Assembly (NCBI GenBank): GCA_022822185.1
Contig: JAJECE010000046.1
Span: 1 to 52,733 of the forward strand
Direction of reading: 5' to 3'
Length of the DNA: 52,733 nucleotides
DNA from: Rhodothermales bacterium
GTDB taxonomy: Bacteria > Bacteroidota > Rhodothermia > Rhodothermales > Bin80
How positions within the stretch are numbered: position 1 is the first letter of the stretch; the number at the start of each line of letters is the position of its first letter. The notes under the pieces were generated by a model. It was not told the origin of the DNA. It saw only the letters and a list, made by a program, of their open reading frames with translations, and did no database searches. Positions 1-52,733 of this stretch are shown here, piece by piece. The translations under genes and the position numbers were made by a program.

Positions 1-1034
1 ATGATCGCAGAACTTTGAATGCCTGCATTCCCTGCCATCGCCATCACAACGGGGATAAATGCAGCCAGCACCGAAGCACGCCGGATATTTTCTTCATACA
101 TGCCAATCACGCTTCCCGCAAATACGGCCCCAATCATACCCAGTAACAGCCAAGGCAGACGGCCCCGGGTAATGCTGAAGACCGTGTCCGTTTGATCCTC
201 ATCCCCTGTAATACCACTGAGTCGTAGATAATCCTCTTCCGCCTCTTCGCGAATTACATCAATGGCATCATCAATCGTCACATGCCCGATGAGATGCTGC
301 TGATCGTCCACAACCGCCAGAGAAACCAGGTCGTACCGCTCCATAATTCTACCGACTTCTTCCTGATCCACCTCTGCCGCCACATAACGGATATCCTTCC
401 GCATCACCTCCCCTATCGTCGCACCTGAGGGCGATAATAATAATCGCCGAACCGTCACGAACCCTTTCAGTTTTTGTGCTTCATCAACCACGAATATCAC
501 ATACATATCCTGCGTACTCTCCGCATTCCGGCGGATTTCTTCAGTTGCTTCCGCAATGGTCCAGTTTGCCAGAACGGAAACCACCTCGGTTGCCATGATG
601 CCGCCTGCAGTTTCCTCTCCATATTCAAGGAGACCTCTCACCGCCTCACGATCCTCTAAAATCCGAAGGACCCGCCGCCGCACGGTCTCATCCAGGTGAC
701 CAAGTACATCCGCGGCATCGTCCGATTCCAGTTCATTGAGCAACGAGGTGATGCGTTGCGTGGGAACTTCCGAAAGCAGGTCTGCGCAAAACGCCTCATC
801 CAGTTCTGCCAGCACATTTGCACCGGTGATGGTAGGAAGTGCAAGGGTGAGGGCTGCGGCCTGATCCCGTCCGATCTCGGTAACCAGCCTCGCTATATCC
901 GCCGGATGCAACTGCTTCAGCAGTTCCAGCGCCGCCGCAAGATCATTCTCTTGAAGCCGCAGTTCCACATCCTGGGCGATGACTTCATCGAGTTCCCGGG
1001 GCACCAGGTTTTCATTGGACAGGGTATGGGACAT
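1..1034 (-). CDS. mgtE: Magnesium transporter MgtE, partial (C-terminus beyond window edge)
   Basis: MgtE forms a dimeric Mg2+ channel in the inner membrane that is gated by its own cytoplasmic domains. The 344 codons visible start at an ATG 4 bases after the ksgA stop. They contain the N-terminal helical MgtE_N domain (about residues 30-140, with the typical LLNELESDDAADVL stretch), then two CBS domains (about 140-270), then the start of the membrane part (LPWLLLGMIGAVFAGSVIG near residue 290). The family is usually about 450 residues, so roughly the last quarter, including most of the pore helices, lies outside the window. The gene is the last visible member of a minus-strand series VWA protein - ksgA - mgtE and is probably co-transcribed with ksgA. 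No frameshift is seen. The family call is secure; the transport specificity (Mg2+, perhaps Co2+) is from the family. Confidence 0.93.
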   Translation of the reverse strand, partial: MSHTLSNENLVPRELDEVIAQDVELRLQENDLAAALELLKQLHPADIARLVTEIGRDQAAALTLALPTITGANVLAELDEAFCADLLSEVPTQRITSLLNELESDDAADVLGHLDETVRRRVLRILEDREAVRGLLEYGEETAGGIMATEVVSVLANWTIAEATEEIRRNAESTQDMYVIFVVDEAQKLKGFVTVRRLLLSPSGATIGEVMRKDIRYVAAEVDQEEVGRIMERYDLVSLAVVDDQQHLIGHVTIDDAIDVIREEAEEDYLRLSGITGDEDQTDTVFSITRGRLPWLLLGMIGAVFAGSVIGMYEENIRRASVLAAFIPVVMAMAGNAGIQSSAI

Positions 1035-1038
1035 TCAA

Positions 1039-1830
1039 TCACGGATGGTCTAACAAACTTCGGACGGTTTGTGAACGATCTTGAAAATAGCGGGCAAGTT
1101 CCACATAATCCGAAGGCGATAATTCTTCTGCGCGGCACCGCCGCCACCGATCCGGAATCTCGGCGGCCCACTGGCGGAGGCTGTTGCGAAGAACCTTCCT
1201 TCGCATACCAAATCCCGCACGCACGACGGCATGCAAGAGCCCCGCATCCACATCTGGAGTCTGTATCCCCTCAAAATTAAGTCGGATAACCGTGCTCTCC
1301 ACCGCCGGTTTGGGCTCAAATACATTGCGACTCACCTTAAATAATATACTTGGACGGGCGTACAACTGTGCAAACACACTTGGAATTCCATAGGCCTTCG
1401 TACGAGGCGGGGCCACAATCCGCTCTGCAACTTCTTTTTGAACCATCAGAACTGCCTGATTGACAACGCGATGAGCAGCCAGCAGCCCAAACAAGATGGG
1501 GCTGCTAATATTGTAGGGCAAATTGCCGATAATGTACAGCGGCGGATCCCCCAGGCTTTGCCAGTTCACCTCAAGTACATCTGCCCGGCGCACATTCAGA
1601 TCCGGAAAACGCTCCCGCAGATGTGTGACTGCCCGGGGATCGATCTCAATTGCTTCAAAATTTTCATAGCGTTCCTGCAGGGGGCCCGTCAAAGCGCCGA
1701 CTCCCGGACCGATTTCCACCACATGTGCATCCGGCGGTGCGTTCAGTGCCCCCACAATACGGCGGGCCGTATTGGGATCATTCAGGAAATGCTGCCCGAG
1801 GCTCTTTTTGGGACGAATCGATGACTTCAC
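1039..1830 (-). CDS. rsmA: 16S rRNA (adenine1518-N6/adenine1519-N6)-dimethyltransferase
   Basis: RsmA (KsgA) uses S-adenosylmethionine to dimethylate two adjacent adenines in the 3' terminal hairpin of 16S rRNA late in assembly of the small ribosomal subunit. The 263-residue product has the family N-terminus (KKSLGQHFLNDPNTARRIV), the SAM-binding loop VVEIGPGVGALT, and the catalytic NLPYNISSPIL motif (the NLPY signature of N6-adenine methyltransferases). Its length is normal for the family (about 260-280). It lies 14 bases after the VWA gene and 4 bases before mgtE on the same strand, so the three probably share a transcript. The ATG start is supported by the conserved RPKKSLGQHFL beginning. 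Confidence 0.96.
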   Translation of the reverse strand: MKSSIRPKKSLGQHFLNDPNTARRIVGALNAPPDAHVVEIGPGVGALTGPLQERYENFEAIEIDPRAVTHLRERFPDLNVRRADVLEVNWQSLGDPPLYIIGNLPYNISSPILFGLLAAHRVVNQAVLMVQKEVAERIVAPPRTKAYGIPSVFAQLYARPSILFKVSRNVFEPKPAVESTVIRLNFEGIQTPDVDAGLLHAVVRAGFGMRRKVLRNSLRQWAAEIPDRWRRCRAEELSPSDYVELARYFQDRSQTVRSLLDHP

Positions 1831-1844
1831 GATACCTGCCCCTC

Positions 1845-2945
1845 CTAATGCAGATACTTGCGGCGGTTGCGCACATAATCTTCAAACAGAAATTCCCCCA
1901 GATTATCCAGGTCGGCATAGTACGCCCGCCCGTGATTGGCATCCGTGAGCTGTCGCACAAACCCCTGCAGGTAGGGATCTCTTGCGATCATAAAGGTGGT
2001 AATGGTGATCCCCTCCCGCCTGCAGATGACGGCTTCATCCAGCACCTTGTTCACAATTTTCCGATCCAGCCCAAAGACATTCTTATATAGTTTCCCCTGC
2101 TCAAAATGACAGCTCGGCTTCCCATCAGTAATCATGAAAATCTGTTTATTCCGGTTTTTGCGCCGGCGAAGGATTTCGCGCGCACGCTGCAGCCCGGCAT
2201 GCGTATTGGTATGGTACGGCCCTACCTGCAGGTAGGGTAAATCCTTAATGGACACCTCCCATGCATCATCCCCAAACGCCACAATATCAAGCGTATCCTT
2301 TGCATAGCGGCGCAGGATCAGTTCTGCGAGGGCCATGGCCGTTTTCCTGGCCGGTGTGATCCGATCCTCGCCATACAGAATCATTGAGTGGCTGAGATCA
2401 ATCATCAGCACAGTCGATTGATTCGACTGATGATCGGTCTCATGAACCACATAATCTTCTTCCATTAACGACCAGTCCTCAATCCCGCCGCGACGATAGG
2501 AATTCGAGAGAGTATCGGTTACATTCAACAGGTGTGGATCATCGCCGAACCGCCAGGGCCTGGTTTCGGGCAGGCGTTCATCTCCAATACCTTCATAGGG
2601 GGTTCGGTGCTGTCCTTTACCGGCTTTTCGGAGTTGCCGAAAAATTTCCTCCAGAGATCGATCCCGCAGACTGCGTTCGGCCTTGGCGGTCATCTGCAGT
2701 GCCCCCCGCAGATCTTCTTTTAGATATCCTCTTGCTTTCAACTCCTCAATAAAATCCCCCATCCCCGACTCTGGATCCGTCAGATTATACCGCTGATCCA
2801 ACTGGGTCAACCAGTGGAGTGCTTCGGTCACATCGCCTGCAGTGAACTGAAGCAGTTGTTGGAACAGATCCAGCAACTGTTCAAACGTGGTGGGCTTTCC
2901 ACCATGTTTCGCTTCATCCCATTCCACATATTTGTAGGGAATCAT
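1845..2945 (-). CDS. von Willebrand factor A domain protein
   Basis: The 366-residue protein has a helical N-terminal half (about 1-165) and a C-terminal von Willebrand A domain (about 175-360). The metal-ion-dependent adhesion site is visible as MIDLSHSM (the DxSxS motif), followed by the conserved IVAFGDDAWEV strand and the MITDGKPS segment, whose threonine and aspartate complete the site. There is no signal peptide or membrane helix, so it is probably cytoplasmic, like the VWA partners of AAA+ ATPases of the magnesium-chelatase/MoxR type. No such ATPase is encoded next to it here. It is followed closely by ksgA. The exact role is unknown; a chaperone or assembly function with a MoxR-like partner elsewhere is a guess from the family. 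Confidence 0.85.
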   Translation of the reverse strand: MIPYKYVEWDEAKHGGKPTTFEQLLDLFQQLLQFTAGDVTEALHWLTQLDQRYNLTDPESGMGDFIEELKARGYLKEDLRGALQMTAKAERSLRDRSLEEIFRQLRKAGKGQHRTPYEGIGDERLPETRPWRFGDDPHLLNVTDTLSNSYRRGGIEDWSLMEEDYVVHETDHQSNQSTVLMIDLSHSMILYGEDRITPARKTAMALAELILRRYAKDTLDIVAFGDDAWEVSIKDLPYLQVGPYHTNTHAGLQRAREILRRRKNRNKQIFMITDGKPSCHFEQGKLYKNVFGLDRKIVNKVLDEAVICRREGITITTFMIARDPYLQGFVRQLTDANHGRAYYADLDNLGEFLFEDYVRNRRKYLH

Positions 2946-3608
2946 TGCACACGACCTCTATCCTTTATCCAAGACATTTCAAGCATCAACATGCATATTC
3001 GAGGAGGAGATTCAAGAGAATCTGATGGCATACTTTGACACGGTGGACAACTTGTGGTTCCCTGTAAACGCACTCCAGCCCGGTTGCCTCTCTCGCAACG
3101 AGCGTCATTTTCTGCTCCATACAACGGATGATCCGCATCAATGATCACGATTTCCGGAAATTTGAGGAAGTAGTGGTCGACAATCTTTGATCTCAACGCC
3201 TTCGTGTGCACAAGTAAAGCACCTGCTGCATGGACACAACTTCGTCCTGTGCAGTGTCTAACGTCCGCGGTTTTCCCATGCGGCGGTCTGCCATTCCGGC
3301 AAGACTTCCACCAAGTTTGCCGATGGGATCATCAAAATTTCGATGCCTTCGCAGGGGGCATCTTCTTCTTGTCCACTCCAGTGATCAGAGGATATTGCAA
3401 GGGCTCTTTGATCGTTCAGCAATGAAAGAACTTGGCACCATCGCCCATTTGCCGCAAGGATCCTGCCGTCGTGCTGAAAGCATCTGCGAATTTTGATCAT
3501 CACAGAAATTGGAACATTTCCATAAGGAATCCGAATGAACCGTGTTTTCCGGTGTGCGCACAATTATGCTGTACCGCCGTACAAGAGATCGGTCCAAATC
3601 AAATATCC
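2946..3608. other. 663-base spacer with short open frames, no recognised gene
   Basis: Between the diverging VWA gene and ispG there are only short overlapping frames. Two on the minus strand (3258-3563, 101 codons; 2942-3211, 89 codons) read fairly protein-like for parts of their length, for example EGIEILMIPSANLVEVLPEW and LKFPEIVIIDADHPLYGA, but they are in different frames, lack clear starts and match no family I can name. They could be the remains of one older minus-strand gene broken by frameshifts. The ispG frame is also open upstream of its start (from 3432), but that extension is not conserved-looking. Confidence 0.4.
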
Positions 3609-4700
3609 ATGCAACGCCCTAGAAGAGATTCCCGCCCCGTTCAGGTAGGTTCGATCCAGATCGGTGGCCACGCACCGATTGCGGTTCAATCCATGACCGT
3701 ATCCAAAACCCATGATGTCGAGAAGACACTCCATGAGATCGACCAGTTGGCCGAAGCGGGCGCGGATATCGTTCGTGTTGCCGTACCGCGACCGGAAGAT
3801 GCAGAGGCACTCCCCGACATTGTACAGGGGGCCGAGGTGCCCATTGTAGCAGATATTCACTTTAACCACACGTATGCACTGAAAGCCATTGAGGCGGGGA
3901 TTGCAAAGGTTCGCATCAACCCGGGCAATATCGGAAAAGAAGAATGGGAACGAGAAGTGCTTCTGGCGGCCAAGGAAGCAGGGATCCCCATCCGTATCGG
4001 CGTAAACAGCGGCTCTCTGGAACGGGATATCCTGGATAAATATGGCTATCCTCAACCCGAAGCCCTCCTGGAGAGCGCCCTGCGACATGTCGAAATTTGT
4101 TCCCGTCATGGATTTGAGGACATTGTTATCTCTGTGAAGCACTCCGATGTTTTCTTTATGATTCAGGCCTATCGCCTTCTGGCAGAACGGACGGACTTCC
4201 CCCTGCATCTAGGGGTCACCGAGTCCGGCTCCTTCAAGGTAGGCACCGTCAAAAGTTCAATTGGGATTGGTGCCTTGCTGGCAGACGGAATCGGGGATAC
4301 AATCCGTGTTTCTCTGGCAACCGATTCGGTCAAAGAAGTCGAAACCGCACATAACATCCTGAAATCGCTCCGACTCGGACGACCTGGTGTAAACATCATT
4401 GCGTGTCCCACCTGCGGCCGCCTGAATGGAGATCTCTTCTCTATTGTGGAGGATGTGGAAACGGCGGTCAATGCCCGCAAATTTGAGAAAGATGTGACCG
4501 TGGCTCTGATGGGGTGTGCAGTAAACGGCCCTGGGGAGGCACAGGGAGCGGACCTGGGCATCTCGCTGGGACGCGGCCGGGCGCACCTCTTCAAACAGGG
4601 AAAGGTGATCGGCACCATCCCGGAGACCAAAATCGTCGATACGGTTCTAGAGGCAATTGAAGCCTGGGAGCCCACAGAAGATGCCGAAACGGCATCGTAG
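3609..4700 (+). CDS. ispG: 4-hydroxy-3-methylbut-2-enyl diphosphate synthase (flavodoxin/ferredoxin)
   Basis: IspG (GcpE) is the iron-sulfur enzyme of the methylerythritol phosphate route to isoprenoids that turns methylerythritol cyclodiphosphate into HMBPP. From the ATG at 3609 the product has 363 residues. It begins with the family pattern RRDSRPVQVGSIQIGG and PIAVQSMTVSKTHDV, has the TIM-barrel core with PIVADIHFN and KVRINPGNIG, and the 4Fe-4S ligands in ACPTCGR (Cys266, Cys269) and GCAVNGPGE (Cys303), with the catalytic Glu310. The open frame extends 59 codons upstream, but that part looks non-coding, so the internal ATG is chosen. The length is that of the short, two-domain bacterial form, without the large inserted domain found in many Bacteroidales and plant enzymes. 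It stands alone on the plus strand. Confidence 0.96.
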   Translation: MQRPRRDSRPVQVGSIQIGGHAPIAVQSMTVSKTHDVEKTLHEIDQLAEAGADIVRVAVPRPEDAEALPDIVQGAEVPIVADIHFNHTYALKAIEAGIAKVRINPGNIGKEEWEREVLLAAKEAGIPIRIGVNSGSLERDILDKYGYPQPEALLESALRHVEICSRHGFEDIVISVKHSDVFFMIQAYRLLAERTDFPLHLGVTESGSFKVGTVKSSIGIGALLADGIGDTIRVSLATDSVKEVETAHNILKSLRLGRPGVNIIACPTCGRLNGDLFSIVEDVETAVNARKFEKDVTVALMGCAVNGPGEAQGADLGISLGRGRAHLFKQGKVIGTIPETKIVDTVLEAIEAWEPTEDAETAS

Positions 4701-4749
4701 GTGCCTGCATTCAGGTTTGTGAAGCAATCTGAACCTGCTCTACACCTGA

Positions 4750-5388
4750 TCAATCGTAGTCTGACTGCCTTGGCCCAAACGGGAGTTTCCCGCGCCAATA
4801 GGTGATCAACAAGAATCCAGTTGCCATCCCGGCCAGATGCGCCATATTTGCAATCCCCGGCTGCAGTCCGGAGGTTGCAAAGAAGAGTTCCAGAACGCCA
4901 TAACCGATTACAAAATACTTGGCTTTGATCGGAATTGGCGGAAAGAGTAACATAATACGCTGCTCGGGGAACATCATCCCAAACGCAAGAAGGATCCCGA
5001 ATACTCCGCCGGATGCCCCAATGGTCGGATACATTCCCCCCGTCACCGAAGCGACCGCAAGCTGGGCAAGAGCGGCCCCGGCGACGCAGACTCCGTAATA
5101 AATCAAAAACCGTCTAGACCCCCAGGTATTCTCAATCTGTGCACCAAACATCCAAAGTGCGAACATATTAAAGAACAGATGCCCAATCCCTCCATGCAGA
5201 AAACTGTAGGATACCAACTGCCAGACCTGAAATCCTCGAAATAAGGGCCATAATCCAAACCAGGTCACCAGTATGTTATTCGCAAGCCATTGCCCCAGAA
5301 AAACAAGTACATTGATGATGAGAAGGTTCTTGATTACCGGGGGAAAAGCACCAAACCCTCCAAAACCGCCATATGAATAATAGGACAT
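4750..5388 (-). CDS. Rhomboid-family intramembrane serine protease
   Basis: Rhomboids cut transmembrane helices inside the lipid bilayer. The 212-residue protein has the six-helix core only, without an added N-terminal cytoplasmic domain. The motifs are in order: HGGIGHLFFNMFALWMFG in helix 2 (the HxxxN oxyanion residues), GASGGVFGILLAFG with the catalytic serine of GxSG in helix 4, and MAHLAGMATG with the catalytic histidine in helix 6. A short glycine- and tyrosine-rich N-terminus (SYYSYGGFGGFGAF) precedes helix 1. The gene converges with ispG and is transcribed in the same direction as the upstream sppA, with about 140 bases between. Substrates cannot be told from the sequence. Confidence 0.92.
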   Translation of the reverse strand: MSYYSYGGFGGFGAFPPVIKNLLIINVLVFLGQWLANNILVTWFGLWPLFRGFQVWQLVSYSFLHGGIGHLFFNMFALWMFGAQIENTWGSRRFLIYYGVCVAGAALAQLAVASVTGGMYPTIGASGGVFGILLAFGMMFPEQRIMLLFPPIPIKAKYFVIGYGVLELFFATSGLQPGIANMAHLAGMATGFLLITYWRGKLPFGPRQSDYD

Positions 5389-5451
5389 CGTTACAAACTT
5401 GCCGATTCTTGATTATAGCAAACAGGAGGATATCTCATGGTGCCTGCATTT

Positions 5452-5487
5452 TTCCCTGAAACCGCTTAAAAGTTTCATTTCAGGGAA
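5452..5487. repeat. Perfect 10-base inverted repeat between sppA and the rhomboid gene
   Basis: TTCCCTGAAA at 5452-5461 is matched by TTTCAGGGAA at 5478-5487 with a 16-base loop. It lies downstream of the sppA stop on the minus strand. There is no T-run after the stem on the minus strand, so it is not a classical intrinsic terminator, but it may protect or end the sppA transcript. Confidence 0.5.
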
Positions 5488-5529
5488 GTGCACACGCAGC
5501 CAGACGCAAAATAGCGGGATCCGTGTGAA

Positions 5530-7305
5530 TCAGTTGTAGTCTTTCAAATCCAGCGGCAGGCGGGCAATCGGAATTCCCTGTAACTGCACCGCCTCCTCAA
5601 TCAGACGGGCTTCCGTACGAAGCTGCGCTTCAATCGGGGACTCCATAAAGGACCGGATCTGTAGCAGAAAGAGATCCAGGTACTGATCCATCAGGGTCTC
5701 AGGGACGGGCAATCGCTGGATCCCGTAGGAATCTTCCTCCAGATTCACCATCTCAGCCGCAAGTGCAATGGCATCATCAAGGCTGCCAAGTTGATCCACC
5801 AGCCCGGCTGCCAGGGCTGCCTCCCCCGTCCAGATCCGGCCCTGTGCAACTTCATGTACCTCTTCCACCGACATGTCCCGATTTCCTGACACGCGCTCAA
5901 GAAACATTGCGTAGGTTTCGTTCAGAGAGCGCTCAAACAGTGCGCGCTCCGAAGGGCGGAGCGGACGCATCCCGGAAAACATGTCCGCATAGGCACTCGT
6001 GGCCACCTGATCGGAGGTGATTCCCAATTTCGTATCCAGCATCCGGCCAATACTGAAGTGCATGCCGTAGACTCCAATGGATCCGGTCAGCGTATGGGGC
6101 GACGCGATAATCGTATCGCCTGCCGTTGCGAGCCAGTACCCCCCGGATGCAGCAAGATCCCCCATGGAAATCACCACCGGCTTTTGTTCTGTCGTCTCCT
6201 TGACTGCCTGCCACATGGACTCGCTGGCCGTCGCACTGCCACCAGGCGAGTCAATCCGCAGGACCACCGCTTTCACCCGATCATCCTCCCGAAATTTTTT
6301 CATCGTTTTCACAAAACTGGTGGCCCCTAGAATCCCATTCAACTCGCTGCTGTTACCGCTCATAATCGTACCTGATGCACTCATGATACCAATCATGTCG
6401 TCATGGCCGGATGACTGGCCTGCCATTGAGGGAGCATAGCGGGACAGGTTGCGAGTATTCAATTTGCCCTCAAGTCCCGTCAATGCACGGATACGAGATT
6501 CCACCTCTTCATTTTGCAGCAATCCGTCAAGGAGTCCAGATGCATGCGCATCTTCGGTCGTCAGCAGTTCGCCTGCCTCCATCAGGTTTTCTACTTCATC
6601 CACACTCATATCCCGCGCCTGTGCAATGGTAGTGGTCATAAGGTCATTCCAGTTTTCAAGCACTGCCGCTAGCTGCTCCCGATTTTCACTGGACATACTT
6701 TCACGCGTATAGGGCTCAATCCCTCCCTTGTAGACCCCGGCCCGTAAGACCGTTGGTTCAATATTCAGTTTGTCCAGAAGCCCTTTATAAAAGGATACAC
6801 CCAGATAAAAGCCGTTAAATTCAAAGAAGGCCCTTGGTGAAGCGTAGATGCTGTCCGCAGCTGTTGCGAGGAAGTAGTCCGATTCGCGCATTGTAAAATC
6901 TCCCGATGCAGAAGCTATAACCGGTTTTCCACTCCCTTTAAATTCAAGCAGGGACTGTCGAATCTCTAGAAGAGTTGGCCATCCTGCAATGATTCCCTGC
7001 GGCTTCAACCACACCGCTTCAATCCGGTCATCGGTTGCCGCACGCTTGAGTCCGTCCCGAATCTGATTTAGGCTCTGGGGTTGCGGAAGATCGAATAGAT
7101 CGTAGATCGGATCCGTTACCGCCGTCTCATGGATAGGGCCTGATAACTGCAGCATCAGTACCGATTCGGATCCAATCGGTGCCTCGCTCGTGGATACGGC
7201 CGATGCGAAGATTCCCGCCATAATCAGGAATCCAAGAAAAATCAGTACTCCAACGGCGATGAGCGAACCAAGAATACTGGCAATGAGAGTCGAAAAAAAA
7301 CGCAT
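5530..7305 (-). CDS. sppA: Signal peptide peptidase SppA, 67-kDa type
   Basis: SppA is a membrane-anchored serine protease with a Ser-Lys dyad that degrades leftover signal peptides. From the ATG at 7305 the product has 591 residues, typical of the long, duplicated SppA form. A membrane anchor is at about residues 5-32 (LIASILGSLIAVGVLIFLGF). The catalytic lysine lies in AGVYKGGIEPY in the N-terminal half, and the nucleophilic serine in MGDLAASGGYWLATAG in the C-terminal half, preceded by IDSPGGSATASE. The frame stays open upstream to 7479 with another ATG at 7374, but starting at 7305 places the membrane anchor at the N-terminus as in relatives and leaves room for the divergent hrcA promoter. 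It is transcribed away from hrcA. Confidence 0.93.
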   Translation of the reverse strand: MRFFSTLIASILGSLIAVGVLIFLGFLIMAGIFASAVSTSEAPIGSESVLMLQLSGPIHETAVTDPIYDLFDLPQPQSLNQIRDGLKRAATDDRIEAVWLKPQGIIAGWPTLLEIRQSLLEFKGSGKPVIASASGDFTMRESDYFLATAADSIYASPRAFFEFNGFYLGVSFYKGLLDKLNIEPTVLRAGVYKGGIEPYTRESMSSENREQLAAVLENWNDLMTTTIAQARDMSVDEVENLMEAGELLTTEDAHASGLLDGLLQNEEVESRIRALTGLEGKLNTRNLSRYAPSMAGQSSGHDDMIGIMSASGTIMSGNSSELNGILGATSFVKTMKKFREDDRVKAVVLRIDSPGGSATASESMWQAVKETTEQKPVVISMGDLAASGGYWLATAGDTIIASPHTLTGSIGVYGMHFSIGRMLDTKLGITSDQVATSAYADMFSGMRPLRPSERALFERSLNETYAMFLERVSGNRDMSVEEVHEVAQGRIWTGEAALAAGLVDQLGSLDDAIALAAEMVNLEEDSYGIQRLPVPETLMDQYLDLFLLQIRSFMESPIEAQLRTEARLIEEAVQLQGIPIARLPLDLKDYN

Positions 7306-7435
7306 GGGATTTATGAAGGTAGAGAGGGAGATACGCTGTAAACGACCAACGGTTGCGCATCCCAGAAACTTCATACGAACCAGACGGTCCCCAAATGAGT
7401 TTGATCGGACATAATGACCGTTATTCTCCAACTGG

Positions 7436-7466
7436 TTTGCACTTTGTGAGTGCGGCAAGAATTTTG
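7436..7466 (+). promoter_or_regulatory. hrcA promoter candidate with overlapping inverted repeat
   Basis: TTTG at 7436-7439 and GAATTTTG at 7459-7466 are 19 bases apart. This fits the Bacteroidota -33/-7 pattern TTTG...TAnnTTTG with one mismatch, and ends 15 bases before the hrcA ATG. Between the boxes lies the inverted repeat GCACT-TTGTG-AGTGC (7439-7453). Its arms carry the GCACT/AGTGC core of the HrcA-binding CIRCE element, but the spacing is 5 bases rather than the 11 found between those cores in CIRCE. It is a plausible operator for autoregulation; unproven. Confidence 0.4.
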
Positions 7467-7481
7467 TGACTGAGACCACTG

Positions 7482-8588
7482 ATGAGTCAACGCAGACCTA
7501 CATATCAGGGGATCGAATCCCCCGCATTGACAGATCGTGAGCGTGCGATTCTGCGTTTAGTTGTGCGTAATTTTATTGCAACTGCAGGGCCGGTGGGATC
7601 CCGTAAACTGGCCCGGCAATCCTCCCTCGGCCTGAGTGCTGCCACCGTTCGCAATACCATGTCAGATCTGGAGGAACTGGGATATCTCAAACATCGGCAC
7701 CGCTCCTCCGGACGTATGCCGACCGAACTGGGATACCGTGCATTTGTCAATGAACTGATGGAGACTCCAGAACTGTCCGCAGAGGAACAGCAATTACTCA
7801 ATGAACGACTGGATCGGCTCATGGGAGATGCCGATACCCTCTTCCAGGAGACATCCCGCCTACTCGGGGTGATGTCCAACCTTCTAGGGGTTGTGCTCAG
7901 CCCGAAAATTTCAACGGGTGTATTGGAGCGACTGGATGTCGTGCAGTTGTCCGAATCCAACATCATGATCGTCATCAGCGTACGGAGCCTCCTGGTGAAG
8001 ACGATTGTTTATGAGACGAATATGGAGATCCAGCGTGAAGATCTGGACCGGGTTGTTTCAATTTTGAATGAACGATTAGCAGGATTGTGTCTGGAAGAAA
8101 TCAGACAGAACTATGGGACACGGACCCGAGACCTTGACCATGACCCAACCGGGATTGTGCAGTTGATCTTCAATGAGTCCGCAGTACTGTTCAGTGACCC
8201 CGTCAGGGGCAGGCTCACGCACTCTGGAACACCCGGGCTCCTCGCACAGCCGGAATTTCAGAGCACCAGTAAAGTACGACAACTCATGAATCTCATTGAG
8301 AATGAGGGATATGTGGTCCAACTCTTTGATCAGGCACCCGGCAGTCAACTGCAGACCAATCACTGGGTCTCCGTAGGGATTGGCAGTGAGATTCAGGATG
8401 AGACGGTAAGTCCCTATTCAATTGTAACTGCACGGTATAACGTAGGCCAGAGCACGGGAACGGTTGGATTACTTGGCCCGATGCGCATGGATTATGGTCG
8501 TGCAATCTCGCTCGTAGAAACGATGGCTTCACTGCTGGATCGACCCGCCATCACAGGTTCAAGACAACAAGTACATACGAATGTCTGA
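7482..8588 (+). CDS. hrcA: Heat-inducible transcription repressor HrcA
   Basis: HrcA is a dimeric repressor that holds chaperone operons off until unfolded protein titrates GroE, which it needs for activity. The 368-residue product starts with a winged-helix domain (about 15-95) with the family pattern LTDRERAILRLVVRNFI, then GPVGSRKLARQSSLGLSAAT and LGYLKHRHRSSGRMPTELGY. The C-terminal GAF-like HrcA domain carries LLGVVLSPK and the closing GPMRMDYGRAISLVE motif. It is the first gene of hrcA-grpE-dnaJ and overlaps grpE by 8 bases, so translation is probably coupled. The upstream inverted repeat suggests it controls its own operon. dnaK is not in the window. Confidence 0.96.
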   Translation: MSQRRPTYQGIESPALTDRERAILRLVVRNFIATAGPVGSRKLARQSSLGLSAATVRNTMSDLEELGYLKHRHRSSGRMPTELGYRAFVNELMETPELSAEEQQLLNERLDRLMGDADTLFQETSRLLGVMSNLLGVVLSPKISTGVLERLDVVQLSESNIMIVISVRSLLVKTIVYETNMEIQREDLDRVVSILNERLAGLCLEEIRQNYGTRTRDLDHDPTGIVQLIFNESAVLFSDPVRGRLTHSGTPGLLAQPEFQSTSKVRQLMNLIENEGYVVQLFDQAPGSQLQTNHWVSVGIGSEIQDETVSPYSIVTARYNVGQSTGTVGLLGPMRMDYGRAISLVETMASLLDRPAITGSRQQVHTNV

Positions 8589-9201
8589 AAAAATTTCAGA
8601 GGAACAAGACGAATCCCTTGGGGGATCCCAATCCACAGAGACCGTTGAAGGTGCGGCTCAGAATGGAAATGAATCTATCTCGGAAACGGAATCCATACAG
8701 GATCCCCTGGCCCGGTGCGCTGAAGAATTGGCGGCGGAGAAAGATCAGAGGCTCCGGGTTGCGGCCGAGTTTGCAAACTACCGCCGACGCATAGAGAATC
8801 AGCGTACCGACTGGTCACTCCGTGCTCAGGCCGGCGTACTCCGAACCCTGCTGCCTATTCTGGATGATCTGGAGCGGTCTCTGACTGTGGCGGAGGAAGC
8901 CAAATCCGAAGACATTGCATTTCGATCCCTGCAGTCCGGTGTTCACCTCGTACGTGAGAATTTTGTCAGCGAACTGGAGAAGTTAGGACTCAAGCGCATC
9001 CAAACCGTGGGAACACTTTTTGATGAGCATCTGCATGAGGCGGTCGGACAGGCACCTGCCCCCGAAGGTGACGAAGATGGACACATACTGTACGAAAGCC
9101 AGGCAGGATATTGTCTGAGAGAACTGGTGCTCCGGCATGCAAAGGTGATTGTGGGGATTGCTCCTGCATCCACTGTTCCCGCGGAAGCGGATGTACAATG
9201 A
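8581..9201 (+). CDS. grpE: Nucleotide exchange factor GrpE
   Basis: GrpE releases ADP from DnaK and so resets the Hsp70 cycle. The 206-residue product has an acidic, low-complexity N-terminus (about 1-45, rich in Glu and Ser), a long helical stalk ([20 protein letters not shown], then [11 protein letters not shown]), and the C-terminal beta domain, with [28 protein letters not shown] and the closing RHAKVIVG. The length is normal. The start lies inside the end of hrcA (8-base overlap), and its TGA overlaps the ATG of dnaJ as ATGA, so the three are translated from one message. Confidence 0.96.
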
Positions 9202-10352
9202 GTGACTACTACGAAGTCCTGGGGATAAGCCGCGACGCATCCGCAGAAGAAATAAAGAAGGCCTATCGCAAGAAGGCGCTCAAAAATCACCCAGACCGAA
9301 ATCCAGGGGATAAGGCGGCCGAGTCCCGCTTTAAAGAGGCCGCGGTTGCGTACGAGGTTCTGAGTGATGAAAAGAAGCGTGAAATTTATGATCGCTACGG
9401 CGAAGCAGGCTTGCGTGGATCCGGAGGAGGGGGGCAATCCGGATTTACCGACGTAAACGATATTTTCAGTGCGTTCAGTGACATCTTTGGAAACTCAGCG
9501 GGAGGGGCATTTGACAGTTTCTTTGGCGGAAGACGGCAGCGAACCCGAGAACGGGGACAGCCAGGGGGAACCATTGCACAGCAACTGCCCCTAACGCTAG
9601 AAGAAATCGCAGACGGAACAGAAAAGCGCGTCAAAGTGCACCGAATGACTGCATGCCGGACCTGTGAGGGGAGTGGGGCAAAAGGGGGTGCTAGTCAATT
9701 AAAAACATGCAGTACCTGTAATGGGTCCGGGGAAGAGCGTCATGTACGACAGACCCCAATGGGACAGTTTATGAGCGTATCCGAGTGTGGCAGGTGCCGG
9801 GGCGAAGGGCTGCTGATTGAGGATAAATGTCCAGAATGCCGGGGGCAGGGGCGCCTTGATGGAGAATCCTCTATCAAGGTGAAAGTACCGGCCGGTGTAG
9901 AGGACGGGATGGTCATCAACCTGCGCGGACAGGGACATGCCGGGGCGCGAGGAGGCCGGCCAGGCGATCTGCGGATTGAGATCCGTGAGAAGGCACATGA
10001 GCACTTTATCCGCAGAGGCAGTGATTTGATTTACAATATGGAGATTTCTTTTCCCGATGCAGCACTGGGGACAGACATTGAGATACCCACCCTCACAGGG
10101 CGGGCAAGCATCACAATCGCTTCAGGAACCCAGTCTGGAAAGGTCCTGCGGATGCAGGGACGGGGACTGGGGCAACTCCGAAGCACCCGAAAAGGGGATC
10201 AACTCGTCCGAATTCGGGTATGGACCCCGCAGAATCTCTCCGCGTCCGACAAAAAAGCATTGGAAAAATTACGCGAATCCGAGACATTTCAGCCAGAGAA
10301 GACAGAGAAGAATAAAACGTTCTTTTCAAAAGTAAAGGATGCCTTTGCGTAG
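9198..10352 (+). CDS. dnaJ: Chaperone DnaJ (type I Hsp40)
   Basis: DnaJ hands unfolded proteins to DnaK and stimulates its ATPase. From the ATG that overlaps the grpE stop, the product has 384 residues. It has a J domain (1-70) with His31-Pro32-Asp33, a Gly/Phe-rich linker (about 75-115), and four zinc-binding CxxCxGxG motifs ([32 protein letters not shown]; about 150-225), followed by the two substrate-binding beta domains. The frame is open further upstream (to 9111), but the J domain and the operon overlap fix the start at 9198. All canonical type I parts are present. Confidence 0.97.
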
Positions 10353-10439
10353 CGGAATAAGCAGAGCAGGCGAATGAACGGAGCCGCTGACCTCCTGAAC
10401 GTACTTTAGAACCAGAGGCATTCTTCTTACCTACCTGAA

Positions 10440-10608
10440 AAGCGGGAACCTCGCTGGAAAATTCGTTCCTGTTCGCGTTGTTGTGCGGCATGAGGAAGAT
10501 CCTGTCAATGTGTAGTTCAGCCAGACACGGTCGTGTTGCCATGATGTATACGGGAGTGAAGTTGGCCGCAGATAAAATGGGAACCAATCCCCTGAAAGCG
10601 CATAGCAT
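10440..10608 (-). pseudogene. Possible decayed nucleotidyltransferase (NadD-like) fragment
   Basis: On the minus strand a short stretch reads SAANFTPVYIMATRPCLAEL followed by HIDRIFLMPHNN. It loosely recalls the start of nicotinate-nucleotide adenylyltransferases (GGxFNPVHxGH, then xLDRVLFxPxxxPPHK). The second histidine motif is lost, and the frame runs on into the antisense of dnaJ. A neighbouring frame reads LHSRIHHG at the same place, which would suit a frameshift. The resemblance is weak and may be chance. Confidence 0.2.
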
Positions 10609-10629
10609 CCTGATCAGGTTTATGTGATT

Positions 10630-10896
10630 ATGACAAATACGCTTTCAGTCTCTAACCAGTTCTCTAAAACAGGAGTTGGGCCAGAACAGGCTGAGGCCAT
10701 AGCGGATGTGATTGTAGATCCCGATGCCCAGAAAAATGAAAATCTCGCAATCAGGGAGTTTATGTATGATGCGTGCAGAGTTGTGCAGAGCAGAATAAAT
10801 GCTTGGCATGGCCGCATGTGTGCTCAAAAAAACTGGATTGTTGGAATGAGGACAGCGGTCACAGGTGCTTTGTTTGCCGGGGGACTCTTTTTCTGA
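10630..10896 (+). CDS. Small DUF1640/CCDC90-like protein, possibly truncated
   Basis: This 88-codon frame (a GTG two codons earlier is possible) begins MTNTLSVSNQFSKTGVGPEQ and AEAIADVIVD. That resembles the N-terminus of small DUF1640/CCDC90-type coiled-coil proteins, in which a 'gF...QAEAi' segment is followed by a coiled coil and one C-terminal membrane helix. Here the coiled coil (about 30-65) is short, and the hydrophobic tail (TAVTGALFAGGLFF) stops early, so it may be a worn or internally deleted copy. It stands alone in the 824-base space between dnaJ and leuS. The rest of that space (10897-11176) holds nothing I recognise beyond an AT-rich leader before leuS. Function is unknown; related proteins are often near mobile DNA. 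Confidence 0.4.
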   Translation: MTNTLSVSNQFSKTGVGPEQAEAIADVIVDPDAQKNENLAIREFMYDACRVVQSRINAWHGRMCAQKNWIVGMRTAVTGALFAGGLFF

Positions 10897-11176
10897 TACT
10901 TTTCGATAATCAGGAGGAAACGACAGATCTGCTTGCCTAAAAAACACCCCCGACCATCCTGTCTAGAAACTATATTCCTAGCGGCGTGAGATTCCGCACC
11001 CTTATATACATTCTCGATTTCTGTATGGACACCGCCAACCTCACGTCACTACGAAAATTCAGTTTTGTAATCCTAAACCCCGTAATTCACGCTTCCAATC
11101 CTGAAAATATTTGTTTCCCGTTCGGCGACTCCAACCTTGTTCGTGGAAAAACTAATTTCTAAGTTTCAATTAAAAA

Positions 11177-13774
11177 ATGGCGGTATATCCTTTTCGGAAA
11201 ATTGAAAGCCGATGGCAGACATACTGGGAGGAAAAGAAAACCTTCCGTACCCCCACCAAGGTCGATACGACCAAACCCAAATACTATGTGCTGGACATGT
11301 TTCCCTATCCCAGTGGGGCAGGGCTCCATGTTGGGCATCCCGAAGGGTACACGGCGACCGACATTGTGGCACGCTACAAGCGGATGCGCGGGTTCAATGT
11401 TTTGCATCCAATTGGATGGGATGCCTTCGGACTCCCTGCCGAACAGTATGCACTGCGGACAGGAACGCATCCGCGTATTACAACCGAACAAAATATTTGC
11501 CGGTTCCGAAAACAACTCAAATCCCTGGGCTTCTCCTATGACTGGGATCGTGAGATTGATACGACTGATCCCGGCTATTTCAAATGGACCCAGTGGATTT
11601 TCCTAAAACTGTTTGAACGCGGGCTGGCATATGAGGCTAAAGTGCCCGTATGGTGGTGTGAAGAATTAGGCACAACCCTCGCAAATGAGGAGGTGGTGGA
11701 TGGAAAGAGTGACATTGGCGGCTATCCCTGTGAGAGGCGGATGCTGCGGCAGTGGGTGCTGCGAATTACAGAGTATGCGGAACGGCTGCTGGATGGGTTG
11801 GAAGAGACGGACTGGCCCGTCAGCACCAAGGAAATGCAACGCAACTGGATCGGGCGCAGTGAAGGGGCGGACATTGAATTCCCCGTTCAGGATATGGATG
11901 CCGCCAGCATCCTCGTTTATACCACACGCCCGGACACGATCTTTGGGGCAACCTACATGGTGCTTGCTCCAGAGCATCCGATGGTAGACCGAATCTCTAC
12001 CGAAGTCCAGCAGGATGAAGTTCAAAACTACAAGGATCTGGCATCCCGTAAAAGCGATCTAGAGCGAACGGAACTCCAGAAAGAGAAGACAGGGGTGTTC
12101 ACGGGAGCATACGCCATCAATCCTGTCAACAAGGAATCCATCCCTGTCTGGATCGCAGACTATGTACTGTACTCCTATGGAACAGGGGCGATCATGGCGG
12201 TTCCAGGTCAGGATGAACGCGACTGGGCGTTCGCTGCAAAGTATGATCTCCCCATTCGCCGTACGGTTCAGCCGCCTCCGGATTTCACTGGACTGGCCTA
12301 CACAGGAGATGGCCCGGCAATGAACAGTGAATTTCTGGATGGTCTTCACATTGAAGATGCCAAAATACGCATCTTGGATTGGCTTGAGGAGCAGAAGGTG
12401 GGGTGCCGTAAAGTGAATTATAAATTGCGGGATTGGCTGTTTTCCAGGCAGCGCTACTGGGGCGAACCCATTCCGGTTGTTTTTCAGAACGAAGAAGTAC
12501 ACTCGTTACCCGAGAATGTGCTTCCGATCAATTTGCCTGAACTGGATGAGTTCAAACCAAGCGGAACCCCAGAGGGACCGCTTGCTTTAGCCACCGAGTG
12601 GCTCACGGTTACCAACCCTGATACCGGCGAGGTCGCTAGACGGGAGACCAATACTATGCCACAATGGGCAGGATCCTGCTGGTATTTCCTGCGCTACATT
12701 GACCCGCGCAACCCGGAACGAATGGTAGATCCCGAACTGGAAAAGTACTGGATGCCGGTGGATCTCTATATCGGTGGTGCAGAACATGCGGTTCTTCATC
12801 TGCTCTATGCCCGTTTCTGGCATATGGTGCTTTACGATGCGGGGGTGGTTTCAACGCCGGAACCGTTTGCAAAACTCGTTCATCAGGGAATGATTCTGGG
12901 CGAACTGGAATATACTGCCTGGCGCAGCAGCGCAACCGGACAATGGGTCAGCGCCGAAAAGGTCAGCGACGGAAAAGAAGTCCATACGGGGATAATCCTG
13001 GAACCGGTTCAGATTGATGTCGAGGCTGTCGCCAAAGATAGGGAGCGCTTTCTACTGAAAGATGCCCCCGATATCCAGTTGGATGTACGTGCATTCAAAA
13101 TGAGTAAAAGCCGTGGAAATGTTATCAATCCCGACGAGATCATTGAGCAGTATGGAGCAGATGCTTTCCGTCTCTATGAGATGTTTATGGGGCCTCTGGA
13201 ACAGGTGAAGCCGTGGAGCACTCGGGGGGTACACGGGACATTTCGGTTTCTTAGCCGTATCTGGCGACTGATCACAGAAAACCCGCTCAGTGAAAAAGAA
13301 CCGGATCGGAAACAGTTACGTATCCTGCATCAGACAATTGAGCGCGTGACCAATGACATTGAAAATCTGCGTATGAATACCGCCATCGCTGCATTGATGG
13401 AGTTCGTGAATGCAGCGTTCAAGTGGAAGGAACTTCCCCGCACGATTGCCGAGCCGTTTGTCCTTTTGCTTGCCCCGTTTGCGCCGCATATTGCAGAAGA
13501 GTTATGGTCTCGCTTTGGCTACAAAGACTCATTGGCCTATGCTCCCTGGCCGGAGTTGAATCTGGAATACCTTGCCGAGGAGTTAATCGATTTGCCAGTG
13601 CAGGTCAATGGCCGGGTTCGGGCAACGATCCGTGTTGCACCGGGGGCCGATAAGCAGAAGGTTCTTCATGTGGCAATACAGGAACCCAATGTAAAGCGAT
13701 TCCTGGGCGATGCTCCGCCACGCCGGGAGATTTATGTGCCTGGCCGGATCCTGAACCTTGTCGCCGCAAAGTAA
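11177..13774 (+). CDS. leuS: Leucine-tRNA ligase
   Basis: LeuRS charges tRNA-Leu and edits wrongly charged norvaline and isoleucine. The 865-residue product has the bacterial class Ia layout: catalytic fold with the HIGH box as HVGH (residues 51-54) and [13 protein letters not shown], the inserted CP1 editing domain (about 220-420, with [14 protein letters not shown] and the closing [15 protein letters not shown]), the KMSKS loop at 641-645 ([15 protein letters not shown]), and the anticodon-binding and C-terminal domains. The length is normal. The start [19 protein letters not shown] matches the family start. Its TAA overlaps the ATG of bshB1 by one base, so the two are translationally linked. 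Confidence 0.97.
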
Positions 13775-14523
13775 TGTCGGAGCAACTTGACCTGCTGGCG
13801 ATTGGTGCCCATCCAGATGATGTTGAACTAGCGGTGGGGGGCACATTAATTTTGTCGGGACGGCAGGGACTTCGTGTTGGTGTCGTGGATTTGACCCGTG
13901 GAGAATTGGGCACCAGGGGAACTCCCGAACTAAGAGACCAGGAGGCAAGTAAAGCATCCGTCATCCTCGGACTCTCCATGCGTGAGAACCTTGGTCTCCC
14001 GGATGGTAGTATTACGTCCGATGGACTGAATGCTCTTGTACGCGTGCTGCGCAGATGGTGCCCCCGCATCGTAATGACACATCCCGCCGACTGCAGGCAC
14101 CCAGATCACATAGCCGCACATCATCTAGTTCGGAATGCATGCTTTTACTCGGGATTACAGAAACTGGATCAAAGCGCGGATGCCGCACCATGGCGCCCCC
14201 ATCACTTGTTGCATTTTGCGGAGGTCCGGCATTTTGAGCCGGATTTTGTTGTTGATGTGACTAGTGTCTGGGACCAACGCACCGAAGCACTCCGCTGCTA
14301 TGGTTCCCAGATTCACAGTCCCACGTACAAGGAGCAGAACGAGGAGCCGGAAACCTATATTTCGAACATTCAATTTTTTGAGTGGATTGAGGCACGTGCC
14401 CGCACATACGGGCAATTGGCAGGTTGTACCTATGGAGAGCCATTTCAGTATAGCGGGGTGCTGGGCACCTCAAACCTCGGTGCATTCTTACACTTAGAAG
14501 CCTCCTTTCGGCAGACAAAATAG
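13774..14523 (+). CDS. bshB1: Bacillithiol biosynthesis deacetylase BshB1 (PIG-L family)
   Basis: BshB1 removes the acetyl group from GlcNAc-malate, the second step in making bacillithiol, the low-molecular-weight thiol of Bacillota, Deinococcota and many Bacteroidota. The 249-residue product has the PIG-L zinc site: AHPDD at residues 12-16, and the second ligand motif in HPDHIAAHHL near residue 110. The VVDLTRGELGTRGT and ASKASVILGLSMRENLGLPD patterns are those of the BshB1 branch rather than of mycothiol deacetylases. bshA and bshC are not in the window. It follows leuS with a one-base overlap. The C-terminal motif YGEPFQYSGVLG also fits. Confidence 0.92.
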   Translation: MSEQLDLLAIGAHPDDVELAVGGTLILSGRQGLRVGVVDLTRGELGTRGTPELRDQEASKASVILGLSMRENLGLPDGSITSDGLNALVRVLRRWCPRIVMTHPADCRHPDHIAAHHLVRNACFYSGLQKLDQSADAAPWRPHHLLHFAEVRHFEPDFVVDVTSVWDQRTEALRCYGSQIHSPTYKEQNEEPETYISNIQFFEWIEARARTYGQLAGCTYGEPFQYSGVLGTSNLGAFLHLEASFRQTK

Positions 14524-14553
14524 ACTTCCCCATTCCTGTCCCTCTGCGACATT

Positions 14554-14948
14554 ATGTACAGGGAACCTCCCATTCTCTGTTCTGTACATTGCGGCTGGAG
14601 TTCAAAGCAGCCTACTCATGGATGTATTGTCACCGCCGTAGCTTGTTCTATCAGTATTATCGAGAGTTCCTTTCTCATTATGTGGGGATTCACTCGGCCC
14701 ATTATGCGCAGTTTAGACGAACTTCATGCTAAAATGGATTGATTTGATGATAGGTTTACGGAGGCTTTAAAACAGAGTGAGGCCCGCAAATGGAGGCCCT
14801 GGGCGAACTCAAATCTGGACTGAAACAGGCAGATAAACGAATTGATGATATTGCCTGCGAAATGTATACAATGAATGGGCAGATGCAGAGGATCGTGGGC
14901 TATCCTGGGCAGGAAGGCATCATCGTAGAAAGACAACCAACATCGTAA
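14554..14948 (+). pseudogene. Broken membrane-anchored coiled-coil protein
   Basis: An open frame from 14554 carries a hydrophobic stretch (TAVACSISIIESSFLIMWGF) and then RSLDELHAKMD before an in-frame TGA at 14740. Reading on past that stop gives FDDRFTEALKQSEAR. A one-base shift near 14790 continues as MEALGELKSGLKQADKRI and DDIACEMYTMNGQMQRIVGY, to a TAA at 14946. Together this reconstructs one small protein with an N-terminal membrane segment and a coiled coil of RIDEL/MDxRFD type, broken by one stop and one frameshift. Such proteins are common, function unknown. The stretch from 14949 to the insertion sequence (about 180 bases) holds nothing recognised. Confidence 0.6.
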
Positions 14949-15130
14949 CCGCCCTCCATTTATCCAGAACCCCGTTCCACCTCTACCCGCTCCAGACCCA
15001 GTATAAAGTCCCTCTCACCTCCACCAAACTTGGGGGCAGCGAATATGAAGCAGAGAATAAACGTTTTCCCAAAGAGAGGCAAAACCTGAGGCCTGCCGGG
15101 CCGAGATCTCGTAGTCTGGTTAATTACCTG

Positions 15131-15150
15131 ATTCGTCCATATGGACGAAT
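15131..15150. repeat. 20-base perfect palindrome at the left end of the insertion sequence
   Basis: ATTCGTCCATATGGACGAAT reads the same on both strands. Its half-site is repeated once, inverted, at the right end of the insertion sequence (17036-17044). It may be a transposase-binding site or a hairpin that ends transcription from the element. Confidence 0.75.
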
Positions 15151-15248
15151 TTTCCTCTCTTTTTGCCGCCTCAGTATACGATATTCTCAGGTAGTTGGAA
15201 ATTTCTTCTGAGCAAATTGATGCCGTCCGAAACGGGAATTAGAGGACT

Positions 15249-16997
15249 TCACTTTTTCGACATGAATGGTTTCTGAGCATCAACTCCCAGAATTTCGAAA
15301 GCCTTCTGTTGCGTCTTGCTGACCGTCTCCAGCATGATCACTTCTTTCTCTGTGTTCGTCCCTGTTTTCGGACGCACAACCAGTCGGCAAAGTCCCGCAA
15401 GTTCGTCCATCAGACTCGAAAAATCCATCACCTTTTCGTCCTCTTTCCCTTGTTTGGTCTGAACTTCCCCTTTCGCCTTGGGCAAATATCCGGCCCACTC
15501 TGCCATATTTTCACGCTGCACCTTTTTTTTCGCGGGATCATCCTCTGCATACAGCATCGGTGCCAGTTCCCGGCGCAGATGATACTCTACGTAATAAGCC
15601 AGCATACACAAAAAGACATGCGCAATCATCCGGTCTTTGTTTCGATGATACGTCGGACATGCATGGTGCGAGAGATGATTCATCGTACGGGAGGCAAACT
15701 CAACCATGGATAAACGCTTGTAATTCGCCACCAATTCTTGCGGTTCCGGCCCCTCCTTCATACTGGAACGGATGGCATACATGCCGTCAAGTCGCTCTGC
15801 CTGCGCAATCGCCTCCGTATTGCGGATGTAAGAAAAATGTCCATGCCGAATATCCAGCGTAAAAAAATTCCACATTTTGTGCTTCCCCACCACGCTCCCG
15901 ACCCGCACCCCAATAGCTCCCTGATCTTCCAACCTTTGCCCCTTTCGCCTTGTCACCTGCACAATTTCATCCAGTGCTTCCTCCGTTCTGGCCAAAAATT
16001 CTTCCCGCTGCCGTTTGCCCTTGTCTGCCTGCAAGGGATTCCTGTATAGGAGCAGACGCTCTTCCGGATATAGATGACTGCGGACTTCCACTAAATCCTG
16101 ATCATCAAACAGGCTCATTTGAATGTTTTCCTGTTCCATAACCTTGTGAATCTGACTCTTTTTCATACTGGTGATCCAGTCCAGCCCCGCGGGCATAACC
16201 TCTTTCTGGATGTGCTTTTGCTTCAAAATCTGCCGACATCCCACCAACACCATGTGCTTGAGTTCAAAGGTTTTCCGAATTTTGTCCACCTGGGTACTGA
16301 GAAACTTTCCATCGCCGGTATTATCGAAAAAGACATCCACCGACACTGGACAGCCATCAGGGGCGGTCATCAGACCAATAGCAATCTGCTCCGTGCCTGT
16401 CTTCCTGTCACGGTCGTACTCAAAGGCGGTAATTTCACTTTTCTTGTCATCCATATAACTGCCTGCGACATCACAGAGTACCATGCCTGACTCGGTGAGA
16501 TGCCGTTTAGCCAGACGGCGCTCAATGGCCGTCTTGTGTTTGACCAGTTTCCCCATCGCACGATAGAGATCATCCTGATCCACGCGGTTGAGGGCAAGTT
16601 CATCATTGAGTGTGCTGGCGTTACTGGCAACATCCAATATGGTACCGGTCGCCAGATTGCTTTGCTCCAGCACCCGTACCGCAATCATACCCAGCACCAG
16701 CCGGCGAAAGCGGGAATTATTTGGGGAAATCAGGTTCGGAATATTCAACTTTTCCATGATCCCCAGGACCGCAGCAACATGTCCATGAGGGGTATTGCTG
16801 ACAATGGTGAACGCATCTTCAACGGACTTAACGGCAATGCCCCCTTTCAAGAGGATTCGGATTCCGTCAATGACCGGTTGGGGGAGTTTGGTGAGATTTG
16901 CGAGGGTGATTTTCTGGGATTTTCCGTCGATCCATTTGGATTCACGGATGAGGATGGTCGGGGACCAGCGGCGGTTCTTCACGGTGTCAACAAACAT
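15249..16997 (-). CDS. IS1634-family DDE transposase
   Basis: The transposase cuts and joins the element's ends using an RNase H-like DDE site. From the ATG at 16997 the product has 582 residues; the frame opens two codons earlier with a TTG. The family pattern is clear: a first acidic region in VLCDVAGSYMDDKKSEIT (YDVTxxYFE in relatives), AFEYDRDRKTGTEQIAIGLM and SVDVFFDNTGDGKF, and the characteristic late block RNKDRMIAHVFLCMLAYYVEYHLRREL. The frame is intact, so the element may still be active. It points toward the leuS-bshB1 side. Confidence 0.92.
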   Translation of the reverse strand: MFVDTVKNRRWSPTILIRESKWIDGKSQKITLANLTKLPQPVIDGIRILLKGGIAVKSVEDAFTIVSNTPHGHVAAVLGIMEKLNIPNLISPNNSRFRRLVLGMIAVRVLEQSNLATGTILDVASNASTLNDELALNRVDQDDLYRAMGKLVKHKTAIERRLAKRHLTESGMVLCDVAGSYMDDKKSEITAFEYDRDRKTGTEQIAIGLMTAPDGCPVSVDVFFDNTGDGKFLSTQVDKIRKTFELKHMVLVGCRQILKQKHIQKEVMPAGLDWITSMKKSQIHKVMEQENIQMSLFDDQDLVEVRSHLYPEERLLLYRNPLQADKGKRQREEFLARTEEALDEIVQVTRRKGQRLEDQGAIGVRVGSVVGKHKMWNFFTLDIRHGHFSYIRNTEAIAQAERLDGMYAIRSSMKEGPEPQELVANYKRLSMVEFASRTMNHLSHHACPTYHRNKDRMIAHVFLCMLAYYVEYHLRRELAPMLYAEDDPAKKKVQRENMAEWAGYLPKAKGEVQTKQGKEDEKVMDFSSLMDELAGLCRLVVRPKTGTNTEKEVIMLETVSKTQQKAFEILGVDAQKPFMSKK

Positions 16998-17134
16998 GAA
17001 CAAGAATAGATTGGTTGTTTTTTAATGTCTATCACTGGACGAATGTACGGAAATGCTCACTCAGTCAGAAGGCCACTCATATTCTTTGAATTTCCACACT
17101 TCTCGAAGTCCTTGACCGTCCATGAAAAAACCGC

Positions 17135-17302
17135 ATGCCAATAGTGATCCGTGTGAAACTTGCTCTGGTTGACAAGGCCTGCAAATTGAAACCCCGCAGA
17201 TACCGTTCACTGGATCCCCGCATGACCAAAATTCTGACGGAGGCACTAGCCAAGACTCAACGCACGAAGAACGCAATGGTGGAATTGCCGGCTGATGAAT
17301 GA
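17135..17302 (+). CDS. Short basic ORF of 55 codons, unknown
   Basis: An ATG-to-TGA frame that begins MPIVIRVKLALVDKACKLKP and ends TQRTKNAMVELPADE. It is rich in lysine and arginine and reads like the end of a DNA- or RNA-associated protein, but I recognise no family. It sits between the right end of the insertion sequence and the converging end of the bd-like operon. It may be the 3' remnant of a gene interrupted by the insertion, or not coding at all. Confidence 0.25.
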   Translation: MPIVIRVKLALVDKACKLKPRRYRSLDPRMTKILTEALAKTQRTKNAMVELPADE

Positions 17303-17365
17303 CCGAATCTCAATATAAAAATATAGAACCTGCAAATAACAGGCAACCGTCTCTCGTACCGCAGA

Positions 17366-17854
17366 CTACATCCCAAGTTGCCCTTTCATATCGTCCATCA
17401 CCGTATCATCAATCACAGAAAGATTTTTCGCCCGGGTATAATCTTCAATGTTGCGCTTCACCATCGGCTGAACATAGTCTGGGATTGCTTCTAAACGTGT
17501 TAAAGCCTCCGGTGTCCAGGTAAGAGCAGATTCCGTCTCCGCCGATGCAATCGCATCACTGATGACCCCGGTAAAGGGACATTTTCCACCGGACGGAACA
17601 GGTTCCGAAGCAGACTCTTCATGGCTTACCGCCAGATTGGAACGTAACGTCTCCATCGGCTCCGCGGGAGTCGTTCGGCCGCCAATCTTGACCCCCAAAG
17701 AACGTACCATCTGGGTTTCAGCCTTATTCGTCAGCATTGCCATCTGAACATCACACGCAGAACACTTATACACAATAGACATTGAGCCGTCAAACGGGCC
17801 ATGCGTCGAATGCAGGTTCATCGGCTGATCACAGGGGACACAAAGAAATTTCAT
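17366..17854 (-). CDS. Zinc-ribbon/PCP_red domain protein
   Basis: The 162-residue protein has two CxxC knuckles at the N-terminus (Cys5/Cys8 and Cys31/Cys34, a zinc-ribbon-like pair), a disordered middle with one more cysteine (Cys92, in GGKCPFTG), and a C-terminal PCP_red domain (111-160: LTWTPEALTRLEAIPDYVQP, then RNIEDYTRAKNLSVIDDTVM). PCP_red is the small C-terminal domain of BchB/ChlB, the subunit of dark-operative protochlorophyllide reductase, where it helps close the substrate pocket. No photosynthesis gene is in the window, so another tetrapyrrole or protein partner is likely. It is the last gene of the ten-gene operon and overlaps the Mrp gene by 4 bases (ATGA). The role is inferred from context only. 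Confidence 0.8.
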   Translation of the reverse strand: MKFLCVPCDQPMNLHSTHGPFDGSMSIVYKCSACDVQMAMLTNKAETQMVRSLGVKIGGRTTPAEPMETLRSNLAVSHEESASEPVPSGGKCPFTGVISDAIASAETESALTWTPEALTRLEAIPDYVQPMVKRNIEDYTRAKNLSVIDDTVMDDMKGQLGM

Positions 17855-18750
17855 GAAAATTGAGGTTTAATCCAGGATACCATGCGCTGCGTAATTTCTA
17901 AGATCGCAGCGGCTGCCGGCTTGGATGGATGATGTTTAAGGTACGATTCGCCGCTGTCCAGATAATAGGCAAGCCCCTGATCATAAGGGATTGCCCCCAG
18001 ATACGGGACATTATGTGCCTCGGCCAGGTCCTTTACTGTGGAGTCTCCCCTGAAAAACTGATCCCGGTAATCACACGCCGGACAGACCACCGCACTCATA
18101 TTCTCAATCACCCCCGCTACCCTGACCTTGGCAATTTCCGTTGCCATCGAGATTGAGCGCCCAACCACCTTCATCGCCACTAATGACGGGGTTGTCACGA
18201 CCACAGTACCCGATAAATTGGGAAGCAGGTCTGCCAGATTCTGGAGACGCTCCGCACCCGGAGGCAAATCAATCAATAAGACATCCAGATCGCCCCAGTC
18301 CGTATCCGAAAGTAACTCCCGCAATGCACTCATCTCCACCATGGAGCGCCATGTATATGCGCCCTGCTGCGTGTTTGCCTCCCATACAAGCGGAGTATAT
18401 TCACCGGGCAAAAACATCCCCATAGACATGACCGGGATACCAAACTCATTCCGGGCCGCCGCCATGGAACCATTCCGGGACAAAGGCTTGAAATCAGAAA
18501 CCCCCATCATCTGCATCATACACGGCCCGTTCAAATCGGCATCCATAACTCCCGTACGAATCCCGCTCCGGGTTAAGGCATCTGCCATACATGCAGTCAC
18601 CGTGCTTTTTCCAACCCCGCCCTTCCCGCTCATCACCGCAATCATCGTTCGGATACGCTTGAGGCGCTGATTGAGCCGGTCAAGTTGTTCGGCAACCTGC
18701 CCCAATACATCGGAGCCGCCATCGGTCGCTATGTCGTTGTAGTTCTTCAC
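17851..18750 (-). CDS. Mrp/NBP35-type P-loop ATPase
   Basis: The 299-residue protein belongs to the Mrp/ApbC branch of deviant Walker A ATPases, which carry and insert 4Fe-4S clusters. Visible are the P-loop SGKGGVGKST (41-50, with the signature lysine), the switch DADLNGP (about 70-76), LLIDLPPGAERLQ (about 158-170) and the bridging CxxC (Cys223, Cys226, in VVCPACDYRD). It lacks the N-terminal DUF59 domain of many Mrp proteins; instead about 35 residues of predicted helix precede the P-loop. It overlaps the Usp fusion gene upstream and the PCP_red gene downstream by 4 bases each, so it is tightly coupled to both. A likely task is feeding iron-sulfur clusters to the radical SAM enzyme, the ferredoxin or the other cofactor proteins of this operon; this is inference. 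Confidence 0.88.
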   Translation of the reverse strand: MKNYNDIATDGGSDVLGQVAEQLDRLNQRLKRIRTMIAVMSGKGGVGKSTVTACMADALTRSGIRTGVMDADLNGPCMMQMMGVSDFKPLSRNGSMAAARNEFGIPVMSMGMFLPGEYTPLVWEANTQQGAYTWRSMVEMSALRELLSDTDWGDLDVLLIDLPPGAERLQNLADLLPNLSGTVVVTTPSLVAMKVVGRSISMATEIAKVRVAGVIENMSAVVCPACDYRDQFFRGDSTVKDLAEAHNVPYLGAIPYDQGLAYYLDSGESYLKHHPSKPAAAAILEITQRMVSWIKPQFS

Positions 18751-20669
18751 GGGGCCTCGGCTGCCTGATCCCTGATCATCTCCTCCATCAACTTTAACCC
18801 ATCCTTGATTCCCTCTTCCGTAATCGCCAGCGTAATCAGATCCGTCTTTCGCGCACGCGCAACGGCTTCGATCCGTTCCTTGGTACGGGTCCGCATAAAT
18901 CCCTCAGGAACCCGATTCAGGCGTACATGCGCGTCCGGTACCCACATAAATTCTCCGTCCTGAACCAGATCCGCCATCGCCTTGCGGGTAGCTGCATCCC
19001 GGGATCCGCCATCATGCCCGCCCGGGGTCTTCAAATGCCCGCCCGGGGTGAGATTCTGCAATTCTTCCGCAGTCCCTGCGATCACATTGCGCACCATGTC
19101 CAGTGTGATGGTCGGAACGCGCTGCACGCGGGCACGCTTTTCAATCTGCGCTTTCGCACGGCGCATTTGATAACCATCGGGGATCGTACGAAGTTCCTTC
19201 AATGCATCCTTGCTCCACTTCAGACGGACATCATCAAATGTATCCTGCTCCTGCGTTCCCCCCTCCAACTTGGCCAACTGATCAATCGCCTCCTTGTCCA
19301 GCTTCTGAAACGCCTCCGCAGAACTGCCGCACACTGCACACCGGACCGGCTCAAAGTCCCGTGCAGCATACCCGCATCGGCTGCAAATCCAGGTCACCGA
19401 GTCCTTCGCAGCAATTTCTTTGGCGGCCGTGTCCTCTGCAATGATCCCCATCTTGATCATCGACGAACGGGGCAGGATATTGCCCATGGCCTGCTCTACA
19501 ATTTTGCGGGTAATCACAGAATGGCCCCGCTCCATTGCCCAGCGGTGGATTGTAGTCCGAGCAATTCCACGCGCAAAATCAGGGGCTGTATTTAAGAGCC
19601 GGGTCGCCGGCTCCGTCCACAGCATGGACTCCTCTGCACTCACATCCACCGGGGGAACATAGCGCTGACTGGATAACAGGATATTACAGGGGGCCTGACG
19701 AAGGAGGTTTTCGGTATTGCTCCCAATATCCATATCCTCGTCACTGTGTACGCCGATACGTCCCAACACCAGAAGCCACGGGTTTTCGCGCCGTACATAC
19801 TGGAGCATCTTCTCAAATGCCTTTCCATCCAGAAGTGTGATCTTCAGGTTCACCCCCGAATCGGCAGCGATCCGCCTTGCAATATCCAGATGCGACTGAT
19901 AGATCTTGGCCAGCCCGGTGTCTATCACCTCTTCATGGAGTTGCTCCTGCTCTTTGAACTTAAACACCTTCGAAGCCTTTTCGGTGAGCACATTCACAAT
20001 GCTGTTGAACATGGCATAATGCAGATAAGGATCGTACACCGATACCGCCTCCACCTGACGACCCGTCTTTTTGCCTAGTTCCAGCGCCGTACGCAGTCCC
20101 GCGAACGATTCCGGACTGCCATCAATCCCGACCACAATATTGCCCACAGGCGTTCCATCTTCGGTCACATCTTCCAGATCCACCTTCTTGATCACCAGTG
20201 TATCGGTCCGCACCCGTCGCGTGACCCGCTCACAGACACTCCCCAACACACTGTCCTTCACCGCCCCCAGCCCCAAAGCTCCCATAATAACTAACTCATA
20301 GTCACTCTCCTCAATATCCTTAGCAATCACCTTCCAGTTCTTTCCATCGTACATCTTGGGCTCAAACGGAATCCCCGCTTCTTTGCACCGCTGCTCTGCA
20401 ACCACCAGATAGGAGTCGCTGATGAGTTCCAGCCCCATGGTGATGAGCGTATCATGGATCTTTCGCTGCTTCTCCATTGCATCTTCAATCAGATACTCTT
20501 CGGGGAGCGTATACTCCATCTGCTTAAACCGGTAGTCATGCATCCGGGCTGCATATGCATGACTCGCCGTCACAGTCGACTCAAACCGCCCCGCCAACTC
20601 AATCGCCATATCCACCGCACTAATGGAGTGCTCCGAATTGTCAACCGGAACAAAAATCTTTTTGTACAT
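18747..20669 (-). CDS. Fusion: two UspA domains, three PCP_red domains and a rubredoxin-like knuckle
   Basis: This 640-residue protein joins modules not normally found together. UspA domain 1 (1-162) and UspA domain 2 (175-335) both keep the ATP-binding pattern G2xG9xG(S/T): Gly130/Gly133/Gly143-Ser144 and Gly303/Gly306/Gly316-Ser317. A first PCP_red domain follows (350-398, MLWTEPATRLLNTAPDFARG). Then comes a rubredoxin-like knuckle (WICSRCGY at 427-434 and VRCAVCGS at 442-449; cysteines 429, 432, 444, 447). A second PCP_red (483-531, LKWSKDALKELRTIPDGYQM), a glycine/proline/histidine linker with a short repeat (TPGGHLKTPGGHDGG), and a third PCP_red (574-622, FMWVPDAHVRLNRVPEGF) close the chain. 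There is no signal or membrane segment, so it is cytoplasmic. It may be an ATP-dependent scaffold for tetrapyrrole or iron-sulfur chemistry; function unknown. Confidence 0.85.
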   Translation of the reverse strand: MYKKIFVPVDNSEHSISAVDMAIELAGRFESTVTASHAYAARMHDYRFKQMEYTLPEEYLIEDAMEKQRKIHDTLITMGLELISDSYLVVAEQRCKEAGIPFEPKMYDGKNWKVIAKDIEESDYELVIMGALGLGAVKDSVLGSVCERVTRRVRTDTLVIKKVDLEDVTEDGTPVGNIVVGIDGSPESFAGLRTALELGKKTGRQVEAVSVYDPYLHYAMFNSIVNVLTEKASKVFKFKEQEQLHEEVIDTGLAKIYQSHLDIARRIAADSGVNLKITLLDGKAFEKMLQYVRRENPWLLVLGRIGVHSDEDMDIGSNTENLLRQAPCNILLSSQRYVPPVDVSAEESMLWTEPATRLLNTAPDFARGIARTTIHRWAMERGHSVITRKIVEQAMGNILPRSSMIKMGIIAEDTAAKEIAAKDSVTWICSRCGYAARDFEPVRCAVCGSSAEAFQKLDKEAIDQLAKLEGGTQEQDTFDDVRLKWSKDALKELRTIPDGYQMRRAKAQIEKRARVQRVPTITLDMVRNVIAGTAEELQNLTPGGHLKTPGGHDGGSRDAATRKAMADLVQDGEFMWVPDAHVRLNRVPEGFMRTRTKERIEAVARARKTDLITLAITEEGIKDGLKLMEEMIRDQAAEAP

Positions 20670-20691
20670 GGGTTCGGTGATGCTTTACAAA

Positions 20692-21018
20692 TCAATAGGT
20701 ATAAGGAATTCGGTCACGCACATACCGAAGCCGGTCAATCACATACTCCATCCCTGAATAATCATGCAGGGTTACAGCATTCAGCAGGGCTGCATCCAGA
20801 AACGGTTCGCAATCCGGAAGATCCTTTGATGCCTCTATACAGGCAATGAACCGGCTGAGTTCGTAGCGAACTTTCACGAATTGATTCCAGATATCGGAAT
20901 CCGGATCCTGTCTGGCAATCCACCGGCTGAGGCGCCGGACTTCCAGGCCAAGGATCGGCGGCACCATCTGTCGGAACTGATCAACCGGAATGTATTGGAT
21001 CTCGTTTTCAACCATCAT
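20692..21018 (-). CDS. Hypothetical protein in the bd-like operon
   Basis: A 108-residue, mostly helical, soluble protein that I do not recognise. It begins MMVENEIQYIPVDQFRQMVP and has two cysteines (in RFIACIEASKDLPDCEPFLD), too few for a cluster of its own. It overlaps the upstream ferredoxin gene by 4 bases and is 22 bases from the Usp fusion gene, so it is certainly part of the operon and probably a partner of one of the two. Confidence 0.75.
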   Translation of the reverse strand: MMVENEIQYIPVDQFRQMVPPILGLEVRRLSRWIARQDPDSDIWNQFVKVRYELSRFIACIEASKDLPDCEPFLDAALLNAVTLHDYSGMEYVIDRLRYVRDRIPYTY

Positions 21019-21218
21019 ACAGACAGGGGAACCCCGGCGGCAGTATCATCAGGAACAGGCTGGATTGCGTCAAACTCACAGGCAACCAGACATTCGGTAA
21101 AGTCCGTACATGTATCATCAATCACATAGATCGGATCTCCGACGTGGATCGCATGAATCGGACACATGTCCAGACATTCATCGCATGCGGTACAGGACTG
21201 AGTGATATAGTAGGCCAT
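21015..21218 (-). CDS. Small ferredoxin with one complete and one incomplete cluster motif
   Basis: A 67-residue bacterial-type ferredoxin that carries electrons in the cytoplasm. The first cluster motif is complete: Cys9, Cys12, Cys15 and Cys19-Pro (CTACDECLDMCP). In the second, CTDFTECLVAC, the second ligand position is Phe40, leaving Cys37, Cys43 and Cys47. That could hold a 3Fe-4S cluster, or a 4Fe-4S cluster with an outside ligand, or none. The middle part GDPIYVIDD resembles YfhL-type ferredoxins. It lies directly after the radical SAM gene (2-base gap), which suggests that it supplies electrons to that enzyme. Confidence 0.9.
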   Translation of the reverse strand: MAYYITQSCTACDECLDMCPIHAIHVGDPIYVIDDTCTDFTECLVACEFDAIQPVPDDTAAGVPLSV

Positions 21219-21220
21219 CG

Positions 21221-22468
21221 CTACACCAGATGCGTGGGCTTTTTGTACACATTCGCCGGCATCCCTGCAAACCCGTTTCCCCGCTTCATCCCACTCAGTG
21301 CATGGTTCATTACTTCGGTCGTGACCTTCCCGATTCCTTTACTCCTCGCATAGGCTTCCACACCTTTGCGCGTCTTTTTTCGGATAAAACTGATCGGGAT
21401 CCGCATCAAACGCTCCTCTGCAGATGGGGCCCACTGCAATGCGGACTGCGATAAGGCCAAACCTGTCGGCTGATATCTGCAGGCAGGATCCTCACTCAGA
21501 TAATCACCCGTTGCCGCAAATGCACGACACCGGCAGCCACCACATAAATTCTGGAACTCACACCTGCCACACCGCCCCTTCAACTTTGCCGGGTCTCTGA
21601 GTTCTGCAAATACCGAAGAATCATTCCAGATGGTGGTGAACGTCTGCTCCAGCACGCTCCCCGCCACCACATCCATATACGGACAGGGAGTCACATTCCC
21701 TTCGGGGGTAATCCTGCAGTACTCGGTTGCCGCCATGCAGCCGCCACTTTCCATCCCGCCCCGCCCCTTTTCATAAGCGATCTGCTTGAACTGCGGAGCA
21801 CATTTGCTGCGTACGAGCATGGGACGATAGTCGTCCTGCCAGTCAATCAGTCTGGTGAGCATGGACTCGGTTGCCGCAGCAGACAAATCCGTCATACCCT
21901 GCCCCCGGCCCGTCTGCACCAGAAAATACAGATTGAAGGACCAGGCACCATGCTCACGCGCAAAATCCAGAAGATCCGGAACCTCATCATAATTCTCCTC
22001 CATCACTGTCGTCTGCACCAGTACTTCCAGCCCTTCCTCCTTACATACCCTGAGTGCACGTACCGAATGCTGCCATGCATTGCGACCACCCCGGAACGCA
22101 TTGTGGCGGTCAGGATCTGCGGAGTCAATACTGATTCCGACCCCTTTCACCCCACATTCGACCATCTTGCGAGCCACTTCTCTGGTCACCAGTACACCAT
22201 TGGTTCCCATCACAACCCAGATTCCCATATCACTTGCCGCTTGCGCAATCCTGTAAATATCCTTTCGCAGGAGTGGTTCTCCACCGGTAAGGATGAGCAT
22301 CTCTGTGCCCAGATTCTTCATCTCGCCGAGCACCTCCATACACTCATCAGTAGTCAATTCACGTTCCGCAGCCCGACCGGCAGATAAATAACAGTGTGGA
22401 CACTGCAGATTACACTTTTTGGTGAGATTCCACGAAACCAGCGACGGTATGTAGGTCTTTGTGCTCAC
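21221..22468 (-). CDS. Radical SAM/SPASM protein of the AhbD/NirJ type with C-terminal PCP_red domain
   Basis: The 415-residue enzyme has the radical SAM cluster motif at Cys19, Cys23 and Cys26 (KKCNLQCPHC), then the LTGGEPLLRKDI and MGTNGVLVTREVA patterns and ISIDSADPDRHNAFRGG. Its SPASM part carries many cysteines for auxiliary clusters (SGGCMAATEYCRITPEGNVT, PCPYMD, then GRCGRCEFQNLCGGCRCRAF and DPACRY). This layout is that of AhbD and NirJ, which act on the side chains of haem precursors. An added PCP_red domain follows (344-393: LQWAPSAEERLMRIPISF). A tetrapyrrole substrate is therefore likely, but whether it makes ordinary haem, a d1-like haem or something new is not visible. It lies 3 bases after the cytochrome/EB_dh gene. 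Confidence 0.88.
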   Translation of the reverse strand: MSTKTYIPSLVSWNLTKKCNLQCPHCYLSAGRAAERELTTDECMEVLGEMKNLGTEMLILTGGEPLLRKDIYRIAQAASDMGIWVVMGTNGVLVTREVARKMVECGVKGVGISIDSADPDRHNAFRGGRNAWQHSVRALRVCKEEGLEVLVQTTVMEENYDEVPDLLDFAREHGAWSFNLYFLVQTGRGQGMTDLSAAATESMLTRLIDWQDDYRPMLVRSKCAPQFKQIAYEKGRGGMESGGCMAATEYCRITPEGNVTPCPYMDVVAGSVLEQTFTTIWNDSSVFAELRDPAKLKGRCGRCEFQNLCGGCRCRAFAATGDYLSEDPACRYQPTGLALSQSALQWAPSAEERLMRIPISFIRKKTRKGVEAYARSKGIGKVTTEVMNHALSGMKRGNGFAGMPANVYKKPTHLV

Positions 22469-22471
22469 CGA

Positions 22472-24001
22472 TCAGGTCTTTTTTCTGCGGCGTGCCCGGA
22501 AGCGCACCAGCCCAACAATGGCAACCTCGGCGACCAATACAATCAAAAACCACTTCGCCATAGGAAGCGCCGCAGATTCCGTCTCCATCGGCTCCAAATA
22601 CAGATGATACCAGGCAGATAGGCCCCGCTTATTGCCGCGCTCTGCATTAAAGCCATCCCATGCCGTAAAGGAAATCGGTACGAAGGCGGACTCCTGCATC
22701 CTATAGTCACCCAGGGTTCGGGATCCCTTCAGCCGGACGGTCCAGACCCCGTCTTCATACGCTGCGGTTCGTTCCAGTTCCACCCCGTTATCGGTAATCC
22801 GGCCTGCTCCCTGCCCCGTCAATACCACCGCCGAATCCGTCGCCAGATCTGTATACCAGATTGTCATCGGAAACTTACTGTCTCCAAACATAAAGTAGGG
22901 ACGCTCCAATCCTTCCGGGGTACGGGAGGGAAGCAGTACGGCAACGGCATCGGACCAGCCGCCGGTCAACGTATCCGGCTCTGTCGCATCAAATACCGGC
23001 ACATCCGTGTCCGGATGATTCCTTCCTTCGGTTTCCGCCGTCATATCATGCCACTGAAGTTCAATCGCAATCTCCGATTCATTGTAGACCCCCTTTACCC
23101 TGATCCCGTTCACGCCCGGATAGAATGCCCGGCCGGGCTCAATGATCTGGCCCACAATCGGAAAATACGTCCCCGTCGCATCTGCAAATAATTCATCTCC
23201 CAACTCCAGTTCGCCCGTCTGCCCCCGTACACTGACCACTGTGCCATAGTCCGGCTCATCTCTCGACAGTGACCACACATAGTCCACCAGTGCCCACCGA
23301 TCCTCCTCCTCATTGATCGTCTGCAGGTAGGAGGGCATCGGAGTTCCGTTCAGACCAGTCATAAACGTGCGATACACATCTTCACGGGTTGCACTTGCCC
23401 GGAAGGTCCACCGCTTTGTCATGTCTGCCGGGCGGATCGGAAAGCCCCAGTCATCGACAAGTTCAGGGGCACTTGGGCCATTACCGCGCCCGTTGATCCC
23501 GTGACAGTCGGTGCACTGATTCGCCTCAAAGATCTCTCGACCGCGGGCAAGGTGCACTGGATCGTCCGAATAGGACGGAGCCTTGGGGATGTCCACAATG
23601 GTCGGATTGCCGTAGGGCCCCTCAAACGCAGGCTCAAAAGTCTTGAGATAGTAAGCCAGCCCGGTGATTTCATTTTCGGAAAGGATCCCGTCCCATGGCG
23701 GCATGCTCGTATAGGGCATCCCCAGGCGGATGCTCCGCTTGATATCTTCGGTTGTCGGAAGCTCTCCGCTCTCGGTAGACCGGAACTTATAATTCCCTGA
23801 TGTAAAGTCCCGGGGTGCCGGCCGCAGATAGGAAGTTGCAACCGCATTGGCATCTCCCTCATATCCGTGGCAGTGCGCACATTTGATGTCATAAACTTCC
23901 TTCCCCTCTGCACGCTGCACTTCTGTGCCCAGATCATTCTCCTGCATCGCCATCGCAGGATATGCAAACCAAATCAACAATAATGGCAGTAGCGTTCGCA
24001 T
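22472..24001 (-). CDS. Dihaem cytochrome c with ethylbenzene-dehydrogenase-type haem-b domain
   Basis: The 509-residue exported protein has a signal peptide (about 1-19), two cytochrome c domains with CxxCH at 41-45 (CAHCH) and 163-167 (CTDCH), an EB_dh domain (about 275-465) and a C-terminal membrane helix (about 478-500, WFLIVLVAEVAIVGLVRFRA). EB_dh is the haem-b-binding fold of the gamma subunits of ethylbenzene dehydrogenase, DMSO-type dehydrogenases and nitrite oxidoreductase. Its typical strands are seen in AVAVLLPSRTPEGLERPYFM and VWTVRLKGSRTLGDY. So three haems in one chain, facing the periplasm and held by one helix. No molybdenum enzyme is nearby; it probably passes electrons toward the CydA-like protein. 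It is 12 bases after the preceding cytochrome gene. Confidence 0.85.
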   Translation of the reverse strand: MRTLLPLLLIWFAYPAMAMQENDLGTEVQRAEGKEVYDIKCAHCHGYEGDANAVATSYLRPAPRDFTSGNYKFRSTESGELPTTEDIKRSIRLGMPYTSMPPWDGILSENEITGLAYYLKTFEPAFEGPYGNPTIVDIPKAPSYSDDPVHLARGREIFEANQCTDCHGINGRGNGPSAPELVDDWGFPIRPADMTKRWTFRASATREDVYRTFMTGLNGTPMPSYLQTINEEEDRWALVDYVWSLSRDEPDYGTVVSVRGQTGELELGDELFADATGTYFPIVGQIIEPGRAFYPGVNGIRVKGVYNESEIAIELQWHDMTAETEGRNHPDTDVPVFDATEPDTLTGGWSDAVAVLLPSRTPEGLERPYFMFGDSKFPMTIWYTDLATDSAVVLTGQGAGRITDNGVELERTAAYEDGVWTVRLKGSRTLGDYRMQESAFVPISFTAWDGFNAERGNKRGLSAWYHLYLEPMETESAALPMAKWFLIVLVAEVAIVGLVRFRARRRKKT

Positions 24002-24013
24002 CTTGTTTTCCAG

Positions 24014-24841
24014 TTAATGAGGCATGCCCTGTGCACGTGGTTCATAGCCTGTGTACTCATACAGAAACAGAATCACATCCCAGATTTCTTCTTCGGTCAG
24101 GAACAGCTCCCAGGCGGGCATGGCACTAGACCAGGGGGTTGACTCGGAAGGGAGCCCGGGGGCTCCTTTTGCGATACGCCAGAACAAATAGGATTCCTGA
24201 AGCATCGCAATCGTCGTTGCATCATTGAAATTGGCGGGTAGTGGATCATAACCATGTGCGAACATTCCTGCCCCCTGCATATTGTCTCCGTGACAATAGA
24301 AGCAGTTCTGAAAATAAATCCGCCGCCCGTTCGCAACATGCGCTGCAAACGCCGCCTCGTCGGTATGCTCCAGCTCCCGGTATGGATTGTTCGCGGTCGC
24401 CAGATCAATAGAGTTCCCCGCAAATGTAATGGAAGATGGCGGAGGAGGATGGATCGTCCGACCGCTGGAGGGGGGCTGCGGCGCTTCATTCATACTGGCA
24501 TACGTCCAGGCGGCAACCGCCGCGGGGATCACAAGAAGAACAATCACCAAAGCAATACGGTACTCTTGGGCTACCATGAACCGGACAATGGACTGTCGCG
24601 CCTCCTCTAATTCCTCATTGTCTGCCGACAGGTATGCCATCAGCGCAATCGTAATGATCGCCATGAACAGCACGATAATGGAATTCGGGAGCGGGGGATT
24701 AATTCCATACGAAAAAGCAGCCCAGAGCGCAACCCACCAGATTCCCAGCCAGGCGATGCGATTGAGTTGGATCCAGCGCGTTAACACCTGCTGAATCAGA
24801 ACCATCACGGCTGCAATTCCTAACAGTACAAATAAATTCAT
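24014..24841 (-). CDS. Membrane protein with C-terminal cytochrome c domain
   Basis: The 275-residue protein has four predicted membrane helices (about 1-19, 28-46, 52-71, 96-114), a proline-rich linker (118-137) and a periplasmic cytochrome c domain with one CxxCH (180-184, CFYCH). The likely methionine ligand lies in SAMPAWELFLTEEEIWDVI. It is 29 bases after the dihaem cytochrome gene and 12 bases before the cytochrome/EB_dh gene. It is probably a fixed subunit of the oxidase complex, filling the place of CydB as a membrane partner, though its helices do not resemble CydB. Confidence 0.85.
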   Translation of the reverse strand: MNLFVLLGIAAVMVLIQQVLTRWIQLNRIAWLGIWWVALWAAFSYGINPPLPNSIIVLFMAIITIALMAYLSADNEELEEARQSIVRFMVAQEYRIALVIVLLVIPAAVAAWTYASMNEAPQPPSSGRTIHPPPPSSITFAGNSIDLATANNPYRELEHTDEAAFAAHVANGRRIYFQNCFYCHGDNMQGAGMFAHGYDPLPANFNDATTIAMLQESYLFWRIAKGAPGLPSESTPWSSAMPAWELFLTEEEIWDVILFLYEYTGYEPRAQGMPH

Positions 24842-24870
24842 TGTGTCAGCTAGAAGTCAGTTCACAGAGA

Positions 24871-25662
24871 TTACATGGAGGCCAGATAATCCACCAATGC
24901 CTGCAGTTCCGAAGTAGAAACCTGCTCATAAAAATTGTTTGCATTCAACATCGTTGACATCACCCCCTCCACATACCCTTCGGCAATGACCTCATCTGGA
25001 TCTACGATGGCCTCATAAATCTCCGCGCGGGTCATGCGCTGTCCAAGGCCTTGCAGCGTGGGCCCTGCCCCGGCAGTTCCGTCTAATGAATGGCAGGTAT
25101 TGCACAGATAGGTGGTAAAAACCGTTTCTGCGTCTCGGTTGCCGCCAACCGCAACGGCGGGGGCTGCATCCTGCGCCGGGGCCTGCCCCTGCCACTGCAG
25201 CGTGGTCTGCATCGTGACCGTTGGCGTTCCTCCAAGCGACTGTAAATAGGCAATCACCGTTAGAATTTCCTGATCCGTCAACGCAATCGGAGGACGGGCA
25301 ACATTCGGCATGCCGGCAACATACCCCTCGACCACATAGGCGTTGGGATCATACATGGACTCTGCCAGATAGTCTACATCACTCTGCCCCGGGACGCGCT
25401 CGGCGGCAATCGCCCCGATATTGTCCAGATCCGGAAACCGCAGTCCCGTTCCGTGATCGCCCATCGTATGGCAGGTCAGGCAGGTCCCTTTGCCTGCGAC
25501 AATTTCCTCGCCAATCGGGATCATCTCTTCAATGGTCAGATCACTGGCGATCTCAATATCCTCCGGGGGATCCGTCCGTTTCTGCGGTACCCATAAACTC
25601 ACGTACCAGTAGAAGACGCTGACCACGATGGTGAATCCGAATATTTGCAGGGCCTGTTTCAC
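24871..25662 (-). CDS. Membrane-anchored dihaem cytochrome c
   Basis: The 263-residue protein has an N-terminal uncleaved helix (about 7-24, IFGFTIVVSVFYWYVSLWVP) and two cytochrome c domains with CxxCH at 61-65 (CLTCH) and 187-191 (CNTCH), joined by an alanine/proline-rich linker. Probable methionine ligands lie in YVAGMPNVARPP and in VEGVMSTMLNANNF. Each domain resembles the small c-type domains fused to or paired with oxidases and nitric oxide reductases. The gene follows the CydA-like gene after 26 bases, so it is the likely direct electron donor of that protein. Confidence 0.88.
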   Translation of the reverse strand: MKQALQIFGFTIVVSVFYWYVSLWVPQKRTDPPEDIEIASDLTIEEMIPIGEEIVAGKGTCLTCHTMGDHGTGLRFPDLDNIGAIAAERVPGQSDVDYLAESMYDPNAYVVEGYVAGMPNVARPPIALTDQEILTVIAYLQSLGGTPTVTMQTTLQWQGQAPAQDAAPAVAVGGNRDAETVFTTYLCNTCHSLDGTAGAGPTLQGLGQRMTRAEIYEAIVDPDEVIAEGYVEGVMSTMLNANNFYEQVSTSELQALVDYLASM

Positions 25663-25688
25663 GGAATTAGGAGTTTAGTTGTTAAGGA

Positions 25689-27491
25689 TCACGCGGGTTC
25701 GGTGGAGACGGTGGTTTCCTCTTCATTCCACCGGGACCCTGATTTGGGGGTCCAGTCCTTTCGCCCGGAAAGACCGGCCAGAAAGAAAACAATGGCAATG
25801 AGCAGGAAGAAGACAATCACAATCGCACTGACTACGCCCCCGGCAAATCCCAGCGTAGGCGTAAATGCATCCACCGAGGTATCCCGCATCACGCCATACA
25901 CATGCCAGTGCTGCCGCATTCCTGCACGCACATACCCCATCAGGCCCATCAGCCAGGTAAAGGTGATGGCGAGGAAGAACAGGGCATACTGGGATCGGGC
26001 AGAGATTTTTCCCCAGACGATTTCACCACGGGACTTTGCATTCTTGAACAGGAACAGATCAATCACCGTCACTGAGGCCATCGCAAACAGGACCGACAGA
26101 ACCTGTGGACGGCTGAGCCCGATCCGTGTTTGTGCATCTACAAAGTATCCATACACGCCAAGGAAGACTACATAGATCACCACGACCGCAAAAATACCGA
26201 ACTGGATCCAGTTGCCGATCCTGGCCCAGGAGACCGTAGCCTCCTTGTTGGCCCGGCGATAGAGCAAAAAGCTGACATAGGTGGTAAGGATCAAAAGATT
26301 CACCGCGGTATTCTTTGCACTCATGACTCCCAGCACATTCAGAATGGGGTGATGAGAGCCGCCCATTGCCCGGGCCTCCTCTACGGTTGCAACGAGCGAA
26401 TGCGGTGTCGCCCACACGATAAAGCAAAGTGTAATGACCCCCAGAAGGTACTTGATAAACCCCCGAAAACGCTCTGCCCCCGGAATTCGGGCCATACTCA
26501 GCCAGAGATAGTAGTTTGCCGCCAGAAACAAATTCCCGATCAGGACCGCCTGCACAATAAAAAGCCACGAAAACGTCCCTCCCATGAGCGTAATCCCGAG
26601 ACTCTGATCATAGGCATAGATCTCTACCCCCAGCCAGTATCCCGCAAACGGGAGCGGAAGGAGTGCACAGATTGCGACAAAAATGCCGATATATCCCATC
26701 CAGTCGTAATGCGCCTTGGCCGCCAGCGTCTTTGCTCCCAGAAACTTGAATGCACCATACGCGGCTCCAATCGCACCACCGAATGCGACATTCGCAATCA
26801 GTCGGTGGATATTGATCGGCATCCAGGTGTAGTTATTGATTGCTTCCCAGAGGCTGGTCAGATTGCCCATATCATCAATGCCGTTGGGCGTATTCATAAA
26901 GGTCAGCCACGCATTGGCGATAAACATAATCGCCGTCCCCACAAGGTTGAGCATCAAGCCGATGAAGAGATGCAGGCGGGGAGAAAGTTTTCCCCAGCCG
27001 TAATAGTACGCGTACAGAAAAAACGCTTCCAGGAAAAAAAGCAGGACATACGGCAGAAAGGTCCAACTGAAAATCTTCACCAGATACTGCGTCAATGCCG
27101 GATAGAACACCAGCAGCCCAAACGTGAGCAGCGCTCCGAGCGTGGCGGTAAAGGAGAATGATACGGAAAGGAGTTTCGTGAAGTCGTAGGCCAGTTGATC
27201 GTAGCGCTTGTCTCCGGTCCGATATCCGATGAATTCAATCACCAGTGCAAACATGGGAACTGCCAGCACAAACGCGGCAAACATCAGGTGCAGTTCCGCG
27301 ACGGCCCACATCAGCACGCGGCTGCTAATGAAAGGCAGCGCCCTGTATTCAGGGGCTGCCTCCTGTGGCATCCCCCACGCCGGGCCTGCTACCAGTGCCA
27401 GCAGCACGAAAGCCGCCAGACCTGCGGGGAGGCCTCTCCACCATGCACCTTGACAGGTGGTACGCACGACCGGAATCGAATCAGTAGTCAC
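25689..27491 (-). CDS. CydA-like subunit I of a bd-superfamily oxidase
   Basis: The 600-residue protein starts with GTG and an added N-terminal hydrophobic leader (about 15-40), then a CydA-type core of about nine helices. Probable matches to the E. coli subunit are His68 (AELHLMFAAF, for His19), Glu155 (LLFFLEAFFLYAYYYGW, for Glu107) and His229 (INIHRLIANV, for His186). The GMRQHWHVYG stretch parallels the GRQPW motif. Aligned by eye on FFLE, the place of the haem-d ligand Glu99 is Pro147. No cydB is present. The published bd superfamily classification separates quinol oxidases from OR-C and OR-N types that lack the quinol site; the three adjacent cytochromes c fit such a type. It is the first gene of the operon. 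Confidence 0.88.
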   Translation of the reverse strand: MTTDSIPVVRTTCQGAWWRGLPAGLAAFVLLALVAGPAWGMPQEAAPEYRALPFISSRVLMWAVAELHLMFAAFVLAVPMFALVIEFIGYRTGDKRYDQLAYDFTKLLSVSFSFTATLGALLTFGLLVFYPALTQYLVKIFSWTFLPYVLLFFLEAFFLYAYYYGWGKLSPRLHLFIGLMLNLVGTAIMFIANAWLTFMNTPNGIDDMGNLTSLWEAINNYTWMPINIHRLIANVAFGGAIGAAYGAFKFLGAKTLAAKAHYDWMGYIGIFVAICALLPLPFAGYWLGVEIYAYDQSLGITLMGGTFSWLFIVQAVLIGNLFLAANYYLWLSMARIPGAERFRGFIKYLLGVITLCFIVWATPHSLVATVEEARAMGGSHHPILNVLGVMSAKNTAVNLLILTTYVSFLLYRRANKEATVSWARIGNWIQFGIFAVVVIYVVFLGVYGYFVDAQTRIGLSRPQVLSVLFAMASVTVIDLFLFKNAKSRGEIVWGKISARSQYALFFLAITFTWLMGLMGYVRAGMRQHWHVYGVMRDTSVDAFTPTLGFAGGVVSAIVIVFFLLIAIVFFLAGLSGRKDWTPKSGSRWNEEETTVSTEPA

Positions 27492-27529
27492 GATAAAGAC
27501 AGTTCTGTGAAGAAACGGTTAAGTTTTCC

Positions 27530-27560
27530 CAAATATACAATGAATTTTGAATTCTCCAAA
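27530..27560 (-). promoter_or_regulatory. Bacteroidota-type promoter for the bd-like operon
   Basis: On the minus strand TTTG (27560-27557) is followed after 19 bases by TATATTTG (27537-27530). The latter is an exact match to the TAnnTTTG -7 box of Bacteroidota housekeeping promoters, with the usual spacing. The -7 box lies 38 bases before the GTG of the CydA-like gene, and no other convincing promoter is seen inside the operon. Confidence 0.55.
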
Positions 27561-27632
27561 ATTAACCGCTGATATCATGTTATTCCTTAAATTAATCTAT
27601 CTTCACAGAAACTTCATAATTGGCTTGGTCGA

Positions 27633-28805
27633 ATGCTCCAAAGATTTAACGCTTGGCTTGACGAATACCGTGAGATCGCCTTTGATCTGATCCGGATTTA
27701 TCTGGGCATTGGATTGCTCGCACGGGGCATCCTCTTTTTGATGAACGCTGCCACCTTCGTCGCACTCTTGCCCGAAGATGCACCGATGTGGCTACATGCG
27801 GACTGGGCGCATCTCAGTGTCGCGGGGGTCCATATCGCAGGTGGGCTGGCGATCACCGTTGGGATCTGGACCCGCATTGCGGCCCTCTCGCAGGTCCCGA
27901 TCCTTTTCGGGGCGGTCTTTCTGAGTCTGGGCAGTCTTTTTTCGGCAAACCAGTCACTGGAACTCTCTTCGCTTGTCTTCTTTATCCTGCTTCTGGTTGT
28001 AATTTGCGGATCCGGCCGCTGGAGTATTGATCAGAGGCTCCAGGCTTCGCAGAATGAACTCCAGCGAATTCTGGCCAAGCTTTATCCCTTTCGCTCACAT
28101 GCCTTTGATCTCTTACGCATGTATCTGGGACTTGGTCTGCTTGTACGGGGGATGCTCTTCATTGCCGATGCCAACAGTTTTCTGGATCTGATTGGGGCAC
28201 ACCCGTCCGATATACTCCGCTCAACCGTCCTTTTGCACTATGTTGCGCTCTCCCATCTACTTGGTGGATTCATGCTTCTCACCGGGCTGCTTTCCCGGAT
28301 CGGGGCCCTCATTCAGATCCCAATCCTAATCGGAGCCGTGTTTGTCGAAGAAATGTCCGGGGGGTTGACTGCAGGGACGCAGGGCTTCGAAGTGGCGATG
28401 TTAACCCTGTTTCTTCTGATTCTGATCTTCCTCTACGGATCCGGGGACATCTCCAGCGATCACTACCTGTTTCGACAGGGTACGGGCCCGACACCGACAC
28501 GGACGACGGTGTCCGCACATGCCGCGAAAATCCTGAGTCAGGATGTTCCGGAAGATCGCCAATTTGCGGATCCCGTTGAGATTCTCGCCGTCCCGGAGGC
28601 ACTGACCTCGGAAGAATCTATCCATGAGATCCTGTCCAATCCTCACATTGTGGCTCAGGCGCATTACAGTTTCTGGGGCTGGGCAATGTTTTTACTCGAT
28701 GTCACCCCGCAGCCCAAAGAAATCACCTTCAGGGATGTACACACCGGGAAAATCCTGCGCCGCAGCAAAGATCCCCGTGTTCTCCAGCAGTTCAGATACC
28801 ATTAA
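27633..28805 (+). CDS. Tandem DoxX-family membrane protein
   Basis: The 390-residue protein contains two DoxX-like four-helix units, about 15-130 and 152-290. Each starts with the same pattern (FDLIRIYLGIGLLARGILFL; FDLLRMYLGLGLLVRGMLFI), which indicates an internal duplication, and each has a GIWTRIAALSQVPIL/GLLSRIGALIQIPIL repeat. A soluble C-terminal tail (about 295-390) matches nothing I know. DoxX-type proteins are found in quinol-linked redox and thiol-stress settings. The gene diverges from the bd-like operon across a 141-base promoter region, and its 3' end overlaps that of ybeY by 14 bases on the opposite strand. A link to the oxidase is suggested by position only. Confidence 0.82.
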   Translation: MLQRFNAWLDEYREIAFDLIRIYLGIGLLARGILFLMNAATFVALLPEDAPMWLHADWAHLSVAGVHIAGGLAITVGIWTRIAALSQVPILFGAVFLSLGSLFSANQSLELSSLVFFILLLVVICGSGRWSIDQRLQASQNELQRILAKLYPFRSHAFDLLRMYLGLGLLVRGMLFIADANSFLDLIGAHPSDILRSTVLLHYVALSHLLGGFMLLTGLLSRIGALIQIPILIGAVFVEEMSGGLTAGTQGFEVAMLTLFLLILIFLYGSGDISSDHYLFRQGTGPTPTRTTVSAHAAKILSQDVPEDRQFADPVEILAVPEALTSEESIHEILSNPHIVAQAHYSFWGWAMFLLDVTPQPKEITFRDVHTGKILRRSKDPRVLQQFRYH

Positions 28806-29289
28806 CACCGGTGCGCCGAAGATACAAATCCTCTTTTGCACGCATGGTTCGCCTTGCTTCAGGTGTGTGGTCCTCATATCCCATCAGGTGGAGGAGTCCG
28901 TGCACAATATAGCGGCAGGCCTCCTGGGTGAACGATGCACCATAGGTCCGGCAGTGTTCCCGGGCAAAATCAAGACTAACATAGATCTCTCCCTCAATCC
29001 GTGAACCGTCGCCGAGCGGAAAGCTGAGTACATCGGTATCATAGTCCACACCTCTCCACTCCTGATTCAAGTCACGGATCTGCCGGGCATCCGTAAGAAT
29101 GATGTCCACTCTCCCGATGCGCTGCGACTCCCCTCCGACAACCTCCACGGCAAGCCGCTCTGCAAGATTGAGATCTAACTCTAGACGGGGATGCTCAAGA
29201 TGTACGACAATTCTCTTCTCTGCCGGGATGTCTGACAAATCAGGCCAGTAATCCACATCCTCAGCCATCTGCCGGAGAGGGTTCATCAA
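28792..29289 (-). CDS. ybeY: Endoribonuclease YbeY, 16S rRNA maturation factor
   Basis: YbeY is a zinc-dependent RNase involved in 3' end maturation of 16S rRNA and in ribosome quality control. The 165-residue protein has the signature HGLLHLMGYEDH with the three zinc-binding histidines, preceded by the usual LNQEWRGVDYDTDVLSFPL and GEIYVSLDFARE. Its length is normal. The start overlaps the end of the upstream unknown gene by 29 bases, and the end overlaps the tandem DoxX gene on the other strand. Usual neighbours such as phoH or era are not here. Confidence 0.94.
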   Translation of the reverse strand: MMNPLRQMAEDVDYWPDLSDIPAEKRIVVHLEHPRLELDLNLAERLAVEVVGGESQRIGRVDIILTDARQIRDLNQEWRGVDYDTDVLSFPLGDGSRIEGEIYVSLDFAREHCRTYGASFTQEACRYIVHGLLHLMGYEDHTPEARRTMRAKEDLYLRRTGVNGI

Positions 29290-29752
29290 ACTCGAATCCT
29301 TCCAGAATCCCCTCTGCCATCAGGAATGAGATGACACTGTTCGAAATCTGACGAGGCATCTTGGTATAGTCCATATCCAGTAACCGCCGATCATAATTCG
29401 AGTAAACCTGGCACCAGGCGCTAGCCTGTACGACCAGCGCATTCACCACATTGTGCCCTTTCGCATAAAAGATGACCTCCCGAAAGTCTTCTTCCGCCAC
29501 CAGTCCGGTGCATCCGACCAGATGGAGTTGGCAGCTGGTGGTTTCGGCGGTGATGATATGACCGGGAATTTCGTCTTTGAGATTTCCGGGAAATTCAACA
29601 TCCACGGAGATCTGCAACTTCACGATCTGCCCAAGTTCTTCGTTTTTGATTTCATAGCCTACGACCCGATCCTGCCATACGGGTTCTGCACCCAGCGTGC
29701 GGCCGATCCGATCAAAATCTTTTTCCTGAAATTGAAACTCCATATTCGACAT
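29261..29752 (-). CDS. Hypothetical protein upstream of ybeY
   Basis: A 163-residue soluble protein of unknown function. It has beta-rich patterns in the first two thirds (VVGYEIKNEELGQIVKLQIS, then PGHIITAETTSCQLHLVGC) and a helical end. The translation could start at Met1 or Met4. It overlaps ybeY by 29 bases and is 36 bases downstream of the DUF2723 gene, so the three may be one operon. I recognise no domain. Confidence 0.75.
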   Translation of the reverse strand: MSNMEFQFQEKDFDRIGRTLGAEPVWQDRVVGYEIKNEELGQIVKLQISVDVEFPGNLKDEIPGHIITAETTSCQLHLVGCTGLVAEEDFREVIFYAKGHNVVNALVVQASAWCQVYSNYDRRLLDMDYTKMPRQISNSVISFLMAEGILEGFEFDEPSPADG

Positions 29753-29788
29753 CTATTCTACGATTCTAAGGTCTGTACGCGCATTCTT

Positions 29789-32700
29789 TTATTGCTGATC
29801 CTCAGGAATTGAATCCAATGCAGGCGGAATGTCTATTTCTATGGCACTGTCTGGAGGCAGTTCATTAAACAGCCCTTCCGCCGAGGCACGCATCTCCTCT
29901 GCGGTTACATTTCCTTCCTCGCCAAAGGATTCCCGCATTTTATTCTCAAATACCGCCGCCCCCTCAAAGTCCCCTGCCTGCAGGTAGGCGGCCCGGATCG
30001 TCTGCAGTAAGGTAAAGGCATAATCATCAAAATTCTGGTTGCGGTTTTGCCCCAATTGATGCATCAGCATGGGTTCTGAATTCTTGAGAATTTTCAACGC
30101 TTCCTCGTGCATGTCTGTATCCTGATAGACACGTGCGGTATAGATGAACGAGACAAAATCTCCCGGTATCGTTGAAAAGGGGACCTGCTCCATCAGATGA
30201 TCCATGAGTTCAATCCCTTCTTCCGCCTGTCCTTCCTCAATCATTGCTGCTGCCGTCTGGGCAAAAATGTTGCGATAATTGTCCACCATCCGCCGGATAT
30301 TGGCATCATAATAGACATCGGGATTGTTCAGGTTCCTAAACCTGAAGGTTCTGAGCCGCTCCGGGGTGACCCCCGGTTCAACCCTGCCTAGCGGATCATT
30401 GTGCCGGATTGGCACCACACGCATCGCCTGTCCTTCAAGTTGTAAATAATCATCCAGGTCCAATCGACCGTCCGGGGAAACCGTCACGGCAAAGTATACC
30501 GGGCGCTCCCAGCCGCCCACCGCTGCACCATGAATAATATTGAGCGCTGCGACATCTGCACCATAAAGAAGGTTCAGGGGCTCTCCCGTTTCCGGATTGG
30601 TCCGGAATGGCCTGCCATTCAGCCTCCATGACATGGTGGTATCAATGAGTGTGCGATCGGTTTGTTCAAGAAACACCTCAGATTCTTCGGACCGGAGCGA
30701 TGGGTCCACGGGTAATGTCATGTTACGGGGTTTCCACAGGGTTGCCCCTAGGTCATCAATGTCGGCATCAGATAAATTAATCGGCAGGGGGGTGGACTCT
30801 CTGGAATACTGATGCTTGAGCTGCCGTACATACCAGGGCGTATTCAGCAGGGACAGGTTTGCGACCCGCACATCCCTTCGCACGCCTTCAATCTCCTGTA
30901 CATACCAGAGGGGAAACGTATCATTGTCTCCGTTGGTAAAAAGGATGGCATTCGGCGCAACGCTCATCAGCATGTTGTACGCATAATCCGGCGCAACATA
31001 ACGCCCGGAGCGATCATGGTCGTCATAATTTTCGATGGCCATCCAGCCGGGGACAGCCAGAAAAATGACCGGCGCAACTGCCCAGAGAATGCCTCGTGCT
31101 TTTTCTCCAAAATTCTGAAAAATATCCCCGGCAAGTTGCAGAATCCCTGCCCCTCCAACCCCGATCCATAGACTGAAGGCAAAGAAACTTGCCACATAGG
31201 AATAGTCCCGTTCCCGGGGTTGCAGTGGGGTTTGGTTGAGATACAGAATAATTCCTATTCCCGTGACCAGAAACAGCACCAGTACGCTGAATGCACGCCG
31301 CCAGTCTCTTCGGGCATGATAGAACATTCCAAAGAGGCCCAGGAGCAGCGGGAGTGCGAAATAGCGGTTCCGGCTTGCCTTTTCGCTGGGGGTCTGCTGC
31401 AGGGTTTCGTTCGGGCCGTCCAGCACCGAAAACCCGGTGATAGCCCGCGCTCCCTCCACATCACTTTCACGCCCCGAAAAATTCCACAAAAAGTACCGGA
31501 TGTACATGTGCCGCAGTTGATATCCGACGAAATATTCAAAATCCGAGTCGTACTCTCCGTAAATCCTCTGATGGTTCGGGGCCAGAGAGTGTCGTCTTGG
31601 AAACAGTTTCACATTATTCTCATCCACCATCCCGGTTCGATTATCATAGCTTGCGCCGCGCAGAAGTGGTGTTTCTCCGTACTGCTCCCGTTCCAGATAG
31701 GAGACGATGGCGGTGGGGGTTTCCGGGTCATTTTCATCAATCGGCGGATCCGCCGCACTCCGAATAAAGATGACTGCATAACTGGAATAGCCAATCAGCA
31801 CCATCAGAGCGCAGACCGACACCAGATTTGCCGTTTGTTTTTTTCGGGTATGTGTATACCACACCGCAAAGGTCACGACACCGATAAAGAATAGAAGCAC
31901 GAACAGTGGATATCCAGTTTGACCGGCCAATCCGGGCAGTTTTTGAACAATGCCTGGATAAATCCCAAGAAATACCACTGCCGCAACAATAAGACTTGTC
32001 AGAATCGCCTGCCAGCGCTTCCCCGACTTCCAATCGGGTTGCCCGTGAACGGTCCATTCCTTCTGATCATACTCAACAAAGAAGAAGATGAGCGCAATAA
32101 AAAACAGTGCTAAAAGGCTGAGCAGATGCACCCCGATCGCCAGCCCAAAGAGATAGGCGACCAGTACGAGAATCCGGTTCGCACCGAGTCCCAGTCGATC
32201 CCGCGAACTGGCCAGTTCTCTGCGTGCCATCTCACTCCACTTCATAATCAGCCAGACCACTAATGCCGTGAAGAGCATGGACATCGCATATACTTCCGCC
32301 TCCACTGCATTGAACCAGAACGAGTCCGTCACGGCAAAGGTACACGCACCGATCAAGCCCCCGAAATGATGTATAAATGTTGGCTGCCCGCCGCTGCCAT
32401 TCGGCATAAACTCCTGGAGCAGCCGAACAATGATCCAGTAGGTGAGCAGAACGGTGAATGAACTGGCAAGTACCGAAACCATGTTCACCGATAAGGAAAT
32501 GAACTCATCTGGAACAAACATGGAGAAAAGACGGCCAACCAACATATAGAATGGTGCGCCAGGCGGATGGGAGACCTGCAGTCCATGGGCAATTGCGATG
32601 AATTCTCCGGCATCCCAGAAGCTTGCGGTCGGCGCAACTGTCAGCACATAGAGTATCGTTGCATACGTGAATACTCCGATGGACACAAATAAGCCGGCAC

Positions 32701-32791
32701 GCGTGGGGGTGGATTTCATATCCCTGCCACGGTGATCTGGAGAAACCGAAGAAGATTCCAGAGAAAGGGAGTACGCACGTTTAGAATTCAT
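29789..32791 (-). CDS. DUF2723 multispanning membrane protein with C-terminal repeats
   Basis: A protein of 1000 residues typical of Bacteroidota. The N-terminal half is a DUF2723 domain, a GT-C glycosyltransferase-like fold with many membrane helices and the family start VAPTASFWDAGEFIAIAHGL, followed by QVSHPPGAPFYML, where the acidic residues are the probable catalytic site. A periplasmic part follows with FTNGDNDTFPLWYVQEIEGV, which is typical of the family, and a helical TPR-like tail. The family is thought to transfer sugars from lipid carriers to proteins or glycans. The frame opens with a GTG at 32815; I chose the ATG at 32791, though an ATG at 32719 just before the first helix is also possible. 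Confidence 0.88.
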   Translation of the reverse strand: MNSKRAYSLSLESSSVSPDHRGRDMKSTPTRAGLFVSIGVFTYATILYVLTVAPTASFWDAGEFIAIAHGLQVSHPPGAPFYMLVGRLFSMFVPDEFISLSVNMVSVLASSFTVLLTYWIIVRLLQEFMPNGSGGQPTFIHHFGGLIGACTFAVTDSFWFNAVEAEVYAMSMLFTALVVWLIMKWSEMARRELASSRDRLGLGANRILVLVAYLFGLAIGVHLLSLLALFFIALIFFFVEYDQKEWTVHGQPDWKSGKRWQAILTSLIVAAVVFLGIYPGIVQKLPGLAGQTGYPLFVLLFFIGVVTFAVWYTHTRKKQTANLVSVCALMVLIGYSSYAVIFIRSAADPPIDENDPETPTAIVSYLEREQYGETPLLRGASYDNRTGMVDENNVKLFPRRHSLAPNHQRIYGEYDSDFEYFVGYQLRHMYIRYFLWNFSGRESDVEGARAITGFSVLDGPNETLQQTPSEKASRNRYFALPLLLGLFGMFYHARRDWRRAFSVLVLFLVTGIGIILYLNQTPLQPRERDYSYVASFFAFSLWIGVGGAGILQLAGDIFQNFGEKARGILWAVAPVIFLAVPGWMAIENYDDHDRSGRYVAPDYAYNMLMSVAPNAILFTNGDNDTFPLWYVQEIEGVRRDVRVANLSLLNTPWYVRQLKHQYSRESTPLPINLSDADIDDLGATLWKPRNMTLPVDPSLRSEESEVFLEQTDRTLIDTTMSWRLNGRPFRTNPETGEPLNLLYGADVAALNIIHGAAVGGWERPVYFAVTVSPDGRLDLDDYLQLEGQAMRVVPIRHNDPLGRVEPGVTPERLRTFRFRNLNNPDVYYDANIRRMVDNYRNIFAQTAAAMIEEGQAEEGIELMDHLMEQVPFSTIPGDFVSFIYTARVYQDTDMHEEALKILKNSEPMLMHQLGQNRNQNFDDYAFTLLQTIRAAYLQAGDFEGAAVFENKMRESFGEEGNVTAEEMRASAEGLFNELPPDSAIEIDIPPALDSIPEDQQ

Positions 32792-32815
32792 ATTGTCATT
32801 ATCCTGATCGAACAC

Positions 32816-33224
32816 GGGATCATCAGGCCTGTGTAACTCTGTCGGGGAACGCGTGTTGCCGATTGACCATTTCCTGCCCCTGGAGGCCTTGAATCGGAGG
32901 ATGGGTTGTCTTTCACACCTCCTTTCCTCATAAACCCCAATACATCTCTCCTATTTTGAGATTCCACAACTTAATTTAATTCCCGGCAAAATAGACGTAT
33001 CCACCCGAAAACCCCCATAACCTATAAGCGATTCTCGGATGGATACTGAATAGACTGGCACAGAATAGCAATTTTGCATGGAGCATCTTTCATGCATAAT
33101 TCGATATATGCCTCCGCTGATGTAGCACATGGGGGCCTGTGATCGTATCTGGAAACTTTCAACATAGGAGATTTAATTCTTCAGCATACACTTTGTCCAC
33201 TTTACTAGAACATCTTACTCTGCA
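32816..33224. other. Intergenic region between diverging genes
   Basis: About 400 bases separate the DUF2723 gene from the ATPase gene on the other strand. The part from about 32930 to 33220 is AT-rich compared with its surroundings, as is common next to acquired defence genes. I see no RNA gene, repeat or clear promoter motif in it. Confidence 0.4.
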
Positions 33225-34409
33225 ATGAATAAAACTGCTCATGGATCCGTCCCCCGAACGATGTACGACCAAGAAATTCTTCCACCCCCTAGACAGGCAC
33301 TGATTCGGAATCGGTTAAAACGAATCTCTTTGACTGGGTATAAAACACTGAATCCACTCACGGAGTTTGAGCCACAATCACGGACAGTTATGATCGGCCC
33401 CAATGGTGCAGGGAAGTCCAACTTTATCTCATTCTTTCGCATGATGAGTTATGCACTGTCTGGGCCTGATCAACTGGCTCGTTACGTTGGCCAACAGGGA
33501 GGATCTGGACAAATTCTGCACGACGGTCCGAATCATACGCGTGAGATCAAAGCTACATTAACGATCCAGACATCCTCGGGGATGAGCGATTATGACTTTC
33601 GCTTATTCCATGCTGCCCGTGACGCACTGATCTTCGCTAATGAACGATATCGATTTACTCGCCCTGAATGGCAGACAGAGCCAGACTGGTATATACTTGG
33701 TGCAGGGCACAAAGACCCAGAACTTCTAAGGGTTGCAAATGACCATCAAACTGCCCGCATAATCCACACTCTACTGAGAAGGATTGTCGTCTATCAATTC
33801 CACAATACATCCGATTACTCTCGCATCCGTGGAAAATGGTCCATCAATGATAACCGCTGGCTTAAGGAAGATGCGGCAAATATTGCACCAGTACTCTTCC
33901 GCTTAAAAACCCAGGAGCCCCCCCATTACCGAAATATCGTTGATTACATCCGACTTGCTCTGCCGATGTTCTCCGACTTTGAGCTGGAACCAGAACATGG
34001 GTACTTAATCTTGAAATGGCGCGAAAAAGACACTGATGAGGTGTTTGATGCATCTCAGGCATCAGACGGTTTTCTTCGCATGGTTGCTCTTATCACCCTA
34101 CTTCTGCAGCCACCGGATAACCTGCCGGATACATTAATCATTGATGAACCCGAACTTGGGTTACATCCGCTGGCAACTGATATTGTCGGCAATCTGATCG
34201 CTAGTGCAGCATTGAATATCCAGATTATCGTCGCAACACAGTCAGTCCTCATGGTTAACTGCTTCGAGCCCGAGGACATCGTGATTGTTGAACGCCCCGG
34301 TCGTGCCTCTACCTTTCGCAGACTTGATCCTGAAGACCTCCGCGAGTGGCTCTCGGACTACTCTCTCGCAGAACTATGGGAAAAGAATGTGCTTGGGGGG
34401 CGACCTTGA
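33225..34409 (+). CDS. AAA/ABC-type ATPase of a probable antiphage pair
   Basis: The 394-residue protein is an AAA_21/OLD-like ATPase. It has a P-loop GPNGAGKS at residues 58-65, an ABC-like signature SQASDGFLRMVALITLL, the Walker B stretch TLIIDEPELGLHPLA (about 303-317) and the IIVATQSVLMV strand, where the H-loop position is Gln. There is no nuclease domain in the chain. Its TGA overlaps the start of a DUF4276 gene, so the pair is translationally coupled. Such ATPase plus TOPRIM-like pairs (AbiL, PARIS and split OLD-type systems) stop phage growth by killing or arresting the host cell. The codon use and the AT-rich flank differ from the neighbouring housekeeping genes, which fits acquisition. 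Confidence 0.82.
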   Translation: MNKTAHGSVPRTMYDQEILPPPRQALIRNRLKRISLTGYKTLNPLTEFEPQSRTVMIGPNGAGKSNFISFFRMMSYALSGPDQLARYVGQQGGSGQILHDGPNHTREIKATLTIQTSSGMSDYDFRLFHAARDALIFANERYRFTRPEWQTEPDWYILGAGHKDPELLRVANDHQTARIIHTLLRRIVVYQFHNTSDYSRIRGKWSINDNRWLKEDAANIAPVLFRLKTQEPPHYRNIVDYIRLALPMFSDFELEPEHGYLILKWREKDTDEVFDASQASDGFLRMVALITLLLQPPDNLPDTLIIDEPELGLHPLATDIVGNLIASAALNIQIIVATQSVLMVNCFEPEDIVIVERPGRASTFRRLDPEDLREWLSDYSLAELWEKNVLGGRP

Positions 34410-35098
34410 GTTTTCTTCGGCTTAATTTTGTTGTGGAGGGGCAAACTGAGGAGAGATTCGTGAATGCAGTACTGAGCCCCTATCTTGCCGACCGGTCGAT
34501 TTATGTTGCGGTACATTGCATTACAACCCAGTATAATCGGCACACACCGCATATCAAATACCGGGGTGGTCTCAGCACTTACCGCCATGCATATGATGAT
34601 ATTCAGAGATGGATCAGGAGGGAAAATGACCGAACGACCAGATTCACGACCATGTTTGATTTGTATGGTCTACCGAGTGACTTTCCCGGCTACGCAAAGG
34701 CCGCCGAAGAATTAGATCCCTATTCGCGTGTGAATGTTCTAGAAAATGCACTGCAGGAGTCTATAAATGACTGGAGATTCATTCCATATATCCAAATTCA
34801 TGAGTTTGAATCTCTGCTATTCTCCGACATTGAGAAACTCGGTATACGGTTCCCGCAATATTCGGAAAAGATTCAGAGATTAGCAAAGGAAACCTCAAAT
34901 TTTAGGTCTCCTGAACTTATCAACGACGGGGCAAAAACAGCCCCGTCCAAGCGGATTATTGAAGTGTTTCCCGAATACCATCTCCAAAAGGTGTTTTTGG
35001 GAACACTGCTTACCTCAGAGATTGGAATACCCACGCTCAAAGCCAATTGCCTACATTTCCGGGAATGGATAGAGCGCCTGGAGACATTATGCAACTGA
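34406..35098 (+). CDS. DUF4276 (TOPRIM-like) effector of a probable antiphage pair
   Basis: The 230-residue product belongs to DUF4276, whose N-terminus (LNFVVEGQTEERFVNAVLSP) has the TOPRIM-like acidic motif EGxTE. The next acidic stretch is TTMFDLYGLPSDFPGY, which supplies the DxxG-like part, and later IQIHEFESLLFSD. I place the start at a TTG overlapping the ATPase stop (TTGA), with a purine-rich GGGGGG run a few bases upstream. ATG codons further upstream (34346 and 34376) lie inside the ATPase gene and would add residues that look like out-of-frame ATPase sequence. Its role as nuclease or toxin of the pair is known for related systems; here it is inference. Confidence 0.8.
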   Translation: MSFLRLNFVVEGQTEERFVNAVLSPYLADRSIYVAVHCITTQYNRHTPHIKYRGGLSTYRHAYDDIQRWIRRENDRTTRFTTMFDLYGLPSDFPGYAKAAEELDPYSRVNVLENALQESINDWRFIPYIQIHEFESLLFSDIEKLGIRFPQYSEKIQRLAKETSNFRSPELINDGAKTAPSKRIIEVFPEYHLQKVFLGTLLTSEIGIPTLKANCLHFREWIERLETLCN

Positions 35099-35268
35099 GC
35101 AAATGTCTTATCCCTTGTTGCGCAGAACCATGGACTGATTTTTCCCATTGAGCCCCCGTCTGCGTGCCGATTTACCGCGTCCGAGATTAAGTATCTTTTC
35201 GGGATCATCACAATTATGGATCAAGACAAAGGGGAATTCAGTTCATCTGTCGTTTTGGAGAACTTTTC

Positions 35269-36567
35269 ATGGGCCGCGTTTCCTTTCACACACTTGGCTG
35301 CAAACTGAACTTTGCAGAGACAAGCAACCTGAAGCGTCAGTTTGAACTGCACGGTTTTAAACCCGTCGGGCAAAAAGAAGCCTGCGATATTTCCGTTATC
35401 AATACCTGTTCCGTGACGGCCGAAGCAGACCGGAAGTGCAGGCAAACCATCCGGCGTGCCCACCGCCTGAACCCGGATGCCTTTATTATCGTCACGGGCT
35501 GCTACGCGCAGTTGCGCCCGGACGAGGTTGCGGCAATTGAAGGTGTAAATGCAGTGCTGGGGAATTCAGAAAAAGCCCGCATTTTTGACGTACTGGAAAA
35601 TTTTTCCCCGAAAGCACCTACGCAGGTCAGCGTCTCCTGTACCGGTGACCTGACCACCTTTGATCCTGCCCTTTTGTCTGATGACCGCACCCGTGCATTC
35701 CTGAAGGTGCAGGACGGCTGTGACTATTCGTGCTCATTTTGTACAATTCCGATGGCCCGAGGGAAAAGCCGGTCCGCCCCTCTGAACCAAATTGTTGACC
35801 AGGCCCGTCAACTGGCAGACCGGGGGGTGAAGGAAATTGTCTTAACGGGAGTGAACATTGGACTCTATGGTCAGGGCAGTCTTGATCCCCCCACCGAATT
35901 CACCCTGCTCCAACTGCTACAGCGACTGGCAAAGGTGGACGGGATTCTTCGTTACCGCATCTCTTCCATTGAGCCCAACCTGCTCACCGATGAGATTATT
36001 GACTTTGTTGCAGATACCCCTGTAATGGTGCCACATTTTCATATTCCCCTGCAAAGTGGCGAAAACTCCGTCCTGGGGGCCATGCGACGGCGCTACCGCA
36101 GAGAACTGTACCTGCAGCGACTGGAAACGATCTGCGCCAAAATGCCGGATGCGGGGATTGGTGCAGATATAATTGTCGGATTCCCAACGGAAACGGACGC
36201 TCATTTTGAAGAAACGCGTACGTTTCTGGCAAATCTGCCCGTGACCTACCTGCATGTCTTCACCTATTCCAGGCGCCCAGACACCGCAGCAGCAGGCCGC
36301 TTTGAGCAGCCGAACACGGTCTCTGCTTCCGAACATGTATTCCGTAACCGAACGCTTCGAGAACTCTCCCGGCGTAAACAAACCGTATTTCAGGAACGGT
36401 TCCGCGGTCAGGTCCGGCCGGTACTCTGGGAGCGGAACACCTGGTCCGGCAGAATGCAGGGCTATACGGATAACTATATCCGGGTTTCGCAGCCCTTTGA
36501 AAAGCATCGGGCCGGGATGGTGGAACCCGTTCGGCTGGGCACGGAAACCACGACCTTTGTTTCCTGA
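35269..36567 (+). CDS. mtaB: tRNA (N6-threonylcarbamoyladenosine37-C2)-methylthiotransferase MtaB
   Basis: MtaB adds a methylthio group to t6A at position 37 of tRNAs that read ANN codons. The 432-residue product has the N-terminal UPF0004 domain with three cluster cysteines (FHTLGCKLN, VINTCSVTAEAD, VTGCYAQ), the radical SAM motif CDYSCSFCTIP, and a C-terminal TRAM-like part (FRGQVRPVLWE). The TLGCKLNFAET opening and KCRQTIRRA favour MtaB over MiaB and RimO. The gene ends one base before the end of the converging aminopeptidase gene. The 170 bases upstream hold nothing recognised. Confidence 0.94.
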   Translation: MGRVSFHTLGCKLNFAETSNLKRQFELHGFKPVGQKEACDISVINTCSVTAEADRKCRQTIRRAHRLNPDAFIIVTGCYAQLRPDEVAAIEGVNAVLGNSEKARIFDVLENFSPKAPTQVSVSCTGDLTTFDPALLSDDRTRAFLKVQDGCDYSCSFCTIPMARGKSRSAPLNQIVDQARQLADRGVKEIVLTGVNIGLYGQGSLDPPTEFTLLQLLQRLAKVDGILRYRISSIEPNLLTDEIIDFVADTPVMVPHFHIPLQSGENSVLGAMRRRYRRELYLQRLETICAKMPDAGIGADIIVGFPTETDAHFEETRTFLANLPVTYLHVFTYSRRPDTAAAGRFEQPNTVSASEHVFRNRTLRELSRRKQTVFQERFRGQVRPVLWERNTWSGRMQGYTDNYIRVSQPFEKHRAGMVEPVRLGTETTTFVS

Positions 36568-37956
36568 CTATCCGCCGCACGCAGTTTCCACCTCTGTAAT
36601 TGTTCTGGGAATGGGAGGACCCAGGATCCGATACCCCTCCGGGGTTACGACGATATTTTCCTCAATCCGTACTCCGCCAAACTCCCGCCAGGCCGCCAAC
36701 GCCTCATAATTGATGAAGGCTTCGTGACGTTTTTCGCTCCGCCACTGATCCATCAGGGGCCCGATAAAGTAGCACCCCGGCTCAACCGTCAATACGAATC
36801 CGGGCGCAGGGGATCTTCCGAATCGCAGAGCGCAAAGCCCGAACTGCTGGCTTCTCTGGATCTGATCATCATAGCCAACCAGGTCCTCTCCCAGATTTTC
36901 CATGTCATGTACATCAAGCCCCATCATGTGCCCCAATCCATGCGGAAAAAAGAGTGCATGTGCCCCGGCGGCAACGGATTCATCCGGATCCCCCCGCATC
37001 AAACCGATCTGCTGAAGCCGGCTAGTGAGAGTCCGCGCAGCAATCAGGTGACATGCCTGAAATGGACGACCTGGCTGAATACCTGACAGTGCATCGGTCA
37101 ATGCATCCAGAACCGCCTGATAAATCTCACGCTGGCGGGAAGAAAATGTCCCGCTAACCGGATAGGTTCTCGTAATATCGCTTGCATACCCTGATGCCGC
37201 CGCTGCCCCGGTATCCTGAACAATCAGATCCCCGGATTCCAGACGGCGGTGATAATTGTGATTATGTAAAACCTGGCCATGTTTGGTCAAAATACATGGA
37301 TACGCAAGGCGCCCTCCCCCACTGATTGCAATTCCCTCTGCAAGGCCCGCCATCTCACGCTCATATTTTCCTGCCTGAACCGACTGCATTGCCACACGGT
37401 ACATCTCGTGCGTGATCGTGAGGGCTGATTCAATTTCTGCCAGTTCCCGGGCTTCCTTGACGGATCGCTGTGCAACCATGGCACGAATCAGTTCTTCGGA
37501 ATACTTTGTGGATACCTGCCCTTTCGATAAGATCAGAAGCCTCTCCAGCGCTTGACGGGTTTCTGCCCGGTATGGGGGCAGGATATGGACCTCCCGTTTT
37601 TGGGAGGTCACCACGGAAAGAACGTCGGCTAAATCTGCGACATCACATGCGTGGTCTGCACCGGTGCATTCTCTTAATTCACCCAAAGTTGGCTGTAAGC
37701 CCGACCAGATGACATCATCCACCGTGGGCTCTTTGCCAAAAATTGTCGTCTGATTCTCCTCTATGTCCATCACCACCCAAAGCCCCGGCCTGTTTACCCC
37801 GATATAGTACAAAAAGGTGCTATCCTGCCGAAATGGATAGGTGTTCTCTGCATAATTCATGGGACTCTCTGAATGTCCAGGCAAGAGTACAATGCCGGTC
37901 TTCATGGATTTTCGCAGTTCACGGCGACGGGCACGATATACATTCGCTTCAAACAT
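36568..37956 (-). CDS. Xaa-Pro aminopeptidase (M24B, aminopeptidase P type)
   Basis: Aminopeptidase P removes an N-terminal residue next to proline, using two metal ions. From the ATG at 37956 the product has 462 residues, with an N-terminal creatinase-like domain (FEANVYRARRRELRKSMKTG, SPMNYAENTYPFRQDSTFLY) and the C-terminal pita-bread fold. The metal ligands are in IVQDTGAAAASGYASDITRT, then FFPHGLGHMMGLDVHD, LTVEPGCYF and GGVRIEENIVVTPEG. The open frame continues upstream to 38064, but that part is not conserved-looking. It converges exactly with mtaB, with no spacer. It is cytoplasmic. Confidence 0.92.
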   Translation of the reverse strand: MFEANVYRARRRELRKSMKTGIVLLPGHSESPMNYAENTYPFRQDSTFLYYIGVNRPGLWVVMDIEENQTTIFGKEPTVDDVIWSGLQPTLGELRECTGADHACDVADLADVLSVVTSQKREVHILPPYRAETRQALERLLILSKGQVSTKYSEELIRAMVAQRSVKEARELAEIESALTITHEMYRVAMQSVQAGKYEREMAGLAEGIAISGGGRLAYPCILTKHGQVLHNHNYHRRLESGDLIVQDTGAAAASGYASDITRTYPVSGTFSSRQREIYQAVLDALTDALSGIQPGRPFQACHLIAARTLTSRLQQIGLMRGDPDESVAAGAHALFFPHGLGHMMGLDVHDMENLGEDLVGYDDQIQRSQQFGLCALRFGRSPAPGFVLTVEPGCYFIGPLMDQWRSEKRHEAFINYEALAAWREFGGVRIEENIVVTPEGYRILGPPIPRTITEVETACGG

Positions 37957-38066
37957 GGTTCTGAAGTATTTTTCGGCGGGTTCGGTTAGAACAGGGCGTA
38001 AAGTGATCAATTTAAGGCATATTGCGTATACGGTGTTTCTTGTTTGACCGAACTCTATTAACATTC

Positions 38067-38528
38067 ATGCTCATTCGTTCTATACTGCTGGTTCTGGCAG
38101 TCCTGCTATGCTCCAGTTGCAACCTTGACACCGAAGATATGCCCGCAGAACCCGAAGCTGCTCCTGTACCGCGTGAAGTGGCTGATCGTGATTACACCGA
38201 ACTTTCTGATGGGCTCAAGTACTACGACTTTGTGGTTGGAACCGGGAATGCTGCAAAAAGCGGAGATCAGGTAACCTTGCATTATCATGGCTGGCTGACC
38301 AACGACACGCTCTTCGACAGTTCCTACCAGAGAGATACGCCTTTTTCATTTCACTTAGGAACCGGCAGGGTGATTCAAGGGTGGGATCTTGGTGTAGCCG
38401 GAATGCAGACCGGAGGGCAGCGTCAACTCGTGATTCCCCCGGCTCTGGGCTACGGAGCTCAGAGAAACGGACCCATTCCCCCTAACTCCACACTCATTTT
38501 TGAGGTCGAACTGTTAGCCATTGAGTGA
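38067..38528 (+). CDS. Lipoprotein FKBP-type peptidyl-prolyl isomerase
   Basis: FKBP enzymes speed the cis-trans change of proline bonds during protein folding. The 153-residue product has a lipoprotein signal (IRSILLVLAVLLCSSC, cleavage before Cys18), a short acidic, proline-rich linker, and one FKBP domain (about 50-152) with VTLHYHGWLTNDTLFDSSYQ, GTGRVIQGWDLGVAGM and the closing [12 protein letters not shown]. It is therefore probably anchored in a membrane facing the periplasm. The ATG at 38067 is chosen because it begins the signal sequence; the frame opens at 38022. Its last 15 bases overlap the end of the 1012-residue fusion gene on the other strand. Confidence 0.92.
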   Translation: MLIRSILLVLAVLLCSSCNLDTEDMPAEPEAAPVPREVADRDYTELSDGLKYYDFVVGTGNAAKSGDQVTLHYHGWLTNDTLFDSSYQRDTPFSFHLGTGRVIQGWDLGVAGMQTGGQRQLVIPPALGYGAQRNGPIPPNSTLIFEVELLAIE

Positions 38529-41500
38529 CCGTGCCCCATCTTCCTGAAGCACGGAATCCAGCGTTGCCGCCAACCTGGCTGCATTCGCTTTATCAAATAC
38601 CATCGGGGGCTTAATCTTCAGCACGTTATAAAGCGGGCCATCTGTGGAGATCAGGATCCCTAGATCACGCATCCGGTTCGCAATATAATCGGCCTCTCTG
38701 TCCGCCGGCTCCAGAGTCTGGGGATCCCGAACCAATTCAATCCCCAGAAATAATCCCCTCCCCCGCACATCGCCGATGAGCGGATGCCGGTCTTTTAATT
38801 GCTCAAGAGATTGTTTAAGGAAGGTGCCCGTGGCCAATGCATTTTCCTGCAATTTTTCGGATTCAATCACATCCAGCACCGCCATCCCCACCATACATGA
38901 AACCGGGTTCCCCCCGAACGTGCTGAAGAACTCCATCCCATTGTCAAATGAGTGCGCAATCTCCGGTGTAGTCACAACCCCTGCCAATGGATGACCATTC
39001 CCCATCGGCTTGCCCAGTACGACGATATCCGGGGTGACATCCTGGGTCTCAAACCCCCAGAAGTGATGCCCCATCCGCCCAAATCCCACCTGCACCTCGT
39101 CCGCAATGCACAGTCCCCCTGCCGTGCGTACATGTGCATACACTTCCTGCAAGTATCCCACCGGTAATTCTATCTGCCCTCCGCAACCAAGAAGGGACTC
39201 ACAAATGAATGCGGCGATCCCGCCGGGAACGGAATCCAGTTTCATCTTCAATTTTTCTGCATACCGCGCAGCCGCATCGTCTCCGCGAAACCGTCCTCTG
39301 TATGGGTCCGGCACCGGTGCCTGATGCACATGCGGGGAAGCACCCGCCCCCCCGGGGCCATCAAACTTGTACGGACTGATTGCAATCAGGGAACTCAGGT
39401 GACCATGGTAAGCCCCCTCCAAAACCATGATATCCTTCCGTGCGGTGTGTGCGAATGCGAGGCGCAGGGCCAGATCATTGGCTTCGCTCCCCGAATTCAC
39501 AAAATAACATACCTTCAGCGGATCCGGCATCGTTGCCGCCAGCCGCTCTGCATAATCTACCAGCGTCTGATGCAGATAACGTGTGTTGGTGTTGAGCACA
39601 CGCATCTGCCGGATCGCCGCTGCGTTGACCCGTGGATGGCTGTGCCCCACATGGGGGACATTATTGACCGCATCCAGAAATGCCCGCCCCGTCTCATCGT
39701 AGAGATATTGACGAAATCCGCGCACAATCTGCAGGGGGGTACGGTAGGAAATACTGAGATTCCCCCCGATACAGCCTTTTCGCCTGGACTGGATGGTTTC
39801 GGTCGGGGACTCTGACACGGGCAACAAGTCATCCGGGATTCCCAGGATCAGGTTCGGGTCCGGGCAGATGGACAGCCACACATCCCGCTGGCTTGCCGGT
39901 GCAACGCCCCAGTAGGTGCCGGACTGCCCCAGCATGTCTGTGATCACCTGAAAATGCAAGTGCGGGGTCCATCCCCCATTCTCCTCTGGTGTTCCGAGGC
40001 GGGCAAACTCTTCGCCTCCGGTGATTTCCTTCCCCGGCTGAAGCCTGTCGACAGACTCTTTGCTCAGATGTCCATACAGCGTGTAAAACATCTCCCCTTC
40101 CATCGAATGCTCCAGAATCACCAGACCCCCAAAATCCATCGCTTTCCGGCTGAAAGAGAGGCTATGCACCCGGGCATCCATCGGAGCATAGACGGGGGTA
40201 CCTGCCTCCTTAAACAGATCAATGCCCATATGAATCGTCCGGGCCTCAACAAACTCATTGTTTGCGGATCGATAGTGTTTTGATGTGTAGACGATCCGGG
40301 GCTCATTATAGCGCCCGACCCCGATTGCCGCCCCTGCACGGCGAATCCGCCTGAACCATGCCTCGGAGGCTTTCTTTGGATCAGGCGGTTGATCCAGAGG
40401 GGCAACCAACGGACTCGTCACACTCAGATCAAGTATCAGCGGAGTTTTTTTGCGCACATCCGGCTGCATGACCGGTGCAAAGATGTGTTTTCCAAGAGAT
40501 GCGGCCACGCGTGAACCCCTGGGGCAGGGATCCATCCCGCAGGCAGCACGCCAGCGATATTCTGCCAGCGATGATGATTCTGCAGACAGGTGAGTGAGCA
40601 GAGACCATGCCCCCTCCTCGGAGACTCGAAGATACTCGTTATCGGGGTCCAGTGCCCCGCGAAACGCCGACACCAGTACACTGGAACAAAGCCGCGCCCG
40701 GATTAATCCGTACAGGACTGAAATTTCTGATTCTTCCAGTGGACAGTTCTCATGGTAGCCATGCACCAATTCTGCCGCCGCCCCCACGGGATCCGGCCTT
40801 CCCATCATGATATACGTTGCGGCAATTGCCAATTCTACGACCGTCGCTGTATGCAGCGCATCCCCAAAATCAATCAAGCCGCGAATTGCTGTCTGGTACC
40901 CTGTCCCCTGAACGACAATGTTGTGGTCATTCGCATCGTGGTGGATCACACTCTGCCGAAGCTGATCAAGGCGGGGAAGGGTTTCATTCCGGAAGGATTC
41001 CAGCGCATCCTCTACGAGCCTGCGCCGGCTGGTATCCCGGATGCAGTTGATGTATTCGGTGAGTTGAATCGCCCTGCGCAGATCCCATTCGTAATTCCGG
41101 TGGGCGGACTTGTGTTCAAAGTTCTCCAGAGTGCGGTCAAGGGAACCCAGAAACTGCCCCAGATCCCGAAGCAGCGGCCGCAGCACAGGACGTACATCTG
41201 CGAGTACGCGTCCAGAAAGCCAGGTCACCATCCACAACTGGTGATCCTGCCCATTCTCCCCCGTTGCAATTGCTTTCTGGTCCCCCGCCTGCGTGGGTAC
41301 AACGGCCGGGAAATACTGCCCTTCTCCCTTCGCGTGCAGATGTGCCAGTATCGCCTGCTGAAGATCCACATAACCGGACTCTGCCGCCGCATTGGAGACT
41401 TTCAGCACGAATGTGCCCTTCGTCGTATTGACACGAAAATTCTGATCCAAATGGCTGGGCAACTCGGTTATGCGCCCCTGCAGACCAAAATACTCTTCTG

Positions 41501-41552
41501 CCAGAGCCTGTGCATCTGAAATTAAAAACGTTGGAGCGGGATGTTCAATCAT
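38514..41552 (-). CDS. Trifunctional fusion: APH-type kinase, M23 peptidase, class III aminotransferase-like enzyme
   Basis: The 1012-residue protein has three parts. An aminoglycoside-phosphotransferase-fold kinase comes first (about 1-340), with [15 protein letters not shown] and GLIDFGDA. An M23 LytM-type domain follows (about 430-560), with HMGIDLF (His near 441), TLYGHLS and PHLHFQV near 531. A class III PLP domain ends the chain (about 590-1005), with [34 protein letters not shown] and the PLP lysine in [10 protein letters not shown] near 848. In animals the nearest kinase and PLP relatives are separate enzymes: hydroxylysine kinase and the phospholyases acting on 5-phosphohydroxylysine or phosphoethanolamine. 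A kinase step followed by an ammonia-phospholyase step is therefore likely. No signal peptide is seen, which is odd for an M23 domain. It overlaps the aldolase gene by 4 bases. Confidence 0.87.
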
Positions 41553-42475
41553 TGGATTCCGTGCAATGAATGCGTTGCTGAAGTGGATACCGACTCATAT
41601 AACTCAATGCACCGATTCGCTTCGTCGGGCGAGAGTGGGGAGAGCGGCGGCCTGAGATTCATCCAGACATTGCGTCCGGTCAAATGCTGCATCAGTACTT
41701 TCAATGCAGCAATCATTGGCCACTGCTCAACTGCCTTCCGGATTTGATGGATATGCCTCTGAAGAATATCAGACTCAGGGGTTTCCCATTTGCCTGCAAG
41801 ATCCGCAGTCAGCGGCGAGGTTACGTTTGCGGCTGCACTGATGCAACCCGCCCCGCCCGCCCGGAGTGTCTCAAGGAGAAACTGCTCACTGCCTGCAAAG
41901 ACCTGTATTTCGGGGAAATTTCGGATCATCTCCAAAATACTGTTCCAGTTCCCGCTGGAGTCTTTGAATCCGGCAATACTTCCGGGGTATCTATGAAGCA
42001 GTCGTTCCACGAGCCCCGGTGTAATGGGAGTTGCGCTCATCTTCGGGAAGTGGTACAAGTACAATCTAAGCCGCCTGCTCCCTATAGACTGGAGAAGATA
42101 GTCATACGCCGCAAACAGGCCGTCCTCGCTCACGTTTTTGTAATAGAACGGAGGAATAACCAGTATGGACTGCACGCCTGCCTCTACAGCATGCTCCGTC
42201 AGATCCACTGTATCGGTCAAGGCACAACAACCCGTTCCGACCATCAGCTGATGAGGATCAACGCCCGCATCCAGAACTGCATCCAGTGCATGTTTCCGCT
42301 CTGCCGTGCTTAAGCTGTTTGCCTCTCCGGTCGTCCCCATCAGGACGACTCCTGTGGCACCGCGTTTCAAGAGCCAGTGGACATGAGTGCCCAGATGGTC
42401 ATAGTCTACACCCAGGTTTTGATCCAATGGGGTCAGGCTGGCGGTCAGCACTGAAAATCGTTTACCTTGAAACAT
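41549..42475 (-). CDS. Dihydrodipicolinate synthase/N-acetylneuraminate lyase family aldolase
   Basis: A 308-residue class I aldolase of the DapA/NanA family, which binds a pyruvate-type ketone through a lysine Schiff base. The motifs are LMGTTGEANSLSTAER (family GTTGE), the catalytic tyrosine in LYLYHFPK and the Schiff-base lysine in IAGFKDSSGNWNS. The substrate cannot be read from the sequence; the GTTGEANSL and YHFPK patterns suggest a lyase for sugar or hydroxy acids rather than the lysine-pathway DapA. It overlaps the 1012-residue fusion gene by 4 bases and follows galK, so the three form an operon for using amino sugars, galactose or hydroxy amino acids. Confidence 0.85.
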   Translation of the reverse strand: MFQGKRFSVLTASLTPLDQNLGVDYDHLGTHVHWLLKRGATGVVLMGTTGEANSLSTAERKHALDAVLDAGVDPHQLMVGTGCCALTDTVDLTEHAVEAGVQSILVIPPFYYKNVSEDGLFAAYDYLLQSIGSRRLRLYLYHFPKMSATPITPGLVERLLHRYPGSIAGFKDSSGNWNSILEMIRNFPEIQVFAGSEQFLLETLRAGGAGCISAAANVTSPLTADLAGKWETPESDILQRHIHQIRKAVEQWPMIAALKVLMQHLTGRNVWMNLRPPLSPLSPDEANRCIELYESVSTSATHSLHGIQ

Positions 42476-42537
42476 CGGTATTGTGATGGAGAAACACCAG
42501 ACGGCGGCCCTGCTCTATCGCTGCTTGACTGCTCCCG

Positions 42538-43686
42538 TTAAAGCCATTCTACTTGTGCCTCCATCCCTTCGTCAAGCACATGAATTCTGGCTTTATGCCG
42601 GTACTTTTCTTCATAGGCCGTTGAAACCGCTTCCGCAATTAAATGTGCATTTTCGGTTCGTACCAGATTCAGAGAACAGCCGCCAAAGCCGCCTCCCATC
42701 ATCCTTGCCCCGAGGACCCCGGGACATGCTTCTGCATATTCAACTAGAAAATCCAGTTCCTCGCAACTCACATCATAGTCAGTTCTCAGACTTTGATGGG
42801 ATGCAGAGAGGATACTCCCCAGTAAATTCCAGTCCGAATCTGTGATTGCGCTGCATACCTGTCTCACCCGCTCATTCTCACAGTAAACATGTTGGAGACG
42901 TTGCCGCAAAACAGATTCTTTCAGGGAACGGATCTGCGGAAGTTGTATCTGGCGCAGGGAATTGATCTGCGGACTGGCCGCTTTGATGGATTGCAGTGCT
43001 CTGTGGCATTCTGCGCGGCGTTCATTGTACTTTGAATGGGCAAGTTTCCTCTTTACTCTGCTGTCAATGACCATAAACCATGCGTCCTGTTTCCGGATTG
43101 GGATATGTTTCCATTCCAGTTTTTGACAATCCAGAAACAGTGCATGCCCTGCACGGCCGACTCGGGATACAATCTGATCCATGATCCCGCACTTCACGTT
43201 CGCGTATTTGTGTTCCACGGTTTGTCCAATACGGGCCATCTGGAGCGGGTCTATCGGAGTGTTACGGAGTTTTTCCAGTGCGAGTCCTGCAGCCATCTCA
43301 AGTGCGGCCGAAGAACTTAGGCCTGCCCCCAGAGGAATATCTCCATAAATCATCATTGCGACCGGACTGGGTGGCGGAAGCTCCTGAATCATCCCTGCCA
43401 CGTAGGTTGCCCAGTGTGCGTGTGACACCTCAGGCCATACTCCCGGCTTGCAGGATATACTCTCCTGATAATTGAGTGACCGAAGTTCGTGGAATCCCGT
43501 CAAGCTGTCGTTCACAGCGACATACACCGCCCTGTCCAGCGTCATTGGCAATGCCAGCCCATCATTATAATCTGTATGCTCTCCAACTACATTGACCCGT
43601 CCCGGTGCACACGAAACCAACCGGGGATCCTTCCCTCCGTACCATCTTCTGAACGACTCGATCAAATGCTGTTTCGGATGGAGCAT
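42538..43686 (-). CDS. galK: Galactokinase
   Basis: Galactokinase phosphorylates galactose at C1, the first step of the Leloir pathway. The product has 382 residues from the ATG at 43686 (a GTG five codons earlier is possible). It shows the three GHMP/galactokinase motifs: CAPGRVNVVGEHTDYNDG with the sugar-binding residues, GDIPLGAGLSSSAALEMAAG for ATP binding, and ARMMGGGFGGCSLNLV near the C-terminus. The catalytic Asp lies in KCGIMDQIVSRVG. galT and galE are not in the window. It is the first gene of the operon galK - aldolase - fusion. Confidence 0.94.
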   Translation of the reverse strand: MLHPKQHLIESFRRWYGGKDPRLVSCAPGRVNVVGEHTDYNDGLALPMTLDRAVYVAVNDSLTGFHELRSLNYQESISCKPGVWPEVSHAHWATYVAGMIQELPPPSPVAMMIYGDIPLGAGLSSSAALEMAAGLALEKLRNTPIDPLQMARIGQTVEHKYANVKCGIMDQIVSRVGRAGHALFLDCQKLEWKHIPIRKQDAWFMVIDSRVKRKLAHSKYNERRAECHRALQSIKAASPQINSLRQIQLPQIRSLKESVLRQRLQHVYCENERVRQVCSAITDSDWNLLGSILSASHQSLRTDYDVSCEELDFLVEYAEACPGVLGARMMGGGFGGCSLNLVRTENAHLIAEAVSTAYEEKYRHKARIHVLDEGMEAQVEWL

Positions 43687-43701
43687 ATCGGAGATAATCA
43701 C

Positions 43702-44454
43702 TGCTGATGTTTCAATTTTTGACTCACTGGATCCAGCGGGACGACTTCTGAAAAAACTTGGGCATTGGATTTTTCGGCCTGAAGCCCGAGCCCCTCAAAA
43801 GATAACTATATCCACACAATATGATCGTAAAAACGGACTCCTCTTGATGCCCATCTCCCCTGCCCCTGAAGATCTCAGCATCAAACTGTTCCGTCGCCCC
43901 CTCTGCGTTCCAGAAATTTGTGTGATCCTCCAATCTTCTTTCTGAAATTAAATCCATGAAAACGCCATTGCAATCACGAAATGCAGCATCCCTGTCGCAG
44001 CCTGAAATTTCTTAAACCTGCTTCCCCTAACGATCATTATCTAGAATTGAGAGCAGGCAGTTGCTGATCCACATTGATTTTCGGATTCTTCAGACCGGAA
44101 GACATCCGGCTGGAATGAAGGCACCGGTGAATTCATGAAATCGTACCCCCCGAAAACAGGCATCCTTTCCATGATAAAATGGGCGGAGTATTGCCATTTT
44201 CGGGCCCGCCGACACAATTTCTGAACGATATGTATATTTGGGAGTATCGAAGAGTGTACAGGATAGGCATATGCTGAATTGATATTCCCTGTTATTTTTG
44301 CGCATCATTAGAAAAATTGAGCAGGATGGGCAACAAAGCCCAAATTTACCTATGCGCCGAGACGGGCGTATCCTCCCGCTATATCCGGATTCGTTCGCCA
44401 ATTTTAGGGATTGATACGTCGGTTCCCTCTTTGCCGTTTTCCAGTTCCCTGTAC
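43702..44454. other. Spacer between galK and the giant autotransporter gene
   Basis: About 750 bases between diverging genes. The frames in it are short and unlike known proteins. TATTTTTG at 44293-44300 matches the Bacteroidota -7 box TAnnTTTG, about 155 bases upstream of the autotransporter start, but no TTTG is placed at the right distance upstream, so it is only a weak promoter candidate. Confidence 0.35.
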
Positions 44455-47400
44455 ATGAGATTGTGTTTCCGAACGGTTCTGGGGATTCTGCTTTTTCTCC
44501 TCCCCCTCTCCATCCCTGATTCCAAAGCATCTGAATCATCTACCCTGCCCGAAATACTCAATGTGGATGGAACCCGGTTGTCACCAATTTCCTGGAAGAT
44601 GTCACCGCCTGCAGGTTTTTCCGGCGTACGTTTCCCCGAACAACACTGGACATTCACGGACGGGGACCTGGAGCAGGAACAGGAACAGACCGCCATGATG
44701 CAGCAGACAGCAGCAGAACACTGGAATCAAACGGTACCGCATTTTGATTCTGCGGCGGAAGATGAACCTGCAATTCCAAGGGAGGATGATTTCGGCGATC
44801 CGGCATCTGTCTTCCGGATCAATGCCGAGGATTTGGATCTGAAAACCCCTGTACGGATTTGGCCTGATAAAATACCCCCGAAGTCTGCCGGCATCCCGGG
44901 TATTGACCATCCCGCAGATCATCCGCTATCTATGCCTCCCGCGGGAGACCGACGCAGCAGTACCGGGGTGAATCTAATCATGGAGGGGGATCATCATTAT
45001 ACCAAACCAACAATTACAATCTCGGTGAATCCGTCCGTAATTTTTGAGGGCGAATCCGCAGAGGTCACCGTGACACTATCAAAACCATTGAACACGGCAG
45101 CCAACCGGCACGTTCTGGCTACGCGGTCGTCTACCGCGATCCCTGACCGTGACTATACGTTACCTCGAACATTCGGTCCAACATTCAACGGTATGATGTT
45201 TCGCTTTGACAAAAAAGATCAGGTAACGTCTGGACCTCAAATCATTAAAGCAGAACTGGATGATCTTGTTGAGGGAGACGAGTATATATACTATACCGGG
45301 CTGGTTACCTCGGAGAATCACGGCGATCCATCTGGAGGTGCATATGCCTTCCGCGTCAACTATAAATGTGTAAACAATTGCAAATTCACTCTTACAATCA
45401 GGGATCGTCCGGCCGTTAAGCTGTCGGCATCTCCAAACCCGGTATCGGAGGGCAGCCGGGTGACGATCACGGCCGAGATTTCGGGGGCACAGGCCAGTGA
45501 CAGTAATGTGGAGATTCCGTTAACGATTACAGCAGACACTGCGGAACCGGAAGACTACGGAAGTTTAGCGGACGGCACAATCACGATGACCGGAACCGGT
45601 GCCACCAGAACTGGAACGATGACCATTCAACTCCCTGATGAGGCAGATGGAAACGATTGGGATGATGAGACCTTCACCGTAGCGATTGATGAAGCTAAAC
45701 TTCCCTCTGCGGTAACCGCAGGAAACCCAAAATCAGTGGAGATAACGATTACCGACGATGATAAGCCGTCAGTGCGGTTCACCTTGGATCCAACTACGGT
45801 TCACGAGGGCGAAAATGCAACGGTGACGGCAACACTCACAAAGCCCCTGCCAAGTGATGTGACAATTCCGTTTCTCCTCTACGATCAAAATTATGAGCGC
45901 AATAAACCGGCGAAAATCATTGACCCGCAGGCACCGGATCAACTACAGATTGAGATCAAAGCAGGAGACATCTCCGGGGACGGTACCGTAACGACAAAGG
46001 TGGATACGAATGACAACAACGAGGAGGTTCACATCTTATTGGCCAGGCTGCCGCCGGAAGTAAAGGATAGCCGTGAAGTTCTTCACCGCGGGTTAATCAT
46101 CCAGGATGCAGAGCGGGCGGTCACATTGTCTGCGTCTCCGAATCCGGCACCTGAGGGTGCAACCGTAACGGTAACGGCTGAACTTTCATATGCATATCCC
46201 CAGAATCTAACGATTCCGTTGATACTCAGGGCAGGCTCCGCAAAACCAGCGGAGGACTATGAAAATTTGTCCATGAGCAACATCGTGATTTCTGGAGGCA
46301 ACACGACCGGAACGTTGGATATCCAGATCACGGATGACACGAAATCGGAGCCCTCCGAGGAGTTTACTGTAGCGATTGATAAAAACAATCTGCCCTCTGC
46401 GGTAACTGCCGGAGATCCGGAATCAATGATGATTATGATCGATGATGATGATAACCCGCTGCCATCCGTGACATTGTCGATTGTACCTGTACGCGGCAAA
46501 TACCCGGTGGATGAGGGGAAGCCAGTGAAGATCAAGGCGGAGTTATCGGAGCGCCTGCCCAATAATGCGAAGATTCCCTTGACGCTGACACCGGGTACGG
46601 CGGATGCGAAGGACTATGGAAATTTGACCACGAGCGAGATCACGATTTCTAAAGACACCTGGTCAGGGAGTGTGGCGATTCCGACAACGATTGACATGGA
46701 GGACGAGAAAACGGAGACGTTCACGGTAGCGATTGATGAAAGCAGTCTGCCCTCTGCGCTGACCGCGGGAGATCCAAAATCAGTGACGGTACAGATCAAC
46801 GACAAATTAACGGTTTCCTGGTCGGCCGATCCCAACCCGGTTTATGAGGGTCAGATAACGACGCTCACGTTGACGCTGTCCAAACCGATGCGCGCAGGGT
46901 CCAGCAACTACCCCGGCTGCCCCCCTGGATGGGCCGGCTATATCCAAGTTAAGCAGCCAATTGACTACTCTCCTGGCGGCGGCAATATGAATGATTACGA
47001 ATTCGTGAATCCAGGCTGTGATGACTTCGACGTTCCAACACGAGATGCGAAACTGAACTTCTATATGGACCCCAACAACCCCGGTTATACATACAAGACC
47101 GCCAGCATCCAACTCTATATCGTTGATGACGGTAAACTGGAAGGGGACGAAAAGTTAGTGTGGAGAAGAGGCGGTGGTTCAACCGGGGGCCTCTGGGATA
47201 TAGTGGTGGCTTCCTGCGATCCCAATTCAGGCTGTCCGTACGCTATCATCGTCAAGGACAAGCCGACGGTAAGTTTATCGGTGGAGCCGGACTCGGTGGC
47301 GGAAGGGGAGTCGGTAACGGTCACGGCATCAATTACGGAGGCGCAGTCCACGGATGTAGTCGTTCCGATCCGGCTACAATGGAATGTGGCCTCTGTGACC

Positions 47401-50400
47401 GCGGAATATGAGAAAGACTATGGCCCCATCACACCAAATCCGATCATAATCAAGGCAGGGGAGACGGAGGCGACGGGCACGATCCCGACCATTCATGATG
47501 AAATTGCGGAAATGGACGAGAAATTCAGGGTGGGGATTAAAGGGCAGGAATTTAAGGATGCCTACCCGGATCTGAAGATCTGGAAACCGGGTTTCGTTCC
47601 GGCCTGGATCCTGGATAATGATCGGATCACGGTCACGCTTTCGGCAGCGCGGGATACCGTGTACGAGGGGGAGTCAACGGAACTGACACTGGAACTATCC
47701 GATCAGATCCATGCGGCCGATCCTTCGGAGGATGCCTATATTGAGATTTCCCGGAATGGCTCATCGACGGCAGGAGATGACGATTACGAAAAATTATCCC
47801 CCTCCGAGGGTACCGGCACAGATGTATGGCGGGTTGAATTTGCTGCAGGTGATCCTCTAGAGAAGTCGATCTCCATCGTGACCAGGCAGGATGATGAGGT
47901 GGAAGGATCTGAGAATCTGGTATGGACGATCAACCGGACTTCGACCAATGCGCATCCAGACTTGGGAATTCCGGTTGCGGGCTGCATCCCGGATGACTGC
48001 ACGGCGACGATTGTAATCCGGGAGAAGCCGAGTGTGCTTGTATCAGTAGCCCCGAATCCCGTTCTAGAGGGAGAAGAAGTGGAGGTGACCGTGACGGTTT
48101 CCGAAGCGTTATCGGATGCGCTCACAATTCCGCTAACCCTGACGGCGGGTACGGCGGAGGCGGGGGACTATGGCAGTTTAGATGAGATCACGATTCCGGC
48201 AGGTGCACTATCGGAGACGGGTACGATTTCGACCACCCAGGATGAGGACGAGGAGGATGAGACATTCACAGTGGAACTGGGAGATCTGCCGTCGGAGGTG
48301 GAGACCGGAATGCCGTCTTCGGTGGAGGTGACGATTCTGGAGCCGCGGCAGGTGAGTATATCGGCGACCACGCCGGTGACCGAGGGCGAGGATGTGACCG
48401 TGACTGTGACGCTCTCTCAGGCGTTTTCGGATCCGGTGACGATTCCACTGACCCTGACCCATGTTACGGCGGAGGACGGTGACTATGGAAGTTTACCTGA
48501 GATTGTGATCCCGGCAGATACCCAGTCGGGTACAGGCACAATCGCAACCGTTGAGGATGCGGACGAGGACGATGAGACGTTTACGGTGGCGCTAGGCGAC
48601 TTGCCTGTGGGGGTCGGCGAGGGAACCCCGCCTTTGGTGGATGTAACGATTCTGGAGCGGCGGCAGATAAGTGTATCGGCAACCACGCCGGTGACCGAAG
48701 GGGAAGATGTAACCGTGACGGTGATGCTCTCCAAAGCGTTCCCGAGTCCGGTGACGATTCCGTTGACACTGACCCCGGGCACAGCGGAGGATGGTGACTA
48801 TGGCGAGCTGAACGAAATTACGATTGCGGCAGGTGTGCGGTCGGGTGCGGACATGATCCCGACGTTTGCGGATGATGATTTTGACAATGAGACGTTTACG
48901 GTTTCCCTGGGCAGTTTGCCGGCAGGGGTCGGCGAGGGAACGTCTCCTTCGGTGGATGTGACGATTTTGGAGCGGCCGCGGGTGCATCTGGAGGCGAACC
49001 CCAATCCGGTGAACGAGGGGAAGGCGGTGACGGTCACCGCAACGCTTTCCAAAGTGCTGCCGAATCCGGTGACGATTCCGTTGACACTGACCCCGGGCAC
49101 GGCGGACAAGGGAGATTACGGCAATCTGGCATCCATCACGATTACGGCCAACACGCAGGCAGGCACCGGTACGATTGCGACAGTAAAGGATGCCGACTAT
49201 GACGATGAAACATTTACGGTTTCCCTGGGCAGTTTACCCCCAACGGTCGACACAGGCTCGCCCAGTTCGATTCTGGTGACGATTACGGATCTGGATACGC
49301 CTCCGGCCACGCCGCCTAGTGTGTCTCTGTCTGCATCTCCGAACCCGGTGGAGGAAGGGGAATCGGTAACAATCACCGCAACGCTTTCCAAAGCACTGCC
49401 CGCTCTGGTGACGATTCCGTTGACGCTGACCCCGGGCACGGCGGAAGAAGGTGATTACGGCAATCTGGCATCCATCACGATTGCGGCCAATACGCAGGCA
49501 GGCACGGGGACAATTGCGACGATAAAGGATGCAGACTATGACAATGAGACATTCACAGTTTCCCTGGGCAGTCTGCCATCGGAGGTAAGCGAGGGAACAT
49601 CTGCTTCGGTTTCAGTAACGATTACAGATCTTGACGCGCCTCTGGTCACACTTCCGAGTGTATCTCTGTCCGCATCTCCTGAACCGGTCAACGAGGGCGA
49701 TGCCGTTACAATCACCGCCACGCTCACCGGCGAGCTATCCGACCCGGTCGTCATTCCCCTGACCTATACCCCCGGGGCTCCCGGCCCCACCGAGCCGACC
49801 GATTATGTGCCGATTCCATCGATCTCTATTGCTTCCGGGGAGCGGAGCGGCACGGCCGTCGTGCGCACGATCCAGGATGAGATCTCGGAGGGAACGGAGC
49901 GGCTCATCGTGGCCTTGGGTGCACTGCCAGCGGCGGTGGAGGCCGGCCATCCTTCGGAGGTGGAGATTACGATTCTGGATGATGATCAGCCGCCCCCGGT
50001 GGAGGTGACGCTGTCGGTGGATCCCGAGAAGGTCGAAGAGGGAGCGTCGGTCACGGTGACCGCCACGCTGGCAAACCCGCTGGAGACCGCGGTGGAGGTG
50101 CCCCTGATCCAGACCCCTTATACGGCCGAGCCGGACGATTACACGCCGCTGCCCTATGTGACGGTTGCCGGTGGAGAGACGCAGGGCGTAGGACAGATTG
50201 TGACGATTGCGGATAATGACACGGACGATGAGCAGTTGATTGTTTCGCTGGGGGATCTGGATCCGGCGGTCCTGGTGGCGGGACGGGAATCCTCGCACTG
50301 GGTGACGATTCTGGACCGGATTCCCCCCAAAGCGGTGCGGGTAGATCTTTCCGCCTCTCCCCGTTCTGTGAATGAGGGCGATGCAGTGACGATCACCGTG

Positions 50401-52733
50401 GAACTGTCTGCGGCTCCGCCCGCGGCGGTGACCATCCCCCTCACGCTGACTCCCGGCAGCGCCGATGTACAGGATTATGAAGCACAGGTTCCGAGGCAGG
50501 TGACCATTCAAAGCGAAGAAACTGTCGGGACCTATGTGATCCGGGCCACGGACGATGATATTGCGGAAGATGACGAGACGTTTACGGTGCAGGTGGGCAA
50601 ACTGCCGGATGGGATGGCGGCCGGAGATCCGCTTCCGGTCACGATCATTGATGACGATGCGGTCGGCATTCAGACGCTGCCATCGGTCTCGCTCCTGGAG
50701 GGAAGCAGCAAAGCATTTGCTTTCTCGCTGACCTCTGAGCCGCTGGACGCGGTGACGGTGACCCTGGGCTGGCCTTCGATGACCGATCTGACCATCGCAC
50801 CGATCACCCGGATCTTCACCCCCGCCAACTGGGAGCAGGCGCAGACCGTGACGCTGACGGCCGCGAAGGATGATGACTTTGTTCACGATCAGGTGGAGGT
50901 CATCCTTCGTGCAACCGGGGCCGACTACACGGGCATGGTGCATGTGCTTCAGGTGACGATTACCGACAATGATGCGCCGGGGGTGGATGCTTCGGCACAG
51001 GTCACCGTTTTCGAGGAAGGATCGGAGACCTTTGCGGTTCGACTGGCCACCGCCCCTTCGGGCGTGGTGACCCTGCAGATTCCCGGCTCTGCCGGTGATC
51101 TCTCCATAACGCCAACACGGCTGACCTTTACGCCGGAGACCTGGCAGATGCCGCAGGAGGTTACGCTGCGTGCAGCGCATGATGATGATGTCGTGGATGA
51201 TTCCGAAACGCTCCGGTTGACCGCACGCGGGGGCGGCTATGCAGGGGTTGTACATCCGGTTGCGGTGACGGTCATCGACAATGACGAGGCGGGGATTCTT
51301 GCGCCGGCGGAATTGACCATGGAGGAGGGGACACAGTCCCCGCTGCAGGTCTCTCTCGCTGCACAGCCTTCGGGTACCGTGACGATTGGACTCGCCGGCC
51401 ATGCGGGGACGCAGATTACGCTGGATCGGCCCTCACTCACCTTTACGACCACAAACTGGAATACTCCTCAGACGGTAATGCTGACGGCCGCCGAGGATGA
51501 CAATGATACGGTAGACCGGGTGGATCTGCGCTTCACGGCATCCGGGGGCAGTTATGGCGGCATCACGCATACGACCCGGATCACGATCACCGACAAGGGG
51601 CCTCTGACGATCTCCATCTGGAGTCAGCAGGGACTGGAGAATGCGAGGAGTCTGCAACTGCCCATTGAACTCAGTCGTGCAACGGATCAGGTGGTGACGG
51701 TGCAGTATGCGAGTTCGGATGACACCGCCGAGGCAGGTCTGGACTACACGGCCTCCCGCGGCGTGGTGATCTTTGATCCGGGGGCAACCCGCGGCGTGGT
51801 GGAAATCAAACTCCTGGATGACCGGCTCCCCGAAGAACATGAGACCTTCAAGGTCACGCTGTCGAATGCAACGCGGAATGTCATTATTGCTCAGGGAACC
51901 GGGACGGGTACGATTCAGGATGATGACGGGAGTGCAAGTCTTCGGGTGGAGGATGCACAGGTGCAGGCAGAGGCGGGGGCGGTCCAGTTCCGGGTATCGC
52001 TGTCGCATCCGCAGCGCAGGATGGTGACGGCCGCCTACCGGACCCGCGACGGGACGGCCAGAGCCGGCGAAGACTATGAGGCAACCTCCGGCATGGTAAC
52101 CCTGGCCCCGGGAACCACCGAAGCTCTGATAGCAGTGCGGCTTCTGAAGGAGGATCTGGATTGGGAGGAAGAGACGTTCACGGTGCACCTGGAGTCTGCA
52201 AAGCATGCCGGAATTGAGAAGGCGGTGGGGGTGGCCACAATTCAGGAATCTACAATGGCGGGTAAAAAAGTTCTGGACGCGTATGCGGCGCGGTTTGTGC
52301 GGACGGCATCAATGCAGGTGGTGGATGCGCTTGGGGGCCGGTTCCGCCGGGCCGCCGACGGGGCCATGTGCGCCGCGGCAGAGCGTGCAGAGATGGCACA
52401 GCTCTGGTACTCGGCTTCTTCCTGGGATCCGTCATTGGGCGAACTTCTGGCGGGCTGCCGCATGTCGCAAAGCATGCCCCTGTCCAGCGGATCGTTCAGT
52501 GTATGGGGACAGGGCGCATTCCGGCAGTTCAATGGACAGGACGAGGATGCATTGACACTTCGCGCAGAGGTGACCACCGGGATGCTGGGGGCGGACTACC
52601 GCTGGAGCACAGGATGGCTGGCAGGTGTGCTCTTTGCGCACAGCCGGGGAGACGGATCGTTTGAGATGAAAAAGGAATCGGGAGAGATCATGTCCGCACT
52701 GACGGGGATCTATCCGTATGTGTCGTATACGCG
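44455..52733 (+). CDS. Giant Calx-beta repeat autotransporter adhesin, partial (C-terminus beyond window edge)
   Basis: The frame is open from the ATG at 44455 to the window edge (2759 complete codons) with no stop. A signal peptide (1-25, with LGILLFLLPLSIPDSKA) is followed by a Gln/Glu-rich region. About 21 beta-sandwich repeats of the Calx-beta type come next (from 45013), each with a start like LSASPNPVxEGExVTVTATLS, a middle TAExxDYGSL and an end DDETFTV. Three later copies (about 50668-51600) are a variant with xxFTxxNWxxPQTVTLTAA. The chain ends in a linker (VLDAYAARFVRTASMQVVDA, from about residue 2600) and the first strands of an autotransporter beta-barrel (FSVWGQGAF from about residue 2680). 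The repeats probably sit on the cell surface for adhesion or Ca2+ binding; acidic DDDE loops are frequent. Confidence 0.9.
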   Translation, partial: MRLCFRTVLGILLFLLPLSIPDSKASESSTLPEILNVDGTRLSPISWKMSPPAGFSGVRFPEQHWTFTDGDLEQEQEQTAMMQQTAAEHWNQTVPHFDSAAEDEPAIPREDDFGDPASVFRINAEDLDLKTPVRIWPDKIPPKSAGIPGIDHPADHPLSMPPAGDRRSSTGVNLIMEGDHHYTKPTITISVNPSVIFEGESAEVTVTLSKPLNTAANRHVLATRSSTAIPDRDYTLPRTFGPTFNGMMFRFDKKDQVTSGPQIIKAELDDLVEGDEYIYYTGLVTSENHGDPSGGAYAFRVNYKCVNNCKFTLTIRDRPAVKLSASPNPVSEGSRVTITAEISGAQASDSNVEIPLTITADTAEPEDYGSLADGTITMTGTGATRTGTMTIQLPDEADGNDWDDETFTVAIDEAKLPSAVTAGNPKSVEITITDDDKPSVRFTLDPTTVHEGENATVTATLTKPLPSDVTIPFLLYDQNYERNKPAKIIDPQAPDQLQIEIKAGDISGDGTVTTKVDTNDNNEEVHILLARLPPEVKDSREVLHRGLIIQDAERAVTLSASPNPAPEGATVTVTAELSYAYPQNLTIPLILRAGSAKPAEDYENLSMSNIVISGGNTTGTLDIQITDDTKSEPSEEFTVAIDKNNLPSAVTAGDPESMMIMIDDDDNPLPSVTLSIVPVRGKYPVDEGKPVKIKAELSERLPNNAKIPLTLTPGTADAKDYGNLTTSEITISKDTWSGSVAIPTTIDMEDEKTETFTVAIDESSLPSALTAGDPKSVTVQINDKLTVSWSADPNPVYEGQITTLTLTLSKPMRAGSSNYPGCPPGWAGYIQVKQPIDYSPGGGNMNDYEFVNPGCDDFDVPTRDAKLNFYMDPNNPGYTYKTASIQLYIVDDGKLEGDEKLVWRRGGGSTGGLWDIVVASCDPNSGCPYAIIVKDKPTVSLSVEPDSVAEGESVTVTASITEAQSTDVVVPIRLQWNVASVTAEYEKDYGPITPNPIIIKAGETEATGTIPTIHDEIAEMDEKFRVGIKGQEFKDAYPDLKIWKPGFVPAWILDNDRITVTLSAARDTVYEGESTELTLELSDQIHAADPSEDAYIEISRNGSSTAGDDDYEKLSPSEGTGTDVWRVEFAAGDPLEKSISIVTRQDDEVEGSENLVWTINRTSTNAHPDLGIPVAGCIPDDCTATIVIREKPSVLVSVAPNPVLEGEEVEVTVTVSEALSDALTIPLTLTAGTAEAGDYGSLDEITIPAGALSETGTISTTQDEDEEDETFTVELGDLPSEVETGMPSSVEVTILEPRQVSISATTPVTEGEDVTVTVTLSQAFSDPVTIPLTLTHVTAEDGDYGSLPEIVIPADTQSGTGTIATVEDADEDDETFTVALGDLPVGVGEGTPPLVDVTILERRQISVSATTPVTEGEDVTVTVMLSKAFPSPVTIPLTLTPGTAEDGDYGELNEITIAAGVRSGADMIPTFADDDFDNETFTVSLGSLPAGVGEGTSPSVDVTILERPRVHLEANPNPVNEGKAVTVTATLSKVLPNPVTIPLTLTPGTADKGDYGNLASITITANTQAGTGTIATVKDADYDDETFTVSLGSLPPTVDTGSPSSILVTITDLDTPPATPPSVSLSASPNPVEEGESVTITATLSKALPALVTIPLTLTPGTAEEGDYGNLASITIAANTQAGTGTIATIKDADYDNETFTVSLGSLPSEVSEGTSASVSVTITDLDAPLVTLPSVSLSASPEPVNEGDAVTITATLTGELSDPVVIPLTYTPGAPGPTEPTDYVPIPSISIASGERSGTAVVRTIQDEISEGTERLIVALGALPAAVEAGHPSEVEITILDDDQPPPVEVTLSVDPEKVEEGASVTVTATLANPLETAVEVPLIQTPYTAEPDDYTPLPYVTVAGGETQGVGQIVTIADNDTDDEQLIVSLGDLDPAVLVAGRESSHWVTILDRIPPKAVRVDLSASPRSVNEGDAVTITVELSAAPPAAVTIPLTLTPGSADVQDYEAQVPRQVTIQSEETVGTYVIRATDDDIAEDDETFTVQVGKLPDGMAAGDPLPVTIIDDDAVGIQTLPSVSLLEGSSKAFAFSLTSEPLDAVTVTLGWPSMTDLTIAPITRIFTPANWEQAQTVTLTAAKDDDFVHDQVEVILRATGADYTGMVHVLQVTITDNDAPGVDASAQVTVFEEGSETFAVRLATAPSGVVTLQIPGSAGDLSITPTRLTFTPETWQMPQEVTLRAAHDDDVVDDSETLRLTARGGGYAGVVHPVAVTVIDNDEAGILAPAELTMEEGTQSPLQVSLAAQPSGTVTIGLAGHAGTQITLDRPSLTFTTTNWNTPQTVMLTAAEDDNDTVDRVDLRFTASGGSYGGITHTTRITITDKGPLTISIWSQQGLENARSLQLPIELSRATDQVVTVQYASSDDTAEAGLDYTASRGVVIFDPGATRGVVEIKLLDDRLPEEHETFKVTLSNATRNVIIAQGTGTGTIQDDDGSASLRVEDAQVQAEAGAVQFRVSLSHPQRRMVTAAYRTRDGTARAGEDYEATSGMVTLAPGTTEALIAVRLLKEDLDWEEETFTVHLESAKHAGIEKAVGVATIQESTMAGKKVLDAYAARFVRTASMQVVDALGGRFRRAADGAMCAAAERAEMAQLWYSASSWDPSLGELLAGCRMSQSMPLSSGSFSVWGQGAFRQFNGQDEDALTLRAEVTTGMLGADYRWSTGWLAGVLFAHSRGDGSFEMKKESGEIMSALTGIYPYVSYT
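48031..50331 (+). repeat. Array of near-identical Calx-beta coding repeats
   Basis: Seven units start with the same pattern at about 48031, 48352, 48667, 48985, 49318, 49657 and 50002, spaced 315 to 345 bases (105 to 115 codons). GTGACGATTCC recurs at 48436, 48751, 49069 and 49408. The stretch from 49069 and the one from 49408, 339 bases apart, agree at most positions over about 170 bases. Similarity at DNA level indicates recent duplication or gene conversion, in contrast to the more diverged copies before 48 kb. Confidence 0.8.

Follow-up and report, generated by a model that had tools for sequence, protein, structure and literature searches.

A radical SAM-SPASM-PCP_red fusion enzyme largely confined to genomes that encode an OR-type bd-like oxygen reductase

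Introduction

AhbD is the haem b synthase of the sirohaem route. Two auxiliary [4Fe-4S] clusters have been shown in the AhbD enzymes of methanogens and sulfate reducers, and the full SPASM motif of AhbD reads CX20-33CX17CX36-37CX2CX5CX2CX17-35C (PMC10452713). NirJ, the radical SAM enzyme of haem d1 synthesis, carries one auxiliary cluster (PMC12505453). OR-type oxidases are proposed to be the principal terminal oxidases in Nitrospinota and Nitrospirales, two groups of key nitrite oxidisers; the enzymes of these groups are assigned to CydAA' of the OR-N type, a cytochrome bd relative thought to draw electrons from cytochrome c, and the composition and mode of action of OR-type oxidases are without experimental confirmation (PMC10839748, PMC12342949). 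In the open-access literature, we found no description of PCP_red together with radical SAM and no paper that linked the bd oxidase of Nitrospira or Nitrospina to a radical SAM enzyme.

Here, we describe such an enzyme and its operon in a window (the whole stretch of DNA analysed) of 52,733 nt from a Rhodothermales bacterium (assembly GCA_022822185.1, contig JAJECE010000046.1). The original prediction had placed at 21221-22468 an AhbD/NirJ-like radical SAM enzyme that carries its own PCP_red domain.

Results

The gene and its domains

The gene, rSAM-PCP_red, occupied 21221-22468, started with GTG, and encoded 415 aa. The predicted fusion was a real frame with all domains above the Pfam cut-offs; the one correction concerned the strand, because the gene is read from 22468 to 21221, as a minus-strand gene. 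The Radical_SAM domain (residues 14-170, 21959..22429, minus strand; E = 1.5e-33) contained the CX3CX2C motif as C19, C23, and C26, and was followed by a SPASM domain that was also recognised by motif comparison and alignment (Pfam extent residues 244-304, 21557..21739, minus strand; E = 1.7e-9); both were above the curated Pfam cut-offs. The C-terminal PCP_red domain (PF08369; residues 346-390, 21299..21433, minus strand) scored 44.3 bits against a cut-off of 32.5 (E = 1.8e-11), and 49.4 bits in the genome search. It had been predicted at residues 344-393, and structures of the BchB C-terminal domain matched it independently: in a sequence search against solved structures, residues 326-390 aligned with 3AEK and residues 343-390 aligned with the NMR structure 2KRU. 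The AlphaFold2 model, made from 36 homologues, was confident throughout, including PCP_red (mean pLDDT 89.7). The enzyme also matched NCBIfam models, below their cut-offs, and was conserved in loci L036-L122. All 80 best relatives shared its architecture; this set, from many phyla, was chosen by similarity to the window enzyme. Thus, the fusion is no frame or assembly artefact, and the rSAM-SPASM-PCP_red architecture is real.

Operon composition and conservation

The operon consisted of ten minus-strand genes. The first encoded the CydA-like subunit of a bd-type (OR-type) oxygen reductase (25689..27491; 600 aa, about 12 hydrophobic helices), with a Pfam CydA match of 89 bits, conserved active-site haem ligands H68, E155, and H229, and a conserved H174. 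Three c-type cytochromes followed: one with two CXXCH motifs (24871..25662), a membrane cytochrome with one CXXCH (24014..24841), both recognised by Pfam and sequence, and one with two CXXCH fused to an ethylbenzene-dehydrogenase-gamma-like haem b domain (22472..24001; Pfam, NCBIfam). Behind rSAM-PCP_red were the genes of a small 4Fe-4S ferredoxin of 67 aa, the probable electron donor (21015..21218; Pfam, NCBIfam), and of p108, a 108-aa protein of no known family in the Pfam search (20692..21018). The last three genes encoded a protein with two Usp domains, three PCP_red domains, and a weak rubredoxin-like motif at residues 427-454 (18747..20669; Pfam), an Mrp/ApbC-type P-loop ATPase (17851..18750; Pfam, NCBIfam), and a 162-aa protein with a C-terminal PCP_red domain (17366..17854; Pfam). 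All five PCP_red matches of the genome were inside this operon, in three proteins (genome search). Promoter and terminator scans of the operon gave results at chance level. Just downstream, a 584-aa frame (15249-17003, minus strand) was transposase-like by impression from the sequence.

The gene order was kept in the complete relatives within Rhodothermales and, over the part that their contigs cover, in MAGs that included Calditrichota and Marinimicrobia; some versions had one or two extra genes behind the rSAM gene. One locus (L056, plus strand) contained two proteins without Pfam match, of 264 aa (10293-11087) and 198 aa (11352-11948), inserted next to the ferredoxin. In operons of the Rhodothermales type, the p108 gene was conserved, flanked by the genes of the ferredoxin and the Usp-PCP_red protein. 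In Nitrospirota genomes (e.g., L183-L186), the rSAM gene kept only its neighbour with Usp and three PCP_red domains, and in Nitrospina it stood alone.

Further PCP_red fusions were found in Nitrospirota. In genome G409, an enzyme of the AhbD-like branch ended in PCP_red (L192 3583-4971, plus strand; 37.4 bits, over the cut-off); its neighbours in the tree were without PCP_red, and it lay outside the main rSAM-PCP_red clade. Haem-type enzymes of two branches thus carry a fused PCP_red domain, and this adds weight to a tetrapyrrole-related role of the domain here. The other PCP_red proteins of the operon had also been predicted to work on tetrapyrroles, and for this part the support was indirect: it came from the L192 fusion and from the Usp protein with three PCP_red domains, whose gene in Nitrospira is next to the rSAM gene even where the other operon genes are missing. 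Every role that we assign to PCP_red is one that we infer. A full-length match similar to the L192 fusion was seen in genome G419. Three other Nitrospirota loci (L189-L191) encoded radical SAM proteins of ~710-730 aa with three PCP_red domains, and the gene in L191 adjoined a bd-like oxidase gene.

Cysteine pattern and relationship to known enzymes

The SPASM region contained eight cysteines, C223-x20-C244-x17-C262-x37-C300-x2-C303-x5-C309-x2-C312-x17-C330, in exactly the spacing of the published full AhbD motif and in addition to CX3CX2C. All eight were invariant among 36 aligned homologues. By analogy, C223, C244, C262, and C312 would be the ligands of AuxI, and C300, C303, C309, and C330 would be those of AuxII. 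In the reference alignment, the AuxI set was kept in AhbD, the NirJ2-like enzyme, and the rSAM-PCP_red lineage, and was lost in NirJ (D, N, D, and T replaced the four cysteines), AhbC, and the TIGR04053 enzymes. C223 occurred in AhbD and the NirJ2-like enzyme and in none of the sampled NirJ, AhbC, TIGR04053, or peptide enzymes. Because the AuxI set is kept in AhbD and NirJ2 and lost in NirJ, the pattern fits the former two and not the latter; the haem-branch pattern of the original prediction is thus better described as AhbD/NirJ2-like than as AhbD/NirJ-like.

The best NCBIfam models were NirJ2 (TIGR04055, 345 bits) and AhbD (TIGR04545, 310 bits), each below its 500-bit cut-off, and the NirJ model (TIGR04051) gave 221 bits against a curated 515 bits. 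A Nitrospirota homologue scored alike (NirJ2, 324 bits; AhbD, 320 bits). A maximum-likelihood tree was built on the catalytic part (328 columns) with 37 rSAM-PCP_red proteins and a reference set from which the NirJ reference L208 had been left out. The rSAM-PCP_red proteins formed one clade (UFBoot 83), to which the NirJ2-like enzyme of a Paenibacillus plasmid was sister (UFBoot 97). The group of AhbD and TIGR04053 (UFBoot 97) adjoined these two at a joint node of UFBoot 70 only, and NirJ and AhbC formed a separate clade (UFBoot 100). AU tests, with 5000 replicates only, rejected a grouping with NirJ (P about 0), placement with AhbD alone (P = 0.001), and placement with the wider AhbD group (P = 0.034). 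By these sequence comparisons, rSAM-PCP_red is a sister lineage of its own beside AhbD/TIGR04053, and a member of neither AhbD nor NirJ. Kinship with the haem branch was upheld by the cysteines, the family models, and the tree, but membership in AhbD or NirJ was rejected by the AU tests. On a Thermus plasmid, a TIGR04053 radical SAM gene (L125 5983-7110, plus strand) immediately followed a gene that is annotated as a nitrite reductase.

The top Foldseek structures for rSAM-PCP_red were PqqE, SkfB, and SuiB. These nearest solved structures could suggest a SPASM enzyme that modifies a peptide or protein, altering an oxidase subunit or a cytochrome, with PCP_red as its docking module. No AhbD or NirJ structure was among the matches, and the model of AhbD itself also finds SuiB first (PMC10452713), so a fold search cannot separate haem from peptide enzymes. 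The AU test rejected a grouping with PqqE and MftC (P = 0.002), although the less strict SH test did not (P = 0.089), and C223 was absent from PqqE, MftC, and the GDL enzyme in the reference alignment. A short-ORF survey found no conserved short peptide gene near divergent homologues: the ferredoxin was the sole real small gene, and the others overlapped longer genes. The presence of p108 nearby in the operon would suit a peptide or protein modifier, but p108 was predicted to be a four-helix bundle (AlphaFold2, pLDDT 92), which is not an RRE fold, and it was not detected in the Nitrospira/Nitrospirota and Nitrospina loci. Kinship with peptide-modifying enzymes and a peptide substrate encoded nearby, the combination named in the original prediction as evidence against it, was therefore not what we found, and modification of a peptide or protein is highly improbable. 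The search for an RRE partner near rSAM-PCP_red found none. The model of p108, which was all-helical, had no PDB match at E below 0.001, and this protein was rejected both as an RRE and as a precursor.

Co-occurrence with the oxidase

With few exceptions, the genomes that encoded the rSAM-PCP_red protein, those of Nitrospira and Nitrospina among them, also encoded an OR-type bd-like oxygen reductase. This link, which was absent from the original prediction, is the strongest functional clue. Among 114 genomes of Rhodothermales, PCP_red was present in 27 of the 28 whose CydA-like match was strong (over 900 bits), compared with 0 of the other 86. The sole strong-CydA genome without PCP_red was 74% complete, and four of the 86 genomes without PCP_red carried only distant, canonical-like CydA matches. 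Within one genus of ten genomes, six had both oxidase and PCP_red and four had neither. The 148 Nitrospirota genomes were divided into 51 with both, 2 with rSAM-PCP_red only, 4 with the oxidase only, and 91 with neither; thus, rSAM-PCP_red was present in 51 of 55 oxidase genomes vs. 2 of 93 others. The P-values of these associations (Rhodothermales, Fisher P = 2.5e-25; Nitrospirota, P = 2.5e-32) overstate the certainty, because related genomes are not independent. Partial AhbD-like matches, which may be cut rSAM genes, were seen in two of the four oxidase-only Nitrospirota genomes. In G421 and G472, the oxidase was present and there was no rSAM-PCP_red match, and some OR-type homologues may do without this enzyme. 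A CydA-like gene was also found in 23 of 25 genomes of other phyla, all of which had been picked for having rSAM-PCP_red.

The oxidase and rSAM genes were mostly unlinked in Nitrospirota, and their co-occurrence is therefore not accounted for by joint inheritance as a single operon. Alternatively, the enzyme could have a different role, in tetrapyrrole metabolism or redox stress, and share with the oxidase no more than its regulation under low oxygen. The Usp domains of the operon are consistent with this, as is the finding that UspA-linked clusters of Nitrospira marina are induced when oxygen is low (PMC8115632). However, the gene-by-gene co-loss with the oxidase inside one genus and the co-occurrence without linkage in Nitrospirota argue for need and not for shared regulation alone; hence, we regard co-regulation as a very unlikely explanation.

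Haem supply in the genome

The genome contained a compact operon for making haem b by the coproporphyrin-dependent route, hemA-hemC-hemD-hemB-hemQ-hemE-hemH-hemY, in which HemQ and HemY were assigned by family search and the rest were read from the sequence. HemQ was present in 10 of 10 genomes of the genus, and thus also in the four that lack rSAM-PCP_red. Because the HemQ-type route is complete, rSAM-PCP_red is not needed for bulk haem b; this operon, together with HemQ in the sister species without rSAM-PCP_red, weakened its candidacy as the ordinary haem b synthase of the organism. Judged by eye, none of the 11 radical SAM matches in the genome was recognised as another AhbC/NirJ/AhbD-like SPASM enzyme.

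The main alternative to our preferred explanation concerns haem b under scarce oxygen. As an oxygen- and peroxide-independent synthase, rSAM-PCP_red would convert coproheme to haem b, as AhbD does, and fill the high-affinity oxidase and its cytochromes when oxygen is too scarce for HemQ. Its AhbD-like clusters are consistent with this role, as is the low-oxygen setting of bd-like oxidases; moreover, coproheme, the substrate of AhbD, is an intermediate of the haem route in use, and HemQ was the only other enzyme seen for the step from coproheme to haem b. However, the score of rSAM-PCP_red was far below the AhbD cut-off, the tree excluded it from AhbD, and conserved positions differed from those of AhbD (Y27 and not R, N14 and not E, R252 and not F). 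In addition, a general source of haem b should not track a single oxidase family so strictly, and no need for five PCP_red domains in three proteins would be expected. Overall, we consider an alternative haem b synthase unlikely.

Discussion

The explanation that we prefer, with somewhat better than even confidence, is that rSAM-PCP_red represents an unnamed lineage of haem-type radical SAM/SPASM enzymes, adjacent to AhbD and NirJ2, and that its dedicated task is biogenesis of the OR-type oxidase encoded in the same operon. On the assumption that this oxidase needs a special haem, rSAM-PCP_red probably makes or finishes it. From the co-occurrence, it is very likely that the enzyme serves the oxidase, and the cysteine pattern and relationships make a tetrapyrrole its likely substrate; the chances that its product differs from haem b are about even.

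A dedicated enzyme of this kind could act as follows. The operon ferredoxin would reduce the radical SAM cluster, and the 5'-deoxyadenosyl radical would attack a side chain of an iron porphyrin, either haem b or the coproheme III that CpfC supplies. The electron would leave through the two auxiliary clusters, as proposed for AhbD. The PCP_red domain might hold or hand over the tetrapyrrole, or it might dock to the other PCP_red proteins, which, together with the Mrp ATPase, would pass the tailored haem to the oxidase.

A more specific proposal, which we put forward as rather doubtful, is that the operon makes a new haem, distinct from haems b, d, d1, o, and a. In this proposal, the radical SAM enzyme would act on coproheme or haem b by trimming or oxidising a side chain, and the PCP_red proteins and Mrp would form a light-independent DPOR-like reductase or a carrier. 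OR-type oxygen reductases, among them those with which Nitrospira and Nitrospina respire, would carry the resulting chlorin-type haem as the cofactor of their active site.

In tracking OR-type oxidases across many phyla, rSAM-PCP_red offers a concrete candidate for a cofactor pathway dedicated to them, and the haem content of these oxidases becomes testable by gene deletion and mass spectrometry. It also offers a possible role for PCP_red, a domain known from chlorophyll synthesis yet scattered through non-phototrophs.

Comparison with known systems

The PCP_red domain is the C-terminal domain of ChlB/BchB (protochlorophyllide reductase), and the window domain resembles it in scoring above the Pfam cut-off and in matching the solved 3AEK and 2KRU. 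In contrast to ChlB/BchB, rSAM-PCP_red has no nitrogenase-like catalytic domain, its Pfam domains being only radical SAM, SPASM, and PCP_red. With NirJ, it shares a haem-type radical SAM/SPASM kinship and the AuxII cysteines, but the AuxI cysteines are replaced by D/N/D/T in NirJ and the AU test rejects their grouping.

AhbD and rSAM-PCP_red have in common a radical SAM domain followed by a full SPASM domain, the same eight-cysteine spacing, and R188, R291, R313, and R315. They differ in that the window enzyme is below the AhbD cut-off, carries the extra PCP_red domain, belongs to its own clade, and departs from AhbD at residues 14, 27, and 252; its gene is linked to an oxidase operon rather than to ahb genes, in a genome without a recognised AhbC-type enzyme. 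The likeness to NirJ2 and the NirJ2-like enzyme of Paenibacillus lies in the best-scoring model, the sister position in the tree, Y27, N14, and the full cysteine set. Unlike the window enzyme, the NirJ2-like enzyme is without PCP_red and sits among NirJ1-like and AsnC-type (AhbA/B-like) genes, which adjoin it on the plasmid of Paenibacillus polymyxa (L124 4809-8016, plus strand). The CydA-like protein of the window, which we assign at the level of the OR type as a whole, resembles the OR-N and OR-C families (CydAA') in its CydA Pfam match and its conserved core His and Glu residues.

Follow-up and report, generated by a model that had tools for sequence, protein, structure and literature searches.

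A CydA-like protein linked to three cytochromes c in a Rhodothermales bacterium is probably the membrane subunit of a widespread, cytochrome-c-fed relative of bd oxidase

Relatives of the CydA subunit of cytochrome bd have been described as bd-like oxidases in nitrite-oxidizing and anammox bacteria. The Nitrospina bd-like oxidase has 14 helices, 3 of which replace the Q-loop, lacks the quinol residues, retains the haem b ligands, and is encoded alongside mono- and dihaem cytochromes c (PMC3578206). In Nitrospira, bd-like_3 lies beside alt_NxrC_2 and 2 cytochromes c, and a gene set of this kind is strongly transcribed (PMC6606698). For the OR-N types of the bd superfamily, cytochrome c has been suggested as the electron donor (PMC10839748), and a CydAA' pair of 2 homologues has been proposed, as a hypothesis only (PMC10839748, PMC12342949). 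No report on the biochemical activity of the bd-like branch was found in the literature searched.

Here, we analyzed a CydA-like gene and its surroundings in a window of 52,733 nucleotides (the whole stretch of DNA considered) from the genome of a Rhodothermales bacterium (3.7 Mb, 98.8% complete), whose nearest named relatives are metagenome-assembled genomes of Rhodothermales and Rhodothermaceae. The gene product is probably the membrane subunit of a widespread relative of bd oxidase that is fed by cytochrome c rather than by quinol. The features described for the Nitrospina and Nitrospira units that were tested were all found here; hence, the protein belongs to an already known but biochemically uncharacterised family.

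Table 1. Genes of the bd-like unit and its surroundings; coordinates are those of the window
Feature	Coordinates	Strand	Evidence
bd-like (CydA-like) membrane subunit	25689..27491	(-)	Pfam, PDB profile alignment, hhalign, family conservation, model
CYC1: N-terminally anchored dihaem cytochrome c, two CxxCH	24871..25662	(-)	Pfam Cytochrom_C, two stretches
CYC2: N-terminal hydrophobic helices and monohaem cytochrome c domain	24014..24841	(-)	Pfam Cytochrome_CBB3
CYC3EB: dihaem c, EB_dh/DMSO-reductase-type-II gamma haem b domain, C-terminal TM helix	22472..24001	(-)	Pfam
Radical SAM/SPASM protein, NirJ2/AhbD (haem-modifying) group, C-terminal PCP_red	21221..22468	(-)	TIGR04055, TIGR04545, PF08369
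H108, small conserved protein	20692..21018	(-)	homologues in 20/60 relative loci
Two Usp domains, three PCP_red stretches, weak rubredoxin-like stretch	18747..20669	(-)	Pfam; homologue in 56/60 loci
Mrp/ApbC-type iron-sulfur carrier ATPase, probable accessory	17851..18750	(-)	PF10609 E=4e-66; 19/60 loci
162-aa PCP_red protein, probable accessory	17366..17854	(-)	PF08369 E=6.4e-12; 10/60 loci
Protein with two DoxX-like halves	27633..28805	(+)	
IS1634-family transposase	15249..17003	(-)	204 bits

A CydA homologue heading a four-gene unit

The bd-like gene encodes a protein of 600 aa, which matches PF01654 (Cyt_bd_oxida_I) over residues 57 to 294 (89.2 bits, E=2.9e-25; Pfam) and, in a phmmer search of solved structures, the CydA chains of Mycobacterium smegmatis bd-II and Geobacillus (E=1.6e-13 and 1.1e-10). 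An AlphaFold2 model built on 46 aligned relatives (pLDDT 83.7, pTM 0.83) could be aligned over residues 47 to 583 with all 10 solved CydA structures (Z 31.7 to 34.7; VIA-align), the next rows below CydA being alternative complex III subunits with Z of 22.8 and lower. An initial sequence-only reading, which had identified the protein as a CydA homologue, is thereby confirmed on this point. The N-terminal leader that it had noticed is also present: the first ~40 residues are hydrophobic, with a helix spanning residues ~14 to 38. Beyond CydA, the model matches an NrfD-type subunit of alternative complex III, 6btm_F, over 319 residues (rmsd 3.3, Z 22.8), as well as PsrC (Z 16.2), hinting that CydA and NrfD-type proteins may have a common fold.

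The bd-like gene comes first in the unit and is followed directly downstream by the genes for 3 c-type cytochromes, CYC1, CYC2, and CYC3EB, in agreement with the sequence-only reading. CYC3EB is alt_NxrC-like, with 2 Cytochrom_C domains, an EB_dh domain scoring marginally above the Pfam cut-off (34.8 versus 33.3 bits), and a match to TIGR03477 (E=3.8e-15) that falls under the cut-off of that model. Relatives of the bd-like protein were found in at least 373 stretches across 84,980 species genomes. Among the best 80 of these at least 373 loci, counting for each gene only those with enough flank, CYC1 lies beside the bd-like gene in 76 of 77, CYC2 in 74 of 74, and CYC3EB in 66 of 66. The single CYC1 exception is a locus of Scalindua (L119) in which the bd-like protein carries CYC1 as a C-terminal fusion; in another locus (L117), a one-haem c domain is fused to it. 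The unit occurs in at least 9 phyla, with the tree including Rhodothermota, Bacteroidota, Calditrichota, Fibrobacterota, Verrucomicrobiota, Acidobacteriota, Gemmatimonadota, Myxococcota, and Planctomycetota, and this conservation across phyla led us to reject chance gene pairing.

Some loci display further arrangements. A myxococcotal locus (L080, positions 2287 to 12738) carries 2 divergent whole units back to back on opposite strands, with bd-like proteins 66% and 47% identical to the one studied here. In the window, the gene for the DoxX-like protein is divergent from the bd-like gene, and homologues of this DoxX-like protein are encoded next to the unit in 14 of the best 80 of at least 373 loci.

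Across the 98.8% complete host genome, no PF02322 match was found, that is, cydB is absent from the unit, as initially proposed, and was not found elsewhere in the genome either. Neither PF01654 nor the family's own profile (A1) detected a second CydA homologue in the same genome, so neither a CydAB nor a CydAA' pairing is possible in this host. The genome encodes 2 haem-copper oxidases, pointing to an aerobic respiratory chain. Among the best 80 of at least 373 loci, genes for alternative complex III, identified from the multihaem, Fe-S, and Mo-like features of its subunits, adjoin the unit in 35 and haem-copper COX1 in 13; given these neighbours, the unit belongs to a high-potential cytochrome c chain. 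Nitrite oxidoreductase was considered as a partner of the unit in the host and rejected, as it was not found in the genome: no full-length DMSO-reductase-family molybdoenzyme is encoded there, with a single partial molybdopterin-family match of 22 bits. The unit is thus not tied to nitrite oxidoreductase in this host, which weakens the idea that it serves that enzyme.

Haem-ligand and quinol-site residues

Residue equivalences to E. coli CydA were derived from sequence alignment, not from superposed structures; the numbering is anchored on the E. coli sequence, and the same equivalences were obtained in alignments to PDB sequences. His68, Glu155, His174, and His229 correspond to E. coli His19, Glu107, His126, and His186, respectively, in accordance with the assignment that the sequence-only reading had made for all but His174. 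The 4 residues are invariant in a set of 85 family sequences, and Glu155 is changed to Asp or Gln in 3 divergent relatives. The equivalent of Lys57, at position 106, is a conserved Lys or Arg, and M515-G-L-M518 and R522/R526 are invariant in the family.

The position of Glu99 is occupied by Tyr148 in every alignment, including HMMER profile alignments with 5DOQ, 9R2G, and 6RKO, hhalign, and MAFFT. Tyr148 is invariant in the family (85 of 85 sequences, and 28 of 28 in a wider set including 3 Scalindua proteins), whereas all 30 canonical CydA sequences have Glu at this site. None of the 85 family sequences has a Glu within positions 143 to 151, and the alignment to structure-solved CydA proteins likewise found no conserved Glu at the haem d position. 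The sequence-only reading was therefore correct in that Glu99 is lacking but not in its choice of Pro147 as the replacement. That choice came from an ungapped alignment to E. coli on the FFLE motif, which missed Leu101, an extra residue of E. coli CydA and E. coli bd-II that is absent from Geobacillus (PMC6853902, PMC8585947). The spacing between Glu99 and Glu107 is 8 in E. coli and 7 in Geobacillus and other short-spaced canonical CydA proteins; the Leu101 insertion, together with 3 independent alignments, led us to reject Pro147 as the Glu99 counterpart. Nor does the substitution amount to loss of the main haem d ligand, as had been implied: in the bd-II structure this ligand is His19, with Glu99 5.1 Å away (PMC8585947), and the His19 equivalent is invariant here.

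Residues beyond those first singled out, namely Glu445, Met393, Lys252, and Glu257, have also been lost. E. coli Glu99 and Glu445 are ligands of, or face, the 2 active-site haems (PMC6853902). Leu517, in the motif WLMGLMGYVR, aligns with the b595 ligand Glu445, and no acidic residue is found within positions 503 to 526 in any of the 85 family sequences, with Glu527 present in 2 of them; Met515 and Met518 are candidates for the role of Glu445. In the alignment, Met393 is replaced by Val464 and the quinol-loop residues Lys252 and Glu257 by Gly299 and Gly304, whereas in the model 3 helices (308 to 335, 340 to 360, and 390 to 413) take the place of the Q-loop. Loss of the Q-loop and of the quinol residues, combined with the strict linkage to 3 cytochromes c, makes a cytochrome c donor likely and upholds the earlier view that quinol is not oxidised by the classical route.

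A haem-c-tailed CydA-like type from Planctomycetota (L175 and L180) presents the opposite of the bd-like pattern: both active-site Glu residues are kept, the Glu445 equivalent being read directly from the motifs GEWAREMLRKPY and GEFVREGARKPY, and His186 of haem b558 is lost. Loss of Glu99 and Glu445 is thus not general to CydA homologues without the canonical quinol set-up. Proteins of this type have a C-terminal haem c domain and are accompanied by a membrane protein that matches no Pfam family; L175 lies beside a Rieske gene.

The linked radical SAM/PCP_red cassette

The radical SAM protein encoded next to CYC3EB scores 344.6 bits with TIGR04055 and 309.6 bits with TIGR04545, each under the 500-bit cut-off. 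PCP_red, known as the C-terminal domain of the protochlorophyllide reductase BchB, occurs in 3 proteins of the cluster (Table 1). H108 has no match in Pfam or NCBIfam, and the transposase gene lies just past the accessory genes.

Among 59 related genomes (the host's own included), 20 contain the bd-like gene. A close homologue of the radical SAM enzyme is present in 19 of these 20 genomes versus none of the 39 others, and in the single exception the contig ends inside CYC3EB (Fisher p ~1e-14, computed with 40 instead of 39 negatives and on genomes that are not independent). The presence of the set is patchy within families and even within a genus, so the bd-like and radical SAM genes are gained or lost together. 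The linkage extends beyond these relatives: Scalindua locus L138 includes both a PCP_red-bearing radical SAM gene and a Usp-PCP_red gene, and a more distant radical SAM homologue is found in 23 of the 24 genomes tested from Acidobacteriota and other groups, the best hits being mostly 43% to 66% identical.

The host genome yields 2 ferrochelatase-family matches and no NirS, so there is no obvious need for the radical SAM enzyme in making either ordinary haem or the haem d1 of NirS. A role as the host's only haem b synthase is unlikely in view of the former, and the idea that this NirJ-like enzyme serves a cd1 nitrite reductase was rejected in view of the latter. The enzyme may tailor a haem for the bd-like complex, the plain alternative being operon linkage without a cofactor role. 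In a more specific form of this proposal, the complex would hold a radical-SAM-tailored haem, d1-like or otherwise altered, at His68/Tyr148, and the NirJ/AhbD-like enzyme, the PCP_red/Usp proteins, and Mrp would constitute a dedicated cassette for its making and insertion. Although we consider this form quite unlikely, it would, if true, add a third chemical solution for cytochrome-c-driven reduction of O2 or NO, beside haem d and haem-copper. The companion radical SAM gene offers a concrete, testable lead on both cofactor and function.

Proposed function and relation to known systems

We give an even chance to the reading that the bd-like protein is the catalytic membrane subunit of a cytochrome-c-fed reductase, most likely of O2 but possibly of another oxidant. 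Four points of this reading are inferred, namely which haems are bound, the route of the electrons, the substrate, and how protons are taken up: electrons from the cytochromes c would enter the bd-like subunit, probably via a low-spin haem on His229, and move on to a haem that His68 binds on one side and Tyr148 flanks on the other. There, O2 or a different small oxidant (NO, for example) would be reduced, with protons arriving from the cytoplasm near Lys106 and Glu155. In the present host, the complex would work without nitrite oxidoreductase. The CydA fold over the whole length and the conservation of His68, His174, His229, Glu155, and Lys/Arg106 argue for this reading, as do the strict four-gene unit, the L119 and L117 fusions, the neighbouring alternative complex III (35/80) and COX1 (13/80) genes in the best 80 of at least 373 loci, the lost quinol residues, and the aerobic chain of the host. 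It is also consistent with transcription of the Nitrospira genes (PMC6606698) and with the donor suggested for OR-N (PMC10839748). Counting against O2 as the substrate are the 3 copies in anammox Scalindua, the metabolism of which is anaerobic, and the 2 haem-copper oxidases that the host already possesses. Furthermore, Glu99 and Glu445 are absent family-wide, yet kept in L175 and L180, and O2 chemistry may accordingly not have been retained.

Occurrence in anaerobic anammox bacteria would also fit a complex whose main task is not O2 reduction but electron exchange between the quinone pool and high-potential cytochromes c, either by running electron transport in reverse or by acting like complex III. 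Such a role has been proposed for the bd-like unit of Nitrospira, Nitrospina, and anammox bacteria (PMC3578206, PMC6606698), and here both acidic active-site ligands are lost and the active-site set is altered, whereas the low-spin His229 is kept. The resemblance of the model to NrfD-type alternative complex III subunits (6btm_F, Z 22.8) points the same way, but may reflect merely a common helical arrangement. However, the protein has lost the Q-loop and every canonical quinol-site residue, and in 35 of the best 80 of at least 373 loci the neighbouring alternative complex III already provides quinol:cytochrome c chemistry. On balance, we regard a quinone-linked role as unlikely, though far from negligible.

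The substitution of Tyr148 for Glu99 at the substrate haem, together with the presence of the family in anammox bacteria, raises the further prospect that another small ligand, namely NO, nitrite, or peroxide, is reduced for detoxification or respiration. His/Tyr haem environments are found in cd1 nitrite reductase, and Tyr ligation in catalase. Yet no nitrogen-oxide gene is conserved beside the unit, the host lacks NirS, and such a substrate is purely putative, which renders this explanation improbable. Finally, a structural or electron-conducting anchor that performs no reduction itself, with the cytochromes c feeding, for example, a haem-copper oxidase, would accord with the loss of 2 haem-ligand Glu residues and with the COX operon directly adjacent in 13 of the best 80 of at least 373 loci, but is very improbable, because the operon is not adjacent in most loci and the invariance of His68, Tyr148, Glu155, and the GLMG...R...R motif across phyla is more constraint than an anchor requires.

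Whether the preferred reading of a cytochrome-c-fed reductase of O2 holds matters beyond this genome. In genome papers, bd-like proteins are listed as putative terminal oxidases, although neither carboxylate haem ligand of the known active site survives in this family, in which one of the two places is taken by Tyr throughout. Either O2 reduction tolerates the Glu-to-Tyr change and the ligand loss, or an oxidase has been attributed to organisms that lack it. Aerobic-type lineages commonly carry the unit. The literature searched contained no statement on the Glu-to-Tyr change or on the radical SAM linkage, an absence that is not proof of novelty.

Compared with canonical CydAB (E. coli, Geobacillus, and Mycobacterium), the bd-like protein shares the fold, the His19, Glu107, His126, and His186 equivalents, and a Lys or Arg at the place of residue 57, and differs in the change of Glu99 to Tyr, the loss of Glu445 and Met393, the replaced Q-loop, the absence of CydB, and the strictly linked cytochromes c. 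It resembles the OR-N and OR-C types (Murali, Gennis and Hemp 2021, via citing papers) in having no quinol site, no CydB, and a presumed cytochrome c donor (PMC10839748); unlike in the CydAA' proposal for OR-N (PMC10839748, PMC12342949), the host has a single CydA homologue by both Pfam and the family profile. The linked radical SAM enzyme is similar to NirJ and AhbD (345 and 310 bits with their models) but not clearly either of the two, since its scores are below the cut-offs of 500, it carries a C-terminal PCP_red domain, and its host has ferrochelatase and no NirS.

The closest match is to the bd-like oxidases of nitrite oxidisers and anammox bacteria (PMC3578206, PMC6606698), the architecture and gene set of which fit those found here, in line with the earlier placement in a non-quinol branch of the bd superfamily. 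Likened by published description for Nitrospira and Nitrospina and by sequence for Scalindua, the shared features include ~14 helices with 3 in place of the Q-loop, absent quinol residues, and haem b His residues kept in the CydA-like N-terminal half, as well as the four-gene make-up with a monohaem c, a dihaem c, and a membrane-anchored dihaem NxrC-like protein. Scalindua sediminis (G059) has 3 separate bd-like units (L137, L138, and L119), and L138 also includes an octahaem cytochrome and a CarboxypepD_reg-domain protein. The bd-like protein of the window is 42% to 53% identical to the 3 Scalindua proteins, L138 has the same gene order, and the family including these 3 proteins forms one clade apart from canonical CydA in a quick tree with long branches. 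Unlike the nitrite oxidisers, the Rhodothermales host has no nitrite oxidoreductase, an enzyme whose association with the unit is ecological and does not define the protein, and its unit is linked to the radical SAM/PCP_red cassette.
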